Assembly (NCBI GenBank): GCA_015689735.1
Contig: WVSP01000002.1
Coordinates: forward strand, 248,001-312,000
Reading direction: 5' to 3'
Length of the DNA stretch: 64,000 nt
DNA from: Rhodobacterales bacterium LSUCC0031
GTDB lineage: Bacteria > Pseudomonadota > Alphaproteobacteria > Rhodobacterales > Rhodobacteraceae
Both the position numbers and the translations under genes were made by a program. The notes beneath the pieces were generated by a model, which was not told the origin of the DNA, ran no database searches, and saw only the letters and a list, made by a program, of their open reading frames with translations. This document shows positions 1 to 64,000 of this stretch, one piece after another. Numbering within the stretch: position 1 is the stretch's first letter; each line of letters starts with the position of its first letter.

Positions 1-11
1 TTTTAGGCGGG

Positions 12-959
12 TCAATCTTGCGGTGTTTCGCGGCGGAAATGCGCCATAAGTGCCATCAGGCGGCGGTCCCGGCGGGATTGGGCCTTGGGCAGATCGGCAA
101 GCGGCAGGGCGGCACGCCGCGCGGCCTCGATGCGATCCAGCGTCTCACCCTCCCAATCGGGGAGGGTCGTCTGGCGCGCGCCGATCAGCCGATACATCGG
201 CCCGTAGCGCGCCACGTAATCGCGCACACCGCCCGGCGCGTTCAGATCGATCGCCTCGAATGGGCCGCAAAGCGACCAGCGGGGCGCCAGCCCGTCGCGG
301 ATGCCGGTGTCGATATCTTCGGGGGTGGCGATCCCATTTGCCACAAGGCGCATCGCCTCTTGCAAGAGCGCGCCTTGCAGACGGTTCATGATAAAGCCGT
401 CAATCTCGCGCGCCATGCGAATGGGCTTTTGGCCGATGCCCGCCATCGTCGCGGCACAACGATCCATCGTTTGCGCATCGGTCCATGGGGCAGGCACGAT
501 CTCGACCGCGGGGATCAGGCTCGGCGGATTGATCGGATGGGCGACAAGGCAGCGCGCGCGGCCCTTGAGCGTTTCCGTGAAGCGTGAGGGCAAAAGTGCC
601 GAGGTGGAGCTTGCCAAGATCGCGTCAGTCGGGGCCGCTTCATCGAGGGCCGCGAACACCGCGCGCTTCACATCGATATTTTCCGACACGTTTTCTTGTA
701 CATGGCGGGCATTCTTCACGCAATCTGCAAGGTCAGCTGCAAGCGTGACGCGGGATGCGACATCGGCCGGGCTTTGCCCGGGCAAAAGTCCCGCCGCTTG
801 CATGTCAGAGGCGATCTCGGACACGCGGGCCTGTGCCATGCGCGCGGCATGTGCATCTTGATCCCAGAGTGCCACCGCATGGCCCGCTTGTGCAAAGCCA
901 TAGGCCCAAGCCGATCCGATCAGCCCCGCGCCGATCACCGCGATTTGGTCCTTGGCCAT
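12..959 (-). CDS. 3-hydroxyacyl-CoA dehydrogenase family oxidoreductase
   Basis: This 315-residue protein should oxidise or reduce a beta-hydroxyacid or its CoA ester with NAD in the cytoplasm. The N-terminus shows a Rossmann motif (IAVIGAGLIGSAWA, residues about 5-18), followed by the HPINPP segment and the C-terminal helical domain of the family. Single-unit proteins of this size include L-gulonate 3-dehydrogenase and carnitine dehydrogenase, so the substrate need not be a fatty acyl-CoA. I chose the ATG at 957-959 because it overlaps the SDR stop codon (ATGA) and begins directly before the Rossmann strand; a longer in-frame extension has no family resemblance. It is the last gene of a three-gene operon under a GntR regulator. 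The physiological substrate cannot be read from the sequence. Confidence 0.85.
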   Translation of the reverse strand: MAKDQIAVIGAGLIGSAWAYGFAQAGHAVALWDQDAHAARMAQARVSEIASDMQAAGLLPGQSPADVASRVTLAADLADCVKNARHVQENVSENIDVKRAVFAALDEAAPTDAILASSTSALLPSRFTETLKGRARCLVAHPINPPSLIPAVEIVPAPWTDAQTMDRCAATMAGIGQKPIRMAREIDGFIMNRLQGALLQEAMRLVANGIATPEDIDTGIRDGLAPRWSLCGPFEAIDLNAPGGVRDYVARYGPMYRLIGARQTTLPDWEGETLDRIEAARRAALPLADLPKAQSRRDRRLMALMAHFRRETPQD

Positions 960-1738
960 CACAGCGCCTCTACCCCGCCGCAAACGCTGAGCGCTTGGCC
1001 GGTGATATTCGCGCCACCCGGCGTAGCCAGAAACAGGCACATCGCCGCGATATCCTCGGGCGCGACCATGCGGCGAAGCGCGACTTTCTCGAGGTTCTGT
1101 TTCTCGGTCTCGGCGTAGCTTTGTCCCAGCTCCTGTGCGCGCGCCGAAATCACCCGCTCGATCCTTGGCCCTTTGACGATGCCGGGCAGCACAGCATTGG
1201 CGCGCACGCCTTTCGGCCCAAGCTCGACCGCGAGGCTTTTGACCAGCCCAACAACCCCCCATTTCGAGGCGGCATAGGGCGTGCGCAGCCCAAAGCCCAA
1301 GCGCCCCGCCACGGATGAAATCGCGATATAGCCACCTTGGCTTGCGATAAGATCATCGGCGGTGAACCGCGCGGCGAGATAGGCGCCGCGCAAATTCACC
1401 TCTTGTGTACGGTCCCATGCAGCCTCGTCGATATCTGCGATCTTGCCCGTCGGCCCGGCAATGCCTGCATTGGCGATGACCATGTCGAAGCCGCCCATGT
1501 CGGCGCGCGCTGCATCGAAAAAGGCGCGCGACTGATCAGGGTCGGCGGCGTCGCATTGCATGGCGGCAAAGCCCGCTGCGCGGGCCGCGGCCACTGCATC
1601 GGTATCGATATCGCAGACATGGACCCGCGCGCCCGCCTCAAGGAACCCGGTCGCGATCGCGCGACCAATACCTGCTGCACCGGCCGTGACGATGACGCGT
1701 AACCCATTGGGCGGGCTAAGAGATTGTAAGATATTCAT
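959..1738 (-). CDS. SDR family NAD(P)-dependent oxidoreductase
   Basis: This is a 259-residue classical short-chain dehydrogenase. It has the cofactor motif TAGAAGIGRA (about residues 17-26), the NAG motif (ANAGIAG), a catalytic Ser (AISSVAGRLG) and YxxxK (YAASK). The aspartate in HVCDIDT after the second beta strand suggests a preference for NAD over NADP. It lies between the gntR gene and the hydroxyacyl-CoA-dehydrogenase-like gene, with 4-base overlaps at both ends, so the three genes are almost certainly co-transcribed. Two successive alcohol dehydrogenases of different folds suggest stepwise oxidation of a hydroxylated acid or polyol. The substrate is unknown. Confidence 0.88.
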   Translation of the reverse strand: MNILQSLSPPNGLRVIVTAGAAGIGRAIATGFLEAGARVHVCDIDTDAVAAARAAGFAAMQCDAADPDQSRAFFDAARADMGGFDMVIANAGIAGPTGKIADIDEAAWDRTQEVNLRGAYLAARFTADDLIASQGGYIAISSVAGRLGFGLRTPYAASKWGVVGLVKSLAVELGPKGVRANAVLPGIVKGPRIERVISARAQELGQSYAETEKQNLEKVALRRMVAPEDIAAMCLFLATPGGANITGQALSVCGGVEAL

Positions 1739-2457
1739 GACTGAATCTCGTCGTCGTTGGAGCGCGTCGTGCCAATGGTGAGCGAGGCGCGGATATCTGG
1801 GGCGGCGGTCGCGATATCGGCGATGATCGCTGCGCGCAGCGCTGCGCCATCGCCGGTCAGAAAGGCCGCAAGGATGGTGTCGTGACAGGCCATTGAGCGG
1901 CCCAGATGCGTCTGGTCAGGCAGGCAGGCCCGGATCGCGGGGCCCGCGATCAGCCAAAGACGTTGGATCATGCTCAAAAGCAGCGGCCAGCGCGCCACGG
2001 CATAAATGCTCGCGTGAAAAGCCGCATTGGCGCTCAGGTAGCGGTCGATATCCCCGCTCTCTGCGGCGTCTGCCAGATCGGCATGGCGTGCGCGAATGGT
2101 GGTGACATCCGTGGCGGTGCGCGCCGCACCCGCACGGGCGGCGGCCATGCCTTCCAGCTCGGTGCGGATTGCTGTCACCTCGTCGAAATCCGCGCGCGAC
2201 AAGATGCGGACAGCCAAGTTGCGGCTGGGTGTAAGTTCCAGCGCACCCTCGGCAGTCAGCCGCGTCAGCGCCTCGCGCACCGGCATGGCGCTGACCCCAA
2301 GCTGTGTGGCAAGGCCACGGGTCGAAATCACCTCGCCGGGGCGAAAGGCACCCGCGATCAGCCCAGCATGCAGGCGCTCATAGATCTGCTGTTGCAAGCT
2401 GTCGCGCTGGAGCGGCGACATTTGCGCCGGTTCGCCGGCGGCAAGGCTATTCTGCAT
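1735..2457 (-). CDS. GntR family transcriptional regulator (FCD/FadR subfamily)
   Basis: This 240-residue repressor-type regulator has an N-terminal winged helix (residues about 20-85; the segment LATQLGVSAMPVREAL matches the GntR recognition helix and the conserved PVREAL). An alpha-helical FCD effector domain follows, with the typical RTELEGMAAARA start and histidines in the middle (NAAFHASIYA) that usually help bind a metal for carboxylate ligands. It is the first gene of the operon and overlaps the SDR start by 4 bases. It probably controls the two downstream dehydrogenases in response to their substrate, and itself through the palindrome just upstream. Confidence 0.9.
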   Translation of the reverse strand: MQNSLAAGEPAQMSPLQRDSLQQQIYERLHAGLIAGAFRPGEVISTRGLATQLGVSAMPVREALTRLTAEGALELTPSRNLAVRILSRADFDEVTAIRTELEGMAAARAGAARTATDVTTIRARHADLADAAESGDIDRYLSANAAFHASIYAVARWPLLLSMIQRLWLIAGPAIRACLPDQTHLGRSMACHDTILAAFLTGDGAALRAAIIADIATAAPDIRASLTIGTTRSNDDEIQS

Positions 2458-2483
2458 CTCCCCCTCGGGCCGTCATCTTCGAT

Positions 2484-2522
2484 CTGCGATCGCAGTAAGG
2501 GTCAGACAAGAGTGCCTGTCAA
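2484..2522 (-). promoter_or_regulatory. Predicted promoter and palindromic operator of the gntR operon
   Basis: On the minus strand a perfect -35 hexamer TTGACA (2522-2517) is followed after 17 bases by CTTACT (2499-2494), a weak -10. A perfect 12-bp palindrome CTGCGATCGCAG (2484-2495) overlaps the end of the -10 and the expected start point, about 27 bases before the gntR ATG. That position suits autorepression. The match to any specific GntR consensus is not established. Confidence 0.4.
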
Positions 2523-2528
2523 CGCCGA

Positions 2529-2822
2529 TCAGCGCGCCACGCAGCGCGACATCTGGCCAAAGCCCGCGGCGGTGCAGATATAGCTGCCCCTCCCGGGCGC
2601 GGCCTTGGTGCTGGATGGGGTGTGGTTGTTCCTGCTGGGCGTGTGGCGGTTCGCGCGCCAATCAAACTGCATGGGGCGGGCTGTGCGCGCTTGGGCGGCA
2701 GGTGCAGCAATGGTGCTATCGCCGGGTGGCACGATTTGCGGTACATGGGCCGCCAAGGGGCTGGCCATGACCACCAAGCCCAAGCCTGCCGCCCAGATTG
2801 CCCAGCGGTGATGTTGCGCCAT
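2529..2822 (-). CDS. Small exported protein of unknown function
   Basis: This is a 97-residue protein not assigned to a family. Starting at the ATG 2820-2822 gives a clean Sec signal peptide (MAQHHRWAIWAAGLGLVVMASPLAA, cleavage expected near AAH at about residues 24-26), so an upstream in-frame ATG is less likely. The mature part is rich in Pro, Ala, Arg and Thr with low complexity until a distinctive C-terminus, YICTAAGFGQMSRCVAR, whose two cysteines could form a disulphide in the periplasm. Its neighbours are the gntR promoter on one side and the glycan operon on the other, with about 190 bases between it and the hydrolase. No function can be assigned. Confidence 0.5.
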   Translation of the reverse strand: MAQHHRWAIWAAGLGLVVMASPLAAHVPQIVPPGDSTIAAPAAQARTARPMQFDWRANRHTPSRNNHTPSSTKAAPGRGSYICTAAGFGQMSRCVAR

Positions 2823-3011
2823 GATGATCGGCCCCTTTTCCCCAAACGCCCAAGCATTGGCGTGCGGGAAAACTGACCTGTGCATTGAGATTGGTCAATG
2901 CGCCGCCCTGTGGGGGCAGGGGGCCGCTGTGGATCATCACGGCGGAACGCTGGCAAAGATGTGCCAAGGCAAGGGTTTGCCTGCACATTGCCCCTTGGCG
3001 GAAATCCGCCC

Positions 3012-3944
3012 TCAGCTTGCGATCGTGACGATCCGCTCGCCAATGCGCCAATCGGGACGGCCAAAGCCTTGCGGCCAGTCATAGACCTCGGGGTAGTTGA
3101 AATAGACCACGCCGACCAAGGCCGGAAAGCGCGCCGCTTGGCTGCGCACCGCCGCATCCCATGACGCGACATAGGCCGCATCGCCGCTATAGCCCAATTC
3201 CGCAACAACGATCGGTTTGCCAAAGCGTTCCGCTCGCTCATAGCGGGGTTCGAGGATCTCGGCAAAGCTTCGGTCGCGGTTGTAGTTGGCGCGGTCCCAA
3301 GCCTGTAGGCCAAAGACCGACAACCCCGTGAGATCGACATACTCATCGCCGGGATAATAATCTTCCATGCCGGCATCGCCCAAGGGCGACCACATGAGGT
3401 TGATCCCCGGCACGCTTTCGCGGGCGATATCCACCATCCGACGATATGCCGCGATATAATCAGCAGGGCGCCACCCGGCCCAGATGAACTGGCCATCATC
3501 ATTATCCATCTCGTGTCCCCAGCGTAGGGTCAGGGGGCTATTGAGCGCGGCCAGCACCTCGCAGATCGACCGCATCGTGGCGTCATAGTCCCCATCGGCG
3601 ATGCCATTGCGCAAGGCGCGCGCGGTGTTGCGTTCGCTGCGCGACCATGTCCAGGGCTCGAGCGTGACCAAGAGCGCACGGTTGCGATCCATCGCGTAGC
3701 GGTCGGCATCAAAGAGCGACGTGATGGCCACGTCCTCCCACGGTAGGAAGACATGCTCGATGGTGAAATCGGTCTCATTGGCAAAGTCACCGGCCGGGTC
3801 ATAGGCCCCGAAAGGGATCAGCCCCGGTGGGACCGAACCGGGCGAGGGGCGCAGGGTTGCGGCCATGCCGGCCCCTGCGGCCACAAGGCCCAACATGACC
3901 GCACGGCGTTGTAAGAAGAATGGCATCACGGGAGGGGGCAGCAT
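3012..3944 (-). CDS. GH26-like glycoside hydrolase (beta-mannanase/endoglucanase fold), exported
   Basis: This 310-residue protein has an N-terminal hydrophobic export segment (residues about 12-30, preceded by QRR) and a (beta/alpha)8 hydrolase pattern. Glu145 in LRWGHEMD fits the acid/base glutamate, and Glu249 in VVAELGYSG fits the nucleophile of clan GH-A. The start at 3942-3944 is supported by a good AAAGGAG ribosome site 7 bases upstream; a longer in-frame version would begin inside the preceding gene. It is the last gene of the glycan operon, 13 bases after the glycosyltransferase. By analogy with BcsZ-type enzymes it may trim or release the polymer in the periplasm. The polymer's identity is unknown. 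Confidence 0.75.
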   Translation of the reverse strand: MLPPPVMPFFLQRRAVMLGLVAAGAGMAATLRPSPGSVPPGLIPFGAYDPAGDFANETDFTIEHVFLPWEDVAITSLFDADRYAMDRNRALLVTLEPWTWSRSERNTARALRNGIADGDYDATMRSICEVLAALNSPLTLRWGHEMDNDDGQFIWAGWRPADYIAAYRRMVDIARESVPGINLMWSPLGDAGMEDYYPGDEYVDLTGLSVFGLQAWDRANYNRDRSFAEILEPRYERAERFGKPIVVAELGYSGDAAYVASWDAAVRSQAARFPALVGVVYFNYPEVYDWPQGFGRPDWRIGERIVTIAS

Positions 3945-3957
3945 ATTGTAACTCCTT

Positions 3958-5784
3958 TCAATGGTAAAATGGTTCGTTAGTCTCGATTGGCGCGACAAAG
4001 CGGATCCGCGCATCGCCGACCCTGCCACCGCTTCCCGCGCCAGAAACAATGAATTCGGCCCGTGTCAGGCTGTTCAACCCCGTGCCAAGGGTCAGCGCAT
4101 GCACTGCCTCGGGTGCGCGCAAGGTGATCGCCACCAGAACAAGGGCGGCGCCAAGCCCTGCGGTACCAAGATGCGGCCGCATCTCGGGCCACCATGGCTG
4201 TTGGCCGCTACTGGGGTGGCGTTCACGGATATGGCCGATCACCGCGACCCAAACGATCGCTGCATAGAATAACCCGTTTATAGCCGACAACAGGTAGAAT
4301 CCAGCCGCTTGGCTGACATTGCCAAGCAGAAGGACTGGCGACACAGCCCCCAAAAGCAACAGCCCATAGACCGCGATGATCTTGTAGGGCAGGGATGCTG
4401 CCGCCGCCGCGCCCTTGGGTGTGATGCGAAAATCGACGAAACGGCCCGTCAGCCAGTCGCGCAGCGCCATGATGCAGCCCCATGCCACCCATGGCCATTG
4501 CACCAGCAAGAACAGCGCTTTTTCCCATGCGATCACATGCGCCTCGCGGGGCCGGAAGAACCCATCGTGCCGCATCGCCCATGCGAAAGCCGTGATCGCG
4601 GCCATGGTCGGCAAGGCATGGGCCAGAAACGCCGCATAGGTGACATCGGCATAGGGTTGGTCGAACCACAAAGCCGCGATAGGCAGTGCATAGATCAGTG
4701 CCGCGCTGAGCGCCATCATCGGGTAGAGCGCTTGGCAAAACAGGAATTGAAACTTCAGCCGCCACGGCAAGGCGCGCAGGTAACGCGGCGTATGGCTGAG
4801 CAAAAGCGCCACAAGGCTGCGCGACCACTGAAACTCTTGCGTGACCATATCGGCCAGCGTGCGCGGCCCGTCGCCAATCGCGATGGCGTCGATCGCATGC
4901 ACACCGCGCCAGCCCCCCGCGTTCAGGATCATCGCGGTGGAATGATCCTCGGCCAATTCGGGACCAAGCCCGCCGACCGCTTGCAACGCCTTGGTTCGCA
5001 CCGCGTAATGCGACCCGATGCACATGGGCGCAAGGCTGCCGGTATAGCCAAGCTGGAAAACGCCGTGAAACGCGGCCTCCGATTGCAGGCGGGCGCGCGC
5101 GGCCCAGCTGGTTTCGGCATTGGCCGCACAGATCGAGGGCGCGCTGACATAACCCACGGCCGGATCAGCAAAGGGGCGCAACATTTCGCGCAGATAGCCC
5201 GGTTGCGGCACATGATCGGCGTCGAGTTGCGCCACGATATCGTAATCACGATAGCCCCAGTGATCATAGAAATAGGCAAGGTTGCCTTCCTTGCAGCGAG
5301 TGCGGCGCGGCCATGCTTGGTTGTGATAGCGCGGGTCATGCTTGCGGCTGGAGATCTTGACGCCATGGCGCGCGCACCAGGCGCGGGTCAGATCGTCGGG
5401 GTCTTCATCGGCCAGCCATGTGTCATGAGGGTAATCTTGCGCCAGCATCGCCTTGAGCGTGGGGATCAACACCGCCAAGGGCTCCGAGGGTGTTTTGGTG
5501 ACCACCATCGCCACCCTGCGCTCGCCAGGCTTGGGGGCGGGTGCTGCGCTGCGCTTGGCGCCAAGGAAAACGGCGACGAAATAAAGTTGCAGGCCATAGA
5601 TCCAACCCAAGGCCAGCGTCGAAAGCGCATAGCCCGTGGGGCTGGCGACATGGGCGGGTTGCAGCCACCACAGCCAGAACCACGCGACACAAGTCCCCCA
5701 AAGCGCCGTTAGCCCAAGGTAGCGTGCGCGCGTCCATCCCGTCAGCACCGGGGCAAGCAAGGCGGGGTCAAGCTGTCGCTGCAT
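3958..5784 (-). CDS. Cellulose-synthase-like family 2 glycosyltransferase, integral membrane
   Basis: This 608-residue processive GT2 has two N-terminal membrane helices (about 20-75), a cytoplasmic catalytic domain (about 95-340) and several C-terminal helices (about 345-570). The catalytic pieces are visible: the DxD motif in AQLDADH (188-190), the acceptor-site ED in LAEDHSTA (279-280) and the QxxxW region as QEFQW (316-320). The canonical QxxRW arginine is replaced by Gln. No PilZ domain follows, so direct c-di-GMP control as in BcsA is unlikely. The start chosen (MQRQLDP) overlaps the epimerase end by 17 bases; a start 33 bases further up is possible. It probably polymerises and exports a beta-linked glycan from UDP-sugars made by the two upstream enzymes. 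Confidence 0.85.
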   Translation of the reverse strand: MQRQLDPALLAPVLTGWTRARYLGLTALWGTCVAWFWLWWLQPAHVASPTGYALSTLALGWIYGLQLYFVAVFLGAKRSAAPAPKPGERRVAMVVTKTPSEPLAVLIPTLKAMLAQDYPHDTWLADEDPDDLTRAWCARHGVKISSRKHDPRYHNQAWPRRTRCKEGNLAYFYDHWGYRDYDIVAQLDADHVPQPGYLREMLRPFADPAVGYVSAPSICAANAETSWAARARLQSEAAFHGVFQLGYTGSLAPMCIGSHYAVRTKALQAVGGLGPELAEDHSTAMILNAGGWRGVHAIDAIAIGDGPRTLADMVTQEFQWSRSLVALLLSHTPRYLRALPWRLKFQFLFCQALYPMMALSAALIYALPIAALWFDQPYADVTYAAFLAHALPTMAAITAFAWAMRHDGFFRPREAHVIAWEKALFLLVQWPWVAWGCIMALRDWLTGRFVDFRITPKGAAAAASLPYKIIAVYGLLLLGAVSPVLLLGNVSQAAGFYLLSAINGLFYAAIVWVAVIGHIRERHPSSGQQPWWPEMRPHLGTAGLGAALVLVAITLRAPEAVHALTLGTGLNSLTRAEFIVSGAGSGGRVGDARIRFVAPIETNEPFYH

Positions 5785-6766
5785 GGCGCATCTCGTGGCC
5801 GAACCATGGGGCGGCATGGGCTATGATGGTGTCGATGTCGCTCAGTCGGGTGACAAAGCCCAAGCGCGCCGCCGCAAGCCTTGGATCGGCGACAAGCGCC
5901 GCAGGATCGCCCGCCCGGCGCGGCGCGATCACATGCGGCACCGCGCGGCCCGTGACGCACTCGACGGCCCCCATCACCTCCAGCACCGAGGTGCCGCGCC
6001 CGCTGCCGAGGTTCAGCGTCAAGGGCGCGCCGCCTGTCAGCAAGTGGCGCAAGGCCATGACATGGGCGCGCGCCAGGTCATCGACATGGATATAGTCGCG
6101 GATGCAGCTGCCATCAGGTGTGGCGTAGTCCACCCCAAAGACTTGGAGCGGCGGGCTATGGCCCGAGGCAGCCATCAGTGCCAGTGGGATCAGATGCGTC
6201 TCGGGGCGGTGACGCTCTCCCAAATCACCGCTTGGGTCGGCACCGGCGGCATTGAAATAACGCAAGATCGCGGGCCTCAGCCCATAGGCTGCGGCCTGTT
6301 CGCATAGCATCCGCTCGCCGACCAGTTTGGTAAAACCATAAGGGTTGATGGGTGCTTGCGGCGTATCTTCGCCGATCGGGGTTTTCTTGGGCGTGCCATA
6401 GGTGGCGCAGCTGGACGAGAATACGATATCATGCACCCCGTGATGCCGACATGCCGCCATCAGTGCGATCATGCCGCCGATATTGTTGTCGTGGTAGGTG
6501 GCAGGGTCAGAGACCGATTGCCCGACATAGGCCGACGCCGCGAAATGCAGCACCGCCGAAATCGCATGCTGCTCCATCGCCGCATTGAGGCTGGCGCGGT
6601 CGCGCAGATCGGCCAAGACCGCAGGCCCCCAACGCAGATTGGCCGCATGCCCGGTCGAGAGGTTGTCGTAGACCACCGGGCGATACCCCGCCGCTGCCAA
6701 TGCCTTGCAGCAATGCGCACCGATGAACCCAGCCCCGCCCGTGACAAGGATCGCAGGGCCGCTCAT
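5768..6766 (-). CDS. galE: UDP-glucose (or UDP-xylose) 4-epimerase
   Basis: This 332-residue extended-SDR protein has the NAD motif [11 protein letters not shown] at the N-terminus, the GalE hallmark YDNLSTGH, the SSSCATYG strand and the catalytic YGFTK. These support interconversion of UDP-glucose and UDP-galactose in the cytoplasm. It overlaps the UDP-glucuronate-decarboxylase-like gene by 4 bases and the glycosyltransferase by 17, so it clearly belongs to the glycan operon. Because its partner appears to make UDP-xylose, it could instead or also act as a UDP-xylose/UDP-arabinose 4-epimerase; the two specificities share all of these motifs. Confidence 0.85.
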
Positions 6767-7794
6767 GACACGACCCTTGCCGACTGTTGTCCCAGTTCTT
6801 GGCCGAAATGCGCGATCATGCGGTCAAGCCCTTCGTTCAGGCTGACGGTTGGCTGCCAGCCCAAGAGCGTATGCGCGAGGGTTATGTCGGGACGGCGCTG
6901 TTTGGGGTCATCTTGCAGTGCTGCAAGATAGCGAAGCTGCGAAGCAGAGCCGGTTTTGGCCAGTACCATCTTGGCCAGTTCCAGCACGGTGAATTCGCGC
7001 GGATTGCCAAGGTTGACGGGCGCGGCGACCCCGTCATCATTATTCATCAGCCGGATCAGCCCGTCGATCAGATCATCGACATAGCAAAAAGAGCGCGTCT
7101 GCTCGCCTGTGCCATAGATGGTGATGTCTTGCCCGGCGAGCGCTTGGACCACGAAATTCGATACCACCCGGCCATCTAGGGCATCCATGCGCGGCCCATA
7201 GGTGTTGAAGATCCGCGCGATCCGGGTCTCAAGCCCATAGGCGCGGGCATATTCGTAGAACAGCGTTTCGGCCCCGCGCTTGCCCTCGTCATAGCAGGCG
7301 CGCGGCCCATAGGTATTGACCGCGCCGCAATAGCTTTCGGGCTGGGGCGACATCTCGGGGTCGCCATAGACCTCCGAGGTCGAGGCCTGCAAAATCCGCG
7401 CGGATTTGTGCTTGGCCAGCTCCAGCATGTTCTGCGCCCCGTCGATCGAGGTGCGAAAGGTATGGACGGGGTTCATCTGGTATTTCGGCGGCGAGGCCGG
7501 GCAGGCAAGGTTATAGATCGCGCTGACAGGTTCCCTGATCGTGATGGGCATGACGATATCATGCGCGATCAGGTCGAAACGGCCCGTTCCGGCAAGATGC
7601 GCGACATTGGCGCGCTTGCCCGTCGATAGGTTGTCGATAGCGATGACCCGCGCGCCCCCCGCGATCAGACGCGCGCAGAGATGCGACCCAAGAAAACCCG
7701 CCCCCCCGGTGACGATGATCACTTCGTCGGGTCCACGCGTGATGATGGCCGGGAGGGTATGGGACCTCTTGGTGGTGGGGGTCGGCATGGGCAT
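6763..7794 (-). CDS. UDP-glucuronate decarboxylase-like NAD-dependent epimerase/dehydratase (UDP-xylose synthase)
   Basis: This is a 343-residue cytoplasmic extended-SDR enzyme. It shows [13 protein letters not shown], the [10 protein letters not shown] strand, [14 protein letters not shown] (highly typical of UDP-xylose synthases), the TSEVYGDP segment and the catalytic YDEGK. It should oxidise UDP-glucuronate at C4, decarboxylate it and reduce it again to UDP-xylose. I chose the ATG at 7792-7794 because AAGGAG lies 7 bases upstream; a 79-residue N-terminal extension is open but implausible. It is the first gene of the glycan operon and may supply the pentose precursor. Confidence 0.85.
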
Positions 7795-8159
7795 CGCATC
7801 TCTCCTTGTCATGCGGCCCTTGGGCCGCTGGGGGGCTTGCTCAGGCTTGAGGCACGACGGGGCCATGCGCAGCCATGCTGGCGCGATCACCGTGATCCAT
7901 CGATGCAAAAGCAAAAGGCAGCAGTCGTCTTGGCCCATGGTGCCGGAGTGGCGAAGCGATTCATTGATGACGCGCATGTGGTTGATCATGCGCAAATGCG
8001 ACTGCGACGGCGTCGGTACGGGCGCGGTCAAATCACTGAAAAAATTTTCTTATTCCCCGTCTTGGCATGTCGGCGACATCGCGCAACTGGGCGTTTTCGG
8101 CGCTAGACGGGGCGCGATCAGCCAGCTAGCGTTGGCGCTAATGACGGGGGGATGTGATC
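7795..8159. other. Divergent intergenic region between the glycan operon and a class II aldolase gene
   Basis: This 365-base stretch holds no convincing gene. It must carry the promoters of the glycan operon (leftward) and the aldolase gene (rightward). The only structure I see is an inverted repeat TAGCG-TTGG-CGCTA at 8127-8140 just before the aldolase ribosome site, and an AT-rich patch near 8040-8055 that could hold a -10 element. Confidence 0.5.
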
Positions 8160-8885
8160 ATGAACTATGCTGAAACACGCGCTGATCTGGCCGCAGCCTT
8201 TCGCCTGACCGCGCGCGAGGGAATGCATGAAGGCGTGGCCAATCATTTCTCGATGGCGGTCAATGATGATGGCACAGAATTCTTGATCAATCCGCGCCGC
8301 CATTTCAGCCGCATCCGTGCCTCGGATCTATGGGTGATCGATGCCAATGATCCGGGCAGCGCCAAGGGCGAGGATGCGCCTGATCCGACCGCCTGGGGTC
8401 TGCATGCCAGCCTGCACCGCCATGTGCCGCATGCGCGCTGCGCGATGCATGTGCATTCGACCTATGCCACCGTTTTGGCCAGCCTTGCCGATAGCCGTCT
8501 GCCGCCCATCGATCAAAGCACCGCGATGTTTTTCAATCGCATCGTGATCGACGAGAATTATGGCGGCCTCGCCATGGAGGAGGAGGGGACGCGCTGCGCC
8601 CGCATGTTCCAAGATCCTTCGATCCGCACCATGGTGATGGGCAATCACGGGGTCTTGTTCATCGGACAATCAGTCGCCGAAACGTTCATGCGGATGTATT
8701 ATTTCGAGCGCGCGGCACGGACCTATATCATCGCGCTCTCCACTGGGCGGCCTTTGCGCGAATTATCGCCCGAGGTGGCCGAGATCACCGCCCGCCAACA
8801 AGAGGGCGACCCGCAGGCCGAGGCCGATTTCATGCGCGGCATGCGCATGGTGCTGGACGCCGAAAGCCCCGACTACGCCCATTAA
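8160..8885 (+). CDS. Class II aldolase/adducin family protein
   Basis: This 241-residue protein belongs to the family that includes fuculose-phosphate aldolase and ribulose-phosphate 4-epimerase. The zinc-binding histidines are visible in MHVHSTYA and in MGNHGVLFIG, and the N-terminal NHFSMAVND segment is typical. It lacks the phosphate-binding motifs expected of a clear sugar-phosphate aldolase, and many homologues remain uncharacterised. I prefer the ATG at 8160 over the GTG at 8154 because the purine run GGGGGG ends 8 bases before it. The gene stands alone between divergent and convergent neighbours, so context gives no substrate. Confidence 0.8.
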   Translation: MNYAETRADLAAAFRLTAREGMHEGVANHFSMAVNDDGTEFLINPRRHFSRIRASDLWVIDANDPGSAKGEDAPDPTAWGLHASLHRHVPHARCAMHVHSTYATVLASLADSRLPPIDQSTAMFFNRIVIDENYGGLAMEEEGTRCARMFQDPSIRTMVMGNHGVLFIGQSVAETFMRMYYFERAARTYIIALSTGRPLRELSPEVAEITARQQEGDPQAEADFMRGMRMVLDAESPDYAH

Positions 8886-8893
8886 ACCCGGCC

Positions 8894-9922
8894 TTAGCGC
8901 TGCTCCATCGCGTTTTCCCATTCGGCAAGAAAGGTGCGGCGATTGAGCGGGTCGAGATAGACCATCAGCGCTGGGCCAAGCCGGATCGGGCTGAACCCCG
9001 CCCCATCCGCGCCGCCGGTCTGGCCTAACGGGGGCAGGGGCCAATCACCCGCCGTATCGCGCAATCCCGTTTCGAGCAGCAGGTCGATCAAAGCGCCCGC
9101 GGCCTCCACCTCTTGGGCGTGGCGCGGGATGATCGCGGTGCGCAGCATGATATTCTCGAAATCCTCCATCCGAAGAATTTGCACCCGCCCGCCGGAATCG
9201 CGCGCCAGCCGCTCGGCGGCGTAGCTGCCCAAGACGTTATAGGCGACAGCCAGCCGCCCCGCCGCAACATCGTCGATCATCTGCCCCGAACAGCAGTAAA
9301 GCTGTGGGTCAAGCCGCCCCATCACCTCGACCAGCCGCCAATACACATCGGTCGAGCGTGTCTCCTTGGTGGCGAAAAGGTAACCCAAGCCACTTTCGCG
9401 CACATCATAGGTGCCGACAGCCCCATCGAACCGTGCCGGATGGTCACGCAACAGCGCAATCAGCTCTTGGCGCGTGGCAGGAACGGGTAGGCCCGCGATC
9501 CGTTCGCCATTGACCACGACGACCGCGCGCTCGGCGCTGAAGGCAAAGATCAGGTCGCGCCAGCGCGCCCAATCGGGCAGATCGGCGGTCATGGCTGAGC
9601 GATAGCTGCGCGCAAAGCCATCATTGGCAAGTTGAAATTGTAGGTCCATTGCTGATGAAAGCGCCAGATCGAAGGGCGCGCCATCGCGGATCGCTTGGTA
9701 CAGATCAGCGGATGAGGTGACGGTATAGGCGATGCCGATATCAGGGCGTTTGGCGCGAAACGCCGCAAGATAGGGCGCAAAAACCGCCAGATCGGCAGTC
9801 GAGATGATTCGTAAAACCCCCGGTCCAGTGCCGGGATAAAAGCGTTCTTCCTCAACCTCATAGGCGAATGCCGTACTAGCCCATGAAAGGATCAGGCCAA
9901 GGGCAAGACCAAGGATACGCAT
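8894..9922 (-). CDS. Periplasmic solute-binding protein associated with the TctDE two-component system
   Basis: This 342-residue protein begins with a Sec signal peptide (MRILGLALGLILSWASTAFA) and has the fold of type 2 extracellular solute-binding proteins (iron/sulfate/polyamine class): VLRIISTADLAVFAPYLAAF, later VVVNGERIAG and NVLGSYAAERL. It overlaps the 3' end of the sensor-kinase gene by 31 bases. No ABC permease or ATPase lies next to it. The context therefore suggests it works as a periplasmic co-sensor that presents a tricarboxylate to the kinase rather than as a transport component. The stop lies 8 bases from that of the convergent aldolase gene. Confidence 0.75.
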   Translation of the reverse strand: MRILGLALGLILSWASTAFAYEVEEERFYPGTGPGVLRIISTADLAVFAPYLAAFRAKRPDIGIAYTVTSSADLYQAIRDGAPFDLALSSAMDLQFQLANDGFARSYRSAMTADLPDWARWRDLIFAFSAERAVVVVNGERIAGLPVPATRQELIALLRDHPARFDGAVGTYDVRESGLGYLFATKETRSTDVYWRLVEVMGRLDPQLYCCSGQMIDDVAAGRLAVAYNVLGSYAAERLARDSGGRVQILRMEDFENIMLRTAIIPRHAQEVEAAGALIDLLLETGLRDTAGDWPLPPLGQTGGADGAGFSPIRLGPALMVYLDPLNRRTFLAEWENAMEQR

Positions 9923-11262
9923 GCACCCCTCCCGTTTTCTGCCTGTTGCAATGTCAGATGCCCGCCATGGGCCGCCACCACATCGCGCGCGATGGTCAAC
10001 CCCAGCCCCGAGCCGACGATGCCGCCGGTATTGGCCCCGCGTCGAAAGCGTTCGGTCAAGGCTTCGACAGGGCCATCGCCCAGCCCCGGCCCCTCGTCAG
10101 TGATGGTGACCCGACCCATGCCGTCGGACGTGGCGACCTGGATCCGGACGGTGGTGTCCTCGGGCGAATACTTGATCGCATTATCCAGCACATTGCGGAG
10201 CGCGCTGTCGAGCAGCACGGCATCGCCTGCGACCTGCGCAGGGGCCAATTCCAGCGATAGGCGGATATCGCGCAGCGCCGCCGTCGCCTCGAGCGTGGCG
10301 GCGGTCTGGCGGGCAAGGGCGGCCAGATCGATCGGATCGCGTGCCAGATCATCGGCGCGAAAGGCGACGGTCGCATGATCGAGCAACTGCCCTGCCGAGC
10401 GCGAGCTTTCATCGACGGCCCGAATGATGCCGCGCAGGCGTTGGCGCTCGGTCTCGTCCAAGGTGCGGTGAAGCGCGATCTCGGCTTGGGTGCGCACGGT
10501 GGCCAAGGGTGTGCGCACGCGGTGTGCGGCCTCGGCGATGAAATCCTCGGACCGGCGGATGGATTGGCCCAAACGGTCCATCAGCCGGTTGAGTGCGCTC
10601 ATCAAGGGGGCCAGCTCCGCCGGTGCTGCGCGGCGCAAGGGGCGCAGATCGGACGGACCGCGCCGCGACACGGCCGCGGCGATCTCGTTCAGCGGCCTGA
10701 GCGAGGTGCGCGCGGCAATCGCCGACAGCGCGACGGCCACGACGAAGAAGGCTACCGATAGGGCCGCGGCCAGCCGCGACAACTCGGCCGCGATCTGATC
10801 CACGCCTTGTCGCGTCTGGGCGACGGTCACGATCACCGGCACGGGCTGCGCGCCCGCCAGCACCACGCGCAGCACGGCGGCCATGCGGATCGTCTCGTCC
10901 GAGTAGGTCGCGGTTTGAAAGACCACCTGCCCGGGCGAGAGCACCGCATCGGGCGGTGGCAGGTCGGCATACCCTGTGAGGAGCGCCCCGGCTGCGGTCA
11001 CCCGGTAAAACACCCGATCCTCGCCGATGGCACCCAGCATCGAAAAGGCGGAGTAGGGTAGTTCCAGCCGCACTTCGCCCTGTTCGCTGCGCAAGGTCTC
11101 GGCGATGGTGATGGCCGAAGCCGCCAGCACATTGTCCTGGGTCCGCTCGGCCGCTTGGCGTGCCAGCCCGGTGACCATCCCCCAACTCAAGAGCGACAAT
11201 AGCGCCGCAACCCCCGCCAGAAGCAGGGTCAATCGCCGCCCGATGGAGCCGCGTGGGATCAC
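9892..11262 (-). CDS. tctE: Sensor histidine kinase, TctE-like
   Basis: This 456-residue inner-membrane kinase has an N-terminal helix (about 10-33), a periplasmic domain of about 125 residues that looks like the TctE N-terminal sensor domain, and a second helix (about 162-185). It continues with a HAMP-like linker, an H-box with the phospho-acceptor in AEAAHRVRTPLATVR, the N-box NVLDNAIKYSP and the G-boxes DEGPGLGDG and GSGLGLTIA. It overlaps tctD by 4 bases and should phosphorylate TctD when a tricarboxylate is present. The divergent tctCBA operon is the obvious target. Confidence 0.88.
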   Translation of the reverse strand: MIPRGSIGRRLTLLLAGVAALLSLLSWGMVTGLARQAAERTQDNVLAASAITIAETLRSEQGEVRLELPYSAFSMLGAIGEDRVFYRVTAAGALLTGYADLPPPDAVLSPGQVVFQTATYSDETIRMAAVLRVVLAGAQPVPVIVTVAQTRQGVDQIAAELSRLAAALSVAFFVVAVALSAIAARTSLRPLNEIAAAVSRRGPSDLRPLRRAAPAELAPLMSALNRLMDRLGQSIRRSEDFIAEAAHRVRTPLATVRTQAEIALHRTLDETERQRLRGIIRAVDESSRSAGQLLDHATVAFRADDLARDPIDLAALARQTAATLEATAALRDIRLSLELAPAQVAGDAVLLDSALRNVLDNAIKYSPEDTTVRIQVATSDGMGRVTITDEGPGLGDGPVEALTERFRRGANTGGIVGSGLGLTIARDVVAAHGGHLTLQQAENGRGACVSLVLPLA

Positions 11263-11927
11263 GGCGCCCCCGTGTCGATTCGGTAGCCCAAGCCGCGCAC
11301 CGTCTCGATCTTCAGGCCGACCGTTTCGATCCGGCGGCGCAGGCGGCCGACATAAACCTCGATCGCGTTCTCGGTCACGGCGGCATCATAGGAAAAAAGC
11401 CGGTCCATCAAATGCGCCTTGGACATGATCTGGCCAGGATGGCGCGCGAAAATCTCAAGCAAGCGGATTTCGCGATGTTTCAGCTCCAAGACGGTCGCGC
11501 CACGGCTGAGCGTGCCGGAAAGCGGATCGAAAAGACAGCCGCCAAGCGTGATCTGGTTGCGCGCGGCCCCGCCACGGCGACGCAAGACCGCCCGGCATCG
11601 GGCCTCCAACTCCGAGAAATCAAAGGGTTTCATGATGTAGTCATCGGCCCCCTGATCGAGTGCGCCCACCCGGTCGGAGACTTGGCTGCGCGCGGTCAGC
11701 ACGATCACGGGTGTCTCGATCCGGGTGCGGCTGCGCGCCAGAAATTCCCGCCCATCCCCATCTGGCAGCATCACATCAAGCAAGATCAGGTCGTAAAGGG
11801 CCGCGGCCAGACAATCCTCGGCGGCGGCCAGTGTGGCGGCGTGATCGACGGCGTGGCCATCGAGCACAAGCCGGCTCATCAGCGCCTCGGCCAGTTCCAG
11901 ATTATCCTCGACCAACAAGTAGCGCAT
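11259..11927 (-). CDS. tctD: OmpR-family response regulator, TctD-like
   Basis: This 222-residue response regulator has a receiver domain with the acidic pocket (VEDN near residue 7), the phospho-acceptor Asp in LILLDVMLPDGDG, the Thr in IVLTAR and Lys in YIMKPFD. It is followed by an OmpR/PhoB winged helix (GLGYRID at the C-terminus). It is the first gene of the regulatory operon, 119 bases from the oppositely oriented tctC start. The gap contains tandem CTGTCAG repeats that suit binding of an OmpR-type dimer. Confidence 0.92.
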   Translation of the reverse strand: MRYLLVEDNLELAEALMSRLVLDGHAVDHAATLAAAEDCLAAALYDLILLDVMLPDGDGREFLARSRTRIETPVIVLTARSQVSDRVGALDQGADDYIMKPFDFSELEARCRAVLRRRGGAARNQITLGGCLFDPLSGTLSRGATVLELKHREIRLLEIFARHPGQIMSKAHLMDRLFSYDAAVTENAIEVYVGRLRRRIETVGLKIETVRGLGYRIDTGAP

Positions 11928-11966
11928 CGCCGCTGTTTTCCCCCTTTCACGCCCTATCGCGCAAAG

Positions 11967-11984
11967 CTGTCAGGCTTCTGTCAG
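11967..11984. promoter_or_regulatory. Tandem CTGTCAG repeats, candidate TctD operator
   Basis: Two identical 7-mers, CTGTCAG at 11967-11973 and 11978-11984, recur with an 11-base period in the tctD-tctC divergent region. OmpR/PhoB-type regulators bind direct repeats spaced about one helical turn, so this is the best candidate for the TctD site. It lies about 60-80 bases before the tctC start codon. Binding is inferred only. Confidence 0.5.
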
Positions 11985-12046
11985 CTTTTCATGATGGATT
12001 GGCAGCATGGGCGGCGGAGGACCGCCTGTCAAACGGGAGGATGACC

Positions 12047-13027
12047 ATGATCACCTTTGGGTGGACGCGTCGCGCCATGCTGGCTGCGGCAACCGCAACG
12101 CTGGCCTTTGCAGGCACGGCGCAAGCAGATCAAATGATGGACCAAGTGCATTTCCTGATCCCCGGCGGCGCCGGTGGCGGTTGGGATGGAACAGCGCGCG
12201 GCACTGGTGAGGCGCTGGTGAATGCCGGGCTGATCGGCAGCGCGACCTATGAAAACTTGTCGGGCGGCGGCGGCGGCGTGGCAATTGCCAGCCTGATCGA
12301 GAACGCCGCCTCGAGCGATGGCACCTTGATGGTCAACTCAACCCCCATCGTGATCCGCGCGCTGACCGGCGAGATTTCGCAAAGCTTCCGTGACCTGACC
12401 CCCGTGGCAGGCACCGTGGGCGATTACGCCGCCCTCGTCGTGACCGCTGACAGCCCGATCACCACCATGGCCGATGCACTCGCCATGTACCGCGCCGACG
12501 GGATGGATTTCGCCATTGGCGGCGGTTCCGTGCCGGGCGGCATGGATCACCTTGTCGCGGCCATCGTGATGCAGGCCGCAGGCGAAGACCCGACCGCCTT
12601 CAACTATATCGGCTATGATGCCGGTGGTGAGGCGATGGCGGGTCTCCTCTCGGGCGAGATCGACGCGCTTTCGACCGGCTTCTCGGAAGCGATTGCCTTG
12701 GCCGATCAGGGTGTCGTGCGCATCCTCGGCGTGACCGCACCCGAGCGTGTGCCGGCCTCGGCCGACACACCGACCTTCGCCGAGCAGGGGATCGACGCGC
12801 AATTCGTGAACTGGCGCGGCTTCTTTGCCGCCCCCGGCATGGATGCCGCCAAGGTGCAGGCCTACCAGGATCTTTTGGCCGCGATGCTGGAAACCCCAGA
12901 ATGGGAAACAGTGCGTGCCAGCATGGGGCTTGTGAACATCTATCGCCCCGGCGCGGAATTCGTCGAATTCCTCGAGGCGCAGGAAACGCAGATCGGCGAC
13001 CTGATGCGCGAGCTAGGCTTCCTGTAA
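12047..13027 (+). CDS. tctC: Tripartite tricarboxylate transporter substrate-binding protein TctC
   Basis: This is a 326-residue periplasmic binding protein of the TctC (Bug) family, with a signal peptide (start MITFGWTRRAML, cleavage near AQADQ). The typical motif FLIPGGAGGGWDGTARG forms the first ligand loop; ENLSGGGGGVAIASL and VGDYAALVV follow as in TctC, which binds citrate or other tricarboxylates. I chose the second of two close ATG codons because GGGAGG ends 6 bases before it; the first ATG directly abuts that ribosome site. The gene is divergent from tctD and is followed by a 12-bp hairpin before tctB. Confidence 0.92.
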   Translation: MITFGWTRRAMLAAATATLAFAGTAQADQMMDQVHFLIPGGAGGGWDGTARGTGEALVNAGLIGSATYENLSGGGGGVAIASLIENAASSDGTLMVNSTPIVIRALTGEISQSFRDLTPVAGTVGDYAALVVTADSPITTMADALAMYRADGMDFAIGGGSVPGGMDHLVAAIVMQAAGEDPTAFNYIGYDAGGEAMAGLLSGEIDALSTGFSEAIALADQGVVRILGVTAPERVPASADTPTFAEQGIDAQFVNWRGFFAAPGMDAAKVQAYQDLLAAMLETPEWETVRASMGLVNIYRPGAEFVEFLEAQETQIGDLMRELGFL

Positions 13028-13069
13028 GTATATCGCCGCCTGCGTGACGGCGCGGGCGGCAAGATCCCA

Positions 13070-13098
13070 GACCGAAGCGCAGCATATGCGCTTCGGTC
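13070..13098 (+). terminator. Strong 12-bp hairpin between tctC and tctB
   Basis: GACCGAAGCGCA (13070-13081) and TGCGCTTCGGTC (13087-13098) form a perfect 12-bp stem around the 5-base loop GCATA, 42 bases after the tctC stop. No T-run follows, so it is probably not an efficient intrinsic terminator. It more likely protects the upstream tctC message or partly attenuates read-through, giving more binding protein than membrane subunits. A weaker GCCGCC/GGCGGC pairing lies just upstream. Confidence 0.6.
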
Positions 13099-13138
13099 GT
13101 TTGATCCCATAATGACCGAACATCGGGGAGGGACGACC

Positions 13139-13636
13139 ATGGCGCTTGATCGTTGGATCGCGCTGGCCTTTATCACCTTGTGCTGCGTCTATGGCTATGC
13201 CGCGTTCTTTACCATGGATGACAGCTTGCCGCCGATCTTGCGGCGCAACCCGATCTGGCCTTCGACATTCCCCAAGATGCTCGCGGTGGCGGGGATCATC
13301 GTGGGTTTGATGGTGTTGTTTGGTCCCAAGACCCGCAAAGCCGATAACCCGGCCAAAGCGGCTGATGGCACGATGGACATCACCAAGTTGCGCGAATATC
13401 AGATCGTCCCCGCGCTGGCCTTGGTGGTGCTGATGCTGGCCTATGCCATGACATTGCGCCCCTTGGGCTTTCTTGGCTCTACGACCCTGTTCCTGATGCT
13501 GGGCGCGATGATCTTGGGCGAGCGCAAGCTTTATGTGCTGATCCCGATCGCGGGCCTCGCTGCATGGTCGATCTGGTATCTTGTCCAAGAAGTGCTGGGG
13601 ATCTTCCTGCGCCCTTGGCCGGCGTTCATGGCCTGA
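13139..13636 (+). CDS. tctB: Tripartite tricarboxylate transporter small membrane subunit TctB
   Basis: This 165-residue protein has four predicted membrane helices (about 5-27, 40-58, 85-105 and 110-155, the last stretch divided in two), matching the small TctB subunit. The start at MALDRW is supported by GGGGAGGG about 7 bases upstream; an upstream in-frame ATG at 13112 lacks a ribosome site. It lies 12 bases before tctA and should form the membrane complex with it. Sequence conservation of TctB is low, so the call rests on length, topology and position. Confidence 0.88.
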   Translation: MALDRWIALAFITLCCVYGYAAFFTMDDSLPPILRRNPIWPSTFPKMLAVAGIIVGLMVLFGPKTRKADNPAKAADGTMDITKLREYQIVPALALVVLMLAYAMTLRPLGFLGSTTLFLMLGAMILGERKLYVLIPIAGLAAWSIWYLVQEVLGIFLRPWPAFMA

Positions 13637-13648
13637 GGAGGGCGGAGC

Positions 13649-15163
13649 ATGATTGAAGGTCTCCTGTTAGGGCTCGCCGCCGCGGTCACGCCTTTCAACC
13701 TGATGATGGTGGTGATGGGCTGCGTGATCGGCACGCTGATCGGCATGTTGCCCGGTCTTGGGCCGATGTCGATCATCGCGATCATGATCCCGATCGCGAT
13801 CAGCATCGGCGATCCGGCCTCCGCCTTGATCCTGTTGTCGGGCGTCTATTACGGCGCGATTTTCGGCGGCTCGACCTCGTCCATCCTGCTCAACGCGCCG
13901 GGGGTCGCAGGAACGGTCGCGACCAGCTTCGATGGCTACCCCATGGCGCGCAAGGGGATGGCGGGCAAGGCCCTGACCATCGCGGCCATCGCAAGTTTCG
14001 CGGGTGGCACGATCGGCACGATCTTGTTGATGATCTTTGCGCCCGCGCTGTCGTCGGTGGCACTTCTGTTCCACTCGGCCGAATATTTCGCGCTGATGGT
14101 CGTGGGGCTGTCGGCGATTGCCGCCTTCGCAGGCACCGGGCAGGTGGGCAAGGCGCTGATGATGACGATCCTTGGCCTGATGATGGGTACGGTGGGCGAA
14201 GGGGCGCTGTCGAACATGCCGCGCTTCACCTTTGGCATCATGGAGCTGCAATCGGGCTTTTCCTTCATCACGCTCGCCATGGCGATGTTTGCCTTGCCCG
14301 AGGCGCTGTTTCTGGTCATGAACCCCGCCCGTGCGGCCACGGATGCAGGTGGCAAGATCACCAATCTACGGATCAGTCGTGACGAGGCCCGCACCATTGC
14401 CCCCGTGATCGGGCGACAATCGATCCAAGGGTTTTTCATCGGTGTTCTGCCGGGGGCAGGCGCGACCATCGCCTCGTTCCTTGGCTATGCGGTCGAGCGC
14501 AACCTTGCCAAGGGCAAGGAGCAGGAGGAATTCGGCCATGGCTCGATCAAGGGGCTGGCCGCGCCGGAATCGGCCAATAACGCGGCTTGCTCGGGCTCGT
14601 TCGTGCCGCTTCTGACCTTGGGCATTCCCGGCTCTGGCACCACGGCGATCTTGCTCGGCGCGCTTTTGGCACTGAGCGTGACACCGGGGCCGCGCCTGAT
14701 GATCGATGAGCCCGATGTGTTCTGGGCGGTCATCATCTCGATGTATATCGGCAATCTGGTCCTTTTGATGCTGAACCTGCCGCTGATCCCATATATCGCG
14801 AAAATCCTCACGATCCCAAGGCAGTATCTTATTCCATTCATCCTGTTTTTCACCTTGATGGGTAGCTATATCGGGCAAAATAACCCGACCGAGTTGCTCA
14901 TCCTCGTGGGCTTCGGCGTGATTGCCACGATCTTGCGCTTTGCCGATTATCCGCTGGCACCCTTGCTGATCGGCTTCATCCTTGGGACGATGATGGAAGA
15001 TAACTTCGCACGCGCGATGCAGCTTTATCGCGGTTTCGATTTCATCATCGAACGGCCGATGACCTTGGCGCTATTGGTTCTTGCGGCGATCCTCGTGGTA
15101 TTGCCAAGCTACCGCGCCCGGCGGGCAAGGCTGCGGGCAGCCGGGGTGGCCGATGGCGACTGA
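13649..15163 (+). CDS. tctA: Tripartite tricarboxylate transporter large permease subunit TctA
   Basis: This is a 504-residue inner-membrane protein with about 11-12 helices. It has the two conserved TctA motifs: GMLPGLGPMSIIAIMIP with YYGAIFGGSTSSILLNAPG in the first half, and the related GVLPGAGATIASFLGYAVE with NAACSGSFVPLLTLGIPGSGTTAILLGAL in the second half. This duplicated pattern is diagnostic. It uses an ion gradient to import the ligand delivered by TctC. Its last 11 bases overlap the start of the CoA-transferase gene, which links uptake with CoA activation in one transcript. Confidence 0.95.
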   Translation: MIEGLLLGLAAAVTPFNLMMVVMGCVIGTLIGMLPGLGPMSIIAIMIPIAISIGDPASALILLSGVYYGAIFGGSTSSILLNAPGVAGTVATSFDGYPMARKGMAGKALTIAAIASFAGGTIGTILLMIFAPALSSVALLFHSAEYFALMVVGLSAIAAFAGTGQVGKALMMTILGLMMGTVGEGALSNMPRFTFGIMELQSGFSFITLAMAMFALPEALFLVMNPARAATDAGGKITNLRISRDEARTIAPVIGRQSIQGFFIGVLPGAGATIASFLGYAVERNLAKGKEQEEFGHGSIKGLAAPESANNAACSGSFVPLLTLGIPGSGTTAILLGALLALSVTPGPRLMIDEPDVFWAVIISMYIGNLVLLMLNLPLIPYIAKILTIPRQYLIPFILFFTLMGSYIGQNNPTELLILVGFGVIATILRFADYPLAPLLIGFILGTMMEDNFARAMQLYRGFDFIIERPMTLALLVLAAILVVLPSYRARRARLRAAGVADGD

Positions 15164-16358
15164 GGCCACGGCCCCCCTGCGCGGCGTGCGGGTTCTCGAT
15201 CTGACCAATGTGTTGGCAGGCCCCTTCGCCTGCCAGCAACTCGCCCATCTGGGCGCCGAGGTGATCAAGATCGAGGCGGTGGGCCGGGGCGATTTGGCGC
15301 GCAACCTCGGTGCCGACCCCGATCTGTCGGCGCGCGGCATGGGGATTAGCTTTCTGGCGCAGAACGCAGGCAAGACCTCGCTCACGCTGAACCTCAAGGA
15401 CGCGCGTGGGCGGGTGATCCTCGAGCAGCTTGTCAAAGATGCCGATGTGCTGGTCGAAAACTTCCGCCCCGGCGTGATGGACCGGCTGGGGGTCGGCCCA
15501 CACCATCTTCGCGCACTTAACCCGCGTTTGATTTACTGCGCGATCTCGGGTTTTGGCCAAACCGGCCCATGGGCGGATCGACCCGCCTATGACCAGATCG
15601 TGCAAGGGGCGGCAGGCGTCATGGCGATCACGGGCGATGCGGGCAGCGCGCCCTTGCGCGTGGGCTACCCGCTTGCCGACACCATCGGTGGCTTGACGGC
15701 CGCCATGGCAATCGCGGCAGCGCTCAATGCCAATCCACGCGGGGCCTTTATCGATGTCTCGATGCTTGAGGCTGTACTCGCGACGATGGGCTGGGTGGTG
15801 TCGAATTACCTTGTCGGCGGTGTCGCCCCTCAACCGCAAGGCAATGAAAACCCGACTTCGGCCCCCTCGGGCATGTTTCAATGCAGCGATGCGCCGATCA
15901 ACATCGCGGCCAATACCGATGAGCAATGGGTGACGCTTGCCCGCCATCTCGGGCGGGCTGACCTGATCGCGACCCCGGATTTCGCCACGCGCGAGGATCG
16001 CAAGCGGAACCGCCACCGCTTGCGCGCCGAACTGGAAACCGTGTTGACGACCCGAGCGGCCGAGATATGGGCCGAGGAATTGGCCGCCATCGGCGTGCCA
16101 GCGGGTGCGGTGATGCGCGTACCTGCGATCTTGGCCCATCCCCAGATCGCGACCCGCGATTTCATCGGCCAGTTCACCGATACCCCCGGCGTTGGCCGTC
16201 CGGTCGATTTGGTGCGGTTGGGGGCGATGATCGATGGGCAACGCCCAAGCGTGACGACGCCACCGCCCGCCCTTGGCCAGCACAGCGATGACATTTTGCA
16301 AGGTCTTGGATATGACGCAAACGCGATCGAAATGCTGCGCGCGGAGGGCGTGATTTGA
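15153..16358 (+). CDS. Class III (CaiB/BaiF/Frc family) CoA-transferase, probably acting on citrate or a related tricarboxylate
   Basis: This 401-residue protein is a complete family III CoA-transferase: LRGVRVLDLTNVLAGPFACQQLAHLGAEVIKIE at the start, NFRPGVMDRLG, ISGFGQTGPW and the predicted catalytic Asp176 in GYPLADTIGG. It should move CoA from a donor thioester to an imported carboxylic acid. It overlaps tctA by 11 bases and the next gene by 4, so it is produced with the transporter. Because the next gene is a citryl-CoA-lyase-like protein, citrate (forming citryl-CoA) is the most economical substrate; this is inference from context. Confidence 0.85.
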   Translation: MATEATAPLRGVRVLDLTNVLAGPFACQQLAHLGAEVIKIEAVGRGDLARNLGADPDLSARGMGISFLAQNAGKTSLTLNLKDARGRVILEQLVKDADVLVENFRPGVMDRLGVGPHHLRALNPRLIYCAISGFGQTGPWADRPAYDQIVQGAAGVMAITGDAGSAPLRVGYPLADTIGGLTAAMAIAAALNANPRGAFIDVSMLEAVLATMGWVVSNYLVGGVAPQPQGNENPTSAPSGMFQCSDAPINIAANTDEQWVTLARHLGRADLIATPDFATREDRKRNRHRLRAELETVLTTRAAEIWAEELAAIGVPAGAVMRVPAILAHPQIATRDFIGQFTDTPGVGRPVDLVRLGAMIDGQRPSVTTPPPALGQHSDDILQGLGYDANAIEMLRAEGVI

Positions 16359-17128
16359 CCGACACAAGCGATGTCGCCGACTGGTGGCGTACCTCCATCA
16401 TCGAGATGACGCCGGGGCGTATCAGCCTGCGTGGAAATCTTGTAGAAGATTTGATCGGCAACATCGGCTTCGCACCGATGATCTGGCTGATGGTCATGGG
16501 CGACAAAATCGAGGGGCCGCGCGCGGCCCTGTTCGAGGCGGCGCTGGTCTCGGCGGTCGATCACGGGCCGCAAGCCCCCTCAATCGCGGCTGCGCGGATG
16601 GCCGCCACCTGTGGGGTGGGGCTGCAATCGGCGATGGCCACGGGGCTGAACATGCTGGGCGATGTGCATGGGGGCGCGGGTGAACAGGCTGTGGCGCTCT
16701 ACCATGCGGTGGCCGAAGCCGATGATCTGGGTCAAGTGCTTGATGATTGGCGGGCCAAACATGGCCCCTACCTCCCCGGATTTGGCCACAGGTTCCATAA
16801 ACCCGTCGATCCCCGCGCGCCGCGCCTTTTGGCGTTGGTCGATCAGGCGGCCGCGGATGGGGCAGTCTCGGGCCATTTCGCCGATGTCGCGCGCGCGATC
16901 GGCGCGCATCTTGCTGCCGAGCGCGGCAAGCCTGTGGCGCTCAATATCGATGGCGCCACGGCGGTGATCTATGCCGAACTTGGCTGCCCCGCACCCTTGG
17001 CGCGCGGTTTCTTCGGCCTCTCGCGCTCGGTCGGTATCCTCGCCCACGCATGGGAACAAATGGAACAGGGCGGGCGCAACAAGGGGCCGACGCCACCTGC
17101 CTATCGCTGGACCTTTGATCCAAGCTGA
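16355..17128 (+). CDS. Citryl-CoA lyase-like protein (citrate synthase superfamily)
   Basis: This 257-residue protein matches the short citrate-synthase-superfamily type that cleaves citryl-CoA to acetyl-CoA and oxaloacetate. All three catalytic positions of citrate synthase are visible: His105 in DVHGGAGEQ, His145 in LPGFGHRFHK followed by DPR, and Asp199 in LNIDGATA. It is far shorter than citrate synthase (about 430 residues). The start is a TTG at 16355 overlapping the CoA-transferase stop, supported by GGAGGG 6 bases upstream. Together with the CoA-transferase it would replace the CitDEF citrate lyase complex. It could instead cleave a homologous acyl-CoA. Confidence 0.82.
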   Translation: MTDTSDVADWWRTSIIEMTPGRISLRGNLVEDLIGNIGFAPMIWLMVMGDKIEGPRAALFEAALVSAVDHGPQAPSIAAARMAATCGVGLQSAMATGLNMLGDVHGGAGEQAVALYHAVAEADDLGQVLDDWRAKHGPYLPGFGHRFHKPVDPRAPRLLALVDQAAADGAVSGHFADVARAIGAHLAAERGKPVALNIDGATAVIYAELGCPAPLARGFFGLSRSVGILAHAWEQMEQGGRNKGPTPPAYRWTFDPS

Positions 17129-17138
17129 CCCGGTGCTC

Positions 17139-17167
17139 TTGACAAGATCACACGCGCTCACAATGTT
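17139..17167 (+). promoter_or_regulatory. Predicted promoter of the thi operon
   Basis: A perfect -35 hexamer TTGACA (17139-17144) is followed after 17 bases by AATGTT (17162-17167), a weak -10. Transcription would begin close to the 5' edge of the TPP aptamer, which is a normal arrangement for a riboswitch leader. The promoter lies 11 bases after the preceding stop codon. Confidence 0.45.
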
Positions 17168-17174
17168 GCCCATC

Positions 17175-17256
17175 GTGACAGGGGCGTCCGGGCAATTGCC
17201 TGGGCTGAGAAGTACCCTTTGAACCTGAACCAGATCATGCTGGCGTAGGGAGTCCG
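17175..17256 (+). ncRNA. TPP (THI-box) riboswitch aptamer
   Basis: The leader contains the diagnostic THI-box blocks in order: GGGGCG, GGGCTGAGA (17202-17210), ACCCTTTGAACCTGA (17214-17228), a P4/P5 region CAGATCATGCTGG, and GCGTAGGGA (17243-17251). A short P1 (GAC 17177-17179 with GTC 17252-17254) closes the structure. It should bind thiamine pyrophosphate and lower expression of the downstream thiamine-salvage genes thiM, thiE and thiD. The gene order is exactly what such a switch controls. Confidence 0.95.
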
Positions 17257-17262
17257 TGACCG

Positions 17263-17317
17263 GGTGCTTTTGGACCAAAATCCAACGCACCTGCCATCGG
17301 CCTCCCGCGCTTGGGGG
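17263..17317 (+). promoter_or_regulatory. Expression platform of the TPP riboswitch
   Basis: Downstream of the aptamer GGTGC (17263-17267) can pair with GCACC (17287-17291), and TTGGA (17270-17274) with TCCAA (17281-17285), giving a 10-bp hairpin with a small internal loop. No T-run follows. Next comes CCTCCC (17301-17306), which can pair with part of the thiM ribosome site GGGGGA (17313-17318). This favours translational rather than intrinsic-terminator control. Confidence 0.5.
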
Positions 17318-17322
17318 AAACG

Positions 17323-18111
17323 ATGGACGACAAAGGCCATTACCTGCACCAGATGCGCGCGACCGCGCCCTTGGTCCATAACATCACCAATTTCGTCGCC
17401 ATGAACATCATGGCCAATGTTCTGCTTGCTGTCGGCGCCTCGCCCGCGATGGTCCATGCCCGCGCCGAGGTGGCCGAATTCGCGGGGCTGTCGCAGGCCT
17501 TGACGGTCAACATCGGCACGCTCGACGCGCCATGGGCCGAGGCGATGGAGATGGCCGCCGCCACCATGGCAGGGGCAGGGCGGCCGTGGGTGCTGGACCC
17601 GGTGGGGGTCGGGGCCACGCGCTACAGGCAGGATGTCTCGGCGCGCCTCTTGCGCCTGCGGCCCACCGTGATCCGGGGCAATGCCTCGGAAATCCTCGCT
17701 CTTGCGGGGTTGGGGGCCACCGGGCGCGGTGCCGATGCCGCCGATCCGGTCGAGGCGGCTGAAGCCGCCGCGCGCGATCTGGCCCATGCCACGGGCGGGG
17801 TTGTCGCCGTGTCGGGGCCTGTCGATTACATCACCGACGGGCGGGCGGCCTTCCGCGTGGCCAATGGCCATCCCTTGATGCCGCGCGTGACGGCCTTGGG
17901 CTGTTCGCTCAACGGCGTCATCGCGGCTTTTCTGGTGGGGCAAGACGCCTTGCCCGCGACGGTCGCCGCCATGGCCTATTACGGGATTGCGGGCGAGGTC
18001 GCAGGGCAAGCGGCCAAGGGGCCGGGCGGGTTTCAATCCGCTTTTCTCGATGCGCTCTACCAGATCACGCCCGAGGTCCTCGCCGCGCGCGCCATGGTCA
18101 CGCCGGCATGA
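17323..18111 (+). CDS. thiM: Hydroxyethylthiazole kinase
   Basis: This 262-residue enzyme phosphorylates the thiazole moiety (4-methyl-5-hydroxyethylthiazole) for thiamine salvage. The N-terminal PLVHNITNFVAMNIMANVLLAVGASPAM is the THZ-kinase signature. PWVLDPVGVGATRYRQ and the C-terminal GCSLNGVIAAFL supply the ATP and catalytic region, where family members usually have a Cys-Ser-Leu segment. The ATG at 17323 has a GGGGG ribosome site 5 bases upstream; a TTG at 17311 is in frame but less likely. It is the first gene after the TPP riboswitch and overlaps thiE by 4 bases. Confidence 0.95.
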   Translation: MDDKGHYLHQMRATAPLVHNITNFVAMNIMANVLLAVGASPAMVHARAEVAEFAGLSQALTVNIGTLDAPWAEAMEMAAATMAGAGRPWVLDPVGVGATRYRQDVSARLLRLRPTVIRGNASEILALAGLGATGRGADAADPVEAAEAAARDLAHATGGVVAVSGPVDYITDGRAAFRVANGHPLMPRVTALGCSLNGVIAAFLVGQDALPATVAAMAYYGIAGEVAGQAAKGPGGFQSAFLDALYQITPEVLAARAMVTPA

Positions 18112-18719
18112 TCGGCCCGCTTTACGTCGTGACCGACGCGCAAGCGCCGCTGCCTGTGCCCGATCAGGTGCGCGCGGCGGCCAAGGGCGGCGCCCGCATG
18201 ATCCAGATCCGCGACAAGGCCGCACCTGACGCCGAGATCGCGGCGCTGATCACGGCCCTTCTGCCCGAGATGACGGCGCAGGGGGTATGTCTCATCGTCA
18301 ATGACCGGGTCGCGGTCGCAAAGGCCACGGGGGTGCATGGCCTTCACATCGGGCAAGGCGATGGCGACCCGGTGTCGATCCGGCAGAGCTTGCCCCCGGG
18401 CATGATCCTCGGCCTGTCGGTCGAGACCGAGGCGCAGGCCCGCCTCGTGCCGGGTTGCGTCGATTACGCGGGCGTAGGCCCCGTGCGCGCCACGCCGACC
18501 AAACCCGACCATGCCGCGCCGATGGGCTTTGACGGGCTTGCCCGCATCACGGCGCTTTTGCCGATGCAAAGCTTTGCCATCGGCGGGCTCAAGCCCGGCG
18601 ATGCGGCAGCGCTGCGCGCGGCGGGGGCGGTCGGCATGGCGGTCGTGAGCGCCGTCACCCGCGCACCCGATCCAGTCGCCGCGACCCGTGCGCTGATTGC
18701 AGAATGGACCGCAACATGA
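18108..18719 (+). CDS. thiE: Thiamine-phosphate synthase
   Basis: This is a 203-residue TIM-barrel enzyme that joins hydroxymethylpyrimidine diphosphate with thiazole phosphate to make thiamine phosphate. Visible motifs are LYVVTDAQ, the QIRDKAAPD loop, LIVNDRVAVA with VHGLHIGQGD, YAGVGPVRATPTKPDH and the C-terminal FAIGGLKPGDAAAL. Length and motif order fit ThiE. It sits between thiM and thiD with 4-base overlaps on both sides, under the TPP riboswitch. Confidence 0.95.
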   Translation: MIGPLYVVTDAQAPLPVPDQVRAAAKGGARMIQIRDKAAPDAEIAALITALLPEMTAQGVCLIVNDRVAVAKATGVHGLHIGQGDGDPVSIRQSLPPGMILGLSVETEAQARLVPGCVDYAGVGPVRATPTKPDHAAPMGFDGLARITALLPMQSFAIGGLKPGDAAALRAAGAVGMAVVSAVTRAPDPVAATRALIAEWTAT

Positions 18720-19522
18720 TCCCCAATATCCTGTCGATCGCCGGCTCTGATCCTTCGGGGGGCGCGGGCATTCAGGCCGATCTCAAGGCGATCTCGGCCA
18801 ATGGCGGCTACGCCATGGCCGCGATCACGGCGCTTACCGCGCAAAACACCCAAGGCGTGCAAGCCGTGCAGATGATCGAGCCGGAGATTGTGGCAGCCCA
18901 AATCGCCGCAATCCGCGCCGATATCGCCATCCATGCGGTCAAGATCGGCATGCTCGGCACAGCCCTCATCATCGAGACGGTGATGGAGGCTCTTGCCGAT
19001 CTTGACGCCCCCATCGTGCTTGACCCGGTGATGGTCGCCAAGAGCGGCGACCGCCTGCTTCAGGCCGAGGCGGTGGCGGCCTTGCGCGCGGCACTGCCAA
19101 GGGCCGCCGTCATCACCCCGAACCTGCCCGAAGCAGCTGACCTGTTGGGTGCGCCCGAGGGCACCACCCGCGACCAGATGGCAGCGCAGGCGCAGGACCT
19201 TCTGGCCTTGGGGCCGAAGGCCGTGCTGCTCAAGGGCGGGCATCTGCCGGGCGGCGATTGCCCAGATCTTTTGGCGCGGGCGGAGGGCCTGACATGGCTG
19301 CCGGGCCCCCGCCAGATCACCCGCAAGACCCATGGCACGGGCTGCACGCTCTCTTCGGCCTTGGCGACCTGTCTGGGCCATGGCTTGCCCCTCGATCAGG
19401 CGGCAGCAAAGGCCAAGGACTACGTCGCCCGCGCCATCGCCGCCGCCGATGCGCTGAACGTGGGCCAAGGCCATGGCCCCACCCATCATTTCCACGCTTT
19501 CCCACAGGAGTTGCTGCCATGA
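18716..19522 (+). CDS. thiD: Bifunctional hydroxymethylpyrimidine/phosphomethylpyrimidine kinase
   Basis: This 268-residue ribokinase-fold enzyme makes HMP-phosphate and then HMP-diphosphate. The signature SIAGSDPSGGAGIQADLKA starts at residue 6. ALTAQNTQGVQ, KIGMLGT, LDPVMVAKSGDRLL and THGTGCTLSSALA (anion hole and catalytic region) follow. I chose the ATG at 18716 because it forms the ATGA overlap with thiE that recurs in this operon; an in-frame ATG 12 bases upstream is possible. The protein ends with a 4-base overlap into an SDR gene. Confidence 0.94.
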   Translation: MIPNILSIAGSDPSGGAGIQADLKAISANGGYAMAAITALTAQNTQGVQAVQMIEPEIVAAQIAAIRADIAIHAVKIGMLGTALIIETVMEALADLDAPIVLDPVMVAKSGDRLLQAEAVAALRAALPRAAVITPNLPEAADLLGAPEGTTRDQMAAQAQDLLALGPKAVLLKGGHLPGGDCPDLLARAEGLTWLPGPRQITRKTHGTGCTLSSALATCLGHGLPLDQAAAKAKDYVARAIAAADALNVGQGHGPTHHFHAFPQELLP

Positions 19523-20283
19523 CGCGCGCGCTTTCCGATCAGACCGTTCTTGTCACCGGCGCAGGGCGCGGCCTTGGCGCCGCCATCGCGCGCGCCTTTG
19601 CCCGCGAAGGGGCGCGGGTGGCGATCAACTATCGCCAGAGCCGGGACGCCGCCCTTGCCTTGGCCGAGGAGCTTGGCCCCCGCACGGCGGCCTTTCAGGG
19701 CGATGTGACCGATCCGGCCTCGGTCGCGGCCATGGTGGCGCAGATCACCGAGCGTTTGGGTGCGCCCGATGTGCTGGTACACAATGCGCTTGCTGATTTC
19801 GCCTTCAACGGCGATGCGCGCCACAGCCTCGACCAGATGGCCTGGGCCGAGATCGCGGCGCAGGCTGAGACGGCGGTGGGTGGCGCGCTCAACTGCATCA
19901 AGGCGCTCAGGCCGCATTTCGCCGCAAAGGGCTATGGGCGCGTCATCACCATCGGCACGAACCTGATGCAGAACCCGGTCGTACCGTATCACGACTACAC
20001 CGCCGCCAAGGGCGCGCTCTTGGCACTGACGCGGACGGCGGCGAAAGAGCTTGGGCCTTTGGGTGTCACGGTCAACATGGTCTCGGGTGGGCTTTTGCGC
20101 ACGACGGATGCAAGCGCTGCCACGCCCGAATTCGTATTCGACATCGTGGCCAGCCAGACGCCGCTTGGCCATGTCACCACACCGGCCGAGATGGCCGATG
20201 CGGTCTTGTTTTTCGCCTCGCCCTGGGCGCGGGCGGTGACGGGGCAGAACCTGATCGTCGATGGCGGCTTGGTTTTCGGGTGA
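19519..20283 (+). CDS. SDR family oxidoreductase, last gene of the thi operon
   Basis: This 254-residue classical SDR has TGAGRGLGAAIA, an NALAD variant of the NAG motif, the YTAAK catalytic pair and a C-terminal GQNLIVDGG typical of 3-oxoacyl-ACP-reductase-like members. INYRQSRD after the second strand suggests NADP use. It overlaps thiD by 4 bases with CAGGAG as ribosome site, so it is translated with the thiamine genes although no SDR is needed in the standard salvage route. It might act on a thiazole or pyrimidine side chain, or simply be a passenger. Its stop directly abuts the stop of the convergent next gene. Confidence 0.85.
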   Translation: MTRALSDQTVLVTGAGRGLGAAIARAFAREGARVAINYRQSRDAALALAEELGPRTAAFQGDVTDPASVAAMVAQITERLGAPDVLVHNALADFAFNGDARHSLDQMAWAEIAAQAETAVGGALNCIKALRPHFAAKGYGRVITIGTNLMQNPVVPYHDYTAAKGALLALTRTAAKELGPLGVTVNMVSGGLLRTTDASAATPEFVFDIVASQTPLGHVTTPAEMADAVLFFASPWARAVTGQNLIVDGGLVFG

Positions 20284-21183
20284 TCAGGTGAGCCTTGCTG
20301 GGAAGCCCTCGGCGCGCAGATCGGTGCCGAGGGCATCTTCGAGCAGTTTGACGATCTGCGTCGATTGTGCCTCGCCGCCATAGACGGCCTTGCCCTTGAG
20401 GAAGGTCTGGTTGGTCATGCTGGCGAGATCCAGCGGCACGCCGAACTCGCGGCCAAAGCCCATGGCAAAACCCAGATCCTTGAGCGCCAGATCCATGGAA
20501 AAGGCGATGTCGTAGCTGCCGTTCAGGATCAATTGCCCCTCGGTCTCATGCACGAAGGAGGTGCCAGAGGAGGCGGTGATCGCCTCCCACGCAGTTTTCA
20601 GATCCAAGCCGCCGCGCTTGGCCAGCATCAGGGCCTCGCCATCGGCCACCAGATGGATAAAGGCCAGCATGTTGGTGATGACCTTGATGATCGCCGCACT
20701 GCCCAAAGGGCCCATATGGAACAGCTTGTTGCCGATGACCTCGAGTGCCGGGCGGTGCAGCGCCACCAGATCGGCGTCGCCGCCTGCCAGCACCGTGATC
20801 TCGCCCCGCGCGGCCAGATGCACGCCACCCGTCACGGGGGCCTCGAGCAGGCGGATACCGGCGGTCTCGGCCACCGCACCCAGCCGGATGATGTCGTCAC
20901 GCCCAAGGGTCGAGTTCTCGATCCATGTGCTGCCCGGTTTCATCTTGGGCAGGATTTCCCCCAGAACCAGCTCCGACACCGCCGGAGAGGGCAGGCAGGT
21001 AAAGACATGGTCGGTCGCGGCGGCGACTTCGGCGGCACTTCCGGCGACGCTCGCCCCCATCTCGGACAGCCGCACCGCCAGGGCCGGGTCGCGGTCATAA
21101 ACCGTCACTTGATGACCCGCGCGGATCAGGCTTGCCGCGATATGCCCGCCCAGATTGCCCAAACCGATATAGCCGTAATTCAT
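20284..21183 (-). CDS. 3-hydroxyisobutyrate dehydrogenase-family beta-hydroxyacid dehydrogenase
   Basis: This 299-residue protein has the NAD motif YIGLGNLGGHIAASL at the N-terminus, the beta-hydroxyacid-dehydrogenase substrate motif in EAPVTGGVHLAARGEITVLAGG, and the catalytic Lys region IIKVITNMLAF with KDLGFA further on. It should oxidise a beta-hydroxyacid or reduce the matching semialdehyde. It is the last gene of a five-gene operon (29099 to 20284), 5 bases after the aldehyde dehydrogenase gene. The start at 21183 gives the Rossmann strand immediately; longer in-frame starts are unlikely. Confidence 0.86.
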   Translation of the reverse strand: MNYGYIGLGNLGGHIAASLIRAGHQVTVYDRDPALAVRLSEMGASVAGSAAEVAAATDHVFTCLPSPAVSELVLGEILPKMKPGSTWIENSTLGRDDIIRLGAVAETAGIRLLEAPVTGGVHLAARGEITVLAGGDADLVALHRPALEVIGNKLFHMGPLGSAAIIKVITNMLAFIHLVADGEALMLAKRGGLDLKTAWEAITASSGTSFVHETEGQLILNGSYDIAFSMDLALKDLGFAMGFGREFGVPLDLASMTNQTFLKGKAVYGGEAQSTQIVKLLEDALGTDLRAEGFPARLT

Positions 21184-21188
21184 GATCC

Positions 21189-22607
21189 CTATCCCACCAG
21201 TGCCTTGATTTCGCAAAAGTCGTGAATGCCCCAATCGGCATATTCCCGGCCATTGCCCGATTGCTTGTAGCCGCCGAAGGGCGCGAAGGTATCCCAATCG
21301 GGGCCGTTGATGTTGACTTGCCCCGCGCGCAGGCGCCGTGCGACGGCGCGCGCCGCGTCCAAGGGGCCGCTGACGTAAGCCGCCAACCCGTAAACCGTGT
21401 CATTGGCCATGGTGACGGCGTGATCGACGCTGTCATAGCCGATGATCGAGAGCACGGGGCCAAAGATTTCCTCGCGCGCGATGGTCATCTCATGGGTCAC
21501 ATGGCCAAAGACCGTGGGCCGCACGAACCAGCCGTGATTGATGCCGTCGGGGCGGCCAAGACCGCCCGCGGCCAGCGTCGCGCCCTCGCTGATGCCGGTT
21601 TCGATCAAGCCCTGCACCTTGTCCCATTGCGCGCCGGAAATCAGCGGGCCCATCGTGACCTTGGGATCGCTCGGGTCGCCGATGATGACGCTGTCGGCGG
21701 CTACGCGGGCCGCGTCCATCGCCGCGGCCATCCTGCCCATCGGCACGAACATGCGCGTCGGTGCATCGCAGCTTTGGCCGGTATTGCCGAAGCAAGCGCG
21801 CGTCCCGGCCGCGACCGCATCCGCCAGATCGGCGTCGGGCAAGATGATATTGGCCGATTTCCCGCCCAATTCCTGGGCCACGCGCTTGACCGTAGGGGCA
21901 GCCGCCTCAGCCACCGCTACGCCCGCGCGCGTCGATCCGGTAAAGGACACCATATCGACCTGAGGATGCGCGGCCACCACCGCGCCGACATCCGCACCTG
22001 TGCCTTGCACAAGGTTGAAAACGCCCGCAGGCACACCCGCCTGATCGCACAACTCGGCAAACAGCAGCGCCGACAAAGGCGCCAGTTCCGAGGGTTTCAA
22101 GACCATCGTGCAGCCTGCGGCCAGTGCCGGGGCGACCTTGCAGACGATCTGGTTCATCGGCCAGTTCCACGGGGTGATCAGCGCGCAAACGCCGATCCCC
22201 TCGCGGATGATGCGGGTTGACCCGCGCTGTTCTTCCCAATGAAAATCGCGGGCGGCCTTGATCGTCGTTTCCAGATGGATCTGACCCGCCCATGCCTGCG
22301 CCTCGCGGGCGGCGGTGATGGGCGCGCCCATCTCGTCGGACATGGCTTGCGCGATCTCGTCGAAGCGGGCGGTGTAGGCGGAAAAAAGCCCCTCAAGCAG
22401 TCCAATCCGATCAGCAACTGGCCATGCCGAAAAGCTGTCGAATGCCGTGCGCGCCGCCACCACCGCGCGATGGGCGTCATCCCCATTGCCCAAAGCCAGA
22501 TCGCCAAGGCTTGCCCCGGTCGCAGGGTTTTCGACCGGCATGGTCGCGCGGCCCAAGGGCGTGACCCATGCGCCACCGACATAATGCTGGGACAGGCGGT
22601 GCAGCAT
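21189..22607 (-). CDS. Aldehyde dehydrogenase family protein
   Basis: This is a 472-residue NAD(P)-dependent aldehyde dehydrogenase. The NAD-binding GSTRAGVAVAEAA, the general base Glu in ELGGKSANI and the catalytic Cys in NTGQSCDAPTR are all present, as is the C-terminal FAPFGGYKQSGNGRE. Its length is near the family norm. It lies between the MttB-like methyltransferase (6 bases upstream) and the beta-hydroxyacid dehydrogenase (5 bases downstream). It probably oxidises an aldehyde produced when the amine or betaine substrate of this operon is broken down. The family is broad, so the substrate is not predictable. Confidence 0.9.
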   Translation of the reverse strand: MLHRLSQHYVGGAWVTPLGRATMPVENPATGASLGDLALGNGDDAHRAVVAARTAFDSFSAWPVADRIGLLEGLFSAYTARFDEIAQAMSDEMGAPITAAREAQAWAGQIHLETTIKAARDFHWEEQRGSTRIIREGIGVCALITPWNWPMNQIVCKVAPALAAGCTMVLKPSELAPLSALLFAELCDQAGVPAGVFNLVQGTGADVGAVVAAHPQVDMVSFTGSTRAGVAVAEAAAPTVKRVAQELGGKSANIILPDADLADAVAAGTRACFGNTGQSCDAPTRMFVPMGRMAAAMDAARVAADSVIIGDPSDPKVTMGPLISGAQWDKVQGLIETGISEGATLAAGGLGRPDGINHGWFVRPTVFGHVTHEMTIAREEIFGPVLSIIGYDSVDHAVTMANDTVYGLAAYVSGPLDAARAVARRLRAGQVNINGPDWDTFAPFGGYKQSGNGREYADWGIHDFCEIKALVG

Positions 22608-22613
22608 GCGGCC

Positions 22614-24206
22614 CTACTGAAAGTAGATGTTGAAACGCTTGCGGATCGCCACGTCGATCTCGGGCGAGACCTGACAGCCCGCGCTGGCGAGGATCGCGTT
22701 CTTGCGCGCAATCGCGGTGTCGAGCAGCAGGGGCTGGCCCGCCTCGACCCATTCCTTGGGGCTCATGCGGTTCCCGACCTTGGGATAGACATATTCTGTC
22801 TGCATCAAGCCCAGCGTTTGATCCGTGCCAAGGTAATGGCCCGGCCCACCCAGGCAGACCTGCTTCATCGCGTCGATCGAGGTGCTGTCCTCGGTCACGT
22901 CGATCCCGCGCACCAGCCGCATGGCTTGCCCCAGGATGTCATCGCCCAAGACCAGGCTTTCGAGACAGAACCCCAACAGCGAGGCATGCATGCCCACCGT
23001 CTCGTAGCACATGTTGAGCCCCGAAAGCCCCGCCAGCGCATTGGTGATGCCCTGTTCCCAGCCTGCCTGCATGTCGGGCAGCTTGCTGTCCGAAATCCCC
23101 GAGGCAGCTCCACCGGGCAGATCATAGAAGCGGTGCATCTGCGCGCAGCCCGCCGTGAGCAGCGCCTGTTCGGCCGATCCGCCCGACATTGCGCCTGTGC
23201 GCAGATCGCTGACAAAGGGCCAGGTGCCGAAGATCGCAGGCGCGCCCTTCTTGATCGCGTTGACATAAACGACACCCGCGAGGCACTCGGCCACGGCCTG
23301 CACGATCGCCAGCGCGATGGGGGCGGGGGCCGTGGCGCCCGCTTGCCCCGCTGACAACAGAAGCATCGGCATGCCACGGCGGATGCAATCCTCCATCGTG
23401 ATGCAGCTTTCTTCGGCAAATTTCATCGGCGGGACGACGAAGCAATTGGAATTGCTGACAAATGGCCGTTCCAGCCATTTCTCCTCACCGCCCGCCACCA
23501 TGTGCAGCATCTCGAAGCAATCGGCGACATGGGCCGGATCGCTGAAGGATGTGCCGACATGCTTTTTCGTGCCTGCGAGACAGGCATAAAGCGTATTGAG
23601 GTCCATCTCGCGATTGTCCTTCACATCGCGGCAAACCATCGTGCGCTGGTAGAAATGAATATTGTCGAGGTTATCGACCAGCCGTGCGCCGTCATACAAA
23701 TCCTGCGCAGTCGACTCGCGATATTCATGGGTCACGGGGTCCACGATATGCACCGCCGCCCCCGCCGTGCCGAAATGCACATTGGTGCCGGAGAGATGCA
23801 TGTCGTGCTTGGGGTCGCGGGCATGAAGCGTGATGTTGCGCGCGGCGACGGCCAGCATGTCTTCGACCAGCGCGCGGGGAAAGCGGATGCGCCCGTCATC
23901 GCCTTGAATCGCGCCTGCACCCGTGAGGATCTCGACGCCCGAGGGTGGCGCATCGGCCAGTCCAATCACCTCCAACGCTTCAAGGGCGCTTTGATGGATC
24001 TTTTCCATCCCGGCATCGCTAATGGGGCGATATTGGCCACCGGGCATGCCGGGGCGAATGGGGCGCTTGTCTTCGGCTAAGGGGGCCGCGCGCAGCGCGA
24101 CCCTTGCTGCCCGCCCGCCCGAACGCCGCGCGCGCGCGGGCTCGCAGGTTTCGCCGATTTCCGGCACGTCGTTTTCTGCCATTTGGCTTTCCGGTATCAT
24201 GGTCAC
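22614..24206 (-). CDS. MttB-superfamily (trimethylamine methyltransferase family) protein, non-pyrrolysine type
   Basis: This 530-residue protein matches the MttB superfamily of TIM-barrel methyltransferases, with a disordered N-terminus (about 1-50), then GMEKIHQSALEALEVIG, later MEDCIRRGMPMLLLSAGQAGATAPA and a C-terminal KNAILASAGCQVSPEIDVAIRKRFNIYF. It reads through without an amber codon, so it is the non-pyrrolysine type typified by glycine betaine methyltransferase MtgB. Such enzymes pass a methyl group from a quaternary amine to a corrinoid protein, yet no corrinoid-protein gene is visible nearby. It overlaps the upstream flavoprotein gene by 4 bases via a GTG start (24204-24206); ATG starts at 24200 or 24182 are alternatives. 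Confidence 0.85.
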   Translation of the reverse strand: MTMIPESQMAENDVPEIGETCEPARARRSGGRAARVALRAAPLAEDKRPIRPGMPGGQYRPISDAGMEKIHQSALEALEVIGLADAPPSGVEILTGAGAIQGDDGRIRFPRALVEDMLAVAARNITLHARDPKHDMHLSGTNVHFGTAGAAVHIVDPVTHEYRESTAQDLYDGARLVDNLDNIHFYQRTMVCRDVKDNREMDLNTLYACLAGTKKHVGTSFSDPAHVADCFEMLHMVAGGEEKWLERPFVSNSNCFVVPPMKFAEESCITMEDCIRRGMPMLLLSAGQAGATAPAPIALAIVQAVAECLAGVVYVNAIKKGAPAIFGTWPFVSDLRTGAMSGGSAEQALLTAGCAQMHRFYDLPGGAASGISDSKLPDMQAGWEQGITNALAGLSGLNMCYETVGMHASLLGFCLESLVLGDDILGQAMRLVRGIDVTEDSTSIDAMKQVCLGGPGHYLGTDQTLGLMQTEYVYPKVGNRMSPKEWVEAGQPLLLDTAIARKNAILASAGCQVSPEIDVAIRKRFNIYFQ

Positions 24207-26647
24207 ATCCGCACCCGTTCGGCTTTGGGGTCATAAAGGGGGGTCAGGCTTGCGCGGGCCTTGTGCCGCACGCCCGCCACTTCGATTTCGTAAGTGCTGG
24301 CCATGACCTGGTCGGCGCTTTCACCGGGGCAGGGGACATAGCCCATCCCGATTGCGCCGCCCAAGGCATGGCCGTAATTGCCGCTGGTTACCGGGCCGAC
24401 GATCTGGCCATCGCGCAAGATCGCCTCGTTATGGAACAAGAGCGGGTCGGGGTTTTCGAGTTGGAATTGCAGCATCATCCGCGCAAGCCCCTGATCTTGC
24501 TTGCGAAGCACCGCGTCGCGGCCGATGAAATCGCCCTTGGTTGTCTTGACGGCAAAGCCGAGGCCTGCCTCCAGCACATGATCCTCATCCGTGATGTCAT
24601 GGCCGAAATGGCGATAAGCCTTCTCGATCCGGCAGCTATCCAGCGTGTGCAGTCCGCAAAGCTTCAGCCCGTGACCCGCGCCTGCCTCGCGCAAGGTCTC
24701 AAAGACATGGGCGGCCATGTCGGTCGAAACATAAAGCTCCCACCCCAGTTCGCCGACGTACGAGATACGATGCGCCCGCGCGAGGCCCATGCCGATCTCG
24801 ATCTCGCGCGCGGTGCTGAAGGCAAAGCCCTTGTGGCTCAGATCATCGGGGCTGACCGCCGACAACAGATCGCGCGCGTTCGGCCCCATCACACAAAAAA
24901 CGGCTTCCGCCGCCGTCATATCGACGATGGCGACTGCATCATCGCCCTGATGGCGGCGCAGCCATGCCAGATCACGTTGCAGCGTGGCGCCCGGCACGAC
25001 CAGCAGATAGGCGGTTTCCGACAAGCGCGTGACCGTCAGATCGCTTTCGATGCCGCCGCGATCGTTGAGCATCTGCGTATAGACGACCCGACCCACCGCC
25101 ACATCGATCTGGTTGGCGCAAAGCCGGTTGAGGAAAGCGCAAGCATCGCGCCCCTCGACCCGGATCTTGCCGAAAGACGTCATGTCGAACAGGCCCACGG
25201 CTTCGCGCACGGCCATATGTTCGGCACGCTGGTTGCCGAACCAGTTCTGGCGGCCCCAGCTATAGCGGTATTCCCTTTCCTGCCCCGGATCGGCGAACCA
25301 ATTGGCGCGTTCCCAGCCCGCAACCTCGCCGAACACGGCACCTTCGGCCTTGAGATGTTCATGGATGGGCGAGCGGCGCACGCCGCGCGCGGTTTCCACC
25401 TGACGATAGGGCCAGTGATCGGCGTAAAGCAGGCCCAAGGTCTCGGTCACGCGTTCCTTCAGATAGCGGCGGTTGCGCTGGAAGGGCTGGGCGCGGCGGA
25501 TATCAACCTCCCACAGGTCAAAGGGCGGCTCGCCTTCGGTGATCCAGTGCGCCAGCGCCATGCCCGCACCGCCCGAGGACACGATCCCGATGGAGTTGTA
25601 GCCCGCCGCGACCCAATAGCCCTTCAGTTCCGGCGCCTCGCCCAAGTAGTAGCGATCATCGGGGGTGAAGCTTTCGGGACCGTTGAAGAAGGTGTGGATG
25701 CCCGCCGTCTGGAACATCGGCATGCGCTTGGTCGCCATCTCGAGGATCGGCTCGAAATGCTCGAAATCCTCGGGCAGGGCGTCAAAGCAGAAATCCTCGG
25801 GGATACCGCCCATTCCCCATGGCTTGGCCTTGGGCTCGAATGCACCGAGCATCATCTTGCCGGCATCGGATTTGTAATAGGCGCATTCATCAGGCACGCG
25901 CAGAACCGGCAAATGTCCAAGCCCTTCAATGGGTTCGGTCACAAGGTAAAAGTGCTCGCAGGCGTGTAGCGGCAAGGTGACGCCCGAAGCTGCCGCCAGA
26001 TCGCGGCCCCACATGCCGCCGCAGTTGATCACCACATCGGCGGCGATATGACCCTGTTCTGTGCCGTTGTCCCAGTTCACGCCGGTCGCGCGCGCCCCGT
26101 CATCGGTGACGGCGGTGACCTTGACCCCTTCGATGATCTGGGCGCCCGCCATCCGTGCGCCCTTGGCCAGCGCCATGGCGATATTGGCCGGGTCGCATTG
26201 CCCGTCGAGCGGCAGATGCAGCGCGCAGGTGACATCGCCGATTTCCACATGCGGATACATGGCGCGCACTTCGGCGGTGGTGATCTCATGCACCTCGACG
26301 CCGAATGTGCGGGCAACGGTCGCTTGCCTCAGCAATTCCTCGCGCCGGTCGGCGGTCAGGCCCAGCGAGATCGAGCCAACCTGCCGCATGCCGGTGGCGA
26401 CGCCGGTTTCCGCCTCGAGCTTGGTATAAAGCTCGGCCGAATACTTGGCGAGCCGCGTCATGTTCTGGCTGCCACGCAACTGGCCGACCAGCCCCGCCGC
26501 ATGCCATGTCGTGCCGCAGGTCAGCTGCTTGCGCTCCAATAGCACGATGTCGGTCCAGCCGAGCTTGGCCAAATGATAGGCCACTGAACAGCCCGAGACA
26601 CCACCGCCGATAATGACCGCGCGCGCATGTGATGGGGGTTTTGCCAT
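24203..26647 (-). CDS. Dimethylglycine/sarcosine dehydrogenase-like flavoprotein with GcvT domain (A)
   Basis: This 814-residue two-domain protein has an N-terminal FAD-dependent amine oxidase (DAO) domain (about 8-400) with VIIGGGVSGCSVAYHLAKLG and the GTTWHAAG motif whose His49 is the covalent FAD site in dimethylglycine dehydrogenase. The C-terminal half (about 430-800) is a GcvT-like tetrahydrofolate domain, recognisable from GLFDMTSFGKI, SYVGELGWELYV, LHTLDSCRIEKAYRHFGHDI and a closing TSGNYGHALGGAIGMGYV. It should oxidise an N-methyl group and hand the one-carbon unit to folate. It is paired with a paralogue 4 bases upstream and the MttB-like gene downstream. Confidence 0.9.
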   Translation of the reverse strand: MAKPPSHARAVIIGGGVSGCSVAYHLAKLGWTDIVLLERKQLTCGTTWHAAGLVGQLRGSQNMTRLAKYSAELYTKLEAETGVATGMRQVGSISLGLTADRREELLRQATVARTFGVEVHEITTAEVRAMYPHVEIGDVTCALHLPLDGQCDPANIAMALAKGARMAGAQIIEGVKVTAVTDDGARATGVNWDNGTEQGHIAADVVINCGGMWGRDLAAASGVTLPLHACEHFYLVTEPIEGLGHLPVLRVPDECAYYKSDAGKMMLGAFEPKAKPWGMGGIPEDFCFDALPEDFEHFEPILEMATKRMPMFQTAGIHTFFNGPESFTPDDRYYLGEAPELKGYWVAAGYNSIGIVSSGGAGMALAHWITEGEPPFDLWEVDIRRAQPFQRNRRYLKERVTETLGLLYADHWPYRQVETARGVRRSPIHEHLKAEGAVFGEVAGWERANWFADPGQEREYRYSWGRQNWFGNQRAEHMAVREAVGLFDMTSFGKIRVEGRDACAFLNRLCANQIDVAVGRVVYTQMLNDRGGIESDLTVTRLSETAYLLVVPGATLQRDLAWLRRHQGDDAVAIVDMTAAEAVFCVMGPNARDLLSAVSPDDLSHKGFAFSTAREIEIGMGLARAHRISYVGELGWELYVSTDMAAHVFETLREAGAGHGLKLCGLHTLDSCRIEKAYRHFGHDITDEDHVLEAGLGFAVKTTKGDFIGRDAVLRKQDQGLARMMLQFQLENPDPLLFHNEAILRDGQIVGPVTSGNYGHALGGAIGMGYVPCPGESADQVMASTYEIEVAGVRHKARASLTPLYDPKAERVRM

Positions 26648-26651
26648 GATG

Positions 26652-29099
26652 TCAGGCCCTCAACCGGCTATTGTCAGGGTCCCAAAGCGGACCATCGGGC
26701 TGCACCACCGCCGCGCAGCGATGCCCGTAGATATCGACCTCGATCTTGGTGCCAGGATGGGCCAGATCGGCGCGCAACATGCCGAGCGCGACGGACGCAC
26801 CAACCCGGTAGCCCCAAGCCCCGGATGTGGTTTCACCCACGACTTGGCCGTCATGCCAGAGCGTTGACATGTAGGGCGCATCCGCCGCCCCTGCATCGAC
26901 CGTCAAGGTCACAAAGCGTTTGGCCACACCTGCCTGTTTTTCACTCAAAAGCGCCTGTTTGCCGGGGAAATCCTGCGCCTTGTCAAAGCGAATGAAGCGA
27001 TCAAGGCCGCCCTGCAACAGGCTGTAATCCGTGGACAAGTCGCCTTTCCATGCGCGATAGCCCTTTTCGATGCGCAGGCTGTTCAGCGCGAACATGCCGA
27101 AGGGTTTGGCCCCTTGGTTCAAGATCGCGTCATAAATAGCTGGGATATGGTCAATTTCGGCATGAACCTCCCATCCCAATTCGCCTGCGAAGGACACCCG
27201 CGCCAGCCAGCAGGGTTGGCCCGCCAGATGCGCCTTCTGATGGGTCAGCCACGGCAGGGTTAGGTCGGCATCGGTGCCGATGGCGGCCAGCAGCGCGCGC
27301 GATCTGGGGCCGGTCACGATCAGCGTGCCGATCTCGCGGCTTTGGTCTGCCAAGGACAGGCCGGGGGGCAGGTCGCGCTCTAGCCATTCGCGGTCATGCC
27401 ATTGCGCGACGGCCGCCGTGATCAGCGTATAGTCGTCAGGCCCGTGGCAGGCGACCGACATCTCGGTCACGATGCGGCCACGCGTATCGGGGAAATAGGC
27501 AAGCCCCAGCCGCCCCGGTTTTGGCAAACCACCCGATATCTTGCCCAAAAGCCATTCACCCGCGCCATCCCCCGTCAGGCGGAAGCGCGAAAAGCCGGGT
27601 AGATCGAGCACGCCCACATCATCGCGCACGGCCTCGCATTCCTCGCGGATGCGCGCTTCCCAGGGGCCGGCGCGGTTCCAAGTCTGGGTCGCCTCCTCGG
27701 AGGTATCGTCGCCCGGTTGCGCGAACCAATTCGCGCGTTCCCAGCCGCCATAGGCGCCCATCTGCCCGCCCAGCGCCTTCACCCGTTCATGGACGGGCGA
27801 AACCTTGCGGTCGGGCGCGGCAGGCCAGCGGTGCCAGGGGAAATGCATGGCGTATTCGTGGCCATAGACCTCCATGCCCTTTTGCACGCAATAATCATGA
27901 TCAGTGTAATCGGTGAACCGGCGCGGGTCGCAGGACCACATGTCCCATTCCGTCGCGCCCTCCGTGATCCACTCGGCCAGAACCTTGCCCGCGCCACCGC
28001 CCTGCGCGATGCCAAAGGTAAAGACGCAGGCCTCGAACGCATTTGGCACGCCCGGCATCGGCCCGATCAGCGGGTTGCCATCGGGCGTATAGGGGATGGG
28101 GCCGTTGATGACGCGGGCAAGCCCGGCCTCGGCCAATAACGGTACACGCGCCATCGAATCCTCGATCTGGAAGGACAGCCGCTCCAGATCGTCGGGGTAA
28201 AGCTGAAAGCTGAAATCCTCGGGCATGGGATCGGCGGGGTCGGCCCAATGCGCCCGGCATGGCCGCTCATAGGGGCCGAGGTTGAAGCCGTTCTTTTCCT
28301 GACGCAGGTAGTACGAGGTATCGACATCGCGCAGAAGCGGCAGCTTGTGACCGGCCGCTTGCGCCCAATCGCGGATTTCCGGCACTTCGTCAAAGACCAT
28401 GTATTGATGGCTCATCACCATCATCGGCACGGTGCGACCGCCATAGGGCTTGAACCATTCGCCCACACGCTGCGCATAGTATCCGGCCGCATTGACGACG
28501 ATCTCGCAGCGGATATCGCCCTTTTCGGTATGCACGATCCATTCGTCGTTTTCACGGCTGACGCCCGTGGCGGGGCAGAACCGCGCGATGGTCGCCCCCA
28601 TGTCGCGCGCCCCCTTGGCCAACGCTTGGGTCAGCTGTGCGGGGTCGATATCGCCATCGGCCGGATCGTAAAGCGCGCCCTTGAGGTCATGTGTCTCGAT
28701 GAAGGGGTATTTATCCTTGATCTCGCCAGGGCTGAGGATTTCCAGCTTCATCCCTTGATAAAGTCCCATGCCGCGCGCGCGGGCAAATTCCTGCATCCGC
28801 TCGTCGGAATGCGCAAGCCGGATGGACCCGGTCACATGGTAGTTCATCGGGTAATCGACCGCCGCCCCAAGCCCGCGATAAAGCTCGGTCGAGTAACGCT
28901 GCATGTTCATCAGCGACCAAGACGTGGAAAATGTCGGCACATTGCCCGCTGCATGCCAGGTCGAGCCTGCGGTCAACTCGTTTTTCTCGAGCAGAACGCA
29001 ATCGGTCCAGCCTGCACGTGCCAGATGATAGAGCGCCGAAACTCCAACAACGCCGCCGCCGATGATCACAACGCGCGCATGACGCGGTAAATCCGACAT
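26652..29099 (-). CDS. Dimethylglycine/sarcosine dehydrogenase-like flavoprotein with GcvT domain (B)
   Basis: This 815-residue paralogue of the next gene has the same two-domain order. VIIGGGVVGVSALYHLARAG and GSTWHAAG (His49, probable covalent FAD link) lie in the oxidase half. The GcvT half (from about residue 470) contains GVLDLPGFSRFRLTG, SFAGELGWEVHAEID, LNSLRIEKGYRAWKGDL and TSGAWGYRVGASVALGMLR. The two copies differ in the substrate-facing loops, which suggests different N-methylated substrates or successive demethylations. It is the first gene of the operon; the start at 29097-29099 follows a GGGGGA ribosome site. The divergent LysR gene starts 105 bases away. Confidence 0.9.
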   Translation of the reverse strand: MSDLPRHARVVIIGGGVVGVSALYHLARAGWTDCVLLEKNELTAGSTWHAAGNVPTFSTSWSLMNMQRYSTELYRGLGAAVDYPMNYHVTGSIRLAHSDERMQEFARARGMGLYQGMKLEILSPGEIKDKYPFIETHDLKGALYDPADGDIDPAQLTQALAKGARDMGATIARFCPATGVSRENDEWIVHTEKGDIRCEIVVNAAGYYAQRVGEWFKPYGGRTVPMMVMSHQYMVFDEVPEIRDWAQAAGHKLPLLRDVDTSYYLRQEKNGFNLGPYERPCRAHWADPADPMPEDFSFQLYPDDLERLSFQIEDSMARVPLLAEAGLARVINGPIPYTPDGNPLIGPMPGVPNAFEACVFTFGIAQGGGAGKVLAEWITEGATEWDMWSCDPRRFTDYTDHDYCVQKGMEVYGHEYAMHFPWHRWPAAPDRKVSPVHERVKALGGQMGAYGGWERANWFAQPGDDTSEEATQTWNRAGPWEARIREECEAVRDDVGVLDLPGFSRFRLTGDGAGEWLLGKISGGLPKPGRLGLAYFPDTRGRIVTEMSVACHGPDDYTLITAAVAQWHDREWLERDLPPGLSLADQSREIGTLIVTGPRSRALLAAIGTDADLTLPWLTHQKAHLAGQPCWLARVSFAGELGWEVHAEIDHIPAIYDAILNQGAKPFGMFALNSLRIEKGYRAWKGDLSTDYSLLQGGLDRFIRFDKAQDFPGKQALLSEKQAGVAKRFVTLTVDAGAADAPYMSTLWHDGQVVGETTSGAWGYRVGASVALGMLRADLAHPGTKIEVDIYGHRCAAVVQPDGPLWDPDNSRLRA

Positions 29100-29204
29100 G
29101 TGCTGTCCCCCTTTTATCTCTCGCGACAGTATTCCCCTAGCAAGACCCGAGTTCAATTCGCCGCAGAGATGTGTATTGATCGGATAAATCGATTAGGACA
29201 GACC

Positions 29205-30062
29205 ATGACCCTAGAGCAGATCGAAACCTTTTTGGACCTGTGCGAGACGCGCAGTTTCAACCGCACCGCCAACCGTCTGGGGGTGACGCAATCGACCATC
29301 TCGGGGCGGGTGCAGGCGCTTGAGGCGGCGTTGGGCTGCAAGCTCTTGGAGCGGAGCCGCGCAGGCACCGACCTCACCACCGAAGGGCTAAGGTTCGAAC
29401 CGCATGCACGCGCCTTGCGCAATGGTTGGACGGCCGCGGGCCAAGCGGTCAAAGGTGCAGGCAATGCCGCGATGGCCATGCGGATCGGCATCCAGCATGA
29501 TCTGTTGGGCGATCAGGTGGCCCAATGGGTCAAGGCGGTGCAAGGGGCGGTGCCTGACACGGCGCTTTACGTCGAGGCCGATTACTCCGCCCAGATGTGT
29601 GCCGATGTGCGCGACGGCCAGCTTGATCTGGCTATTCACTACACGCCCAAACCCCATCCTGATCTGCATTTCGAAACGCTGGGCGAGGTCAGCTATGTCA
29701 TGGTCTCGACCGAGGTTGAGGATCTGGCCGATATCCGCGCCGAAAGCTACATCTTGCCCAATTACGCCCCGGCTTTTTCCGCAACCCATGCGGCGCTGTT
29801 GCCAATGCTATCGGTTGGCATCGTCTCAAGCGGGCAGAACGCCGTGATCCGGGGGCTTTTGACGGCGCTTGGCGGCAGCACCTATGTGCTACGTGCCACG
29901 GCGCTTGATCTAGAAAAGATGGGGCTTGCCCGGCGCGTGGCAGGTGCGCCACGGATCGATCAGCCGGTTTATGCAGCGCTCCATCTGCGCAATCGTCACC
30001 GGGGCGCGCATCGGCGGATCTTGCGCGCGCTCAAGGCGCATCTGACCGCACGATCGGCCTAG
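29205..30062 (+). CDS. LysR family transcriptional regulator of the amine operon
   Basis: This 285-residue LysR protein starts with LEQIETFLDLCETRSFNRTANRLGVTQSTISGRVQALEAALG, the standard winged helix, followed by a periplasmic-binding-protein-like effector domain. The ATG at 29205 is preferred because it begins right at the HTH; a 35-residue extension is open but unlikely. It is divergent from the dimethylglycine-dehydrogenase-like operon and probably activates it in response to the amine or betaine. Its 3' end overlaps the next, convergent LysR gene by 32 bases. Confidence 0.9.
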   Translation: MTLEQIETFLDLCETRSFNRTANRLGVTQSTISGRVQALEAALGCKLLERSRAGTDLTTEGLRFEPHARALRNGWTAAGQAVKGAGNAAMAMRIGIQHDLLGDQVAQWVKAVQGAVPDTALYVEADYSAQMCADVRDGQLDLAIHYTPKPHPDLHFETLGEVSYVMVSTEVEDLADIRAESYILPNYAPAFSATHAALLPMLSVGIVSSGQNAVIRGLLTALGGSTYVLRATALDLEKMGLARRVAGAPRIDQPVYAALHLRNRHRGAHRRILRALKAHLTARSA

Positions 30063-30942
30063 GCCATTCGCCCTTGCGCGCCTGATCGACCAGCCAGTTC
30101 ACACAAGCCACGATCTCGGGGCGGTGATGATTGCCTGCATGGGGCAGCACGATGTGATGACCCAACCGCTCGGGCAAGATGGCGTCACAGGCCTGAACCA
30201 GATCACCGCGCGCGAGATAGGGCGCGGCCAGCGTATCGGCGATCAAGGCATAGCCTTGGCCGCTCTTGGCCAGTTCAAGCGCCACAAGCGATTGATCGAC
30301 GACATAGACGGGCGCGGGCAGGGTCGCGGTGGGGGCATGTTCTTGCTGGAACTGCGCCCACGTGTCGATCGCCCCTGTCACTTCGATCAAGGGGCCTTGC
30401 AGCACGGTTGCGATCGACCCCGCTTTCGCAGGGGCGCAGACTGGCACAACATGGCCCTTGCACAGCGCCATGACCGCGCCATCAGGCCAAGTGCCGTCGC
30501 CATAACGAATATCGATATCGATCGGATCGCGGCCTCCGGTTTCTGACCATGACGCCGAAAGGATGCGCAGATTGATTTCGGGGTGGATTTGCCGAAAGGC
30601 CCCGATGCGCGGCATTAGCCACAGCACGTTGAACGAGCTCAACCCCCGCAGCGTCAGCGTCGCAGGGTTGTTCTTGCCGAAAATCCCGGCCGTGCCTGTC
30701 TCGATCACCGAGAATGCCTTGGTCACCACAGGCAGGTAGTTTTGCCCCGGAAGCGTCAGCACCAGCATGCGGCGCTGGCGGGCGAACAACTTGCGGCCCA
30801 GCTCTGCCTCAAGCGCACGCACCTGGTAGCTGACCGCCGATGGCGTCAGGCCCAGCTCCTCTGCTGCACGGGTGAAATTGCCTAGCCGCGCGCTGGCCTC
30901 GAAGGCGCGCAACCATGGCAGGGGGGGGAGATGCGTGAACAT
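30031..30942 (-). CDS. LysR family transcriptional regulator (GcvA-like)
   Basis: This is a 303-residue LysR protein whose N-terminus LPPLPWLRAFEASARLGNFTRAAEELGLTPSAVSYQVRALEAELG is typical of the GcvA/AmpR-like group. The LysR substrate-binding domain follows (RGLSSFNVLWLMPRIGAF). The start at 30940-30942 has a G-run ribosome site. It is divergent from the GMC oxidoreductase gene across 107 bases that contain two inverted repeats, so it likely controls the GMC and enolase-family genes. Its last 32 bases overlap the 3' end of the convergent LysR gene. Confidence 0.9.
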   Translation of the reverse strand: MFTHLPPLPWLRAFEASARLGNFTRAAEELGLTPSAVSYQVRALEAELGRKLFARQRRMLVLTLPGQNYLPVVTKAFSVIETGTAGIFGKNNPATLTLRGLSSFNVLWLMPRIGAFRQIHPEINLRILSASWSETGGRDPIDIDIRYGDGTWPDGAVMALCKGHVVPVCAPAKAGSIATVLQGPLIEVTGAIDTWAQFQQEHAPTATLPAPVYVVDQSLVALELAKSGQGYALIADTLAAPYLARGDLVQACDAILPERLGHHIVLPHAGNHHRPEIVACVNWLVDQARKGEWPRPIVRSDAP

Positions 30943-30975
30943 GCCCCCCTGATGACAAAATTTTTCGATGTTGTC

Positions 30976-30991
30976 GCGAAAATTTTTTCGC
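30976..30991. promoter_or_regulatory. Inverted repeat, candidate LysR operator
   Basis: GCGAAAA (30976-30982) and TTTTCGC (30985-30991) form a perfect inverted repeat around TT, between the divergent LysR and GMC genes. A related half, AAAATTTTTCG, occurs just upstream at 30957-30967. The site lies about 60 bases before the GMC start, where LysR activators commonly bind. It is followed by an alternating CG run near 31003-31014. Confidence 0.45.
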
Positions 30992-31017
30992 TGTGTGGCG
31001 GTCGCGCGCGCGCGCAT

Positions 31018-31035
31018 TGTGCGGTGTAACGCACA
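31018..31035. promoter_or_regulatory. Second inverted repeat before the GMC oxidoreductase gene
   Basis: TGTGCG (31018-31023) and CGCACA (31030-31035) form a 6-bp inverted repeat with a 6-base spacer, ending 14 bases before the GMC start codon. It may be a second operator or an RNA stem in the leader. Confidence 0.35.
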
Positions 31036-31049
31036 GTATCGAGCAAAGC

Positions 31050-32666
31050 ATGCAAACTTATGATTTCGTGATTGTCGGCGGTGGATCGGCGGGCTGCGTG
31101 CTGGCCGAAAGGCTTTCGGCCTCGGGGCGGTTCAGCGTCCTCTTGCTCGAGGCGGGGGGGCGCGATTGGTCGCCCTGGATCGGCTTGCCCATCGGCTATG
31201 GCAAATTGTTCTATCACCCTCATCTGAATTGGCAGCTTCAGACCGAGGCCGAGGACAGCCTTGGCGGGCGCAAGGGCTATTGGCCGCGCGGCAAGGTCCT
31301 GGGCGGGTCGGGTGCGATCAACGCGATGGTCTATGCACGCGGCCTGCCGCATGATTTCGACGACTGGGAGGCGGCAGGCGCCACCGGCTGGGGCTGGGAG
31401 AACGTCGAAAAAATCTATGAACGGATGGAGACACGGGTGGCCCCTGATGGCGACATGGTGGGCGATGGCCCGATCCATGTGCAAGATGTCTCGGACCAGA
31501 TTCACCCAACCAACAGGCATTTCTTTGCCGCCGCCGCCGAAACCGGGCATCCGCAAAGCGATGATTTCAACGCATCCGCTTCCGAGGGGGCAGCGGTCTA
31601 TCGCATCAACACCCATCGCGGACGGCGAGACAGCTCGGCGCGGGCCTATCTGGCGCGGGCGCGGGGGCGGGCGAATTTGCGCATCGTTACCCATGCCCAT
31701 GTTGATCGCATCGGCTTCGAGGGCAAGCGCGCGATCAACGTCACCTATCTGCGCAAGGGGCGCGCGGTGACGGTGCGCGCGGGCCGCGAGATCATCTTGT
31801 CGGCGGGGTCGGTCGCCTCGCCCTTGATCTTGCAGCGCTCGGGGTTGGGGGCGGCGGGCTTGCTGCAAAAGGCCGGCATCACGCCACTCGTCGATCTGCG
31901 CCATGTGGGCGAGAACCTGCAAGATCACCTTGCAGTCAGCTATTATTTCCGCGCAACGGAACCCACGCTGAACAACCAGCTTGCACCGCTTTGGGGCAAG
32001 ATCCGAGCAGCCATTCAATATGCGCTCACGCGCAAGGGCGTGCTATCGTTGTCGGTTAATCAATGCGGCGGGTATTTCCGCTCGGATCCGGGGCTGAACC
32101 GGCCCGATCAACAGGTCTATTTCAACCCCGTCACCTATACCACGCGGGTGGTCGAGGGGCGGCGCACGGTTATCAACCCCGACCCATTTCCCGGTTTCAT
32201 CCTGTGTCACCAGCCCTGTCGGCCGACCAGCCGGGGCCGGATTGCCATTTCCGGGGCCGATCCGCTGGCGCCGCCGCTGATCGCGCCCAATTCGCTGGCA
32301 ACCCCCGAAGATCGCGCCAGCGCCATTGCAGGCGGTAGGCTGTGTCAGACGCTCGCGCGCAGCAAGGCGCTCGATGGGCTGATCGCTGCGAGCATGGACC
32401 CGATCGACCTGCGCGAGATGGATGACGACGCGATCCTCGCCGATTTCCGCGCGCGCTGCGGCACAGTCTATCACCCGGTCGGCACCTGCAAGATGGGGCA
32501 AGATGCGGGCAACTCCGTTGTCGATCCCGCCTGCCGGGTGCATGGGGTGGTGGGCCTGCGCGTGATCGATGCCTCGGTTTTTCCCAATGTCACCTCGGCC
32601 AATACCAATGCGCCGACGATGATGGTCGCCAACCGCGCGGCCGATCTGATCCTGGAGAGCGCATGA
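31050..32666 (+). CDS. GMC family oxidoreductase (choline dehydrogenase-like)
   Basis: This 538-residue FAD enzyme has the GMC signatures: YDFVIVGGGSAGCVLAERLS at the N-terminus, LGGSGAINAMVYARGLPHDFDDW (GMC signature 1), GREIILSAGSVASPLILQRSGLG (signature 2), the active-site His in VYHPVGTCKMG and the second catalytic residue (Asn/His position) in ANTNAPTMMVANRAADLI. It oxidises a primary alcohol to an aldehyde or acid. Choline is possible, but many alcohols are used by this family, and no betaine aldehyde dehydrogenase follows. It overlaps an enolase-superfamily gene by 4 bases, which points to sugar or aldonic-acid catabolism rather than choline. Confidence 0.88.
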   Translation: MQTYDFVIVGGGSAGCVLAERLSASGRFSVLLLEAGGRDWSPWIGLPIGYGKLFYHPHLNWQLQTEAEDSLGGRKGYWPRGKVLGGSGAINAMVYARGLPHDFDDWEAAGATGWGWENVEKIYERMETRVAPDGDMVGDGPIHVQDVSDQIHPTNRHFFAAAAETGHPQSDDFNASASEGAAVYRINTHRGRRDSSARAYLARARGRANLRIVTHAHVDRIGFEGKRAINVTYLRKGRAVTVRAGREIILSAGSVASPLILQRSGLGAAGLLQKAGITPLVDLRHVGENLQDHLAVSYYFRATEPTLNNQLAPLWGKIRAAIQYALTRKGVLSLSVNQCGGYFRSDPGLNRPDQQVYFNPVTYTTRVVEGRRTVINPDPFPGFILCHQPCRPTSRGRIAISGADPLAPPLIAPNSLATPEDRASAIAGGRLCQTLARSKALDGLIAASMDPIDLREMDDDAILADFRARCGTVYHPVGTCKMGQDAGNSVVDPACRVHGVVGLRVIDASVFPNVTSANTNAPTMMVANRAADLILESA

Positions 32667-33838
32667 GCATGCCCTATTCCGCCTCGGGGGCGGTGCCTTT
32701 GGCAGAACCCCGGGGTCAGGCCGATACCGGCCCCCGCATCACCCGGATCGAGACCTTCGCCACGCCGCTGATCGGTTTCGTGCGGGTCACGACCGCGGAT
32801 GGCGCGCAAGGTTGGGGGCAGGTCTCGACCTATAACAGCGACATCACGGCGCAAATCCTGCACCGGCAAGTCGCTCCTTGGGCGCTGGGGCGGGGAAGCG
32901 ATGCGCTCGAGGATGTGATCGCCGAGATCCCGTTGCGCGAACACAAATACCCCGGCACCTATCTGTGCCGCGCGATGGCGGGGCTTGATACCGCCGTCTG
33001 GGATTTGCGCGGCAAGGCCGCGGGCAAGCCGGTGGCGGCGCTCTTGGGCGGGTCGGCGGGCAAGATACGCGCCTATGCCTCCTCCATGCGGCGCGATATA
33101 ACGCCGGAGGCCGAGGCCGCGCGGATGATCGCGCTTCGCGATGCGCATGGCTTTGACGCCTTCAAGGTGCGGGTGGGCGCGGAATGTGGCCAAGACCGGG
33201 ATGAATGGCCGGGCCGCACCGAGGCGATCATCCCCGCGATCCGGCACGCCTTGGGCGATGATGCGGCGCTTTTGGTCGATGGCAATTCCGGGTTCTCGCC
33301 AAAGCGGGCGATCGCGGTGGGCCGGATGCTTCAAGATTGTGGCTACGAGCATTTCGAGGAACCATGCCCTTATTGGGAACTGGAACAAACCGCCGAAGTC
33401 AGTGCCGCGCTCGCCATGGATGTGGCGGGTGGCGAGCAGGATTGGGATTTGCAGAATTGGCGGCGGATGATCGCGTTGAAATCCGTCGATATCGTCCAGC
33501 CTGATGTGCTTTACGTCGGCGGCATGATCCGCGCGATGCAGGTGGCGCAGATGGGCCACGCTGCTGGGCTAACCTGCACACCCCATGCGGCCAACTTGTC
33601 GATGGTCACGATCTTCACCATGCATCTGCTGCGCGCCGTTCCCAATCCGGGACGCTATCTGGAACTGTCGATCGAGGGCGATGACTACTACCCGTGGCAG
33701 CGCGATTTGTTCCTCAACGATCCCTACCATGTTGAAAACGGCCATGTCACCATCACCGACGCCCCCGGCTGGGGGGTGGAGATCAACCCCGAATGGCTGG
33801 CCAAATCGGGCTACAGCGTCAGCGATTGGGGGGGCTGA
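32663..33838 (+). CDS. Enolase superfamily dehydratase/racemase (mandelate racemase-like)
   Basis: This is a 391-residue enolase-superfamily protein with a capping domain (about 25-140) and a barrel. Candidate catalytic residues are the KxR motif in DAFKVRVG, metal ligands Asp in LLVDGNSGF, Glu in HFEEPCPYWE and Glu in AGGEQDW, and His in CTPHAANLS. It should abstract the alpha proton of a carboxylate, usually dehydrating an acid sugar or racemising a hydroxyacid. It overlaps the GMC gene by 4 bases with GGAGA as ribosome site. Its last 28 bases overlap the convergent AraC-type gene. The substrate is not known. Confidence 0.88.
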   Translation: MSMPYSASGAVPLAEPRGQADTGPRITRIETFATPLIGFVRVTTADGAQGWGQVSTYNSDITAQILHRQVAPWALGRGSDALEDVIAEIPLREHKYPGTYLCRAMAGLDTAVWDLRGKAAGKPVAALLGGSAGKIRAYASSMRRDITPEAEAARMIALRDAHGFDAFKVRVGAECGQDRDEWPGRTEAIIPAIRHALGDDAALLVDGNSGFSPKRAIAVGRMLQDCGYEHFEEPCPYWELEQTAEVSAALAMDVAGGEQDWDLQNWRRMIALKSVDIVQPDVLYVGGMIRAMQVAQMGHAAGLTCTPHAANLSMVTIFTMHLLRAVPNPGRYLELSIEGDDYYPWQRDLFLNDPYHVENGHVTITDAPGWGVEINPEWLAKSGYSVSDWGG

Positions 33839-34761
33839 GGGGCAGGCAGGCGCAGCGCACGGGGCGAGAGGCCGAATTCCCGGCGAAAGGCCCGCGTCAT
33901 GGCCGAGGCATCGGCGTAGCCGACCCGCCCAGCGATTTCGGCCACCGACAGCGAAGTGTCCTGAACCAGCCGATAGGCCTCGCCCAGACGGATGGCGGCA
34001 TAAAGCCCAAGGGGCGCGCGCCCTGCGGCTGTTTTGCAGCGCTGCTCGAGCCCGCGCTGGCTGAGCCCCAGGCGCCGGGCGATCTCGGGGATGGGGAGGG
34101 GGTTCTCCAAATGCCGCCGCATCAGGGCTGCCGCGGCGCGCAAGACATGGTCACCGGCGATGCCGGGCAGATGGGGGCCTGTGCCGGGCCGCTCGCCCAG
34201 CATGAACAGCGCGCCAACATCAAGACCCAGCATGGGGCCGTGATGCTGCGCGATCAATTCCAGCATCAACTCCATCGTGGTCGTGGCCCCGCCGCAGCTG
34301 AGGCGGTCGCCATCGATGACGAAACGATCCTGCACCACATCGACCTCCGGGAAGCCTTCGGCGAATTCGGTCAGCACATCCCAATGCGCCGTGGCCCGGT
34401 AGCCATCCAAAAGCCCCGCCGCTGCCAAGACCACGCTGCCCGTATCCATGCCCACCAGCGCCCCCATGCGCGCCGCCGCCGCGCGCAGCCGCCGCGCAAC
34501 GGAGGGTGTACAAAAATCGCGATGGCCATAGCTTGTGATCACCAAAAGGTAATCGGCCCCGCCCAGATCGGCGAGCGTCATCTCGGGCGTCACCGGCAGC
34601 CCGCTTGACGAGATGACCGGCCCTATATCCAGGCCCACATAATGCCATTGATAAAGTGTCTTGCGCGCCAAGGTATTGGCACCGCGCAATGGCTCAACCG
34701 CATTGGCAAGACACAGGTTCGAGAAATGCGGAAACAGCAGAACCGCGATCTTGCGTGGCAT
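33811..34761 (-). CDS. GlxA-type AraC regulator (DJ-1/PfpI plus AraC HTH), CdhR-like
   Basis: This 316-residue protein has an N-terminal glutamine-amidotransferase-like (DJ-1/PfpI) domain (about 1-190) and a C-terminal AraC pair of helix-turn-helix motifs (about 210-310: IPEIARRLGLSQRGLEQRCK and SVAEIAGRVGYADASAMTRAFRREFGLSPRALR). This architecture is that of CdhR and GbdR, which sense carnitine or glycine betaine in pseudomonads. It is divergent from the carnitine-type operon, so a CdhR-like role is likely. Direct repeats in the 108-base gap are candidate binding sites. The enolase gene overlaps its 3' end. Confidence 0.85.
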   Translation of the reverse strand: MPRKIAVLLFPHFSNLCLANAVEPLRGANTLARKTLYQWHYVGLDIGPVISSSGLPVTPEMTLADLGGADYLLVITSYGHRDFCTPSVARRLRAAAARMGALVGMDTGSVVLAAAGLLDGYRATAHWDVLTEFAEGFPEVDVVQDRFVIDGDRLSCGGATTTMELMLELIAQHHGPMLGLDVGALFMLGERPGTGPHLPGIAGDHVLRAAAALMRRHLENPLPIPEIARRLGLSQRGLEQRCKTAAGRAPLGLYAAIRLGEAYRLVQDTSLSVAEIAGRVGYADASAMTRAFRREFGLSPRALRLPAPQPPQSLTL

Positions 34762-34777
34762 GTGAAAATTTCGATTC

Positions 34778-34807
34778 CAGCATGATTTTTGACAAATGCA
34801 GCATGAT
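34778..34807. promoter_or_regulatory. Direct repeats CAGCATGAT, candidate AraC-type operator
   Basis: The 9-mer CAGCATGAT occurs at 34778-34786 and 34799-34807, exactly 21 bases apart (two helical turns), between the CdhR-like gene and the acyl-CoA dehydrogenase gene. AraC-family regulators bind such direct repeats. A TTGACA hexamer (34789-34794) lies between the two copies. Confidence 0.55.
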
Positions 34808-34869
34808 ACCAAGCCGCCGCGCTTTCTAGCCTTTTTGCAACCAAGGGCATCGGCGAAACGGGGGGTGGA

Positions 34870-36030
34870 ATGGATTTCGGCCTAAGTGCGGAACAGCAGA
34901 TGATCGTTGATACGGTGCGCGACTTTGTCGAGACCGAGATCTATCCGCACGAAGCCGCGGTCGAGAAAACCGGCATCGTGCCGCCCGAATTGGCCGCCGA
35001 TCTGCGTGCCAAGGTCATCGAGATGGGCTTTTGGGCCTGCAATTTCCCGACTGACATCGGCGGTGGGGGCCTTGGCCATCTCGAATTCACGCTGGTCGAG
35101 CGGGAGCTGGGGCGCGGGTCGATGGCGCTGACGCATTTTTTTGGCCGACCGCAGAATATCCTTATGGCCTGCGAAGGCGATCAGCGCGAACGCTACCTCT
35201 TGCCTGCCGTGCGGGGTGAGCGGATGGATGCGCTGGCGATGACCGAACCCGATGCCGGCTCGGATGTGCGGGGGATGAAATGCGCCGCTGTCCGGGATGG
35301 CGGCGATTGGGTCGTCAACGGCACCAAGCATTTCATCTCGGGCGCCGATCACGCGGATTTCTTCATCGTTTTTGCTGCCACCGGCGTCGATGACACGCCG
35401 CATGGGCCGAAAAAGCGCATCACCTGTTTTCTGGTCGATCGCGGGCATCCCGGCTTTACCGTGCGCGATGGCTACAATTCCGTCAGCCACAGGGGCTACA
35501 AGAACTGCATCCTCGAATTCGACGATTGCCGCTTGCCGGATGCCCAAGTGCTGGGCGCGGTCGATGGTGGGTTCGATGTGATGAACACTTGGCTTTATGC
35601 CACGCGGCTGACGGTTGCGGCGTTTTCCGTTGGCCGTGCGCGCCGGTGCTTTGATCACGCCGTCGATTACGCGGCCCAGCGTCGCCAATTCGGCCAACAG
35701 ATCGCCAAGTTCCAAGGCGTGAGTTTCCAGATCGCTGACATGATCACCGAGATCGATGCCGCCGATCTGATGACGCTTTCGGCGGCTTGGCGGCTGGATC
35801 AAGGCCTGCCCGCCAACCGCGAGATTGCATCAGCCAAGCTTTACGCCACCGAGATGCTGGCGCGTGTCACCGACACCACGCTGCAAATCCATGGCGGGAT
35901 GGGCTTGATGGATGATCTGCCGATCGAGCGTTTCTGGCGCGATGCAAGGGTCGAGCGCATCTGGGACGGTACATCCGAGATCCAGCGCCATATCATCGGG
36001 CGCGAGATTTTCCGCCCCAAGGGGGCCTGA
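34870..36030 (+). CDS. Acyl-CoA dehydrogenase (probable crotonobetainyl-CoA reductase/gamma-butyrobetainyl-CoA dehydrogenase, CaiA-like)
   Basis: This 386-residue flavoenzyme has the family signatures MTEPDAGSD and the C-terminal QIHGGMGLMDDLPIERFWRDARVERIWDGTSEIQRHIIGR. The Glu in RVERIWDGTSE is the expected active-site region for CaiA-type and medium-chain members. It heads the carnitine island, 2 bases before the acyl-CoA synthetase gene, so it most likely oxidises gamma-butyrobetainyl-CoA to crotonobetainyl-CoA in the aerobic direction, passing electrons to ETF. The assignment to betaines comes from the neighbouring CaiD and carnitine dehydrogenase; motifs alone only give the family. Confidence 0.85.
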   Translation: MDFGLSAEQQMIVDTVRDFVETEIYPHEAAVEKTGIVPPELAADLRAKVIEMGFWACNFPTDIGGGGLGHLEFTLVERELGRGSMALTHFFGRPQNILMACEGDQRERYLLPAVRGERMDALAMTEPDAGSDVRGMKCAAVRDGGDWVVNGTKHFISGADHADFFIVFAATGVDDTPHGPKKRITCFLVDRGHPGFTVRDGYNSVSHRGYKNCILEFDDCRLPDAQVLGAVDGGFDVMNTWLYATRLTVAAFSVGRARRCFDHAVDYAAQRRQFGQQIAKFQGVSFQIADMITEIDAADLMTLSAAWRLDQGLPANREIASAKLYATEMLARVTDTTLQIHGGMGLMDDLPIERFWRDARVERIWDGTSEIQRHIIGREIFRPKGA

Positions 36031-36032
36031 GG

Positions 36033-38075
36033 ATGGAGCCGCTCTCGCGCCTCTTGCGCCCCCGCTCCATCGCCGTCATCGGCGGAGGGGCGTGGTGCGC
36101 CGCCGTCATCACCCAGTGCCGCAAGATCGGCTTTGCTGGCCCGATCTGGCCGGTGCATCCGGCCAAGGCGCAGATCGCGGGGCTGCGGGCCTACCCCTCC
36201 ATCGCTGATCTCCCCGAAGCGCCCGATGCAAGCTTCATCGGCGTCAACCGCGAGGCCAGCATCGCGGTGCTGCGCGATCTGTCCACGCGGGGCGCGGGGG
36301 GCGCTGTCTGTTTCGCCTCGGGCTTTCGCGAGTCGGCGGCCGAGACCGGCGATGGCGCCGCGCTCGAGGCCGCCTTGGTCGAAGCCGCCGGGCCGATGCG
36401 GATTCTGGGGCCGAATTGCTACGGCTTTCTGAACCTGCTGGATGGTGCGGCGCTCTGGCCCGATCAGCATGGGGCCTTGCGCGTGGATCGGGGCGTGGCG
36501 CTGATCACCCAATCCTCCAACATCGCGATCAACCTGACGATGCAGACCCGTGGCCTGCCCATCGCCTATGCGGTCACGGCGGGCAATCAGGCCCAGACGG
36601 GCATGGCCGAGATTGCAAGCGCGCTTGTCGAAGATCCGCGCGTCACGGCCCTTGGCCTGCATATCGAGGGGATCGGCGATCTGGCGGGCTTTGCCGCGAT
36701 GGCTGCAAAGGCGCAGGCCTTGGGCAAGCCCATCGTGGCGGTCAAGGCGGGTGCCTCGGATCAGGCGCGGGTGGCGGCCGTTTCGCACACAGGTTCGCTT
36801 GCGGGCAGCGATGCGGGGGCGGATGCGCTGTTTGCCCGGCTTGGCATCGCGCGGGTGGGGGGCTTGGCCGAACTTCTCGAGGCGCTGAAGATCCTGCATG
36901 TGGTGGGCGGGCTTGCATCGCCTGACATCGCCTCGATGTCCTGTTCGGGGGGCGAGGCGGGGCTGATGGCCGATCTGGGCGTGCGCGCGGGGCTTTGTTA
37001 TCCAGCCCTGACCCCGCGCCAGCACAAGGATTTGCACGCGGCCCTCGGCCCCAAGGTGGCGCTTGCCAACCCCTTGGATTACCACACCTATATCTGGGGC
37101 GATCAAGCCGCGATCACGCGGGCCTTTTGTGCGATGATGGCGCCGCACCTGGCGATGGGCGTCGTGGTACTGGATTTCCCGCGCCCCGACCGCTGTGAAA
37201 GTGCTGCATGGGATTTGGTGGTCAACGCGGTCGAGGCCACGCGCGCGGCGACCGAGCGACCCATGGCGATCATGGCCAGCCTGCCCGAAACCATGCCCGA
37301 GACCGTCGCCGCCGATATGATCGCGCGCGGCATCGTGCCTTTGGCCGGAATGGCCGAAGGTTTGGCCGCCATTGCCGCTTGCGCCCGCATCGGTCGCCAC
37401 CGGCCTGATGACGCGCCCCTGATCCTGCCCGGCCCTGCGCCCATCGGGCAGCAGCTTTTGTCCGAAGCCGAAGGGAAGGCAATGCTGTCGGCCCATGGTG
37501 TGCCGGTGCCGCGCGGGCATCAGGCCACAACCCCCGATTCGGCAGCCCTTGTGGCGGCGGGTTTGGGTTCTCCCGTCGTGCTCAAGGGGCTTGGTCATGC
37601 CCACAAGACCGAGGCCGGCGCTGTCGCGCTTAATCTAAGCAGCGCCGAGGCCGTCTATGTGGCGGCAACTCGGATGGGCGGGGTTGCATTTCTTGTAGAA
37701 GAAATGGTGACGGGTGCGGTGGCCGAGATCCTTGTCGGCATCATCCGCGATCCGGCGCATGGTTTCGTCCTGACACTGGGGGCGGGGGGCGTTCTGACCG
37801 AGATCATGGCTGACACCCAATCGCTGCTTTTGCCTGCAAGCGCGGATGAAATTGCTGCGGCCCTTGATCGGTTGCGTATCGCGCCGCTGTTGCGGGGCTA
37901 TCGCGGCAAGCCGCCCGCCGACATGGCGGCTCTGGTCACGGCCATTCTGGCGGTGCAGGACTGCGCCATCGCTGAGGCCGGGCGGCTCATCGAGTTGGAG
38001 ATCAACCCGCTCATCGCCACGCCAGACTGCGCCGTCGCGGTCGATGCCCTGATCCGCTTGGGAGAGACATCATGA
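36033..38075 (+). CDS. NDP-forming acyl-CoA synthetase (acetate--CoA ligase family), probable betaine-CoA ligase
   Basis: This 680-residue protein has the order of ADP-forming acyl-CoA synthetases: a CoA-binding Rossmann domain (RPRSIAVIGGGAW), two succinyl-CoA-synthetase-like domains with the phospho-histidine in VSHTGSLAGSDAG, and a C-terminal ATP-grasp domain (from about 465, with VLKGLGHAHKTEAGAVAL and ELEINPLI). It would activate a carboxylic acid with CoA and ATP, forming ADP and phosphate. In this operon the logical substrate is gamma-butyrobetaine, crotonobetaine or carnitine, replacing the CaiC/CaiB pair. It overlaps caiD by 4 bases. Confidence 0.85.
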   Translation: MEPLSRLLRPRSIAVIGGGAWCAAVITQCRKIGFAGPIWPVHPAKAQIAGLRAYPSIADLPEAPDASFIGVNREASIAVLRDLSTRGAGGAVCFASGFRESAAETGDGAALEAALVEAAGPMRILGPNCYGFLNLLDGAALWPDQHGALRVDRGVALITQSSNIAINLTMQTRGLPIAYAVTAGNQAQTGMAEIASALVEDPRVTALGLHIEGIGDLAGFAAMAAKAQALGKPIVAVKAGASDQARVAAVSHTGSLAGSDAGADALFARLGIARVGGLAELLEALKILHVVGGLASPDIASMSCSGGEAGLMADLGVRAGLCYPALTPRQHKDLHAALGPKVALANPLDYHTYIWGDQAAITRAFCAMMAPHLAMGVVVLDFPRPDRCESAAWDLVVNAVEATRAATERPMAIMASLPETMPETVAADMIARGIVPLAGMAEGLAAIAACARIGRHRPDDAPLILPGPAPIGQQLLSEAEGKAMLSAHGVPVPRGHQATTPDSAALVAAGLGSPVVLKGLGHAHKTEAGAVALNLSSAEAVYVAATRMGGVAFLVEEMVTGAVAEILVGIIRDPAHGFVLTLGAGGVLTEIMADTQSLLLPASADEIAAALDRLRIAPLLRGYRGKPPADMAALVTAILAVQDCAIAEAGRLIELEINPLIATPDCAVAVDALIRLGETS

Positions 38076-38857
38076 CCGATACACCGATCAAGACCTTGCG
38101 CCGTGGCGCGGTGCTGGAGGTGACGCTCGACCGGCCAAAGGCCAATGCCATCGATGCCGCGACCAGCCGGATCATGGGCGAGGTCTTTACCGACTTCCGC
38201 GATGATCCCGATCTGCGGGTGGCGATCCTGACCGGGGCGGGTGAGAAATTCTTTTGTCCCGGCTGGGATCTCAAGGCTGCAGCCGATGGGGAGGCACCCG
38301 ACAGCGATTACGGCGTGGGCGGTTTTGGCGGCTTGCAGGAATTGCGCGGGCTGAACAAGCCGGTGATCGCTGCCATCAATGGCATCGCTTGCGGCGGTGG
38401 GCTGGAACTGGCGCTTTGTGCCGATATCATCGTTGCCGCCGATCACGCGACATTCGCGCTGCCGGAAATCCGCTCTGGTACGGTGGCCGATGCAGCCTCG
38501 ATCAAACTGCCCAAGCGCATCCCCTATCATATCGCGATGGAGTTGCTCTTCACCGGGCGCTGGTTCGACGCCGCCGAGGCCGCGCAATGGGGGCTCGTGA
38601 ACCGGGTGGTGCGCGCCGAGGGTCTGATGGAGGCCGCGCGCACCTTGGCCGATGAGCTTGCCGCAGGCCCGCCCTTGGTCTTTGCCGCGATCAAGGAAAT
38701 CGTGCGCGAGGCCGAGGCGATGGGCTTTCACGATGCGCTCAACCGCGTGACGAAAAGCCAGTTCGCCACCGTCGAACGGCTCTACCGCTCCGAGGATCAG
38801 AAAGAGGGCGCGCGCGCCTTCGCCGAGAAACGCGACCCCGTGTGGAAAGGGCGCTGA
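38072..38857 (+). CDS. caiD: Carnitinyl-CoA dehydratase (crotonobetainyl-CoA hydratase)
   Basis: This 261-residue crotonase-family enzyme closely resembles E. coli CaiD over its whole length, including LEVTLDRPKANAIDA, GEVFTDFRDDPDLRVAI, GAGEKFFCPGWDLKAAADGEAPD and the C-terminal FAEKRDPVWKGR. The two conserved glutamates of CaiD appear in GGGLELALCAD and FALPEIRSG. It should hydrate crotonobetainyl-CoA to L-carnitinyl-CoA. It overlaps the acyl-CoA synthetase gene by 4 bases and is followed by 70 bases carrying two perfect palindromes. Recognition as CaiD is from memory of the E. coli sequence, not a computed alignment. Confidence 0.92.
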   Translation: MTDTPIKTLRRGAVLEVTLDRPKANAIDAATSRIMGEVFTDFRDDPDLRVAILTGAGEKFFCPGWDLKAAADGEAPDSDYGVGGFGGLQELRGLNKPVIAAINGIACGGGLELALCADIIVAADHATFALPEIRSGTVADAASIKLPKRIPYHIAMELLFTGRWFDAAEAAQWGLVNRVVRAEGLMEAARTLADELAAGPPLVFAAIKEIVREAEAMGFHDALNRVTKSQFATVERLYRSEDQKEGARAFAEKRDPVWKGR

Positions 38858-38879
38858 CGGATTTTCGTACGAAAATCCG
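38858..38879. promoter_or_regulatory. Perfect 22-bp palindrome (copy 1) between caiD and the BKACE gene
   Basis: A perfect 22-bp palindrome with core TTTTCGTACGAAAA starts right after the caiD stop codon. It is either a protein-binding operator for a regulator not encoded in this window, or an RNA hairpin. A sister copy follows 29 bases downstream (centre to centre). Confidence 0.7.
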
Positions 38880-38886
38880 CAATATG

Positions 38887-38908
38887 CGATTTTTCGTACG
38901 AAAAATCG
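38887..38908. promoter_or_regulatory. Perfect 22-bp palindrome (copy 2) before the BKACE gene
   Basis: This second perfect palindrome shares the core TTTTCGTACGAAAA but differs in flanks (CGAT/ATCG arms). It ends 19 bases before the BKACE ATG and just before its AGGAAAGGAAA ribosome site. Two copies with a conserved core and changed flanks are more typical of operator pairs than of transcription terminators; no T-run follows. Confidence 0.7.
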
Positions 38909-38927
38909 GGACAGGAAAGGAAACGAC

Positions 38928-39839
38928 ATGCCATTGACCATGAGCCGCGAGGTTTTCATCACCTGCGCCGTGACCGGATCGGGGGCCACCCAAGACCGCA
39001 GCCCCCATGTGCCGCGCAGCCCCAAACAGATCGCCGACAGCGCGATTGCCGCGGCCCGCGCGGGGGCGGCGATCGTGCATTGCCATGTGCGTGATCCCGA
39101 CACCGGCGCGCCGTCTCGCCGGATCGATCTTTACCGCGAAGTCACCGACCGCATTCGGGATGCGGAGGTCGATGTGGTCCTGAACCTGACCGCCGGGATG
39201 GGCGGCGATATCGTCTTTGGCCCGACCGATGCGCCCTTGCCGCTGAACCCCAGGGGCACCGACATGGCGGGGGCTGAGGAACGCGTCGCCCATGTGGCCG
39301 AATGTCTGCCCGAGATCTGCACGCTCGATTGCGGCACGATGAACTTCGCCGAGGCCGATTACGTCATGACCAACACGCCCGGCATGCTGCGCGCGATGGG
39401 GCGGATGATGACCGATCTGGGCGTCAAGCCCGAGATCGAGGCCTTCGACACCGGCCATCTGTGGTTCGCCAAGGAACTGGTGAAGGAAGGTGTCTTGGAC
39501 AGCCCCGCCTTGGTGCAGCTTTGCATGGGCGTGCCGTGGGGCGCGCCCGATGATCTCAACACCTTCATGGCGATGGTCAACAACGTGCCGCCGGATTGGA
39601 CCTTTTCCGCTTTCTCGCTGGGCCGCAACCAGATGGCCTATGCGGCCGCCGCCGTGTTGGCGGGCGGCCATGTGCGGGTGGGGCTCGAGGATAATCTTTG
39701 GCTCGACAAGGGCGTGCTTGCCACCAATGCGCAGCTCGTCGAGCGCGCCGTGGGCGTGGTCGAGGGGATGGGTGCGCGCATCATGACACCGGCCGAGGTG
39801 CGCACGAAACTGGGCCTGGTCAAACGGGCGCCCAGATGA
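38928..39839 (+). CDS. BKACE family beta-keto acid cleavage enzyme, probable 3-dehydrocarnitine cleavage enzyme
   Basis: This 303-residue TIM-barrel protein has the BKACE (DUF849) pattern: EVFITCAVTGSG, IADSAIAAARAGAAIVHCHVRDPDTG (zinc-binding HCH), a Glu ligand region PEIEAFDTGHLWF and GGHVRVGLEDNLWL near the end. BKACE enzymes in carnitine operons react 3-dehydrocarnitine with acetyl-CoA to give acetoacetate and betainyl-CoA. The presence of L-carnitine dehydrogenase fused to a thioesterase two genes downstream makes this activity very likely here. It overlaps the next SDR gene by 4 bases. Confidence 0.9.
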   Translation: MPLTMSREVFITCAVTGSGATQDRSPHVPRSPKQIADSAIAAARAGAAIVHCHVRDPDTGAPSRRIDLYREVTDRIRDAEVDVVLNLTAGMGGDIVFGPTDAPLPLNPRGTDMAGAEERVAHVAECLPEICTLDCGTMNFAEADYVMTNTPGMLRAMGRMMTDLGVKPEIEAFDTGHLWFAKELVKEGVLDSPALVQLCMGVPWGAPDDLNTFMAMVNNVPPDWTFSAFSLGRNQMAYAAAAVLAGGHVRVGLEDNLWLDKGVLATNAQLVERAVGVVEGMGARIMTPAEVRTKLGLVKRAPR

Positions 39840-40588
39840 GCCGCCGGGTCATCATCACGGCGGGGGCAAGCGGGTTGGGGCTTGCCATGGCGCGCGCCTT
39901 TGCCGATGCGGGCGACCGGGTCGTGGTCTGCGATGTCGATGGCGCGGCGGTGGCCACCTTGCCCAAAGGCATCAGGGGCGTTCAGGCCGATGTCACCGAT
40001 GAGGCCGCGATGAACGCTTTCCTCGCCGGGGTCGAGGGCGACTGGGGCGGGGCCGACATCGTCATCTCGAATGCGGGCGTAGGCGGCCCGGCCGGACCGA
40101 TCGAGTCGTTGGATTTCGCCGATTGGCAGCGCTGCATTTCCGTCAATCTCGATGGGGCCTTTCTTACTTGTCGCTGGGCTGCACGGGTGATGCGGGCGCA
40201 AGGGTCGGGGGTGATCTTGCTCACCAGCTCGGTCTCGGGGTTGTTCGGTTTCCCGTGGCGCACGCCTTATGTGGCGGCCAAATGGGGGATCGTGGGGCTG
40301 ACCAAGGCGCTGGCCTCCGAGCTTGGGCCAGCAGGCGTGCGCGTCAACGCGATCTGCCCCGGTGCGGTCGAGGGGCCGCGCATGGACCGGGTCGTGGCGA
40401 TGGAGGCCGCCGCCCAATCCCGCAGCGAGGCGGATGTGCGCGCGGGCTTTACCGAAGGCGTCGCGCTGCGCCGTTTCGTCACCGCCGATGAGGTCGCGGC
40501 GATGGCGCTTTTTCTGGCCTCGCCCGGCGCCGCATCGATCAGCGGACAGGCGATGGCCATCGACGGACATACCGAAAGGACGACATGA
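39836..40588 (+). CDS. SDR family oxidoreductase in the carnitine operon
   Basis: This is a 250-residue classical SDR with TAGASGLGLAMARAF, SNAGVGG, SSVSGLFGF and the catalytic YVAAK. The Asp in VVCDVDGAA points to NAD use. It overlaps both neighbours by 4 bases, so it is an integral part of the carnitine operon. Since L-carnitine is already served by the downstream dehydrogenase, this SDR may oxidise D-carnitine or another beta-hydroxybetaine to the same 3-keto product. That role is inferred from position; the general family assignment is secure. Confidence 0.88.
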   Translation: MSRRVIITAGASGLGLAMARAFADAGDRVVVCDVDGAAVATLPKGIRGVQADVTDEAAMNAFLAGVEGDWGGADIVISNAGVGGPAGPIESLDFADWQRCISVNLDGAFLTCRWAARVMRAQGSGVILLTSSVSGLFGFPWRTPYVAAKWGIVGLTKALASELGPAGVRVNAICPGAVEGPRMDRVVAMEAAAQSRSEADVRAGFTEGVALRRFVTADEVAAMALFLASPGAASISGQAMAIDGHTERTT

Positions 40589-42015
40589 TGGGACAAAAAG
40601 CGGCAATCATCGGGGGTGGCGTGATCGGCGGCGGTTGGGCCGCGCGCTTTTTGCTCAATGGCTGGGATGTGGCGGTTTTCGATCCCGACCCCGAGGCCGA
40701 ACGCAAGATCGACGCGGTGCTCGCCAATGCGCGCCGGTCGCTTCCGGGGCTTTACGAGCGCGCACTGCTGCCTGAGGGGCGCTTGAGCTATCACGCCGAT
40801 CTGGCCGATGCGGTGGCAGGCGCGGATTGGGTGCAGGAAAGCGTGCCGGAACGGCTCGACATCAAGCACAAGGTCTTGGCCCAGATCATGGCGGCCGCGC
40901 CAGAAACGGCTGTGTTAGGCAGTTCAACATCGGGATTCAAGCCATCGGAATTGAACGAGAAAGGCGCGCGTGCGGTGGTTGCGCACCCGTTCAACCCCGT
41001 CTATCTTTTGCCGCTGATCGAATTGGTGGGCGATGCCGCCGCCTGCGCGAAAGCCGCGGATATCTTGCGCCAGATCGGCATGTTCCCGCTTCATGTCCGC
41101 AAGGAGATCGACGCCCATATCGCCGACCGTTTCCTCGAGGCCGTCTGGCGCGAGGCGCTCTGGCTCGTCAAGGACGGCATCGCCACGACCGAAGAGATCG
41201 ACGAGGCGATCCGCATGGGGTTCGGCCTCCGCTGGGCGCAGATGGGCCTGTTCGAAACCTATCGCATCGCCGGCGGCGAGGCGGGGATGCGACATTTCAT
41301 GGCGCAGTTCGGCCCCTGCCTGACATGGCCATGGACCAAGCTGATGGATGTGCCGGATTTCACCGATGAGCTGGTCGATCTGATCGCGGGGCAATCGGAT
41401 GCGCAATCGGGCCATCGCTCGATCCGCGAGTTGGAACGCCTGCGCGACGACAACCTCGTGGGCATCATGCGCGCGCTCAAGCGCACGGGCAGCGGGGCAG
41501 GCGGCGTGATCACCGCGCATGAGGCGATGCTGCCGCGCCGTGACACTGGGCCGGACGGCCTGCCCGTCACGGTCGAGATGCAGGTGCCGACGACTTATGT
41601 CGATTATAACGGCCATATGAACGAGGCGCCCTATCTCGAGGTCTCGGCCCGCGCCTCGGACCGGTTCATGGAGATGATCGGGGCCGATGCCGCCTATATC
41701 GCGGGGGGCCTCAGCTACTTCACCGCCGAAAACCATGTGCGCTATTTCGCGGAAATCGACATCGGGGCGCAGATCACGGTGACGACACAGGCCTTGGGCG
41801 GGGATGGGCGCAAGCTGCATCTGCTCAACAAGATCTGGGCAGGCGGCGATACACCTGCTGCGACCGTCGAGACGCTGCTTCTGCATGTCGATCTGTCCAC
41901 GCGCCGCGTGATGGCGCCCACGGGCGTGGTGGCCGAGCGCGCGGCAGCATTCGTCGCGGCCCATGCCGACCACCCAAGGCCCGACCGCCTGGTGTTGAAC
42001 CAGCCGCGCGCCTAG
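40585..42015 (+). CDS. Fused L-carnitine 3-dehydrogenase/betainyl-CoA thioesterase
   Basis: This 476-residue protein joins two enzymes. Residues about 4-315 form a 3-hydroxyacyl-CoA-dehydrogenase-like L-carnitine dehydrogenase (AAIIGGGVIGGGWAARF, VQESVPERLDIKH, SSTSGFKPSEL, HPFNPVYLLPLIE). Residues about 330-476 form a hotdog (4HBT) thioesterase with TTYVDYNGHMNEAPYLEV and NHVRYFAEIDIGAQITV. The first half oxidises L-carnitine to 3-dehydrocarnitine with NAD. The second should hydrolyse the betainyl-CoA made by BKACE to glycine betaine. Such fusions are known in rhizobia. The stop codon shares the four bases CTAG with the stop of the convergent ABC gene. Confidence 0.93.
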   Translation: MMGQKAAIIGGGVIGGGWAARFLLNGWDVAVFDPDPEAERKIDAVLANARRSLPGLYERALLPEGRLSYHADLADAVAGADWVQESVPERLDIKHKVLAQIMAAAPETAVLGSSTSGFKPSELNEKGARAVVAHPFNPVYLLPLIELVGDAAACAKAADILRQIGMFPLHVRKEIDAHIADRFLEAVWREALWLVKDGIATTEEIDEAIRMGFGLRWAQMGLFETYRIAGGEAGMRHFMAQFGPCLTWPWTKLMDVPDFTDELVDLIAGQSDAQSGHRSIRELERLRDDNLVGIMRALKRTGSGAGGVITAHEAMLPRRDTGPDGLPVTVEMQVPTTYVDYNGHMNEAPYLEVSARASDRFMEMIGADAAYIAGGLSYFTAENHVRYFAEIDIGAQITVTTQALGGDGRKLHLLNKIWAGGDTPAATVETLLLHVDLSTRRVMAPTGVVAERAAAFVAAHADHPRPDRLVLNQPRA

Positions 42016-43637
42016 ACGCTGGCGCTGGCGCGGCTTTCCAACAGCCGCGTCAGCCAATCGGGGTCCATTTCCGGCACCGAGGAGAGCAACAGCTCGGTAT
42101 AGGGCGCATGCGGCGGCGCGAACATCTCGGCCTTGGGGCCTTGCTCGACCACGCGGCCCCTTTGCATGACCACCACATCATCAGCAATCGCGCGCACGGT
42201 CGCCAGATCATGGGTGATGAACATATAGGCGAGGCCAAATTCATCTTGCAGCCGGGTCAGCAGCTTCAGAATCCCTTCCTGCACGATCTGGTCGAGCGCC
42301 GATGTCACCTCGTCGCAGATGATGATCTTGGGCTCGGCGGCCAGCGCGCGGGCGATGCCGATGCGCTGCTTCTGGCCACCTGACAATTCGCCGGGCAGGC
42401 GGTCGATGTAAGTGTCGGGGTCCAATTCGATCAGGTCCAAGAGATCGCGGATTCGTGTCTCGAGTGCCTTGCCTTGCAGGCCCAGATACATCTGTGCGGG
42501 CCGCCCGATCAATTCGCGCAGGCGCAGCTTGGGGTTCAGCGCGGTATCGGCCATCTGGTAGATCATCTGCACCTGCCGAAGCTGATCGCGGGTACGGCCC
42601 TTGAGTGCGAGGGGCAGGGGCTTGCCCTCAAAGAGCACCCCGCCGCTTTTGGGCGGCAAAAGCCCGGTGATGACACGCGCGGCGGTCGATTTGCCCGATC
42701 CGCTTTCGCCCACCACGGCGATGGTGCGACCGGCATGGATGTCGAAGCTCACATCGTCCAGCACCGGCACCTTGCCATAGGCGGCCGAGACATTCTGCAC
42801 CGACAGGATCGGGGCCGCTTGCGGCGCAGGCTGTTCAGGGCGGGCGAAACTGCGCACGGCCCAAAGCGACTTGGTGTAATCCTCGCGCGGGGCCTCGAGC
42901 ATCTGGCGCGTCGGGGCCTCTTCGACCTCGTCGCCGCGCAACAGCACCTTGATGCGGTCGGCGGCTTGGGCGACCACGGCCAGATCATGGGTGATGTAGA
43001 TCGCCGCCGTATCGAACTGACGCACGATATCGCGGATGGCCGCCAAAACCTCGATCTGGGTGGTCACGTCGAGCGCGGTTGTCGGCTCGTCGAAGATGAT
43101 CAGATCGGGGCGGCATGCCATCGCCATCGCGGTCATCGCGCGCTGTAATTGGCCGCCGGATACCTGATGGGGGTAGCGAAAGCCGATCCCCTCGGGGTCG
43201 GGGAGTTGCATCCGGCGGTACAGGTCGATGGCGTCATGCGCGGCCTCGTCGCGGGGCATGACCCCGTGGATCACGGGGGCCTCGCAATATTGGTCGATCA
43301 GCTTGTGCGACGGGTTGAAGCTGGCGGCCGCCGATTGGGCGACATAGGCGATGCGTTTGCCGCGCAGGGCGCGCCGCTCGGCCTCGGGGGCTTGGCGCAG
43401 GTCGATTCCGTCGAACAGGATGCTGCCGCCCGTGATGCGGCAGCCGTCGCGCGCAAAACCCATCGCGGCCAATCCAACGGTGGATTTGCCCGCGCCGCTT
43501 TCGCCGATCAGGCCCAGCACCTCGCCCTTGTGCAGCGTCAGATCGATGCCCTTGACGATCTCGGTCCAGGCGTCGCCCGCGCGCCCCTCGATCCTGAGGC
43601 CCTCGATCTTCAGCAATACCTCGCGTGCCATGCTCAT
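42012..43637 (-). CDS. Peptide/opine-type ABC transporter ATP-binding protein, two fused ATPase domains
   Basis: This 541-residue protein contains two complete ABC ATPases in tandem. The first (about 8-260) has Walker A GESGAGKST, signature VSGGQLQRA and Walker B LIIFDEPTTALD. The second (about 280-535) has GESGSGKST, LSGGQKQRIGIARAL and IIICDEVTSALD; here the catalytic Glu after Walker B Asp is kept in both. This corresponds to DppD and DppF or OppD and OppF joined, driving import by the two permeases upstream. It overlaps the permease gene by 4 bases. The substrate could be a peptide, opine or glycoside. Confidence 0.92.
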   Translation of the reverse strand: MSMAREVLLKIEGLRIEGRAGDAWTEIVKGIDLTLHKGEVLGLIGESGAGKSTVGLAAMGFARDGCRITGGSILFDGIDLRQAPEAERRALRGKRIAYVAQSAAASFNPSHKLIDQYCEAPVIHGVMPRDEAAHDAIDLYRRMQLPDPEGIGFRYPHQVSGGQLQRAMTAMAMACRPDLIIFDEPTTALDVTTQIEVLAAIRDIVRQFDTAAIYITHDLAVVAQAADRIKVLLRGDEVEEAPTRQMLEAPREDYTKSLWAVRSFARPEQPAPQAAPILSVQNVSAAYGKVPVLDDVSFDIHAGRTIAVVGESGSGKSTAARVITGLLPPKSGGVLFEGKPLPLALKGRTRDQLRQVQMIYQMADTALNPKLRLRELIGRPAQMYLGLQGKALETRIRDLLDLIELDPDTYIDRLPGELSGGQKQRIGIARALAAEPKIIICDEVTSALDQIVQEGILKLLTRLQDEFGLAYMFITHDLATVRAIADDVVVMQRGRVVEQGPKAEMFAPPHAPYTELLLSSVPEMDPDWLTRLLESRASASV

Positions 43638-44551
43638 TGCTCCTTCAGGCCCGAGGCGCGGTGAAGCTGCCAATCGACCACGAAATTCACCGCTACGGTG
43701 AGCAGCGCGATGCAGCCCGCAGGCAAAAGCGGCGTCACATCGCCAAATGTGATGAGCGTCGCGTTGTCCTTGACCATGCTGCCCCAATCGGCGGTGGGCG
43801 GCTGGATGCCAAGCCCGAGGAAGCTGAGCGAGGAAATGGCAAGGAAGACAAAGCAAAAGCGCAGCCCGAATTCGGCGACAAGCGGCGCCGTCGCATTGGG
43901 CAAGATCTCGCGCCGGATCAGGAACCACGACCCTTCGCCACGCAGTTTCGCGGCCTCGATGTAGTCCATCACCACGATGCCTTGCGCGACGGCACGCGCA
44001 AGGCGAAAGACGCGGGTGGCGTCAACGGCTGCGATGACCAAGATCAGCGTCAGAACCGAGGTGCCGAAGATCGTCAGCAGGAGCAGCGAAAAGATCAGCG
44101 CCGGAATGGCCATCAGCGCATCGACAAAGCGCGACAGCGCTTGATCCAGCCATCCCCCCACAAGGGCCGCATAAAGCCCAAGGATGGTGCCGACGACAAA
44201 GGCCAAGGCCGTGGTCAAAAAGGCGATGCCTACCGTGTTGCGCGCGCCGTAGATCAGTCGCGACAGCATATCGCGCCCGATCCGGTCGGTGCCAAGCCAA
44301 TGCTCGGCTGACCATGCCTGAAACTGTCCGCCCACGATGTCGCGTTCGGGGAAGGGGGCGAGGGCAGGGGCGGCGATGGCGACAAAGGTATAGATCGCGA
44401 TGACCAAAAGCCCAAAGGCCGCGGTCAGGGGAATGTCATGGGCAAGGCTGCGCGCCTGACCCTTGAGCGATATGCGTGCAACAGCCCGCAAACCGGCGGC
44501 GATGGCGAAAAGGGCGGCGAGCCCACCGATCACGGAAGCGGCGAAACCCAT
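43634..44551 (-). CDS. Peptide-type ABC transporter permease (DppC-like)
   Basis: This 305-residue inner-membrane protein has an extra N-terminal helix region, the DppC/OppC hallmark HWLGTDRIGRDMLSRLIYGARNTVGIAF, six core helices and the ATPase-contact EAA loop in IEAAKLRGEGSWFLIRREILPN. It should pair with the DppB-like permease encoded 3 bases upstream and with the fused ATPase. Membrane topology and motifs are clear; the substrate is not. Confidence 0.92.
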   Translation of the reverse strand: MGFAASVIGGLAALFAIAAGLRAVARISLKGQARSLAHDIPLTAAFGLLVIAIYTFVAIAAPALAPFPERDIVGGQFQAWSAEHWLGTDRIGRDMLSRLIYGARNTVGIAFLTTALAFVVGTILGLYAALVGGWLDQALSRFVDALMAIPALIFSLLLLTIFGTSVLTLILVIAAVDATRVFRLARAVAQGIVVMDYIEAAKLRGEGSWFLIRREILPNATAPLVAEFGLRFCFVFLAISSLSFLGLGIQPPTADWGSMVKDNATLITFGDVTPLLPAGCIALLTVAVNFVVDWQLHRASGLKEQ

Positions 44552-44554
44552 CTC

Positions 44555-45490
44555 CTATCTCCGATGCATCAGGCGGGGGTTGGTGATGGTCGAGAGCACA
44601 TCCGCCAACAGATTCAGCGCGACATAGGCCGCCGCAAAGATCAGCGCGACCGCCTGCACCACCGCGATGTCGCGGTTCGATACCGCATCGACCATCAATT
44701 GCCCAAGGCCGGGATAGACGAACACCACCTCGACCACAACGACGCCGGTGATCAGATAGGCAAGGTTCAGCGCGATGACGTTGATGATCGGCGCCAGCGC
44801 ATTGGGCAGCGCATGGCGCAGCACGATGCGCAGGGGCGACATGCCCTTCAGCCGCGCCATCTCGATATAGGGGCTGGCCATCAGGTTGATGATCGCGGCC
44901 CGCGTCATGCGCATCATATGGGCGGTCACCACCAGCATCAGTGTGAGCGCAGGTAAGAATGTCATGTAAAGGCGGTCGCCGAATGTCGTGGTCGGGTTGA
45001 TCCGCACCATCGAGGGGAAAAGCCCCGTCTGCGCCAGCCACAGTACAAGGATATAGGCCACGAAGAACTCGGGGAAGGAGATCGCTGTCAGGGCGCCCGC
45101 ATTGGCGGCGCGGTCAAAGATCGAATTGCGCCAGAGCGCCGCGAGCACGCCGAGGATCAGCGAGATCGGCACCGAAAGTGCCGCGGCATAAAGGGCGAGG
45201 AACACGGTATTTCCCAGCCGCGCGCCGATCAGGTCCGCGATGGGCCGGCCGTTGGCCATGGATACGCCGAAATCACCTGTCAGCGCGCCAGTCAGCCAGT
45301 TCCAATAGCGCACGGGTGCGGGGTCGTTCAGCCCCAACTGTTCACGCAGCGCCGCCAAGGTTTCCGGCGTCGCGGATTGGCCCAAGAGTTCGTTGGCCAG
45401 ATCGCCCGGTAGCAACTCCGTAGCGCCGAAAATGACCACCGACACGATGAACAAAAGACCGATCCCCAGCGCGATGCGCGTGGCGATCAT
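44555..45490 (-). CDS. Peptide-type ABC transporter permease (DppB-like)
   Basis: This 311-residue protein has the DppB pattern: an N-terminal helix, the periplasmic segment with REQLGLNDPAPVRYWNWLTGALTGDFGVS, core helices and the EAA loop YIEMARLKGMSPLRIVLRHALPNALAP. The ATG at 45488-45490 (MIATRIAL) gives the usual N-terminus, but the only good ribosome site, GGGGAGGA, lies about 25 bases further up. A CTG in frame at 45506-45508 would have ideal spacing, so the true start is uncertain. A hairpin separates it from the binding-protein gene upstream. Confidence 0.88.
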   Translation of the reverse strand: MIATRIALGIGLLFIVSVVIFGATELLPGDLANELLGQSATPETLAALREQLGLNDPAPVRYWNWLTGALTGDFGVSMANGRPIADLIGARLGNTVFLALYAAALSVPISLILGVLAALWRNSIFDRAANAGALTAISFPEFFVAYILVLWLAQTGLFPSMVRINPTTTFGDRLYMTFLPALTLMLVVTAHMMRMTRAAIINLMASPYIEMARLKGMSPLRIVLRHALPNALAPIINVIALNLAYLITGVVVVEVVFVYPGLGQLMVDAVSNRDIAVVQAVALIFAAAYVALNLLADVLSTITNPRLMHRR

Positions 45491-45542
45491 CGAAATGACG
45501 TGAGACAGTGACCCGTCCTCCCCGGTTGAACGGATACGAAAA

Positions 45543-45571
45543 GGCCCCCGGCGCAAGCAGCGCCAGGGGCC
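45543..45571 (-). terminator. Hairpin with short T-run between the binding-protein gene and the dppB-like gene
   Basis: GGCCCCCGGCGC (45543-45554) and GCGCCAGGGGCC (45560-45571) form a 12-bp stem with one mismatch and a 5-base loop, beginning 9 bases after the binding-protein stop. On the minus strand it is followed by TTTT. It is probably a leaky terminator that leaves the permease and ATPase genes expressed below the binding protein. Confidence 0.65.
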
Positions 45572-45580
45572 GAAGCGGGA

Positions 45581-47161
45581 TCAGGCCATCCACCAACGTT
45601 CGACGCAGCGGAAGCCGTCGAAATTCCAGTTCGACGAAATCTGCTCAGGCGTTGAGATCTTGTTGGACAGCGCCATCACGTAGTTGTTGTACATCGGGAT
45701 GATGGTCGAGCCCTCGAAGGACACAAGCTGCTGCATCTCGTGATACATCTCGCGGCGCAGATCCTCGTTGATCTCGGAGCGGGCCTTGACCAGCAACTCG
45801 TTGAAGCGCGCATTGTCCCAGAAGCTTTCGTTCCAATCCGCGCCCGCCGCGTAAGCGGTGGTGAACATGTGATCCTCGACCGCGCGACCACCCCAATAGG
45901 TGGCGCAGAAGGGTGTAGTCCCGTTGGGGTTCAGCCAGACATTCGACCAGTAGCCGTCATTCGGCACCCGGTCGACCGTCATGTTGATGCCCGCCGCCCG
46001 TGCCGTTTCCGAGAACATCGCACCGGCATCGACCGCACCCGAAAACGCCGCATCTGCCACCGAGATGGTGACATCGAGGCTCGTAAGCCCGGCCTGTTGC
46101 AGGTAATAGCGCGCCTTGTCCGGGTCATAGGTCTTGGCTTCCATTTCCGCATGGAAATAGCGGTTGGCCGGGCCGATGGGATTGTCGTTCGCGACCGCGC
46201 CATGGCCGCCCAAGATCACATCGACCATTGCCTGACGGTCGAGCGCATATTTCAACGCGAGGCGGATATTGTTGTCGCTGTAGGGGGCCTGACGGCTATC
46301 CATCGGGAAACCGTAATGCGCATTGCCGGGGATCGACAGAATGCGCGCCACACCACGGCTCTCGAGCATGCCGATTGTGGCGGGGTCAACCTGGTCGATC
46401 AGGTCCACCTCGCCGGTGATCAGCGCGTTCAAGCGCGCCGCCGGGTCGAGGATCGAGACCAGTTCGATGCGGTCAAACCATGCGCGGTCGGATTTCCAGT
46501 AGTTCGGGTTGCGGTTGAGCGTGGCTTGCACGCCATGCTCGTAGCTTTCCACGACATAGGGGCCGCAGCCATCGGTGGTGTTGGCATCGACCTTGCCATC
46601 GGCCGAGGGCAAGACCGGCACGTGGTAATCGGTCATCAGGTAGGGAAGGTCGCCATTGGGCGCTTCGAGGGTGACCACGACATTATTGCCATCGGCGCGC
46701 ACATCGGTGATCGCGGCCAGTAGCGGTTTGACGACCGAGGTCGAATCATCGCCGCGGTGATGGTTGATCGAGGCGACCACATCTGCGGCGGTCACTGCCT
46801 TGCCAGAATGGAAGCTGACCCCCTGACGGATCGCGAACACCCATGTTTGGCCATCCGCACTCGACCAGCTTTCGGCGATCTCGGGCTTGAGCTGACCGTC
46901 GGCACCAACTTCGATCAGGTAGTTGTGGCGCGCTTGCCCAAAGGTCTGGACGTATAGATGTTCCCACAGACCGGGATCAAGGCTGTCGGTGGTCGAGCCA
47001 TGGCCGATCCCGATGCGGAACGTGCCACCGCGCGTCTGGGCCGTGGCGGATGTGGTCGTATGGGGCAGGATCAAGCCCGCCGCGCCGATGGCAGCTGCGC
47101 CTTTCAGCACACCGCGACGGCTTGGGGCAAAGGCGCTGCCCGTCATCATGGGTTTGTTCAT
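45581..47161 (-). CDS. Peptide/opine-type ABC transporter substrate-binding protein with Tat signal
   Basis: This 526-residue family 5 extracellular binding protein begins with a twin-arginine-like signal (SRRGVLKGAAAIGAAGLILP), pointing to export after folding. The mature part has the family features GHGSTTDSLDPGLWE, LAESWS-type EIAESWSSADGQTWVFAIRQGVSFHSGKAVTAADVV and the C-terminal STIIPMYNNYVMAL. The start at 47159-47161 has AAGGGAG upstream. It is the first gene of the importer operon. It lies next to the carnitine island but on the opposite strand, so a link with betaine uptake is possible but unproven. Confidence 0.9.
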   Translation of the reverse strand: MNKPMMTGSAFAPSRRGVLKGAAAIGAAGLILPHTTTSATAQTRGGTFRIGIGHGSTTDSLDPGLWEHLYVQTFGQARHNYLIEVGADGQLKPEIAESWSSADGQTWVFAIRQGVSFHSGKAVTAADVVASINHHRGDDSTSVVKPLLAAITDVRADGNNVVVTLEAPNGDLPYLMTDYHVPVLPSADGKVDANTTDGCGPYVVESYEHGVQATLNRNPNYWKSDRAWFDRIELVSILDPAARLNALITGEVDLIDQVDPATIGMLESRGVARILSIPGNAHYGFPMDSRQAPYSDNNIRLALKYALDRQAMVDVILGGHGAVANDNPIGPANRYFHAEMEAKTYDPDKARYYLQQAGLTSLDVTISVADAAFSGAVDAGAMFSETARAAGINMTVDRVPNDGYWSNVWLNPNGTTPFCATYWGGRAVEDHMFTTAYAAGADWNESFWDNARFNELLVKARSEINEDLRREMYHEMQQLVSFEGSTIIPMYNNYVMALSNKISTPEQISSNWNFDGFRCVERWWMA

Positions 47162-47572
47162 CAGTCGACTCCCTTTGGTCAACACCACGTGTTGTTTCAC
47201 GCGGCATATATGTTGTGCGCGCCACGGGTGCCGGTTCCAACCCGCTTGCGCTGTCCGTATCAGGGCAAGGCACCAAACGGTGTACGCCCTTGTGCGCCTA
47301 TACTGACCCGTCAGCCGGTCCGTGTCACCAATTTCCTGCGCACCTACGCTATGCTGACTATGCCCATTCCCAAACGCATAACAAAAAAATCAGCACCTAA
47401 GCCGAGGAAATTTTCGCAGGACTTCAAAAATATTCGCAGGTTCCCGCAAGTGCTTGGTGCATGCGCGATTTGCAGCGATTTTGAGCGCAAGCGCGCGCGT
47501 TTCGAGCTGCCATTGCCTTGAATGCGCGCATGAATCGTTTAGCCTTGCGCCATCACATGGGAGGTGTGGGGC
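47162..47572. promoter_or_regulatory. Divergent regulatory region between the peptide-type importer and an aldehyde dehydrogenase gene
   Basis: This 411-base stretch contains no convincing gene. It holds an inverted repeat CAACAC-CAC-GTGTTG (47180-47194) close to the importer start. A pair of direct repeats TTCGCAGG (47413-47420 and 47433-47440) is spaced 20 bases, in an A/T-rich part nearer to the aldehyde dehydrogenase gene. The rest shows no clear structure. It must carry promoters for both directions. Confidence 0.5.
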
Positions 47573-49036
47573 ATGACGATAATGATGCGCGACGGTGCCG
47601 GGCTCAAGGCACCGGAAATGATCTTTGTCGATGGCGCATGGGTCGCGCCCAGGTCAGGGCGCATGATCGATGTGATCTCGCCCGTGACCGAGGAAAAACT
47701 CCTCTCTTACCCCGAGGCTGGCACGGCCGATATCGACCGCGCGGTGGCGGCGGCGCGCGCGGCCTTTGACCATGGACCATGGCCGCGTATGGCCCCGGCA
47801 GAGCGTGGCGCTTATCTCAAGCGCATCGCCGTCTTGATCGAGGGGCGCTTGGACGACATCGCGCAAGCCTGGACGCGGCAGGTTGGCGCGCCGATCAGCC
47901 TGACCAAGAAGCTGGTGGGCCAGAACGCGACGCTGTTTCGCTACTACGGCGAATTGATCGAAACCTACCCGTTCCGCGATGACCGTACGCGTGACGATGG
48001 GGGTGCCGTGCGCATCTTGCGCGAGCCTGTGGGGGTCTGCGCTGCGATCTCGCCTTGGAACGCGCCGATGGTGCTCTTGAGCTACAAGATCGCCGCGGGC
48101 CTTGCCGCGGGTTGCACCATGGTGGCCAAGCCCAGCCCCGAAACCCCGCTCGAGGCCTATATCATGGCCGAATGCATCGAGGCCGCGGGCCTTCCGCGCG
48201 GCGTGTTCAACCTTGTGCCGGCAGGCCGCGAGGGGGGCGATCACCTGATCCGCCATCCCGGTATCGACAAGGTTGCCTTTACCGGTTCGACCGAGGTGGG
48301 CAAGCATATCATGCGCGTGTGTGCCGACCGCTTGGCGCGGGTTTCGTTGGAATTGGGGGGCAAATCGGCCGCTGTGCTTTTGCCCGATGCCGATTTCGCG
48401 CGCGCCATGCCCAGTCTGATGACCTATTCCATGCCGATCACGGGACAGGTCTGTTTCTCGCTCACCCGGCTCTTGGTTCCAAATGCCCGCAAGGCCGAGT
48501 TTCTTGACATGTTCTTGGCGGGCGTGCGCAACATCAAGGTCGGCGATCCCTCAGACCCTGAAACACAGATGGGGCCGCTTGCCATGGCGCGTCAACGTGA
48601 ACGGGTCGAGGGTTATATCGCCGCCGGGCGCGCCGGTGGGGCCACTGTCGCTTGCGGCGGTGGGCGGCCACGCGGGCTTGATCGTGGTTATTTCGTGGAA
48701 CCCACCGTGATGACCGACGTGACCCCTGACATGAAGATCGCGCAGGAGGAGATCTTTGGCCCGGTCGTCTCGGTCATCGGCTATGACGACGAGGATGACG
48801 CCGCCGCCAAGGCTAATGCCACCGTCTATGGGTTGAATGGCGCGGTCTATAGCCAAGATGTCGAGCGTGCCTATGCATTCGCCAAACGGATGCGCACGGG
48901 CGGGTTGACGATCAACGGCTTGATCGTGGACCCCAAACATCCCTTCGGCGGCTATCGGCAATCGGGCATGGGCCGCGAGGGTGGGCCAGAGGGCTTGGAC
49001 AATTACCTCGAGGTCAAGACGATCCACATCGCCTAA
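47573..49036 (+). CDS. Aldehyde dehydrogenase family protein
   Basis: This is a 487-residue NAD(P)-dependent aldehyde dehydrogenase with FTGSTEVGKHIM (NAD-binding), the general base Glu in SLELGGKSAAV, the catalytic Cys in ITGQVCFSLTR and the C-terminal PFGGYRQSGMGREGG. The ATG at 47573 is chosen because GGGAGG ends 8 bases before it. It is a single-gene unit that ends in a bidirectional terminator shared with the convergent flotillin gene. Substrate unknown; it does not overlap the nearby transport operons. Confidence 0.9.
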   Translation: MTIMMRDGAGLKAPEMIFVDGAWVAPRSGRMIDVISPVTEEKLLSYPEAGTADIDRAVAAARAAFDHGPWPRMAPAERGAYLKRIAVLIEGRLDDIAQAWTRQVGAPISLTKKLVGQNATLFRYYGELIETYPFRDDRTRDDGGAVRILREPVGVCAAISPWNAPMVLLSYKIAAGLAAGCTMVAKPSPETPLEAYIMAECIEAAGLPRGVFNLVPAGREGGDHLIRHPGIDKVAFTGSTEVGKHIMRVCADRLARVSLELGGKSAAVLLPDADFARAMPSLMTYSMPITGQVCFSLTRLLVPNARKAEFLDMFLAGVRNIKVGDPSDPETQMGPLAMARQRERVEGYIAAGRAGGATVACGGGRPRGLDRGYFVEPTVMTDVTPDMKIAQEEIFGPVVSVIGYDDEDDAAAKANATVYGLNGAVYSQDVERAYAFAKRMRTGGLTINGLIVDPKHPFGGYRQSGMGREGGPEGLDNYLEVKTIHIA

Positions 49037-49054
49037 TCCGAAGGGGTGGACATG

Positions 49055-49084
49055 AAAAAGGGGCGGTCGCAACCGCCCCTTTTT
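49055..49084. terminator. Bidirectional intrinsic terminator
   Basis: AAAAA-GGGGCGGT-CGCA-ACCGCCCC-TTTTT forms a perfect 8-bp GC-rich stem with a 4-base loop flanked by A and T runs. It ends the aldehyde dehydrogenase transcript (plus) and the flotillin operon transcript (minus). Confidence 0.93.
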
Positions 49085-49102
49085 GGGTGCCTTCGTCGGC
49101 GC

Positions 49103-50653
49103 TCAGTCGTCGCGGCGGCGGCGGCGATCCTTGCGGTCCATGCTGCCGTCGCGGATGTCATCCCCGATCTGGTCAAGCACACGGTGCAGGTTCGGCGCAT
49201 GCACCGCCTGTTCCAAAACGGAATCAAGCGCTTGTAGGATCGCGCCGCGCGACCCCTCGACGCTGCCAACCTGGGTGATGTCGATCTTGCCGATCTTCTC
49301 GACCGGCTTGACCATCTCGGCCACGACTTTCGGCATCGACTCAAGCCGGGCAAGCTCGACCTCATGGGCAAGTGTCGCTTCCGAGCGGGTGTTTTGTGCC
49401 GCGATATGGACTGCTAGCGCCGTGGTTTCGGCCGTGCGGGCGGCCAGCATTGCTTCGGCTTCGAACTTGGCGGTTTCGACCCGGTCCTTGGCGACCTTGC
49501 GCGCGGTTTCGGCCGCGATCTCGGCACGGCGGGCGGTGGCGGCGGCCTCGGCCTCGGCTGCGATGCGGGCCAGATCGCGCTTGCGCTCGGCCTCCGCTGA
49601 GGCACGCGCGCTCTCGATGGCCTCATGCGCCTTGACCGCTTCGGCACGGGCGAGATCTGCCTCGGCCTGTGCGCGGCTTTCCTCTTGGCTTTTTGCCAGA
49701 ACCTCGACGCTGCGATCCTGCTCGGCGATTTCCAGCGCTTTGGCGCGCTTGATCTCGGCCTCGCGGATGGCCTGTTCGCGGGCGATATCGGCGGCTTGGA
49801 TCTCGCGCTCCATCGCGATGCGGGCCTCGGCGGCAGCGCGCTCGGCCTCGGCCTTGGCGCGGGCGACCTCGGCCAGCTGCGCCGACATCAGCGCCTCGAC
49901 CTGCTGGGCCTGCGCGATCTCGGCGCGGCGTTCCTCGAGATCGATCTCCATCTTGCGGCGCGCCGCCTCCATCGCCGCGCGGCGGACGCTGACTTGCGTC
50001 TCTCCCTCGATTTCGGCGCGCTCGCGCTTCGACAGCGCGATGACCTCGGCCAGTTTGCGCAGACCTACGGCGTTGAAGGCATTGTTTTCATCCAGCGCCG
50101 AGAAGGGCGTCTGGTCGAGCGCCGTCAGCGACACGCTATCGAGCGACAGCCCGTAGCGCTCCACCACGGGGGTGAGGGCCTTACGCATCTCGGCTACGAA
50201 TTCGGCGCGGCCCTCATGAAGTTCGTCCATGGCCCGGCGGGCGGCCTCGGCGCGCAGCGCGTCGACGAACATCCCCTCGATCAAAAGGCGCAGATCCTCG
50301 GGCTGGAAGCTGCGCTTGCCCAAGGTTTGCGCCGCACGGGTAACTGAGGCCTCTGTCGGTGGCACCGAGAGGTAGAATTCCGCAGCCACATCGACGCGCA
50401 GCTTGTCACGGGTGATCAAGGATTGTTCACCCGCACGCCGTACTTCGAGGCGGATGGTCTGCATGTTGACACGCGCCACCTCGTGAAACCAGGGCAGCGC
50501 GATGAAGCCGCCATCAATGGCGACGCGCCGCCCGCCGATGCCGGTGCGCACAAGGCTGACCGCGTTCGAGCTACGCTGATAAAAGCGCGCGGCCAAGACA
50601 ACGAGGATCGCCACAACGACGATCAGCGCGATTGTCCAAAAGACGGTATTCAT
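49103..50653 (-). CDS. Flotillin/SPFH-domain membrane protein (YqiK-like)
   Basis: This 516-residue protein has an N-terminal membrane helix (about 5-23), an SPFH/prohibitin domain (about 30-210) and a very long charged Ala/Glu/Arg-rich coiled coil (about 215-430), ending in a C-terminal tail with RKDRRRRRDD. This is the standard flotillin layout, and the helix suggests a scaffold at the inner membrane. It is the last gene of the operon headed by the Liv binding protein, 21 bases after the SDR-like gene. Flotillins organise membrane microdomains; why one follows a catabolic operon is unclear. Confidence 0.87.
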   Translation of the reverse strand: MNTVFWTIALIVVVAILVVLAARFYQRSSNAVSLVRTGIGGRRVAIDGGFIALPWFHEVARVNMQTIRLEVRRAGEQSLITRDKLRVDVAAEFYLSVPPTEASVTRAAQTLGKRSFQPEDLRLLIEGMFVDALRAEAARRAMDELHEGRAEFVAEMRKALTPVVERYGLSLDSVSLTALDQTPFSALDENNAFNAVGLRKLAEVIALSKRERAEIEGETQVSVRRAAMEAARRKMEIDLEERRAEIAQAQQVEALMSAQLAEVARAKAEAERAAAEARIAMEREIQAADIAREQAIREAEIKRAKALEIAEQDRSVEVLAKSQEESRAQAEADLARAEAVKAHEAIESARASAEAERKRDLARIAAEAEAAATARRAEIAAETARKVAKDRVETAKFEAEAMLAARTAETTALAVHIAAQNTRSEATLAHEVELARLESMPKVVAEMVKPVEKIGKIDITQVGSVEGSRGAILQALDSVLEQAVHAPNLHRVLDQIGDDIRDGSMDRKDRRRRRDD

Positions 50654-50674
50654 CGCAGGTTCCTTTCCCGGTGC

Positions 50675-51445
50675 TCACAGCCCCTCGAGGCTTGTTTGGG
50701 TCTTGGCAGAGAGACCGCCATCGGCGGCAAGTGTTGCCCCGGTCACACCGGCGGCAAGCGCTGACAGAAGCAAGATCGCAGCGTGGGCGGCTTGGACTTG
50801 GGCTGCACCGCCATCGACGCCGCGCGCCGCGCTGATCGCGGCAGGCAGACGGCCATCGGGACACGCAGTGACAAGGCAATTGCTGCGCGGACCATGTGGC
50901 CCCCAAGCATGGGCATGTTGCATGGCCCATGCCGCCATCGCCCAGCCGATCAGCTTGGGCAAAAGCAGGGGTTCGGCCAACAGACCCCAGCGTGCTGCAA
51001 ACCCTGCCGCAGTGTCGGGGCGCAGCGCAAGGCAGGCGCGAACCAGCGCCAGATGCGTGTCGCGGCCCGCATCGAAGGGCGCACCTTGCGTGACGATCCC
51101 GCCCCCCTTGGCCATGCGCGGCGCGACCAATTCGGCCAAACGCTTCGGCCCCATCACCGCGGCCAAGAGCGCGTGATCGGGTTCATCTGCGCGGTCAAAA
51201 GCGGGAAACAGGCAAAGCCCCGCCAACCCCTCGGGCAGGGCCGCGGCCACACGGTCGATTGCCGCTGGATCGGCGGGATCGAGATGATAAAATTCGTCCA
51301 CGTGCTCAAAGCCCCGCACCGCATCGATACCGATGACTGCGGCACCTGCATCATGCGCGGCTTTCGCCACCGCCAGCCCAAGCCCGCGCGCCGATCCAAG
51401 GATCGCCACCTGTTGTCCTGACAAGAGTGTGGGCATGTGCTGCAT
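50675..51445 (-). CDS. SDR-fold protein lacking the catalytic YxxxK motif
   Basis: This 256-residue protein keeps the SDR cofactor motif (AILGSARGLGLAVAKAA) and the C-terminal ATLAADGGLSA, but the central region has no Tyr-X-X-X-Lys pair; the corresponding stretch reads GFAARWGLLAEPLLLPKLIGWAM. The NAG motif is also missing. It may bind a nucleotide without catalysing oxidoreduction, or use another mechanism. It starts one base into the stop codon of the aldehyde dehydrogenase gene and lies 21 bases before the flotillin gene. GC and codon use look like its neighbours, so it does not look like decaying sequence. Confidence 0.75.
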   Translation of the reverse strand: MQHMPTLLSGQQVAILGSARGLGLAVAKAAHDAGAAVIGIDAVRGFEHVDEFYHLDPADPAAIDRVAAALPEGLAGLCLFPAFDRADEPDHALLAAVMGPKRLAELVAPRMAKGGGIVTQGAPFDAGRDTHLALVRACLALRPDTAAGFAARWGLLAEPLLLPKLIGWAMAAWAMQHAHAWGPHGPRSNCLVTACPDGRLPAAISAARGVDGGAAQVQAAHAAILLLSALAAGVTGATLAADGGLSAKTQTSLEGL

Positions 51446-52908
51446 CAGAAGACCGGCGGGTAGGGGCGGCCGCCCCGGTCAAGCGTGATCCAGCGCGTCT
51501 CGGTGAAGGTCTCGATCGACCAGCGCCCGCCATGCCGCCCAAGCCCCGAGGCCTTCGAGCCACCGAAAGGCACATGGGGTTCGTCGTTTACCGACGAGCA
51601 GTTGACATGGCACATGCCGGTTTCGAGCCGTCGCGCAATGTCGAGGGCGCGCGCCTCGTTCGCGGTGAAGACCCCAGCGGAAAGGCCATATTCAGTATCG
51701 TTATTGATCGCGATCGCCTCCTCGTCGGTGGCGAAAGGGATCACGGGAACCACGGGGCCAAAGGTCTCATCGCGATAGACGATCATGTCGGGGGTCACAT
51801 CGGCCAAAATCGTGGGTTCGACGAAGCGCCCGTTGATGCCGCCCCCCACGATCACCCGCGCGCCCTTGGCGATGGCGTCGTCCAACTGGGCCTTCACACG
51901 CGCCACTTGGCGGTCGTTGATCAGGGGGCCGATGACGTTCGATTTATCGGCGGTATCGCCCACCTTCAGCTTGGCTGCGCGCTCCGCAAAGCGGGCGAGG
52001 AATTCGGGGTAGATGCTTTGATGCACCAGCACCTTTTCCACGCTCATGCAGATCTGGCCTTGGTGCATGAAACTCCCGAAATTGGCGGCTTGGGTCGCGC
52101 GCTCCATCTCGGCGTCCTCAAGGATGATCAGGCTGTCCTTGCCGCCCAGTTCCACGCAGGCCTTTTTCAGATGCGCCCCGGCCTTGGCCGCGATCGACCG
52201 GCCCACGGGGGTCGATCCGGTGAACGAGATGCCCTTCACATAGGGATGCTCGATCATCTCGTCGCCCATCGCGGCCACATTCTCGCGCGAGCAGGTGATG
52301 ACGTTGAACACACCCGGCGGCACGCCTGCCTCGTGCAGGATCTCCGCGAAATAAAGCCCGCCGCTATAAGGCGTATCCTCGGAGGGTTTCAGCACGATGG
52401 TGTTGCCCGCCGCCAGCGCAAAGGCAAAGCCGCGCGACGTTAGAATGCCTTGGAAATTCCACGGGCTGATGACCGAGATCACCCCCATGGGGTAGCGCAC
52501 CGCGGTTGAGAACTTGCCATATTCCGACGGCAAGATTTCACCAAGGTTATGATAGCACGCGGCCGCTGCCGAGCGGAACACTTCAGCCACGTAATGCGCC
52601 TCGAAGGCGCCCTTGCCGAACCAGCCGCCACCCTCGGCTTGGGCGGCGGCGATATAGTCGGGCGCGCGGCGTTCCCAGATATCGGCGATCTTGTTCAAAA
52701 GATGCGCGCGCTGGGTGTATTTCATCGCGGCCCAGCCCCGAAAGGCAACATGCGCCGCCTCGATGGCCATGCGTGCCTCGGGCCGCGAACCATCGGGTGC
52801 TTCGGCATAAAGCGCGCCGGTCGAGGGGTTGATATCGGCAAAGCCACGGGGCGTCTGAACCCATTGGCCGCCGATATACATACCGCGAATGGTCTGGGTC
52901 TGGGGCAT
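51445..52908 (-). CDS. Aldehyde dehydrogenase (benzaldehyde/vanillin dehydrogenase-like)
   Basis: This 487-residue protein has the NAD-binding FTGSTPVGRSIAAKA, the base Glu in CVELGGKDSLI, the catalytic Cys in MHQGQICMSVEKVL and C-terminal PFGGSKASGLGRHGGRWSIETFTE. The GQICMS and GRWSIETFTETRWIT segments resemble aromatic aldehyde dehydrogenases. The start at 52906-52908 follows GGAG. It lies 1 base after the LivF-like gene, so an aromatic or related aldehyde may come from the compound imported by this ABC system. Substrate assignment is tentative. Confidence 0.88.
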   Translation of the reverse strand: MPQTQTIRGMYIGGQWVQTPRGFADINPSTGALYAEAPDGSRPEARMAIEAAHVAFRGWAAMKYTQRAHLLNKIADIWERRAPDYIAAAQAEGGGWFGKGAFEAHYVAEVFRSAAAACYHNLGEILPSEYGKFSTAVRYPMGVISVISPWNFQGILTSRGFAFALAAGNTIVLKPSEDTPYSGGLYFAEILHEAGVPPGVFNVITCSRENVAAMGDEMIEHPYVKGISFTGSTPVGRSIAAKAGAHLKKACVELGGKDSLIILEDAEMERATQAANFGSFMHQGQICMSVEKVLVHQSIYPEFLARFAERAAKLKVGDTADKSNVIGPLINDRQVARVKAQLDDAIAKGARVIVGGGINGRFVEPTILADVTPDMIVYRDETFGPVVPVIPFATDEEAIAINNDTEYGLSAGVFTANEARALDIARRLETGMCHVNCSSVNDEPHVPFGGSKASGLGRHGGRWSIETFTETRWITLDRGGRPYPPVF

Positions 52909-52909
52909 C

Positions 52910-54127
52910 TCAGATCTCCGAGCGTTCGAACTGTGACGTGCCGGGACGCCGGCGATAATAAGTAACGGCCGCATCATCGGTGGTTGGTGTGATGGGCGGC
53001 GGGGTGATGGATGCGTGTGTGGCGGCCGGGTCTGTCCGGCCAATCTGGGCAGGCGTTGCAGGTCGGGCCGTAGTCCGCAGCGGCGGCAGGCTGCTTGCCG
53101 TATCGCGCCGCGCGGTCATGGCACGGATTGCGGCGGCCTCCATCTCGGCCAGCATCTTGGTGAGGGCCGCATCAGGTGCCGCGATGGGGGCAGAGAGTGC
53201 CGCTCCTGTTGCGGACAGGGCAGGGCGTGGGCGTGCAACTTCGATCGCTTGACGCCCAGCGGCGGCCACGACTGCGTCGATATCCACGCCCGAGATCTGG
53301 CTGGCCGAGAGCGATACCGCCGCCGCAGGGCGCACGGCGAATGGCTTGGGCATGTCCACGGTCGGTGCGGCGACAGGTGCCTTGATCGTCTTGGCGGGGT
53401 GTGTCGCCTGATGGCCTGCCGCCCCGCCCAAATAGGCGGCCTGCACGGCCGGATCGTTCTTGAGGATATCGGCGCGATCTTCGCGCGCGATTTGGCCGTT
53501 CTCGAGCAGATATCCGCGATCGGCGATGCCCAGCGACAGCTTGGCGTTTTGTTCCACCAGCAAGATACCCAAGCCTGCCGCGCGCACCGCTTTGAGGCTT
53601 TGAAACAGATCTTTGGACAAAAGCGGCGACAGGCCCAGCGAGGGCTCATCAAGCATCAGGATCGTGGGGTTCGACATCATCGCCCGCCCGATTGCCACCA
53701 TCTGCTGCTCGCCCCCCGACATGGTCGAGACGATCTGGCCCGCGCGATCAGCGAGTTTCGGGAACAGCCGGATCAACCGGTCGTAATTCCCCTCGGCCTC
53801 GTCGCGCGCGCGCGCCGGGTTGGCCCCGAGCATCAGGTTTTCTTTGACCGTTAACTCGCCAAAAACACCGCGCCCCTCAGGCACAAGGGCGATACCTTGT
53901 TCAACAACCTTGTGGGCGGGCAGGCCCAGAAGCGGCTCGCCACCCATACTTGCCGACCCGTCGCAATGCCCCTCGCAAATCCCCGCGATGGCTTTCAGCA
54001 GCGTCGATTTTCCAGCGCCATTGGCGCCAAGGATGACCACGATCTCGCTGGGTTTGACGCGCAGGGACACGCCCGAAAGCGCCCGGTGCTTGCCGTAGGA
54101 GACCGCAAGATCGCTGATCTCAAGCAT
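52910..54127 (-). CDS. livF: Branched-chain amino acid-type ABC transporter ATPase LivF with long C-terminal extension
   Basis: This 405-residue protein has a normal LivF ATPase in residues about 1-235: Walker A GANGAGKST, signature STMSGGEQQMVAIGRAM, Walker B LMLDEPSLGL and the switch His replaced by the LivF-typical ILLVEQNA. After residue 235 comes an unusual tail of about 170 residues rich in Ala, Pro, Thr and Arg (PVAAPTVDMPKPFAV to SITPPPITPTTDD), ending RRRPGTSQFERSEI. LivF proteins are usually about 235 residues. I chose the second ATG (54125-54127) because GGGGGAGG lies 6 bases upstream of it and abuts the first. It overlaps livG by 8 bases. Confidence 0.88.
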   Translation of the reverse strand: MLEISDLAVSYGKHRALSGVSLRVKPSEIVVILGANGAGKSTLLKAIAGICEGHCDGSASMGGEPLLGLPAHKVVEQGIALVPEGRGVFGELTVKENLMLGANPARARDEAEGNYDRLIRLFPKLADRAGQIVSTMSGGEQQMVAIGRAMMSNPTILMLDEPSLGLSPLLSKDLFQSLKAVRAAGLGILLVEQNAKLSLGIADRGYLLENGQIAREDRADILKNDPAVQAAYLGGAAGHQATHPAKTIKAPVAAPTVDMPKPFAVRPAAAVSLSASQISGVDIDAVVAAAGRQAIEVARPRPALSATGAALSAPIAAPDAALTKMLAEMEAAAIRAMTARRDTASSLPPLRTTARPATPAQIGRTDPAATHASITPPPITPTTDDAAVTYYRRRPGTSQFERSEI

Positions 54128-54854
54128 CCTCATCCTCCCCCAGATAGGCGCGGATCACTTCCGGATCGGACAGCACCTCGGCCGGTGTGCCTTCGGCGAT
54201 CTTGGCGCCCGACGACATGACCACGCAGCGGTCGCACAAGCTGCGGATCGCGTCCATCACATGCTCGACCAGAATGATCGTACGCCCCTCGTCGCGCAAG
54301 CTGCGCACCAGATCGATGCCGGTGGCAAGCTCGGTCGGGTTCAGACCGGCAAGCCATTCGTCGAGCAACAGCACCTCGGGATCGCCCGCCAGCGCGCGGG
54401 CCAGTTCCACGCGCTTGGTGTCGATATAGGTAAGCGAGGAAATCGGCAGACCCATCGCGGCACCAAGGCCCACGCGTTCGAGCAGGTGTCGCGCATGCGC
54501 CTCGGCCGATTTGCCCCAGCGACGACGATGGCCAAAGACCGCTCCCGCCACGACGTTCTCCACCACGCTCAGTTCCGGCAAGAGGCGGACCAGCTGAAAG
54601 GTGCGCCCCACGCCCTTGCGCGCGGTCTTGTGCGCGGGCAGCCCCGCAAGCTCGACCCCTTTCAGGCGGATCGAGCCTTCGCTGGGCGGGAAAAGCCCCG
54701 AGATCATGTTGATCATCGTCGATTTGCCCGAGCCGTTGGGGCCGATGATGCCCATCACCTCATGCTCGGTCACATCGAAGCGCATGTCGCGCACCGCGAC
54801 CAAGCCGCCAAAGCGCTTGGTCACGCCCTGCACCTCGAGAACCGTCCGGCTCAT
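54120..54854 (-). CDS. livG: Branched-chain amino acid-type ABC transporter ATPase LivG
   Basis: This is a 244-residue ATPase with Walker A GPNGSGKST, the Q-loop RTFQLVR, Walker B LLLDEWLAGLNP (Glu retained) and switch His ILVEHVMDAI. The ABC signature is degenerate, SSLTYIDTKRVELARAL in place of a canonical LSGGQ; LivG proteins often have LAYG-type signatures, so it may still be active with LivF. It overlaps livM and livF by 4 and 8 bases. It energises import of the ligand captured by the LivK-like protein. Confidence 0.9.
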   Translation of the reverse strand: MSRTVLEVQGVTKRFGGLVAVRDMRFDVTEHEVMGIIGPNGSGKSTMINMISGLFPPSEGSIRLKGVELAGLPAHKTARKGVGRTFQLVRLLPELSVVENVVAGAVFGHRRRWGKSAEAHARHLLERVGLGAAMGLPISSLTYIDTKRVELARALAGDPEVLLLDEWLAGLNPTELATGIDLVRSLRDEGRTIILVEHVMDAIRSLCDRCVVMSSGAKIAEGTPAEVLSDPEVIRAYLGEDEDA

Positions 54855-55780
54855 GCGTCACCCCCCTGATGCCAGCGCCGCCGGATGCGCGCCCAGAGGC
54901 CGACAAAGCCGCCGGGCAGCACATAGACGATCAACAGGAACACGATGCCCAACAACAAGAGCGTCTGGTTGGGGGCCTGCCGCGTGATGAATTCCCACAA
55001 AAGCGTGAAGGGAATGACACCCGCCAAAGGCCCCCATAGCCGGCCCGTGCCACCCAACAGCGCCATGATCACGACCTGAAAAGACAAAAGCGGCGCGAAT
55101 GCGGTCGAGGGTTCGATGTAGATGTAGCGCGGTGCAAGGATGGCACCGACCGCCGCCGCGGCCATCCCCGGAATGGTGAAGAGCGCCACCTTGGCCAATG
55201 CCGTGTCGATGCCGACATGGCGCGCCACGGTTTCGTCATTGCCGATGATGCGCAGCGCAAAACCCAGCTTCGAGCGCCCGATGAGCCAGCCCGCCAGATA
55301 GACGAGTGCTGCCAGCCCCAGAAGCATCCAGTAGATGTCCTTTTCCGTGATCGAGGTCAGCACATACATGCCGCGCTGCCCGGTCTGGTTCTGCACCCAT
55401 GTCACGACCTGGCGCACAAGTTCCGCCAGACCCAGCGTGAAGATCACGAAATAGACCCCCGACAGGCGCAGCGTGACCATGCCCACAAGGGCCGCCAGGA
55501 TACCACCAAGTGCCGCTGCAATCAGCGGTAGCATCCAGAAGGGGAGCGTCTGAAAGCCAAGCCCCGTGACGAAGGTGCCGACCCCGAAGAACGCCGCCGT
55601 CGCCAGCGAAATGTAATGCGTCGGCCCAGAGAAAAGCGCCCATGACGTCGCCAAGACCACGAACATCGCCATGGTGGTCGCCATGCTCAGCCAATAGGGG
55701 CTGAAGGTCACAGGCACAAAGGCTGCCAGCACCACCAGCGCGATCCATGGCAGGGCCTTGATAAATTCCTGCCCGCTCAT
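54851..55780 (-). CDS. livM: Branched-chain amino acid-type ABC transporter permease LivM
   Basis: This 309-residue membrane protein has eight or more helices and the LivM core: FFGVGTFVTGLGF, RLSGVYFVIFTLGLAELVRQ, RIIGNDETVARHVGIDTALAKVALFTIPG (cytoplasmic coupling loop) and LGGTGRLWGPLAGV. The start at 55778-55780 overlaps the livH stop (ATGA). It forms the translocation pore with LivH. Substrates of this transporter class also include aromatic acids, amides and urea. Confidence 0.92.
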   Translation of the reverse strand: MSGQEFIKALPWIALVVLAAFVPVTFSPYWLSMATTMAMFVVLATSWALFSGPTHYISLATAAFFGVGTFVTGLGFQTLPFWMLPLIAAALGGILAALVGMVTLRLSGVYFVIFTLGLAELVRQVVTWVQNQTGQRGMYVLTSITEKDIYWMLLGLAALVYLAGWLIGRSKLGFALRIIGNDETVARHVGIDTALAKVALFTIPGMAAAAVGAILAPRYIYIEPSTAFAPLLSFQVVIMALLGGTGRLWGPLAGVIPFTLLWEFITRQAPNQTLLLLGIVFLLIVYVLPGGFVGLWARIRRRWHQGGDA

Positions 55781-56643
55781 GTCGGCTTCTTCCCGAAAAG
55801 ACCCTGTGGACGGAATAGCAAGATGCCCAGAAACAGCACATAAGCCGCAGCCAGCGTGAGGCCCGGATCGATCAGGCGCGCCACTGCGGTTTCGCAGATG
55901 CCGAGGATCATCGCCGCCACGATCGTGCCGCGAATGTCCCCCACGCCGCCCATGATCACGATGATCAGTGCCTTCATGGTGAACAAGACGCCCACCGAGG
56001 CGTCGAGCGTGAAGAACATCGAGATCAGCGCGCCACCGACGGCGGTGACGGCCCCGCCCAAGGCAAAAGCCTGTGCCGAGGCCGCGCGCGTATCGATCCC
56101 CACCAGTCGCGCCGATGCCGGATTGACCGCGAGCGCGCGCAGGCGCAGCCCCGCTCGGGTATAGCTCAGCCAGAGCCACAGCCCGATCCCGATGAGTGCC
56201 GCCAACAAAAAGGCCACTAGCCGATTTTGCGCATAGGACGAGCCAAAGATATCCACCGGCTGTGCCAGATAGGCATAGTTGAAATAGCCGCCGCCAAACA
56301 GCGCGGTCATGATGCCGACCAGCGCAAACGACATGCCAAAGGTTGCAAGGATGCTGTCCACCTCAAGCGCGCCGCGGCTTTTCGCCCGGCTGACGAGGGG
56401 TTGGAGCATGAGGCGGTAGATCAACCAGTTCACAGCGAAAGCGATCGGCGCCACCAGCAACAGCGCCGCCACCGGGCTGACTTGTGCCGCCGTATAGGCC
56501 CAAAAGGCCGCGAAACCGCCCGCCACCAGAAGCTCGCCATTGGCAAGGTTCATGATGCGCGCGACGCCGTATTGCAGATTCAGCCCCAGTGCGATCAGAG
56601 CATAGGTGCCGCCCAGCAAAAGGCCGGTGATCAAGATGAACAT
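55777..56643 (-). CDS. livH: Branched-chain amino acid-type ABC transporter permease LivH
   Basis: This 288-residue membrane protein shows the LivH start LLLGGTYALIALGLNLQYGVARIMNLANGELLVAGGF, the coupling loop YTRAGLRLRALAVNPASARLVGIDTRAASAQAFALGG and IIVIMGGVGDIRGTIVAAMILG. The ATG at 56641-56643 gives the normal N-terminus. It follows the binding-protein gene after 64 bases that contain a strong hairpin. Confidence 0.92.
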   Translation of the reverse strand: MFILITGLLLGGTYALIALGLNLQYGVARIMNLANGELLVAGGFAAFWAYTAAQVSPVAALLLVAPIAFAVNWLIYRLMLQPLVSRAKSRGALEVDSILATFGMSFALVGIMTALFGGGYFNYAYLAQPVDIFGSSYAQNRLVAFLLAALIGIGLWLWLSYTRAGLRLRALAVNPASARLVGIDTRAASAQAFALGGAVTAVGGALISMFFTLDASVGVLFTMKALIIVIMGGVGDIRGTIVAAMILGICETAVARLIDPGLTLAAAYVLFLGILLFRPQGLFGKKPT

Positions 56644-56668
56644 GTTGCGCCCTGTTCCCGAAAGACAT

Positions 56669-56694
56669 GGGCGGCAGGTCATGACCCGCCGCCC
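56669..56694 (-). terminator. Strong hairpin between the LivK-like gene and livH
   Basis: GGGCGGC (56669-56675) pairs with GCCGCCC (56688-56694), and inside it GGTC (77-80) pairs with GACC (83-86) after an A-C mismatch, leaving a 2-base loop. It begins 13 bases after the binding-protein stop. No T-run follows on the minus strand, so its likely role is message stabilisation or partial attenuation. Confidence 0.6.
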
Positions 56695-56707
56695 AGATCA
56701 GGTCAGA

Positions 56708-57916
56708 TCAGTTCCAGCCGTCGAACAGCTGGACGTCCACAGCACCGTCACGGCCACGCGCCGCTACACCACGGAACACGCCATTTTGCCACTGGCCCAC
56801 GGTCCAGTAACGCTCATTGTCGTTGTTCTCGTTGAAATTGACCGGTCCGAGGATGGTCTCGTAGCTGTTCGAACGATCCTGAAGATGGGCGAGTACCGCT
56901 GCACGGTCGGTAGAACCCACAGCCTCGATCGCCTGACCCAGCACTTCGAGCGTGGCATAGGTCGCCGCCGAAGCCCAGAAATCGGGCCCTTGACCGGCGA
57001 GTTCCGTATGCGCCGCAGCAAAGGCTTGGAAAGCCGGATCATCGGCATTGACGCCACCCATGCCCAACACGCCCTCGATCTGTTCACCAAAGCGGCCCGC
57101 ATAGGCGGGGAAGGCAGTGGCGACCGCGGTAAAGAAGACGCTAGGCGCAAAGCCTTGCACAATCGCCTGATCGGTCAGCGCGAAAGTGTCGCCGGGATAG
57201 GACCACGCGATGAAGGCATCGGCCTGAGCCGATTTCGCGCCATCGATGATCGGGGCCAAATCCTGCGTACCAAGCGGGTAGGAGCTTTCATAGACAATCT
57301 CGAAGCCCGCATTTTCCAACACGCCTTTGGAAATGCCGGCCATCTCGATGCCAAAAGCGTCGGCCACGTTGACCAGCGCCACGCGGTTGCCGATCGATCC
57401 TGCTTCGCGAAGATCGACGAGGACTTGTGCGGTGTCTTCCGCCATCACGCCGGTGCGGCCCAACAGAAAGAACATGTTTGGGAATTGCGCGGCAAGCTGG
57501 GGCTGTTGGTTGGTTACAGCTGTGCCTGTGATCTGGGGATAGCCAAGCTGGGCGAAGATCGGGGCGGCAGCAAGGTTAAGGCCCGTGGAATAGGGCGCGA
57601 CCATGAAATCCACCTGGTCTTGCGTGGCCAAGCGCTGCGCGGCCTGAATGGCTTGCTGCGGGTTGGTCTGATCGTCATACTCGACCAGCTCGATCATGGC
57701 GCGGCCATTGGCAAGCTGCAAACCGCCTGCTTCGTTGGTCTGATGCACCCACAGGCGCACGGCGGGCCAATGGGTGACGGCCGCGCCACCGGCCAGCGGG
57801 CCGGATTGGGGCGCTGCGGCACCAAGGCGGATCGTATCTTGTGCTGACGCGGTGCCAAGACCGGCCACGGCCAACGCCATGGCGGCGGTCGCGGTCATAA
57901 GTGTTCTGCGAAACAT
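56708..57916 (-). CDS. livK: ABC transporter substrate-binding protein (LivK-like, branched-chain amino acid family)
   Basis: This is a 402-residue periplasmic binding protein with a Sec signal peptide (to ASAQ at about residue 26). The mature part begins DTIRLGAAAPQSGPLAGG, typical of Leu/Ile/Val-type binding proteins, and continues with YDDQTNPQQAIQAAQRLATQDQVDFMVAPYSTG. It starts the operon that also encodes livHMGF, an aldehyde dehydrogenase, an SDR-like protein and a flotillin. The ATG at 57914-57916 is preceded by GGGAGGG. The ligand may be something other than an amino acid, in view of the downstream aldehyde dehydrogenase. Confidence 0.9.
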   Translation of the reverse strand: MFRRTLMTATAAMALAVAGLGTASAQDTIRLGAAAPQSGPLAGGAAVTHWPAVRLWVHQTNEAGGLQLANGRAMIELVEYDDQTNPQQAIQAAQRLATQDQVDFMVAPYSTGLNLAAAPIFAQLGYPQITGTAVTNQQPQLAAQFPNMFFLLGRTGVMAEDTAQVLVDLREAGSIGNRVALVNVADAFGIEMAGISKGVLENAGFEIVYESSYPLGTQDLAPIIDGAKSAQADAFIAWSYPGDTFALTDQAIVQGFAPSVFFTAVATAFPAYAGRFGEQIEGVLGMGGVNADDPAFQAFAAAHTELAGQGPDFWASAATYATLEVLGQAIEAVGSTDRAAVLAHLQDRSNSYETILGPVNFNENNDNERYWTVGQWQNGVFRGVAARGRDGAVDVQLFDGWN

Positions 57917-58083
57917 GTATCCCTCCCGATCTGGGTATGTGTCCTGCAATTGCATGCAACACCTACCCGAGTTTCCCTTTCGTGCTCGCATTGGTCAGGG
58001 GCAAGACTGGCGGCAAAACCCATATTTTGTTGACCTTGCGATGCTTTCCGTCCTCCACAGAAAGCCACGGCGTATTTCTAGGA

Positions 58084-58091
58084 TGTATACA
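58084..58091. promoter_or_regulatory. TGTATACA palindrome upstream of the Liv operon
   Basis: The 8-bp palindrome TGTATACA lies about 170 bases before the LivK-like start. ATGTATACAT-type sites are typical of FCD-type GntR regulators. No such regulator is encoded next to it, and an 8-mer can occur by chance, so this is only a candidate. Confidence 0.25.
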
Positions 58092-58157
58092 GTTCGATAT
58101 TCAAGCGTTCTATAGATTGCGCGCGCATTTTAAACCCAAGGTTGCGCTTCTCCAAAA

Positions 58158-58181
58158 AAAGCCGCGCAAAAGCGCGGCTTT
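58158..58181 (-). terminator. Intrinsic terminator after the FAH-family gene
   Basis: GCCGCGC (58161-58167) and GCGCGGC (58172-58178) form a stem around AAAA, extended by AAA/TTT pairs. On the minus strand the stem runs into seven Ts (58154-58160). It lies 24 bases after the stop of the FAH-family gene. The rest of the 58092-58204 gap shows no gene. Confidence 0.9.
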
Positions 58182-58204
58182 CAGGCATATTTTTGGATGT
58201 GGGA

Positions 58205-58894
58205 TCAGACGACTTTGACCGTCAGATCACCGACGCCGGCGATATGGCCTTCCATCACATCGCCGCGTGTGACGGGACCAACCCCTGCCGGTGTGCCGGT
58301 CATGATCACATCGCCTGGTGCCAGCGTGAAATGGCGTGACAAGACCGCGATCATCTCTGGCACTTTCCAGATCATCTGGTTCAGGTCGCCCTCTTGCCGG
58401 ATCTCTCCATTGACTTTGAGCCAAATGGCACCCTGATCGGGATGGCCGATCTGGCTTGCCGGGATCAAGGGGCCACACGGCGCGGAAGCTTCGAAGGCTT
58501 TCCCAATCTCCCACGGGCGGCCCAGCCTTTTCGCTTCACCCTGCAAGTCGCGCCGCGTCATGTCGAGGCCGACCGCATAGCCAAAAACATGATCGAGGGC
58601 TGCATCGACCGCGATATGTGTGCCGCCTTTTGATAGCGCCACGACCAGTTCGATCTCGTGATGCACATCAGAGGTCGCGACAGGGTAAGGGAAATCGCCA
58701 AAGGTGATGTTGTCGGGGTTCTTTTGAAAGAAAAACGGTGGCTCCTTGTCAGGGTCATGGCCCATCTCGATGGCATGGGCGGCGTAGTTGCGCCCGATGC
58801 AATAGACTCGGCGCACGGGAAAGGTCTTGTCCGTGCCAGAAATCGCAACGCGGGTGACAGCGGCAGGGGCGAAAAGATCATTGGCTTGTGTCAT
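58205..58894 (-). CDS. Fumarylacetoacetate hydrolase family protein
   Basis: This 229-residue protein matches the short FAH family (fumarylpyruvate/maleylpyruvate hydrolase, acylpyruvase or oxaloacetate decarboxylase). Motifs are [16 protein letters not shown], the metal ligands in [10 protein letters not shown] and [14 protein letters not shown], and [13 protein letters not shown] near the end. It cleaves a carbon-carbon bond or decarboxylates a beta-dicarbonyl acid with Mg or Mn. Of several clustered ATG codons I chose 58892-58894, which has AGGA at suitable distance. It is a single-gene unit with its own terminator, between the Liv operon and the sox genes. Confidence 0.87.
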
Positions 58895-59016
58895 GCTCAT
58901 CATCCTGAGGGGCAAACTGCGCATGGTGATGCCCTGCACCAGCGCCTTGGGCAACCGCATTCCGTCACGGCGGGTGTGGTGGACAGGCCGCACGGCAACG
59001 CATTGGGCCGCGTCCG

Positions 59017-60078
59017 CTAGGTTTGGCGCAGCGGGTTGATGCCTTCAATCAAATGACGCAGCCCAAGCCAGCCACCGAGCCAGATCGTGGCGGCGACCAC
59101 CGGGGCGTGGAGCGACAAAAGCGACAGCGCGCCAAGCCCTTGGCCCACTGAACATCCCGCCGCCAAAACGGCGCCGACCCCCATCAAAACCGCGCCACCC
59201 ATTTGGCGCCTCAACTCGCGCGGGTCATCGCAAGCCTCCCAGCGGAAACCATCGCGCCACAGCGTGCCGATGCAGGCACCGATCACCACGCCTGCTACCG
59301 ATCCGATGGCGAAATCAGGTTCAAGCCCTGATGAGAACATCGTGTAGCGGATCGTGTCGCCTACCGATGCGGTAAAGGTATGCGATTGCACGGCCCAAGG
59401 TTCGAAGCCGTTGGCGGCGACCAGCCCCGTTCCGACAAAGCCTGATGTGATGGCGAAGCCCGCGACACAGGCCCAGACGATCTCGGACAGCCGGTTTGCC
59501 CGCGCAAGGGCCAGCACTGCGGCACCGATCAGTCCAAACCCGATCGCCCCTGCAATCGCCCCCGCCGAAAGGCCAAGCGATGCGGCGATCACATGCGCCC
59601 AGCCTTGCTCCGTTATGGGGTTTGGGTCGATGGGAAACAGGGCCGCCCGAAGCCCGGCCAATGGCCCCGACAGCGTCACATAGGCCGCGATCCCCATCAC
59701 GATCGCAATGACCATGGCACGCAGATCACCGCCCCCCAGCCGGGCCAACATGCCATAGCCACAATTCCCCGCATGGGCCATGCCATAGCCAAACAACAGC
59801 CCACCAAGTGCTGCGCCAACCAAGCTGTAGTCATTTCTCAGATAGATCGTATCGCCGAGCCGGATCAGCCCTGCGGCTTCAGCCATGAAATTGCCGATCA
59901 TGGCCACGCCTAACGCGAGCGCCCACATCCATAGCCGCCCACGGTCATTCCCATAATGGGCATCCTCGATCATGCCGAGGGTGCAAAAGCGACCCAAACG
60001 CGCGGCAAGGCCAAGCAAAACACCACCTGCAAGGCCGATCATCGCGATCAGCCATGATTCATCGAAAACAGCGAGCAT
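59017..60078 (-). CDS. soxT: YeeE/YedE-family sulfur-compound transporter, SoxT-like
   Basis: This is a 353-residue membrane protein with about nine to ten helices and the YeeE/YedE repeats. The conserved cysteines that pass the sulfur compound are in [19 protein letters not shown] and [14 protein letters not shown]. An additional Cys lies in GRFCTLGM near the N-terminus. YeeE/TsuA proteins import thiosulfate, and soxT homologues accompany sox genes in related bacteria. It follows the soxR-like gene after 45 bases and is probably co-transcribed with soxS and soxR. Confidence 0.82.
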
Positions 60079-60123
60079 GTTCCCTCCCTTGCACGCAGGC
60101 CCGCGCCGGTCTGGTGGCAGGGG

Positions 60124-60516
60124 TCAGGTGCAGAACAACTCGTACACGCGTTCGATGATCATCCGCGCCCGGTCATCTGTCAAACTGTAATAAATCTGCT
60201 TGCCTTCGCGGCGCGCTGTGACCAACCCCTCGAGCCTGAGCCGCGAGAGCTGTTGCGACACCGCCGCCTGACGCGAGGCCAGCATCGTTTCGATCTCGGT
60301 CACTGATTTCTCGCCATTTGCCAGCGAGCAAAGGATCATCAAACGCCCCTCATGGCTGATCGCCTTGAGAAAGTCGGAGGCTGTCTGCGCATTGTCGCGC
60401 AAGCGGCGCCATGTCGCCTCGTCGATCTGTTCGTCGATCCGCGGCAATATCGATGTCGCATCATCCATGTCTTCGTCCGCTTGCATGGTCGAAACGTCGG
60501 CTTGTCGGGTCATCAT
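60124..60516 (-). CDS. soxR: ArsR-family sulfur-responsive repressor (SoxR/SqrR/BigR-like)
   Basis: This 130-residue protein has an ArsR winged helix (KSVTEIETMLASRQAAVSQQLSRLRLEGLVTARREGKQIYYSL). It has only two cysteines, Cys63 in LMILCSLANGE and Cys129 in VYELFCT. Their positions on helices 2 and 5 and their 66-residue separation match the redox pair that forms a polysulfide bridge in SqrR/BigR. It should repress the sox genes and release DNA when reactive sulfur accumulates. It lies between soxS and the transporter gene on the minus strand. The N-terminal 25 residues are variable and the exact start is not certain. Confidence 0.88.
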   Translation of the reverse strand: MMTRQADVSTMQADEDMDDATSILPRIDEQIDEATWRRLRDNAQTASDFLKAISHEGRLMILCSLANGEKSVTEIETMLASRQAAVSQQLSRLRLEGLVTARREGKQIYYSLTDDRARMIIERVYELFCT

Positions 60517-60577
60517 CTGGTCCCAGCGCGCATCAAATTGCGCAAATCGAAGTGATTTTCAATATAAACCGTGAAGT

Positions 60578-61012
60578 TCATCCGTCGCCAATCCTGCCCT
60601 TAGTCCATGTGGGGGCATGCTGATCCAGCAAGCGGCCAAGCAATCCCCAAAAGAAATCTTCGCCCGGATACCCTTCGATCCGGCCGACCTCGCGGCTGTC
60701 GCGGGTCAAGATGAAGGTCGGGGTAAAGACCGGGCGCCGGGCCAAGTTCAAATCATCGGGCAAATCGCGCAAATCGACTACGCGCAGCGGCGCAAAGCGA
60801 CCTTCGGGGGTGATCGGATACTCCGGCCCCACATCGGCGTGCCAACGGATGCAATAGACACAGCCACGCTGTTCGACCATCACCAGTTCCCACCCCGACT
60901 GTGCCGGGGCAGGGCTGGCATGCACCGTCATGGCAAGGCCAAGCGCGCCGCACAGGGTAACAACCCAGCGGCGAGCGTAATCTTTCACATGCAACGTTGA
61001 CGAAACTTTCAT
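60578..61012 (-). CDS. soxS: Periplasmic thioredoxin-like protein SoxS
   Basis: This is a 144-residue thioredoxin-fold protein with an N-terminal export signal (about residues 12-38), the redox motif RGCVYC with preceding VMVEQ, and the cis-proline region RRPVFTPTFIL. In Paracoccus, SoxS reduces and reactivates SoxY, receiving electrons from SoxV. It is divergent from soxV across 51 bases. The ATG at 61010-61012 lacks a good ribosome site; an in-frame GTG at 60988 is an alternative that keeps the signal peptide. Confidence 0.85.
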   Translation of the reverse strand: MKVSSTLHVKDYARRWVVTLCGALGLAMTVHASPAPAQSGWELVMVEQRGCVYCIRWHADVGPEYPITPEGRFAPLRVVDLRDLPDDLNLARRPVFTPTFILTRDSREVGRIEGYPGEDFFWGLLGRLLDQHAPTWTKGRIGDG

Positions 61013-61063
61013 GACGCTATTAATATGAATTCTTGAATGTGATGTCCACGGCGAGGCGCGGCA
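61013..61063. promoter_or_regulatory. soxS-soxV divergent control region
   Basis: This 51-base gap carries closely packed ATTC/GAAT half-sites: GAATTC (61027-61032) and TGAAT repeated at 61026-61030 and 61034-61038. BigR/SqrR-type repressors bind ATTC and GAAT half-sites, so this is the likely SoxR operator covering the promoters of both transcripts. The spacing differs from the usual 8 bases, so the exact site is uncertain. Confidence 0.45.
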
Positions 61064-61804
61064 ATGTTCGACATTTCATTGACGGGTGCCTTTCTTGCCG
61101 GCCTTTTGTCATTTCTTTCGCCCTGCATCCTGCCGATGGTACCATTCTACCTGAGCTATCTCGGCGGGATGAGTGCTGTCGAGGTGGCACAGGGTGGCGT
61201 GGTGACGCGTGCGACGCGGATGCGCGCGGTGCTTGGGGCCACCGTCTTCGCGGCAGGCGTCTTGACGGTGTTCGTGGCACTGGGGGCCTCGGCCTCGGTC
61301 TTTGGGCAGGTGTTGCGCGACTGGTTCGATGTGCTGCGCTATCTGGCCGCCGCATTGATCATTGCGATGGGCATGCATTTCCTTGGCGTGATCCGCATCG
61401 GTTTTCTCAACCGATCTTTGCGGGCTGAACCGGGCGACACCGCTAATCTCGGGCTTGGCGGGGCCTATCTGATCGGTCTGGCCTTTGCCTTTGGTTGGAC
61501 ACCTTGCGTCGGCCCGGTCTTGGCCGCGATCTTGTTCATGGCAGGCACGACCGACACGGCGGGGCAGGGGATGGCGCTGTTGACGGCCTATGGTGTGGGA
61601 ATGACGCTTCCCTTTGTCCTGGCGGCAGGCTTTGTCGGACCGTTCATGAAACTGATGGGCCGCTTCCGCCGCCATTTGGGCAAGGTCGAGAAGATCATGG
61701 GCGGCACCTTGATTGTTTTCGGGGTTTTGATCGCCACCAATGCGCTTTTGTATATCGGTGAATGGATGATCAACGAGTTCGCGGTGTTCCAGACCATCGG
61801 GTAA
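61064..61804 (+). CDS. soxV: CcdA/DsbD-like membrane thiol-electron carrier SoxV
   Basis: This 246-residue membrane protein has six helices and the two cysteines of the CcdA family: SPCILPMVPFYLSYL (first helix) and GWTPCVGPVLAAIL (fourth). It moves electrons from cytoplasmic thioredoxin to periplasmic SoxS and SoxW, keeping SoxY reduced. It is the first gene of the plus-strand sox operon and is separated from soxW by 41 bases. Length and motifs match SoxV. Confidence 0.92.
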   Translation: MFDISLTGAFLAGLLSFLSPCILPMVPFYLSYLGGMSAVEVAQGGVVTRATRMRAVLGATVFAAGVLTVFVALGASASVFGQVLRDWFDVLRYLAAALIIAMGMHFLGVIRIGFLNRSLRAEPGDTANLGLGGAYLIGLAFAFGWTPCVGPVLAAILFMAGTTDTAGQGMALLTAYGVGMTLPFVLAAGFVGPFMKLMGRFRRHLGKVEKIMGGTLIVFGVLIATNALLYIGEWMINEFAVFQTIG

Positions 61805-61845
61805 GGGCCACCCCAACAGTCATGGGCAGGAGGAGGCCCAATGCC

Positions 61846-62427
61846 ATGTTCACACGACTGACCGGATGGATCTTCGCCGCAGCCATTGCGCTCGTCAGCC
61901 CTGCGCTGGCCGAGGTTGGTGATGATGGGCTGCATATCGCGCCGTGGATCAACGACACATTCCTCGACCTGCGCGAAGATCTGGCCGATGCCAATGCCCA
62001 AGGCAAACGGCTGGTCATCTTCATCGAACAACGTGGCTGCATCTATTGCACGAAAATGCACGAGGAGGTTTGGGTCATCCCCGAGATCCGCGCGATGCTC
62101 GAAGATGATTTCTACGTCCTGCGCATCAACATGCATGGCTCAACCGAGGTTACCGATTTCGACGGCGAGATGATGGAAGAGCGCCAGATCGCGCGGCGCT
62201 GGCGCAATCTCTTTACACCAACGATCCTGTTCTTCCCCGAAGATGTGCCGGCGGGTGCGACGGGAATCGAGGCCGCCGCCGTTGTCATGCCCGGCGCCTT
62301 CGGTCGCTGGACGACCTTCAACATGCTCAACTGGGTCTTGGAAAAGGGCTATGAGGGCGAGGAAGATTTCCAACGATATCATGCCCGTATGTTCGCCCAG
62401 CAAGCGGCGGCAGGGGCGGTGGATTGA
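61846..62427 (+). CDS. soxW: Periplasmic thioredoxin-like protein SoxW
   Basis: This is a 193-residue periplasmic thioredoxin-fold protein with a Sec signal peptide (to ALAEV, about residue 23), the redox motif RGCIYC preceded by VIFIEQ, and the cis-proline region LFTPTILFF. The ATG at 61846 follows AGGAGGAGG. It resembles SoxS around the active site, including EQRGCxYC, but has a longer C-terminus. It should be a second acceptor of SoxV electrons. A short inverted repeat TGAGCG/CGCTCA (62425-62442) overlaps its stop. Confidence 0.9.
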   Translation: MFTRLTGWIFAAAIALVSPALAEVGDDGLHIAPWINDTFLDLREDLADANAQGKRLVIFIEQRGCIYCTKMHEEVWVIPEIRAMLEDDFYVLRINMHGSTEVTDFDGEMMEERQIARRWRNLFTPTILFFPEDVPAGATGIEAAAVVMPGAFGRWTTFNMLNWVLEKGYEGEEDFQRYHARMFAQQAAAGAVD

Positions 62428-62536
62428 GCGGCTTAGCGCTCACATGCAGAAAATCAAATGTGTTGTTGCAATCTTTGCGCGAGTAAGGCTACGGTATACC
62501 ACGGCCTACTGACTCGGCCAAAGGGAGGGAATCGAA
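62428..62536 (+). promoter_or_regulatory. soxW-soxX intergenic region, possible second sox promoter
   Basis: This 109-base gap contains the GAGCG/CGCTC stem at its start and an A/T-richer part (62455-62475), and ends with the GGGAGGG ribosome site of soxX. In Paracoccus the structural sox genes have their own SoxR-controlled promoter at this position. I see no confident -35/-10 pair or ATTC/GAAT operator here. Confidence 0.35.
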
Positions 62537-63016
62537 ATGAAGCGCCAGATCATGCTGGCGGCCGGCCTTGTGCTCGCCGCAACCAGCCTTCAAGCCGATG
62601 TCATTGCCCCAAATGACGTGGTGGCCAATGAATACGGTGAAATTGCAGCATCCTTGACGGGCCAGCCCGGCGACCCCAAGCGCGGCGCCGAGATCATGGC
62701 CAGCCGGGGTGCCGGAAACTGCCTTGCCTGCCACCAGGTAAGCGCGCTGGACGAATATGCATGGCATGGCGAGGTCGGCCCCTCGCTCGATGGGGTCGGC
62801 GCGCGCTGGGACGAGGCCGGTTTGCGCGGGCTGATCGTCAATGCCGACACGATGTTCCCCCAGTCGATCATGCCGTCCTTCTACCGCGTTTCGGGCTATA
62901 TTCGACCGGGTGATGCGTTCACCGGCAAAGCAGCGCAAGGCGAACTTTCGCCGCTGCTCGCCGCCCAAGACGTCGAAGACGTTGTTGCCTATTTGATGAC
63001 CCTAACCGACTATTGA
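62537..63016 (+). CDS. soxX: Sulfur-oxidation monohaem cytochrome c SoxX
   Basis: This 159-residue periplasmic cytochrome has a signal peptide (to LQADV, about residue 20), one haem motif CLACH (62-66) and the axial Met112 in SIMPSFYRVSGYI. It forms the SoxAX complex that links thiosulfate to the cysteine of SoxY. It precedes soxY by 40 bases. Length and motifs match SoxX of Paracoccus and Rhodovulum. Confidence 0.95.
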   Translation: MKRQIMLAAGLVLAATSLQADVIAPNDVVANEYGEIAASLTGQPGDPKRGAEIMASRGAGNCLACHQVSALDEYAWHGEVGPSLDGVGARWDEAGLRGLIVNADTMFPQSIMPSFYRVSGYIRPGDAFTGKAAQGELSPLLAAQDVEDVVAYLMTLTDY

Positions 63017-63056
63017 TGCGGTCGGTTTTCGTTCAAGATTCAAGGAGAATAGTCTC

Positions 63057-63479
63057 ATGACCCAGACCCGCAGGCAATTCGTCGGCAACGGTTTGGCGGT
63101 TGCGGCGGCCTTTTTCGGGCTGCCCCACATCGCCAATGCCGCCACGCTGGAAGAAGCCATCAACGCTTTCACCGGTGGCGCCAGCACCGCGTCCGAGGGC
63201 ATCACCCTGATCGCGCCCGAGATCGCCGAGAATGGCAACACCGTTCCGATCGAGGTCGATGCACCTGGTGCTGCCGCCATTATGCTGGTGGCCGCAGGCA
63301 ACCCCAACCCTGATGTCTGCACCGTGAACTTCGGCCCCGCCGCGGGTTCGCAGATGGTGTCGACCCGCGTGCGGCTCGCCGGTGAGCAAGAGGTGATCGC
63401 CATCGCCCGCATGCCCGATGGCAGCTTCAAGCAAGCGCGTCAGAATGTGCGTGTGACCATCGGCGGCTGCGGCGGCTGA
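63057..63479 (+). CDS. soxY: Thiosulfate carrier protein SoxY
   Basis: This is a 140-residue carrier protein with a twin-arginine signal (TRRQFVGNGLAVAAAFFGLPHIANA). It ends with the diagnostic C-terminal GGCGG, whose Cys138 carries the sulfur substrate as a thioester-like sulfonate on a flexible arm. It is exported folded together with SoxZ. The gene lies 26 bases before soxZ. Confidence 0.97.
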   Translation: MTQTRRQFVGNGLAVAAAFFGLPHIANAATLEEAINAFTGGASTASEGITLIAPEIAENGNTVPIEVDAPGAAAIMLVAAGNPNPDVCTVNFGPAAGSQMVSTRVRLAGEQEVIAIARMPDGSFKQARQNVRVTIGGCGG

Positions 63480-63505
63480 GCCAGACAGGACAAGGAGTAA
63501 AGACA

Positions 63506-63835
63506 ATGGCAGAGAATGTTGTTCCCCGCGTCCGCGTCCCGCGCGATGCAAAAGCTGGCGATAGCGTGTCCGTGCGCACCCTGATCAGCCACCCGATGGA
63601 AAGCGGCATGCGCCGCGGCAGCGATGGCAATCTGGTTCCGCGCCAGATCATCAATCGCTTCACCTGTGCCTTCAACGGCGAGATGGTGATCGATGTCGAG
63701 ATCCATCCCGGCGTCGCGACCAACCCCTATTTCCAATTTGATGCCAAGGTGAACCAAAGCGGCAGCTTTGACTTCACTTGGTATGATGATGACGGGTCTG
63801 TTTACACCGAAACGGCAGAGATCGCGGTCGCCTGA
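63506..63835 (+). CDS. soxZ: Sulfur-oxidation carrier partner SoxZ
   Basis: This 109-residue protein lacks a signal peptide and should be exported with SoxY by hitchhiking. PRVRVPRDAKAGDSVSVRTLISHPMESGMRR is typical, as is the C-terminal GSFDFTWYDDDGSVYTETAEI. It forms the SoxYZ heterodimer on which thiosulfate is oxidised. It is followed by 49 bases and soxA. Confidence 0.96.
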   Translation: MAENVVPRVRVPRDAKAGDSVSVRTLISHPMESGMRRGSDGNLVPRQIINRFTCAFNGEMVIDVEIHPGVATNPYFQFDAKVNQSGSFDFTWYDDDGSVYTETAEIAVA

Positions 63836-63884
63836 CGGCCGCGACATCACCAGACCGAGCCGTCGCAAGGGAGGATTGACGACA

Positions 63885-64000
63885 ATGACGAGAAACACGC
63901 TTCTGGGTGGCGTCGCGACGGCAGGGCTTGTCGTCGGGATGGCCGGGATCGGCTTTGCCGATATCCGCACGGGCGACAGCCTCGTGATCAATGGCGAGAT
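63885..64000 (+). CDS. soxA: Sulfur-oxidation cytochrome SoxA (5' part, truncated by window end)
   Basis: The ATG at 63885 follows GGGAGG (63869-63874) and encodes a signal peptide starting MTRNTLLGGVATAGLVVG and ending near IGFADIRTGDS. Only 38 complete codons lie inside the window, before any haem motif. The call as SoxA rests on the signal peptide and the order soxXYZA known in Paracoccus. Confidence 0.8.
   Translation, partial: MTRNTLLGGVATAGLVVGMAGIGFADIRTGDSLVINGE

Follow-up and report, generated by a model that had tools for sequence, protein, structure and literature searches.

A five-gene operon of Rhodobacterales bacterium LSUCC0031 probably serves to remove the three N-methyl groups of a trimethylammonium betaine one after the other, with an unlinked corrinoid protein, MtgC, that it would share with a split methionine synthase. 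The operon lies within the stretch of 64,000 nucleotides analysed here (the window), where five tightly packed genes occupy the minus strand at 20284-29099, accompanied by a divergent LysR gene, and all of their open reading frames are present (Table 1). Starting from DMG1, consecutive genes are spaced by a 4-base gap, a 4-base overlap, a 6-base gap and a 5-base gap. Open reading frames and Pfam matches agree with the original prediction, in which a LysR gene diverges from an operon for two dimethylglycine-dehydrogenase-like (DMGDH-like) proteins, an MttB homologue, an aldehyde dehydrogenase (ALDH) and a hydroxyacid dehydrogenase. No sigma-70-like site was called in the divergent intergenic region. 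We found no description of this operon or of its MttB clade in the open-access literature.

Table 1. Features of the operon and its flank (positions within the window)
Feature	Coordinates	Strand	Matches and remarks
DMG1, dimethylglycine-dehydrogenase-like flavoprotein, 815 aa	26652..29099	-	Pfam DAO, FAO_M, GCV_T, GCV_T_C
DMG2, another flavoprotein built like DMG1, 814 aa	24203..26647	-	Pfam DAO, FAO_M, GCV_T, GCV_T_C
Non-pyrrolysine MttB homologue (PF06253), 530 aa, GTG start	22614..24206	-	Pfam MTTB
Aldehyde dehydrogenase (ALDH), 472 aa	21189..22607	-	Pfam Aldedh, 477 bits; best solved match 6x9l, 510 bits
Beta-hydroxyacid dehydrogenase (3-hydroxyisobutyrate dehydrogenase family), 299 aa	20284..21183	-	Pfam NAD_binding_2 and NAD_binding_11
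Divergent intergenic region, DMG1 to LysR	29100..29204		105 bases if LysR starts at ATG 29205
Divergent LysR-type regulator	29205..30062	+	Pfam HTH_1 and LysR_substrate on 29187-30062

Judging by their architecture and a histidine motif, DMG1 and DMG2 can be assigned to the dimethylglycine/sarcosine dehydrogenase family. In sequence, both resemble the solved DMGDH 4pab and dimethylglycine oxidase 1pj5 over their full length: 4pab was the best match to each (541 bits for DMG1 and 461 bits for DMG2), while 1pj5 scored 286 and 399 bits, respectively. At residue 46, DMG1 carries the motif STWHAAG and DMG2 the motif TTWHAAG, the histidine of which we take to be the FAD-linking residue. Going by its motifs and its place in the pair, DMG2 is presumably sarcosine-dehydrogenase-like. 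The MttB homologue belongs to the PF06253 superfamily (358 bits against a cut-off of 25, covering profile positions 1-489 of 500). The pyrrolysine trimethylamine methyltransferase TIGR02369 was rejected as its identity (330 bits, cut-off 525; no in-frame TAG); the frame has no internal stop and, therefore, no pyrrolysine codon. ALDH stayed under every NCBIfam cut-off among the 25 of 41 matches listed; it was not accepted as a betaine-aldehyde dehydrogenase (376 of 669 bits), its nearest solved relative being 6x9l, with betaine aldehyde dehydrogenases ranking lower. The hydroxyacid dehydrogenase fell under all 14 NCBIfam cut-offs listed, including that of the 3-hydroxyisobutyrate dehydrogenase equivalog TIGR01692 (154 of 292 bits), which was rejected; its best solved match was 2-hydroxymethyl glutarate dehydrogenase (3cky, 146 bits).

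Profile searches and tblastn agree that the window holds no corrinoid protein or activase, as had been noticed before. All six matches to the B12-binding domain (PF02310) and the single match to the activase (PF14574) lie outside the window, and the window likewise gave nothing at E<=1e-5 when queried by tblastn with the MtgC, MtgD and RamA of this genome. A genome search for an unlinked MtgC-type corrinoid protein, set beforehand as a check, did find one. By family match and genomic place, the set encoded outside the window appears complete: a stand-alone MtgC-like corrinoid protein (PF02310 and PF02607, with a DIHDIG motif), an MtgE-like homocysteine methyltransferase (PF02574) whose gene adjoins that of the MtgC-like protein, an MtgD-like pterin methyltransferase (PF00809) and a RamA-like activase (PF14574, PF17650, PF17651). 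A corrinoid protein and a RamA-type activase encoded elsewhere are one half of what had been named beforehand as refuting the prediction, and the earlier idea of a system devoid of a corrinoid protein is not supported.

A precedent comes from Ruegeria pomeroyi DSS-3, where demethylation of glycine betaine has been shown to depend on an unlinked corrinoid protein, and where mtgC and mtgD mutants are methionine auxotrophs for which glycine betaine does not support growth even if methionine is supplied (PMC12478193). As judged from protein families and gene positions, the MtgBCD/MtgE system described there resembles ours in its non-pyrrolysine PF06253 protein and in its unlinked MtgC, MtgD, MtgE and RamA, and its later demethylations are ascribed to flavoproteins. 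Unlike in that system, the window MttB shares an operon with both flavoproteins, the hydroxyacid dehydrogenase and ALDH, and its clade is devoid of the MtgB contact residues.

We propose the following scenario for the operon. The MttB homologue would shift one methyl group from a quaternary nitrogen to Co(I) of the unlinked MtgC, from which it would pass to folate via the pterin enzyme MtgD or to homocysteine via MtgE, while RamA would re-reduce inactive cobalt. As its family suggests, DMG1 would then oxidise one N-methyl group of the resulting dimethylamine and load it on folate, yielding 5,10-methylene-THF, and DMG2 would likewise take off the last methyl; the hydroxyacid dehydrogenase and ALDH might, at a guess, process the remainder. 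Removal of three N-methyls, one via the shared corrinoid protein and two onto folate, seems most likely given the genome-wide corrinoid set, the R. pomeroyi precedent and the co-occurrence of DMG1 (see below). Should one corrinoid protein indeed serve several MttB-type enzymes, aerobic bacteria would depend on vitamin B12 in breaking down several methylated osmolytes.

The operon is kept in many Rhodobacteraceae. Among the 80 top-ranking named relatives, and with each count limited to loci that have sufficient flank, MttB was accompanied by DMG1 in 61/61, LysR in 61/61, DMG2 in 63/64, the hydroxyacid dehydrogenase in 62/63 and ALDH in 47/63 loci, and a GMC oxidoreductase then follows in 7/63; these relatives are close kin (78-96% identical) and not independent. 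Since the neighbours recur in named relatives, the arrangement is not due to chance. An MttB of a megaplasmid cluster of R. pomeroyi (NC_006569, 339974-349294), 45% identical to ours, is likewise found with two flavoproteins and a LysR, but there the cluster has an aminotransferase and a sulfoacetaldehyde-acetyltransferase-like enzyme instead. The window-clade MttB is present in 225 of the 394 sampled genomes of the family, and its substrate is thus probably a common compound. DMG1 occurs in 215 of these 225 genomes versus 31 of the 169 without the clade (odds ratio 96, kinship ignored). When any MttB is considered, 353 of the 394 genomes have both MttB and MtgC, 16 only MttB, 10 only MtgC and 15 neither (odds ratio 33, kinship ignored); absence of MtgC in the 16 means no match at E<=1e-50, and five of them are at least 90% complete. 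Among 42 low-contig genomes, 41 have PF06253 genes, and the same 41, our genome included, have exactly one MtgC each (E<=1e-100). The other one, G150, has no PF06253 gene and a single 33% match to MtgC, located in a 1297-aa frame that is MetH-like by length.

Several observations nevertheless count against a shared corrinoid protein. The link of the window clade itself to MtgC is weaker (217/225 versus 146/169, odds ratio 4.3, kinship ignored), 16 MttB-positive genomes show no MtgC, and DMG1 occurs without the window clade in 31. Homologues of MtgC, MtgD and RamA were found in none of the 124 MttB-centred loci (L048-L171, including the distant relatives L090 and L091; E<=1e-5), whereas MtgC lies inside the fetched 20 kb in 3 of 10 loci of p1, another MttB of the same genome. 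In addition, our MtgC is under the NCBIfam MtgC cut-offs (at best 192 of 370 bits), and the scenario leaves the hydroxyacid dehydrogenase and ALDH unexplained.

As to the substrate, it may plausibly be a second betaine, perhaps one that is hydroxylated. That it is some other trimethylammonium compound, possibly with a primary hydroxyl next to the carboxylate, has in our view close to an even chance; such a hydroxyl would explain the hydroxyacid dehydrogenase and ALDH. The MtgB of Desulfitobacterium hafniense (2qne, 9yce) is of the same superfamily and, by homology, of the same fold (183 bits against the window MttB), but its glycine-betaine contacts Y94, N199, R309 and H345, predicted by docking (PMC6855144), correspond to G, F, G and E in the window MttB. 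None of the four is kept in any of the 27 aligned clade members, all of which carry Glu at the His345 position, and this residue (E401) is invariant in all 25 rows of alignment A1; paralogue p1 retains four of four. In the tree, where 2qne and 7xcl are long branches, 2qne joins p1 and p2 (100/99), apart from the window clade. Both contact residues and tree grouping thus argue against the window MttB being an MtgB, that is, a glycine betaine methyltransferase. An AlphaFold model of it, built from 25 close sequences, had a mean pLDDT of 54 and was judged unusable. The tight link to a 3-hydroxyisobutyrate-type dehydrogenase, whose nearest solved relative is 2-hydroxymethyl glutarate dehydrogenase, and the GMC oxidoreductase of some loci also speak for another trimethylammonium compound, and the genome already has an MttB with MtgB contacts and two more DMGDH-like proteins. 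On the other side, neither a transporter nor any other gene hints at a particular compound; of 40 fetched loci, 15 have an MttB with no DMG1, DMG2 or hydroxyacid dehydrogenase in its vicinity, and the two rhizobial loci have no hydroxyacid dehydrogenase within 12 kb. The conserved altered pocket makes the substrate question testable with one purified enzyme.

Glycine betaine itself is a serious candidate, although its chances fall short of even. MttB would then be an alternative MtgB, DMG1 a dimethylglycine dehydrogenase and DMG2 a sarcosine dehydrogenase, with glycine as the end product. Genes that we take, by eye, to be bhc (glycine/glyoxylate cycle) come after MttB in two loci (four in L074, at least two in L083), and a carnitine-to-glycine-betaine operon is found 4.8 kb past LysR. 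In R. pomeroyi, the dimethylglycine dehydrogenase SPO3400 and the sarcosine dehydrogenase SPO3396 (PMC4744692) are close when compared by locus number, like the DMG1/DMG2 pair, and the levels of two PF06253 proteins go up with glycine betaine (PMC12478193). However, the clade lacks the contacts that p1 keeps, p1 groups with MtgB and has MtgC close by in three genomes, and the hydroxyacid dehydrogenase, for all its linkage, has no place in the route; the contact residues, for their part, are known from docking only. It is also tempting, if rather unlikely, to regard the clade as MttB-superfamily members with a new class of substrate, a hydroxylated betaine such as the headgroup set free from a betaine lipid, which would be degraded with two dedicated flavoproteins, a 3-hydroxyisobutyrate-type dehydrogenase and ALDH or a GMC enzyme; we know of no catabolic route for this headgroup. 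As a still bolder variant, one might imagine a cycle in which glycine and methylene-THF give serine, and the two dehydrogenases oxidise serine via aminoacetaldehyde to glycine again, burning methyl groups.

Returning to the shared MtgC, it is very improbable that a corrinoid protein dedicated to the operon went unnoticed in a 7-contig draft assembly (96% complete): weaker B12-binding proteins of 275 and 297 aa do exist, but the low-contig genomes with PF06253 genes have one MtgC apiece. Direct transfer of the methyl group from MttB to a GcvT domain or folate is hardly credible, for although the loci empty of corrinoid genes would suit it, the complete set elsewhere in the genome tracks MttB across the family and makes such transfer unneeded. 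To our knowledge, all characterised MttB-family enzymes methylate Co(I) (see also PMC6855144). Of the original prediction, family membership and linkage support that a betaine is demethylated step by step and that folate receives its methyl groups; the lack of a corrinoid protein and the direct hand-over are not supported.

Finally, we would like to mention two candidates that were set aside. Homarine, listed among the original candidates, carries one N-methyl only and hence fits poorly to two demethylases plus MttB; the sole mention of a homarine pathway found in the open-access literature says that Mgd takes part. Carnitine was only provisionally set aside as a direct substrate; the adjoining operon would turn it into glycine betaine. 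This operon, with its carnitine 3-dehydrogenase, starts inside the window.

The operon at 20284-29099 of the window (- strand) encodes two dimethylglycine-dehydrogenase (DMGDH)-like flavoproteins (DMG1 and DMG2), a PF06253 MttB homologue without pyrrolysine, an aldehyde dehydrogenase and a hydroxyacid dehydrogenase. All five genes and the divergent LysR gene were found as the original prediction had stated them. The gaps between the genes are 4, 6 and 5 bases, with one overlap of 4 bases, and the divergent starts of DMG1 and LysR are 105 bases apart. The aldehyde and hydroxyacid dehydrogenases fell below every NCBIfam cut-off among the matches listed, and thus their substrates are left unnamed by family models.

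Relatives of the window MttB (the window clade; best match E<=1e-180) were closely associated with DMG1 (E<=1e-200). Our survey covered 394 genomes, one per genus and two for the window's own genus, with counts that ignore kinship; DMG1 was present in 215 of the 225 genomes with the clade and in 31 of the 169 without it. Twelve genomes with matches at 1e-106 to 1e-147 were scored here as clade-negative; moving them into the clade gave 225/237 versus 21/157. Two arrangements occur. The whole operon occurs in Tabrizicola, Gemmobacter, Roseicyclus and similar genera, and among the 80 best matches, which are close relatives, this form included DMG1 in 61/61 cases, DMG2 in 63/64, the hydroxyacid dehydrogenase in 62/63 and the aldehyde dehydrogenase in 47/63. 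A second set of 40 loci, hand-picked across 68-96% identity from 39 genomes (some recurring among the 80), contained all four of MttB, DMG1, DMG2 and the hydroxyacid dehydrogenase in 17 loci, a partial gene set in eight (one truncated by a contig end) and MttB without DMG1 or DMG2 nearby in 15.

In the scattered form, DMG1 and DMG2 are paired away from MttB. A DMG1 orthologue (65-100%) was found in 22 of the 26 genomes tested, and in all but one of them (21/22; the exception is G378) a DMG2-like gene lies no more than about 5 kb away; the remaining four lacked both DMG1 and the window clade. Judged by eye and similarity, all 15 scattered clusters read have an XRE-type regulator preceding DMG1, and at least 10 of them have a homocysteine S-methyltransferase-like ORF separating DMG1 from DMG2; PF02574 was confirmed for one such ORF. 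Neighbour names (HutF, HutC, XRE, cystathionine-synthase-like, bhc) were assigned by eye. On a Shinella and a Sinorhizobium plasmid, LysR, DMG1, DMG2 and MttB are present but the hydroxyacid dehydrogenase is absent, the DMG2 match of the Sinorhizobium record being split into several pieces. Given these linkage patterns, MttB, DMG1 and DMG2 look like a functional unit, and the other two enzymes like part of the whole-operon form. A PEP-mutase-family gene (PF13714, 249 bits) lies between DMG2 and MttB in one locus (L088 11085-11930), and a similar ORF occurs in 13 of 75 named loci.

A pathway of three successive demethylations calls for a trimethylammonium substrate. The chances are close to even that this is a betaine other than glycine betaine. 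According to PMC6855144, docking predicts Y94, N199, R309 and H345 as the residues holding glycine betaine in MtgB, the glycine betaine methyltransferase of Desulfitobacterium hafniense (2qne). All 27 aligned window-clade members, chosen from loci at hand, have G, F, G and E at these positions; the alignment is least secure at N199, next to a gap of one residue. However, a paralogue of the same genome, p1 (C2:707423), and its 10 relatives have Y, N, R and H (11/11), and a second paralogue, p2, and its six relatives have S, N, R and H (7/7). In two plasmid relatives that are more distant, the four positions read G, H, S, E and G, H, S, Q. In the tree, MtgB groups with p1 and p2, while a long branch sets the window clade apart. 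Glycine betaine itself is a candidate of nearly equal probability, against which this pocket and topology argue. In its favour, the neighbouring operon would convert carnitine to glycine betaine, genes after MttB in two loci (L074, L083) were recognised by eye as bhc, and the R. pomeroyi DMGDH and sarcosine dehydrogenase have locus numbers close together (PMC4744692).

A system of this kind has been published since 2025. As far as the open-access literature searched shows, what is new is the clade itself: these MttB proteins are distinct and widespread, have a pocket signature of their own and are tied closely to a DMGDH/sarcosine-dehydrogenase-like pair; no description of this combination was found there.

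The window was originally predicted to lack a corrinoid protein, and indeed none of the six B12-binding domains of the genome lies in it; a genome-wide search for an unlinked MtgC-type protein, as had been proposed, recovered a candidate on contig C2 (see the table). Its best NCBIfam match is MtgC, under the cut-off (192 of 370 bits), and a homocysteine-methyltransferase-family protein directly precedes it (PRK07534, 594 of 338 bits, above the cut-off). In the R. pomeroyi system of PMC12478193, the role of RamA is based on proteomics and homology. The remaining five B12-binding proteins include two methylmalonyl-CoA-mutase-like proteins, two short ones with weak matches, and BchE (L015 2965-4584, contig C3; 841 of 481 bits); since BchE is encoded, the host probably makes bacteriochlorophyll.

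Main features of the window and of contig C2
Feature	Location	Strand	Remarks
DMG1	window 26652-29099	-	full dimethylglycine-dehydrogenase architecture; 541 bits to solved DMGDH 4pab
DMG2	window 24203-26647	-	full dimethylglycine-dehydrogenase architecture; 461 bits to solved DMGDH 4pab
Carnitine/gamma-butyrobetaine to glycine betaine operon	window 34870-42015	+	
Oligopeptide/nickel-type ABC transporter	window 42012-47200	-	ATPase, two permeases, binding protein; adjoins carnitine operon
MtgC-like stand-alone corrinoid protein	C2:754397-755104		235 aa; both B12 domains; DIHDIG motif
Pterin-binding methyltransferase and RamA-type activase	about C2:595.5-598.9 kb		adjacent to each other

Among 42 low-contig genomes, PF06253 genes were present in 41 and MtgC (E<=1e-100) in the same 41, G150 having neither. 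Across the 394 genomes, kinship again ignored, 353 had both any MttB and MtgC, 16 MttB alone (11 of them <90% complete, five not), 10 MtgC alone and 15 neither. For the window clade the link was weaker (MtgC in 217/225 genomes with the clade and 146/169 without; odds ratio 4.3), since MtgC is retained by most genomes either way. A tblastn search with the genome's own MtgC, MtgD and RamA (E<=1e-5) gave no match in the window or in 124 MttB-centred loci (L048-L171), while MtgC was present in three of ten fetched 20-kb loci around p1 (L172, L173, L174). This result points to p1 as the MtgB generally used in the family, with MtgC an inferred partner of the window MttB. PF06253 genes number 22 in G200 and 12 in G193, the other 41 low-contig genomes having 0-8; PMC12478193 gives up to seven per genome, its authors suggesting additional methylated substrates.

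The carnitine operon encodes an acyl-CoA dehydrogenase, a CoA-ligase-like protein, BKACE, an SDR, a crotonobetainyl-CoA-hydratase-like enzyme (342 of 500 bits) and a carnitine 3-dehydrogenase fused to a thioesterase domain (718 of 592 bits). Elsewhere in the window (15081-17128, +), a citryl-CoA lyase (398 of 261 bits) adjoins a CaiB-type CoA-transferase-like protein. A related MttB cluster on the R. pomeroyi megaplasmid (NC_006569 339974-349294; L091 9929-19249) also contains a class III aminotransferase, two FAD-dependent oxidoreductases resembling DMG1/DMG2 and a sulfoacetaldehyde-acetyltransferase-like enzyme (401 of 620 bits), and could represent a taurine-betaine-type pathway.
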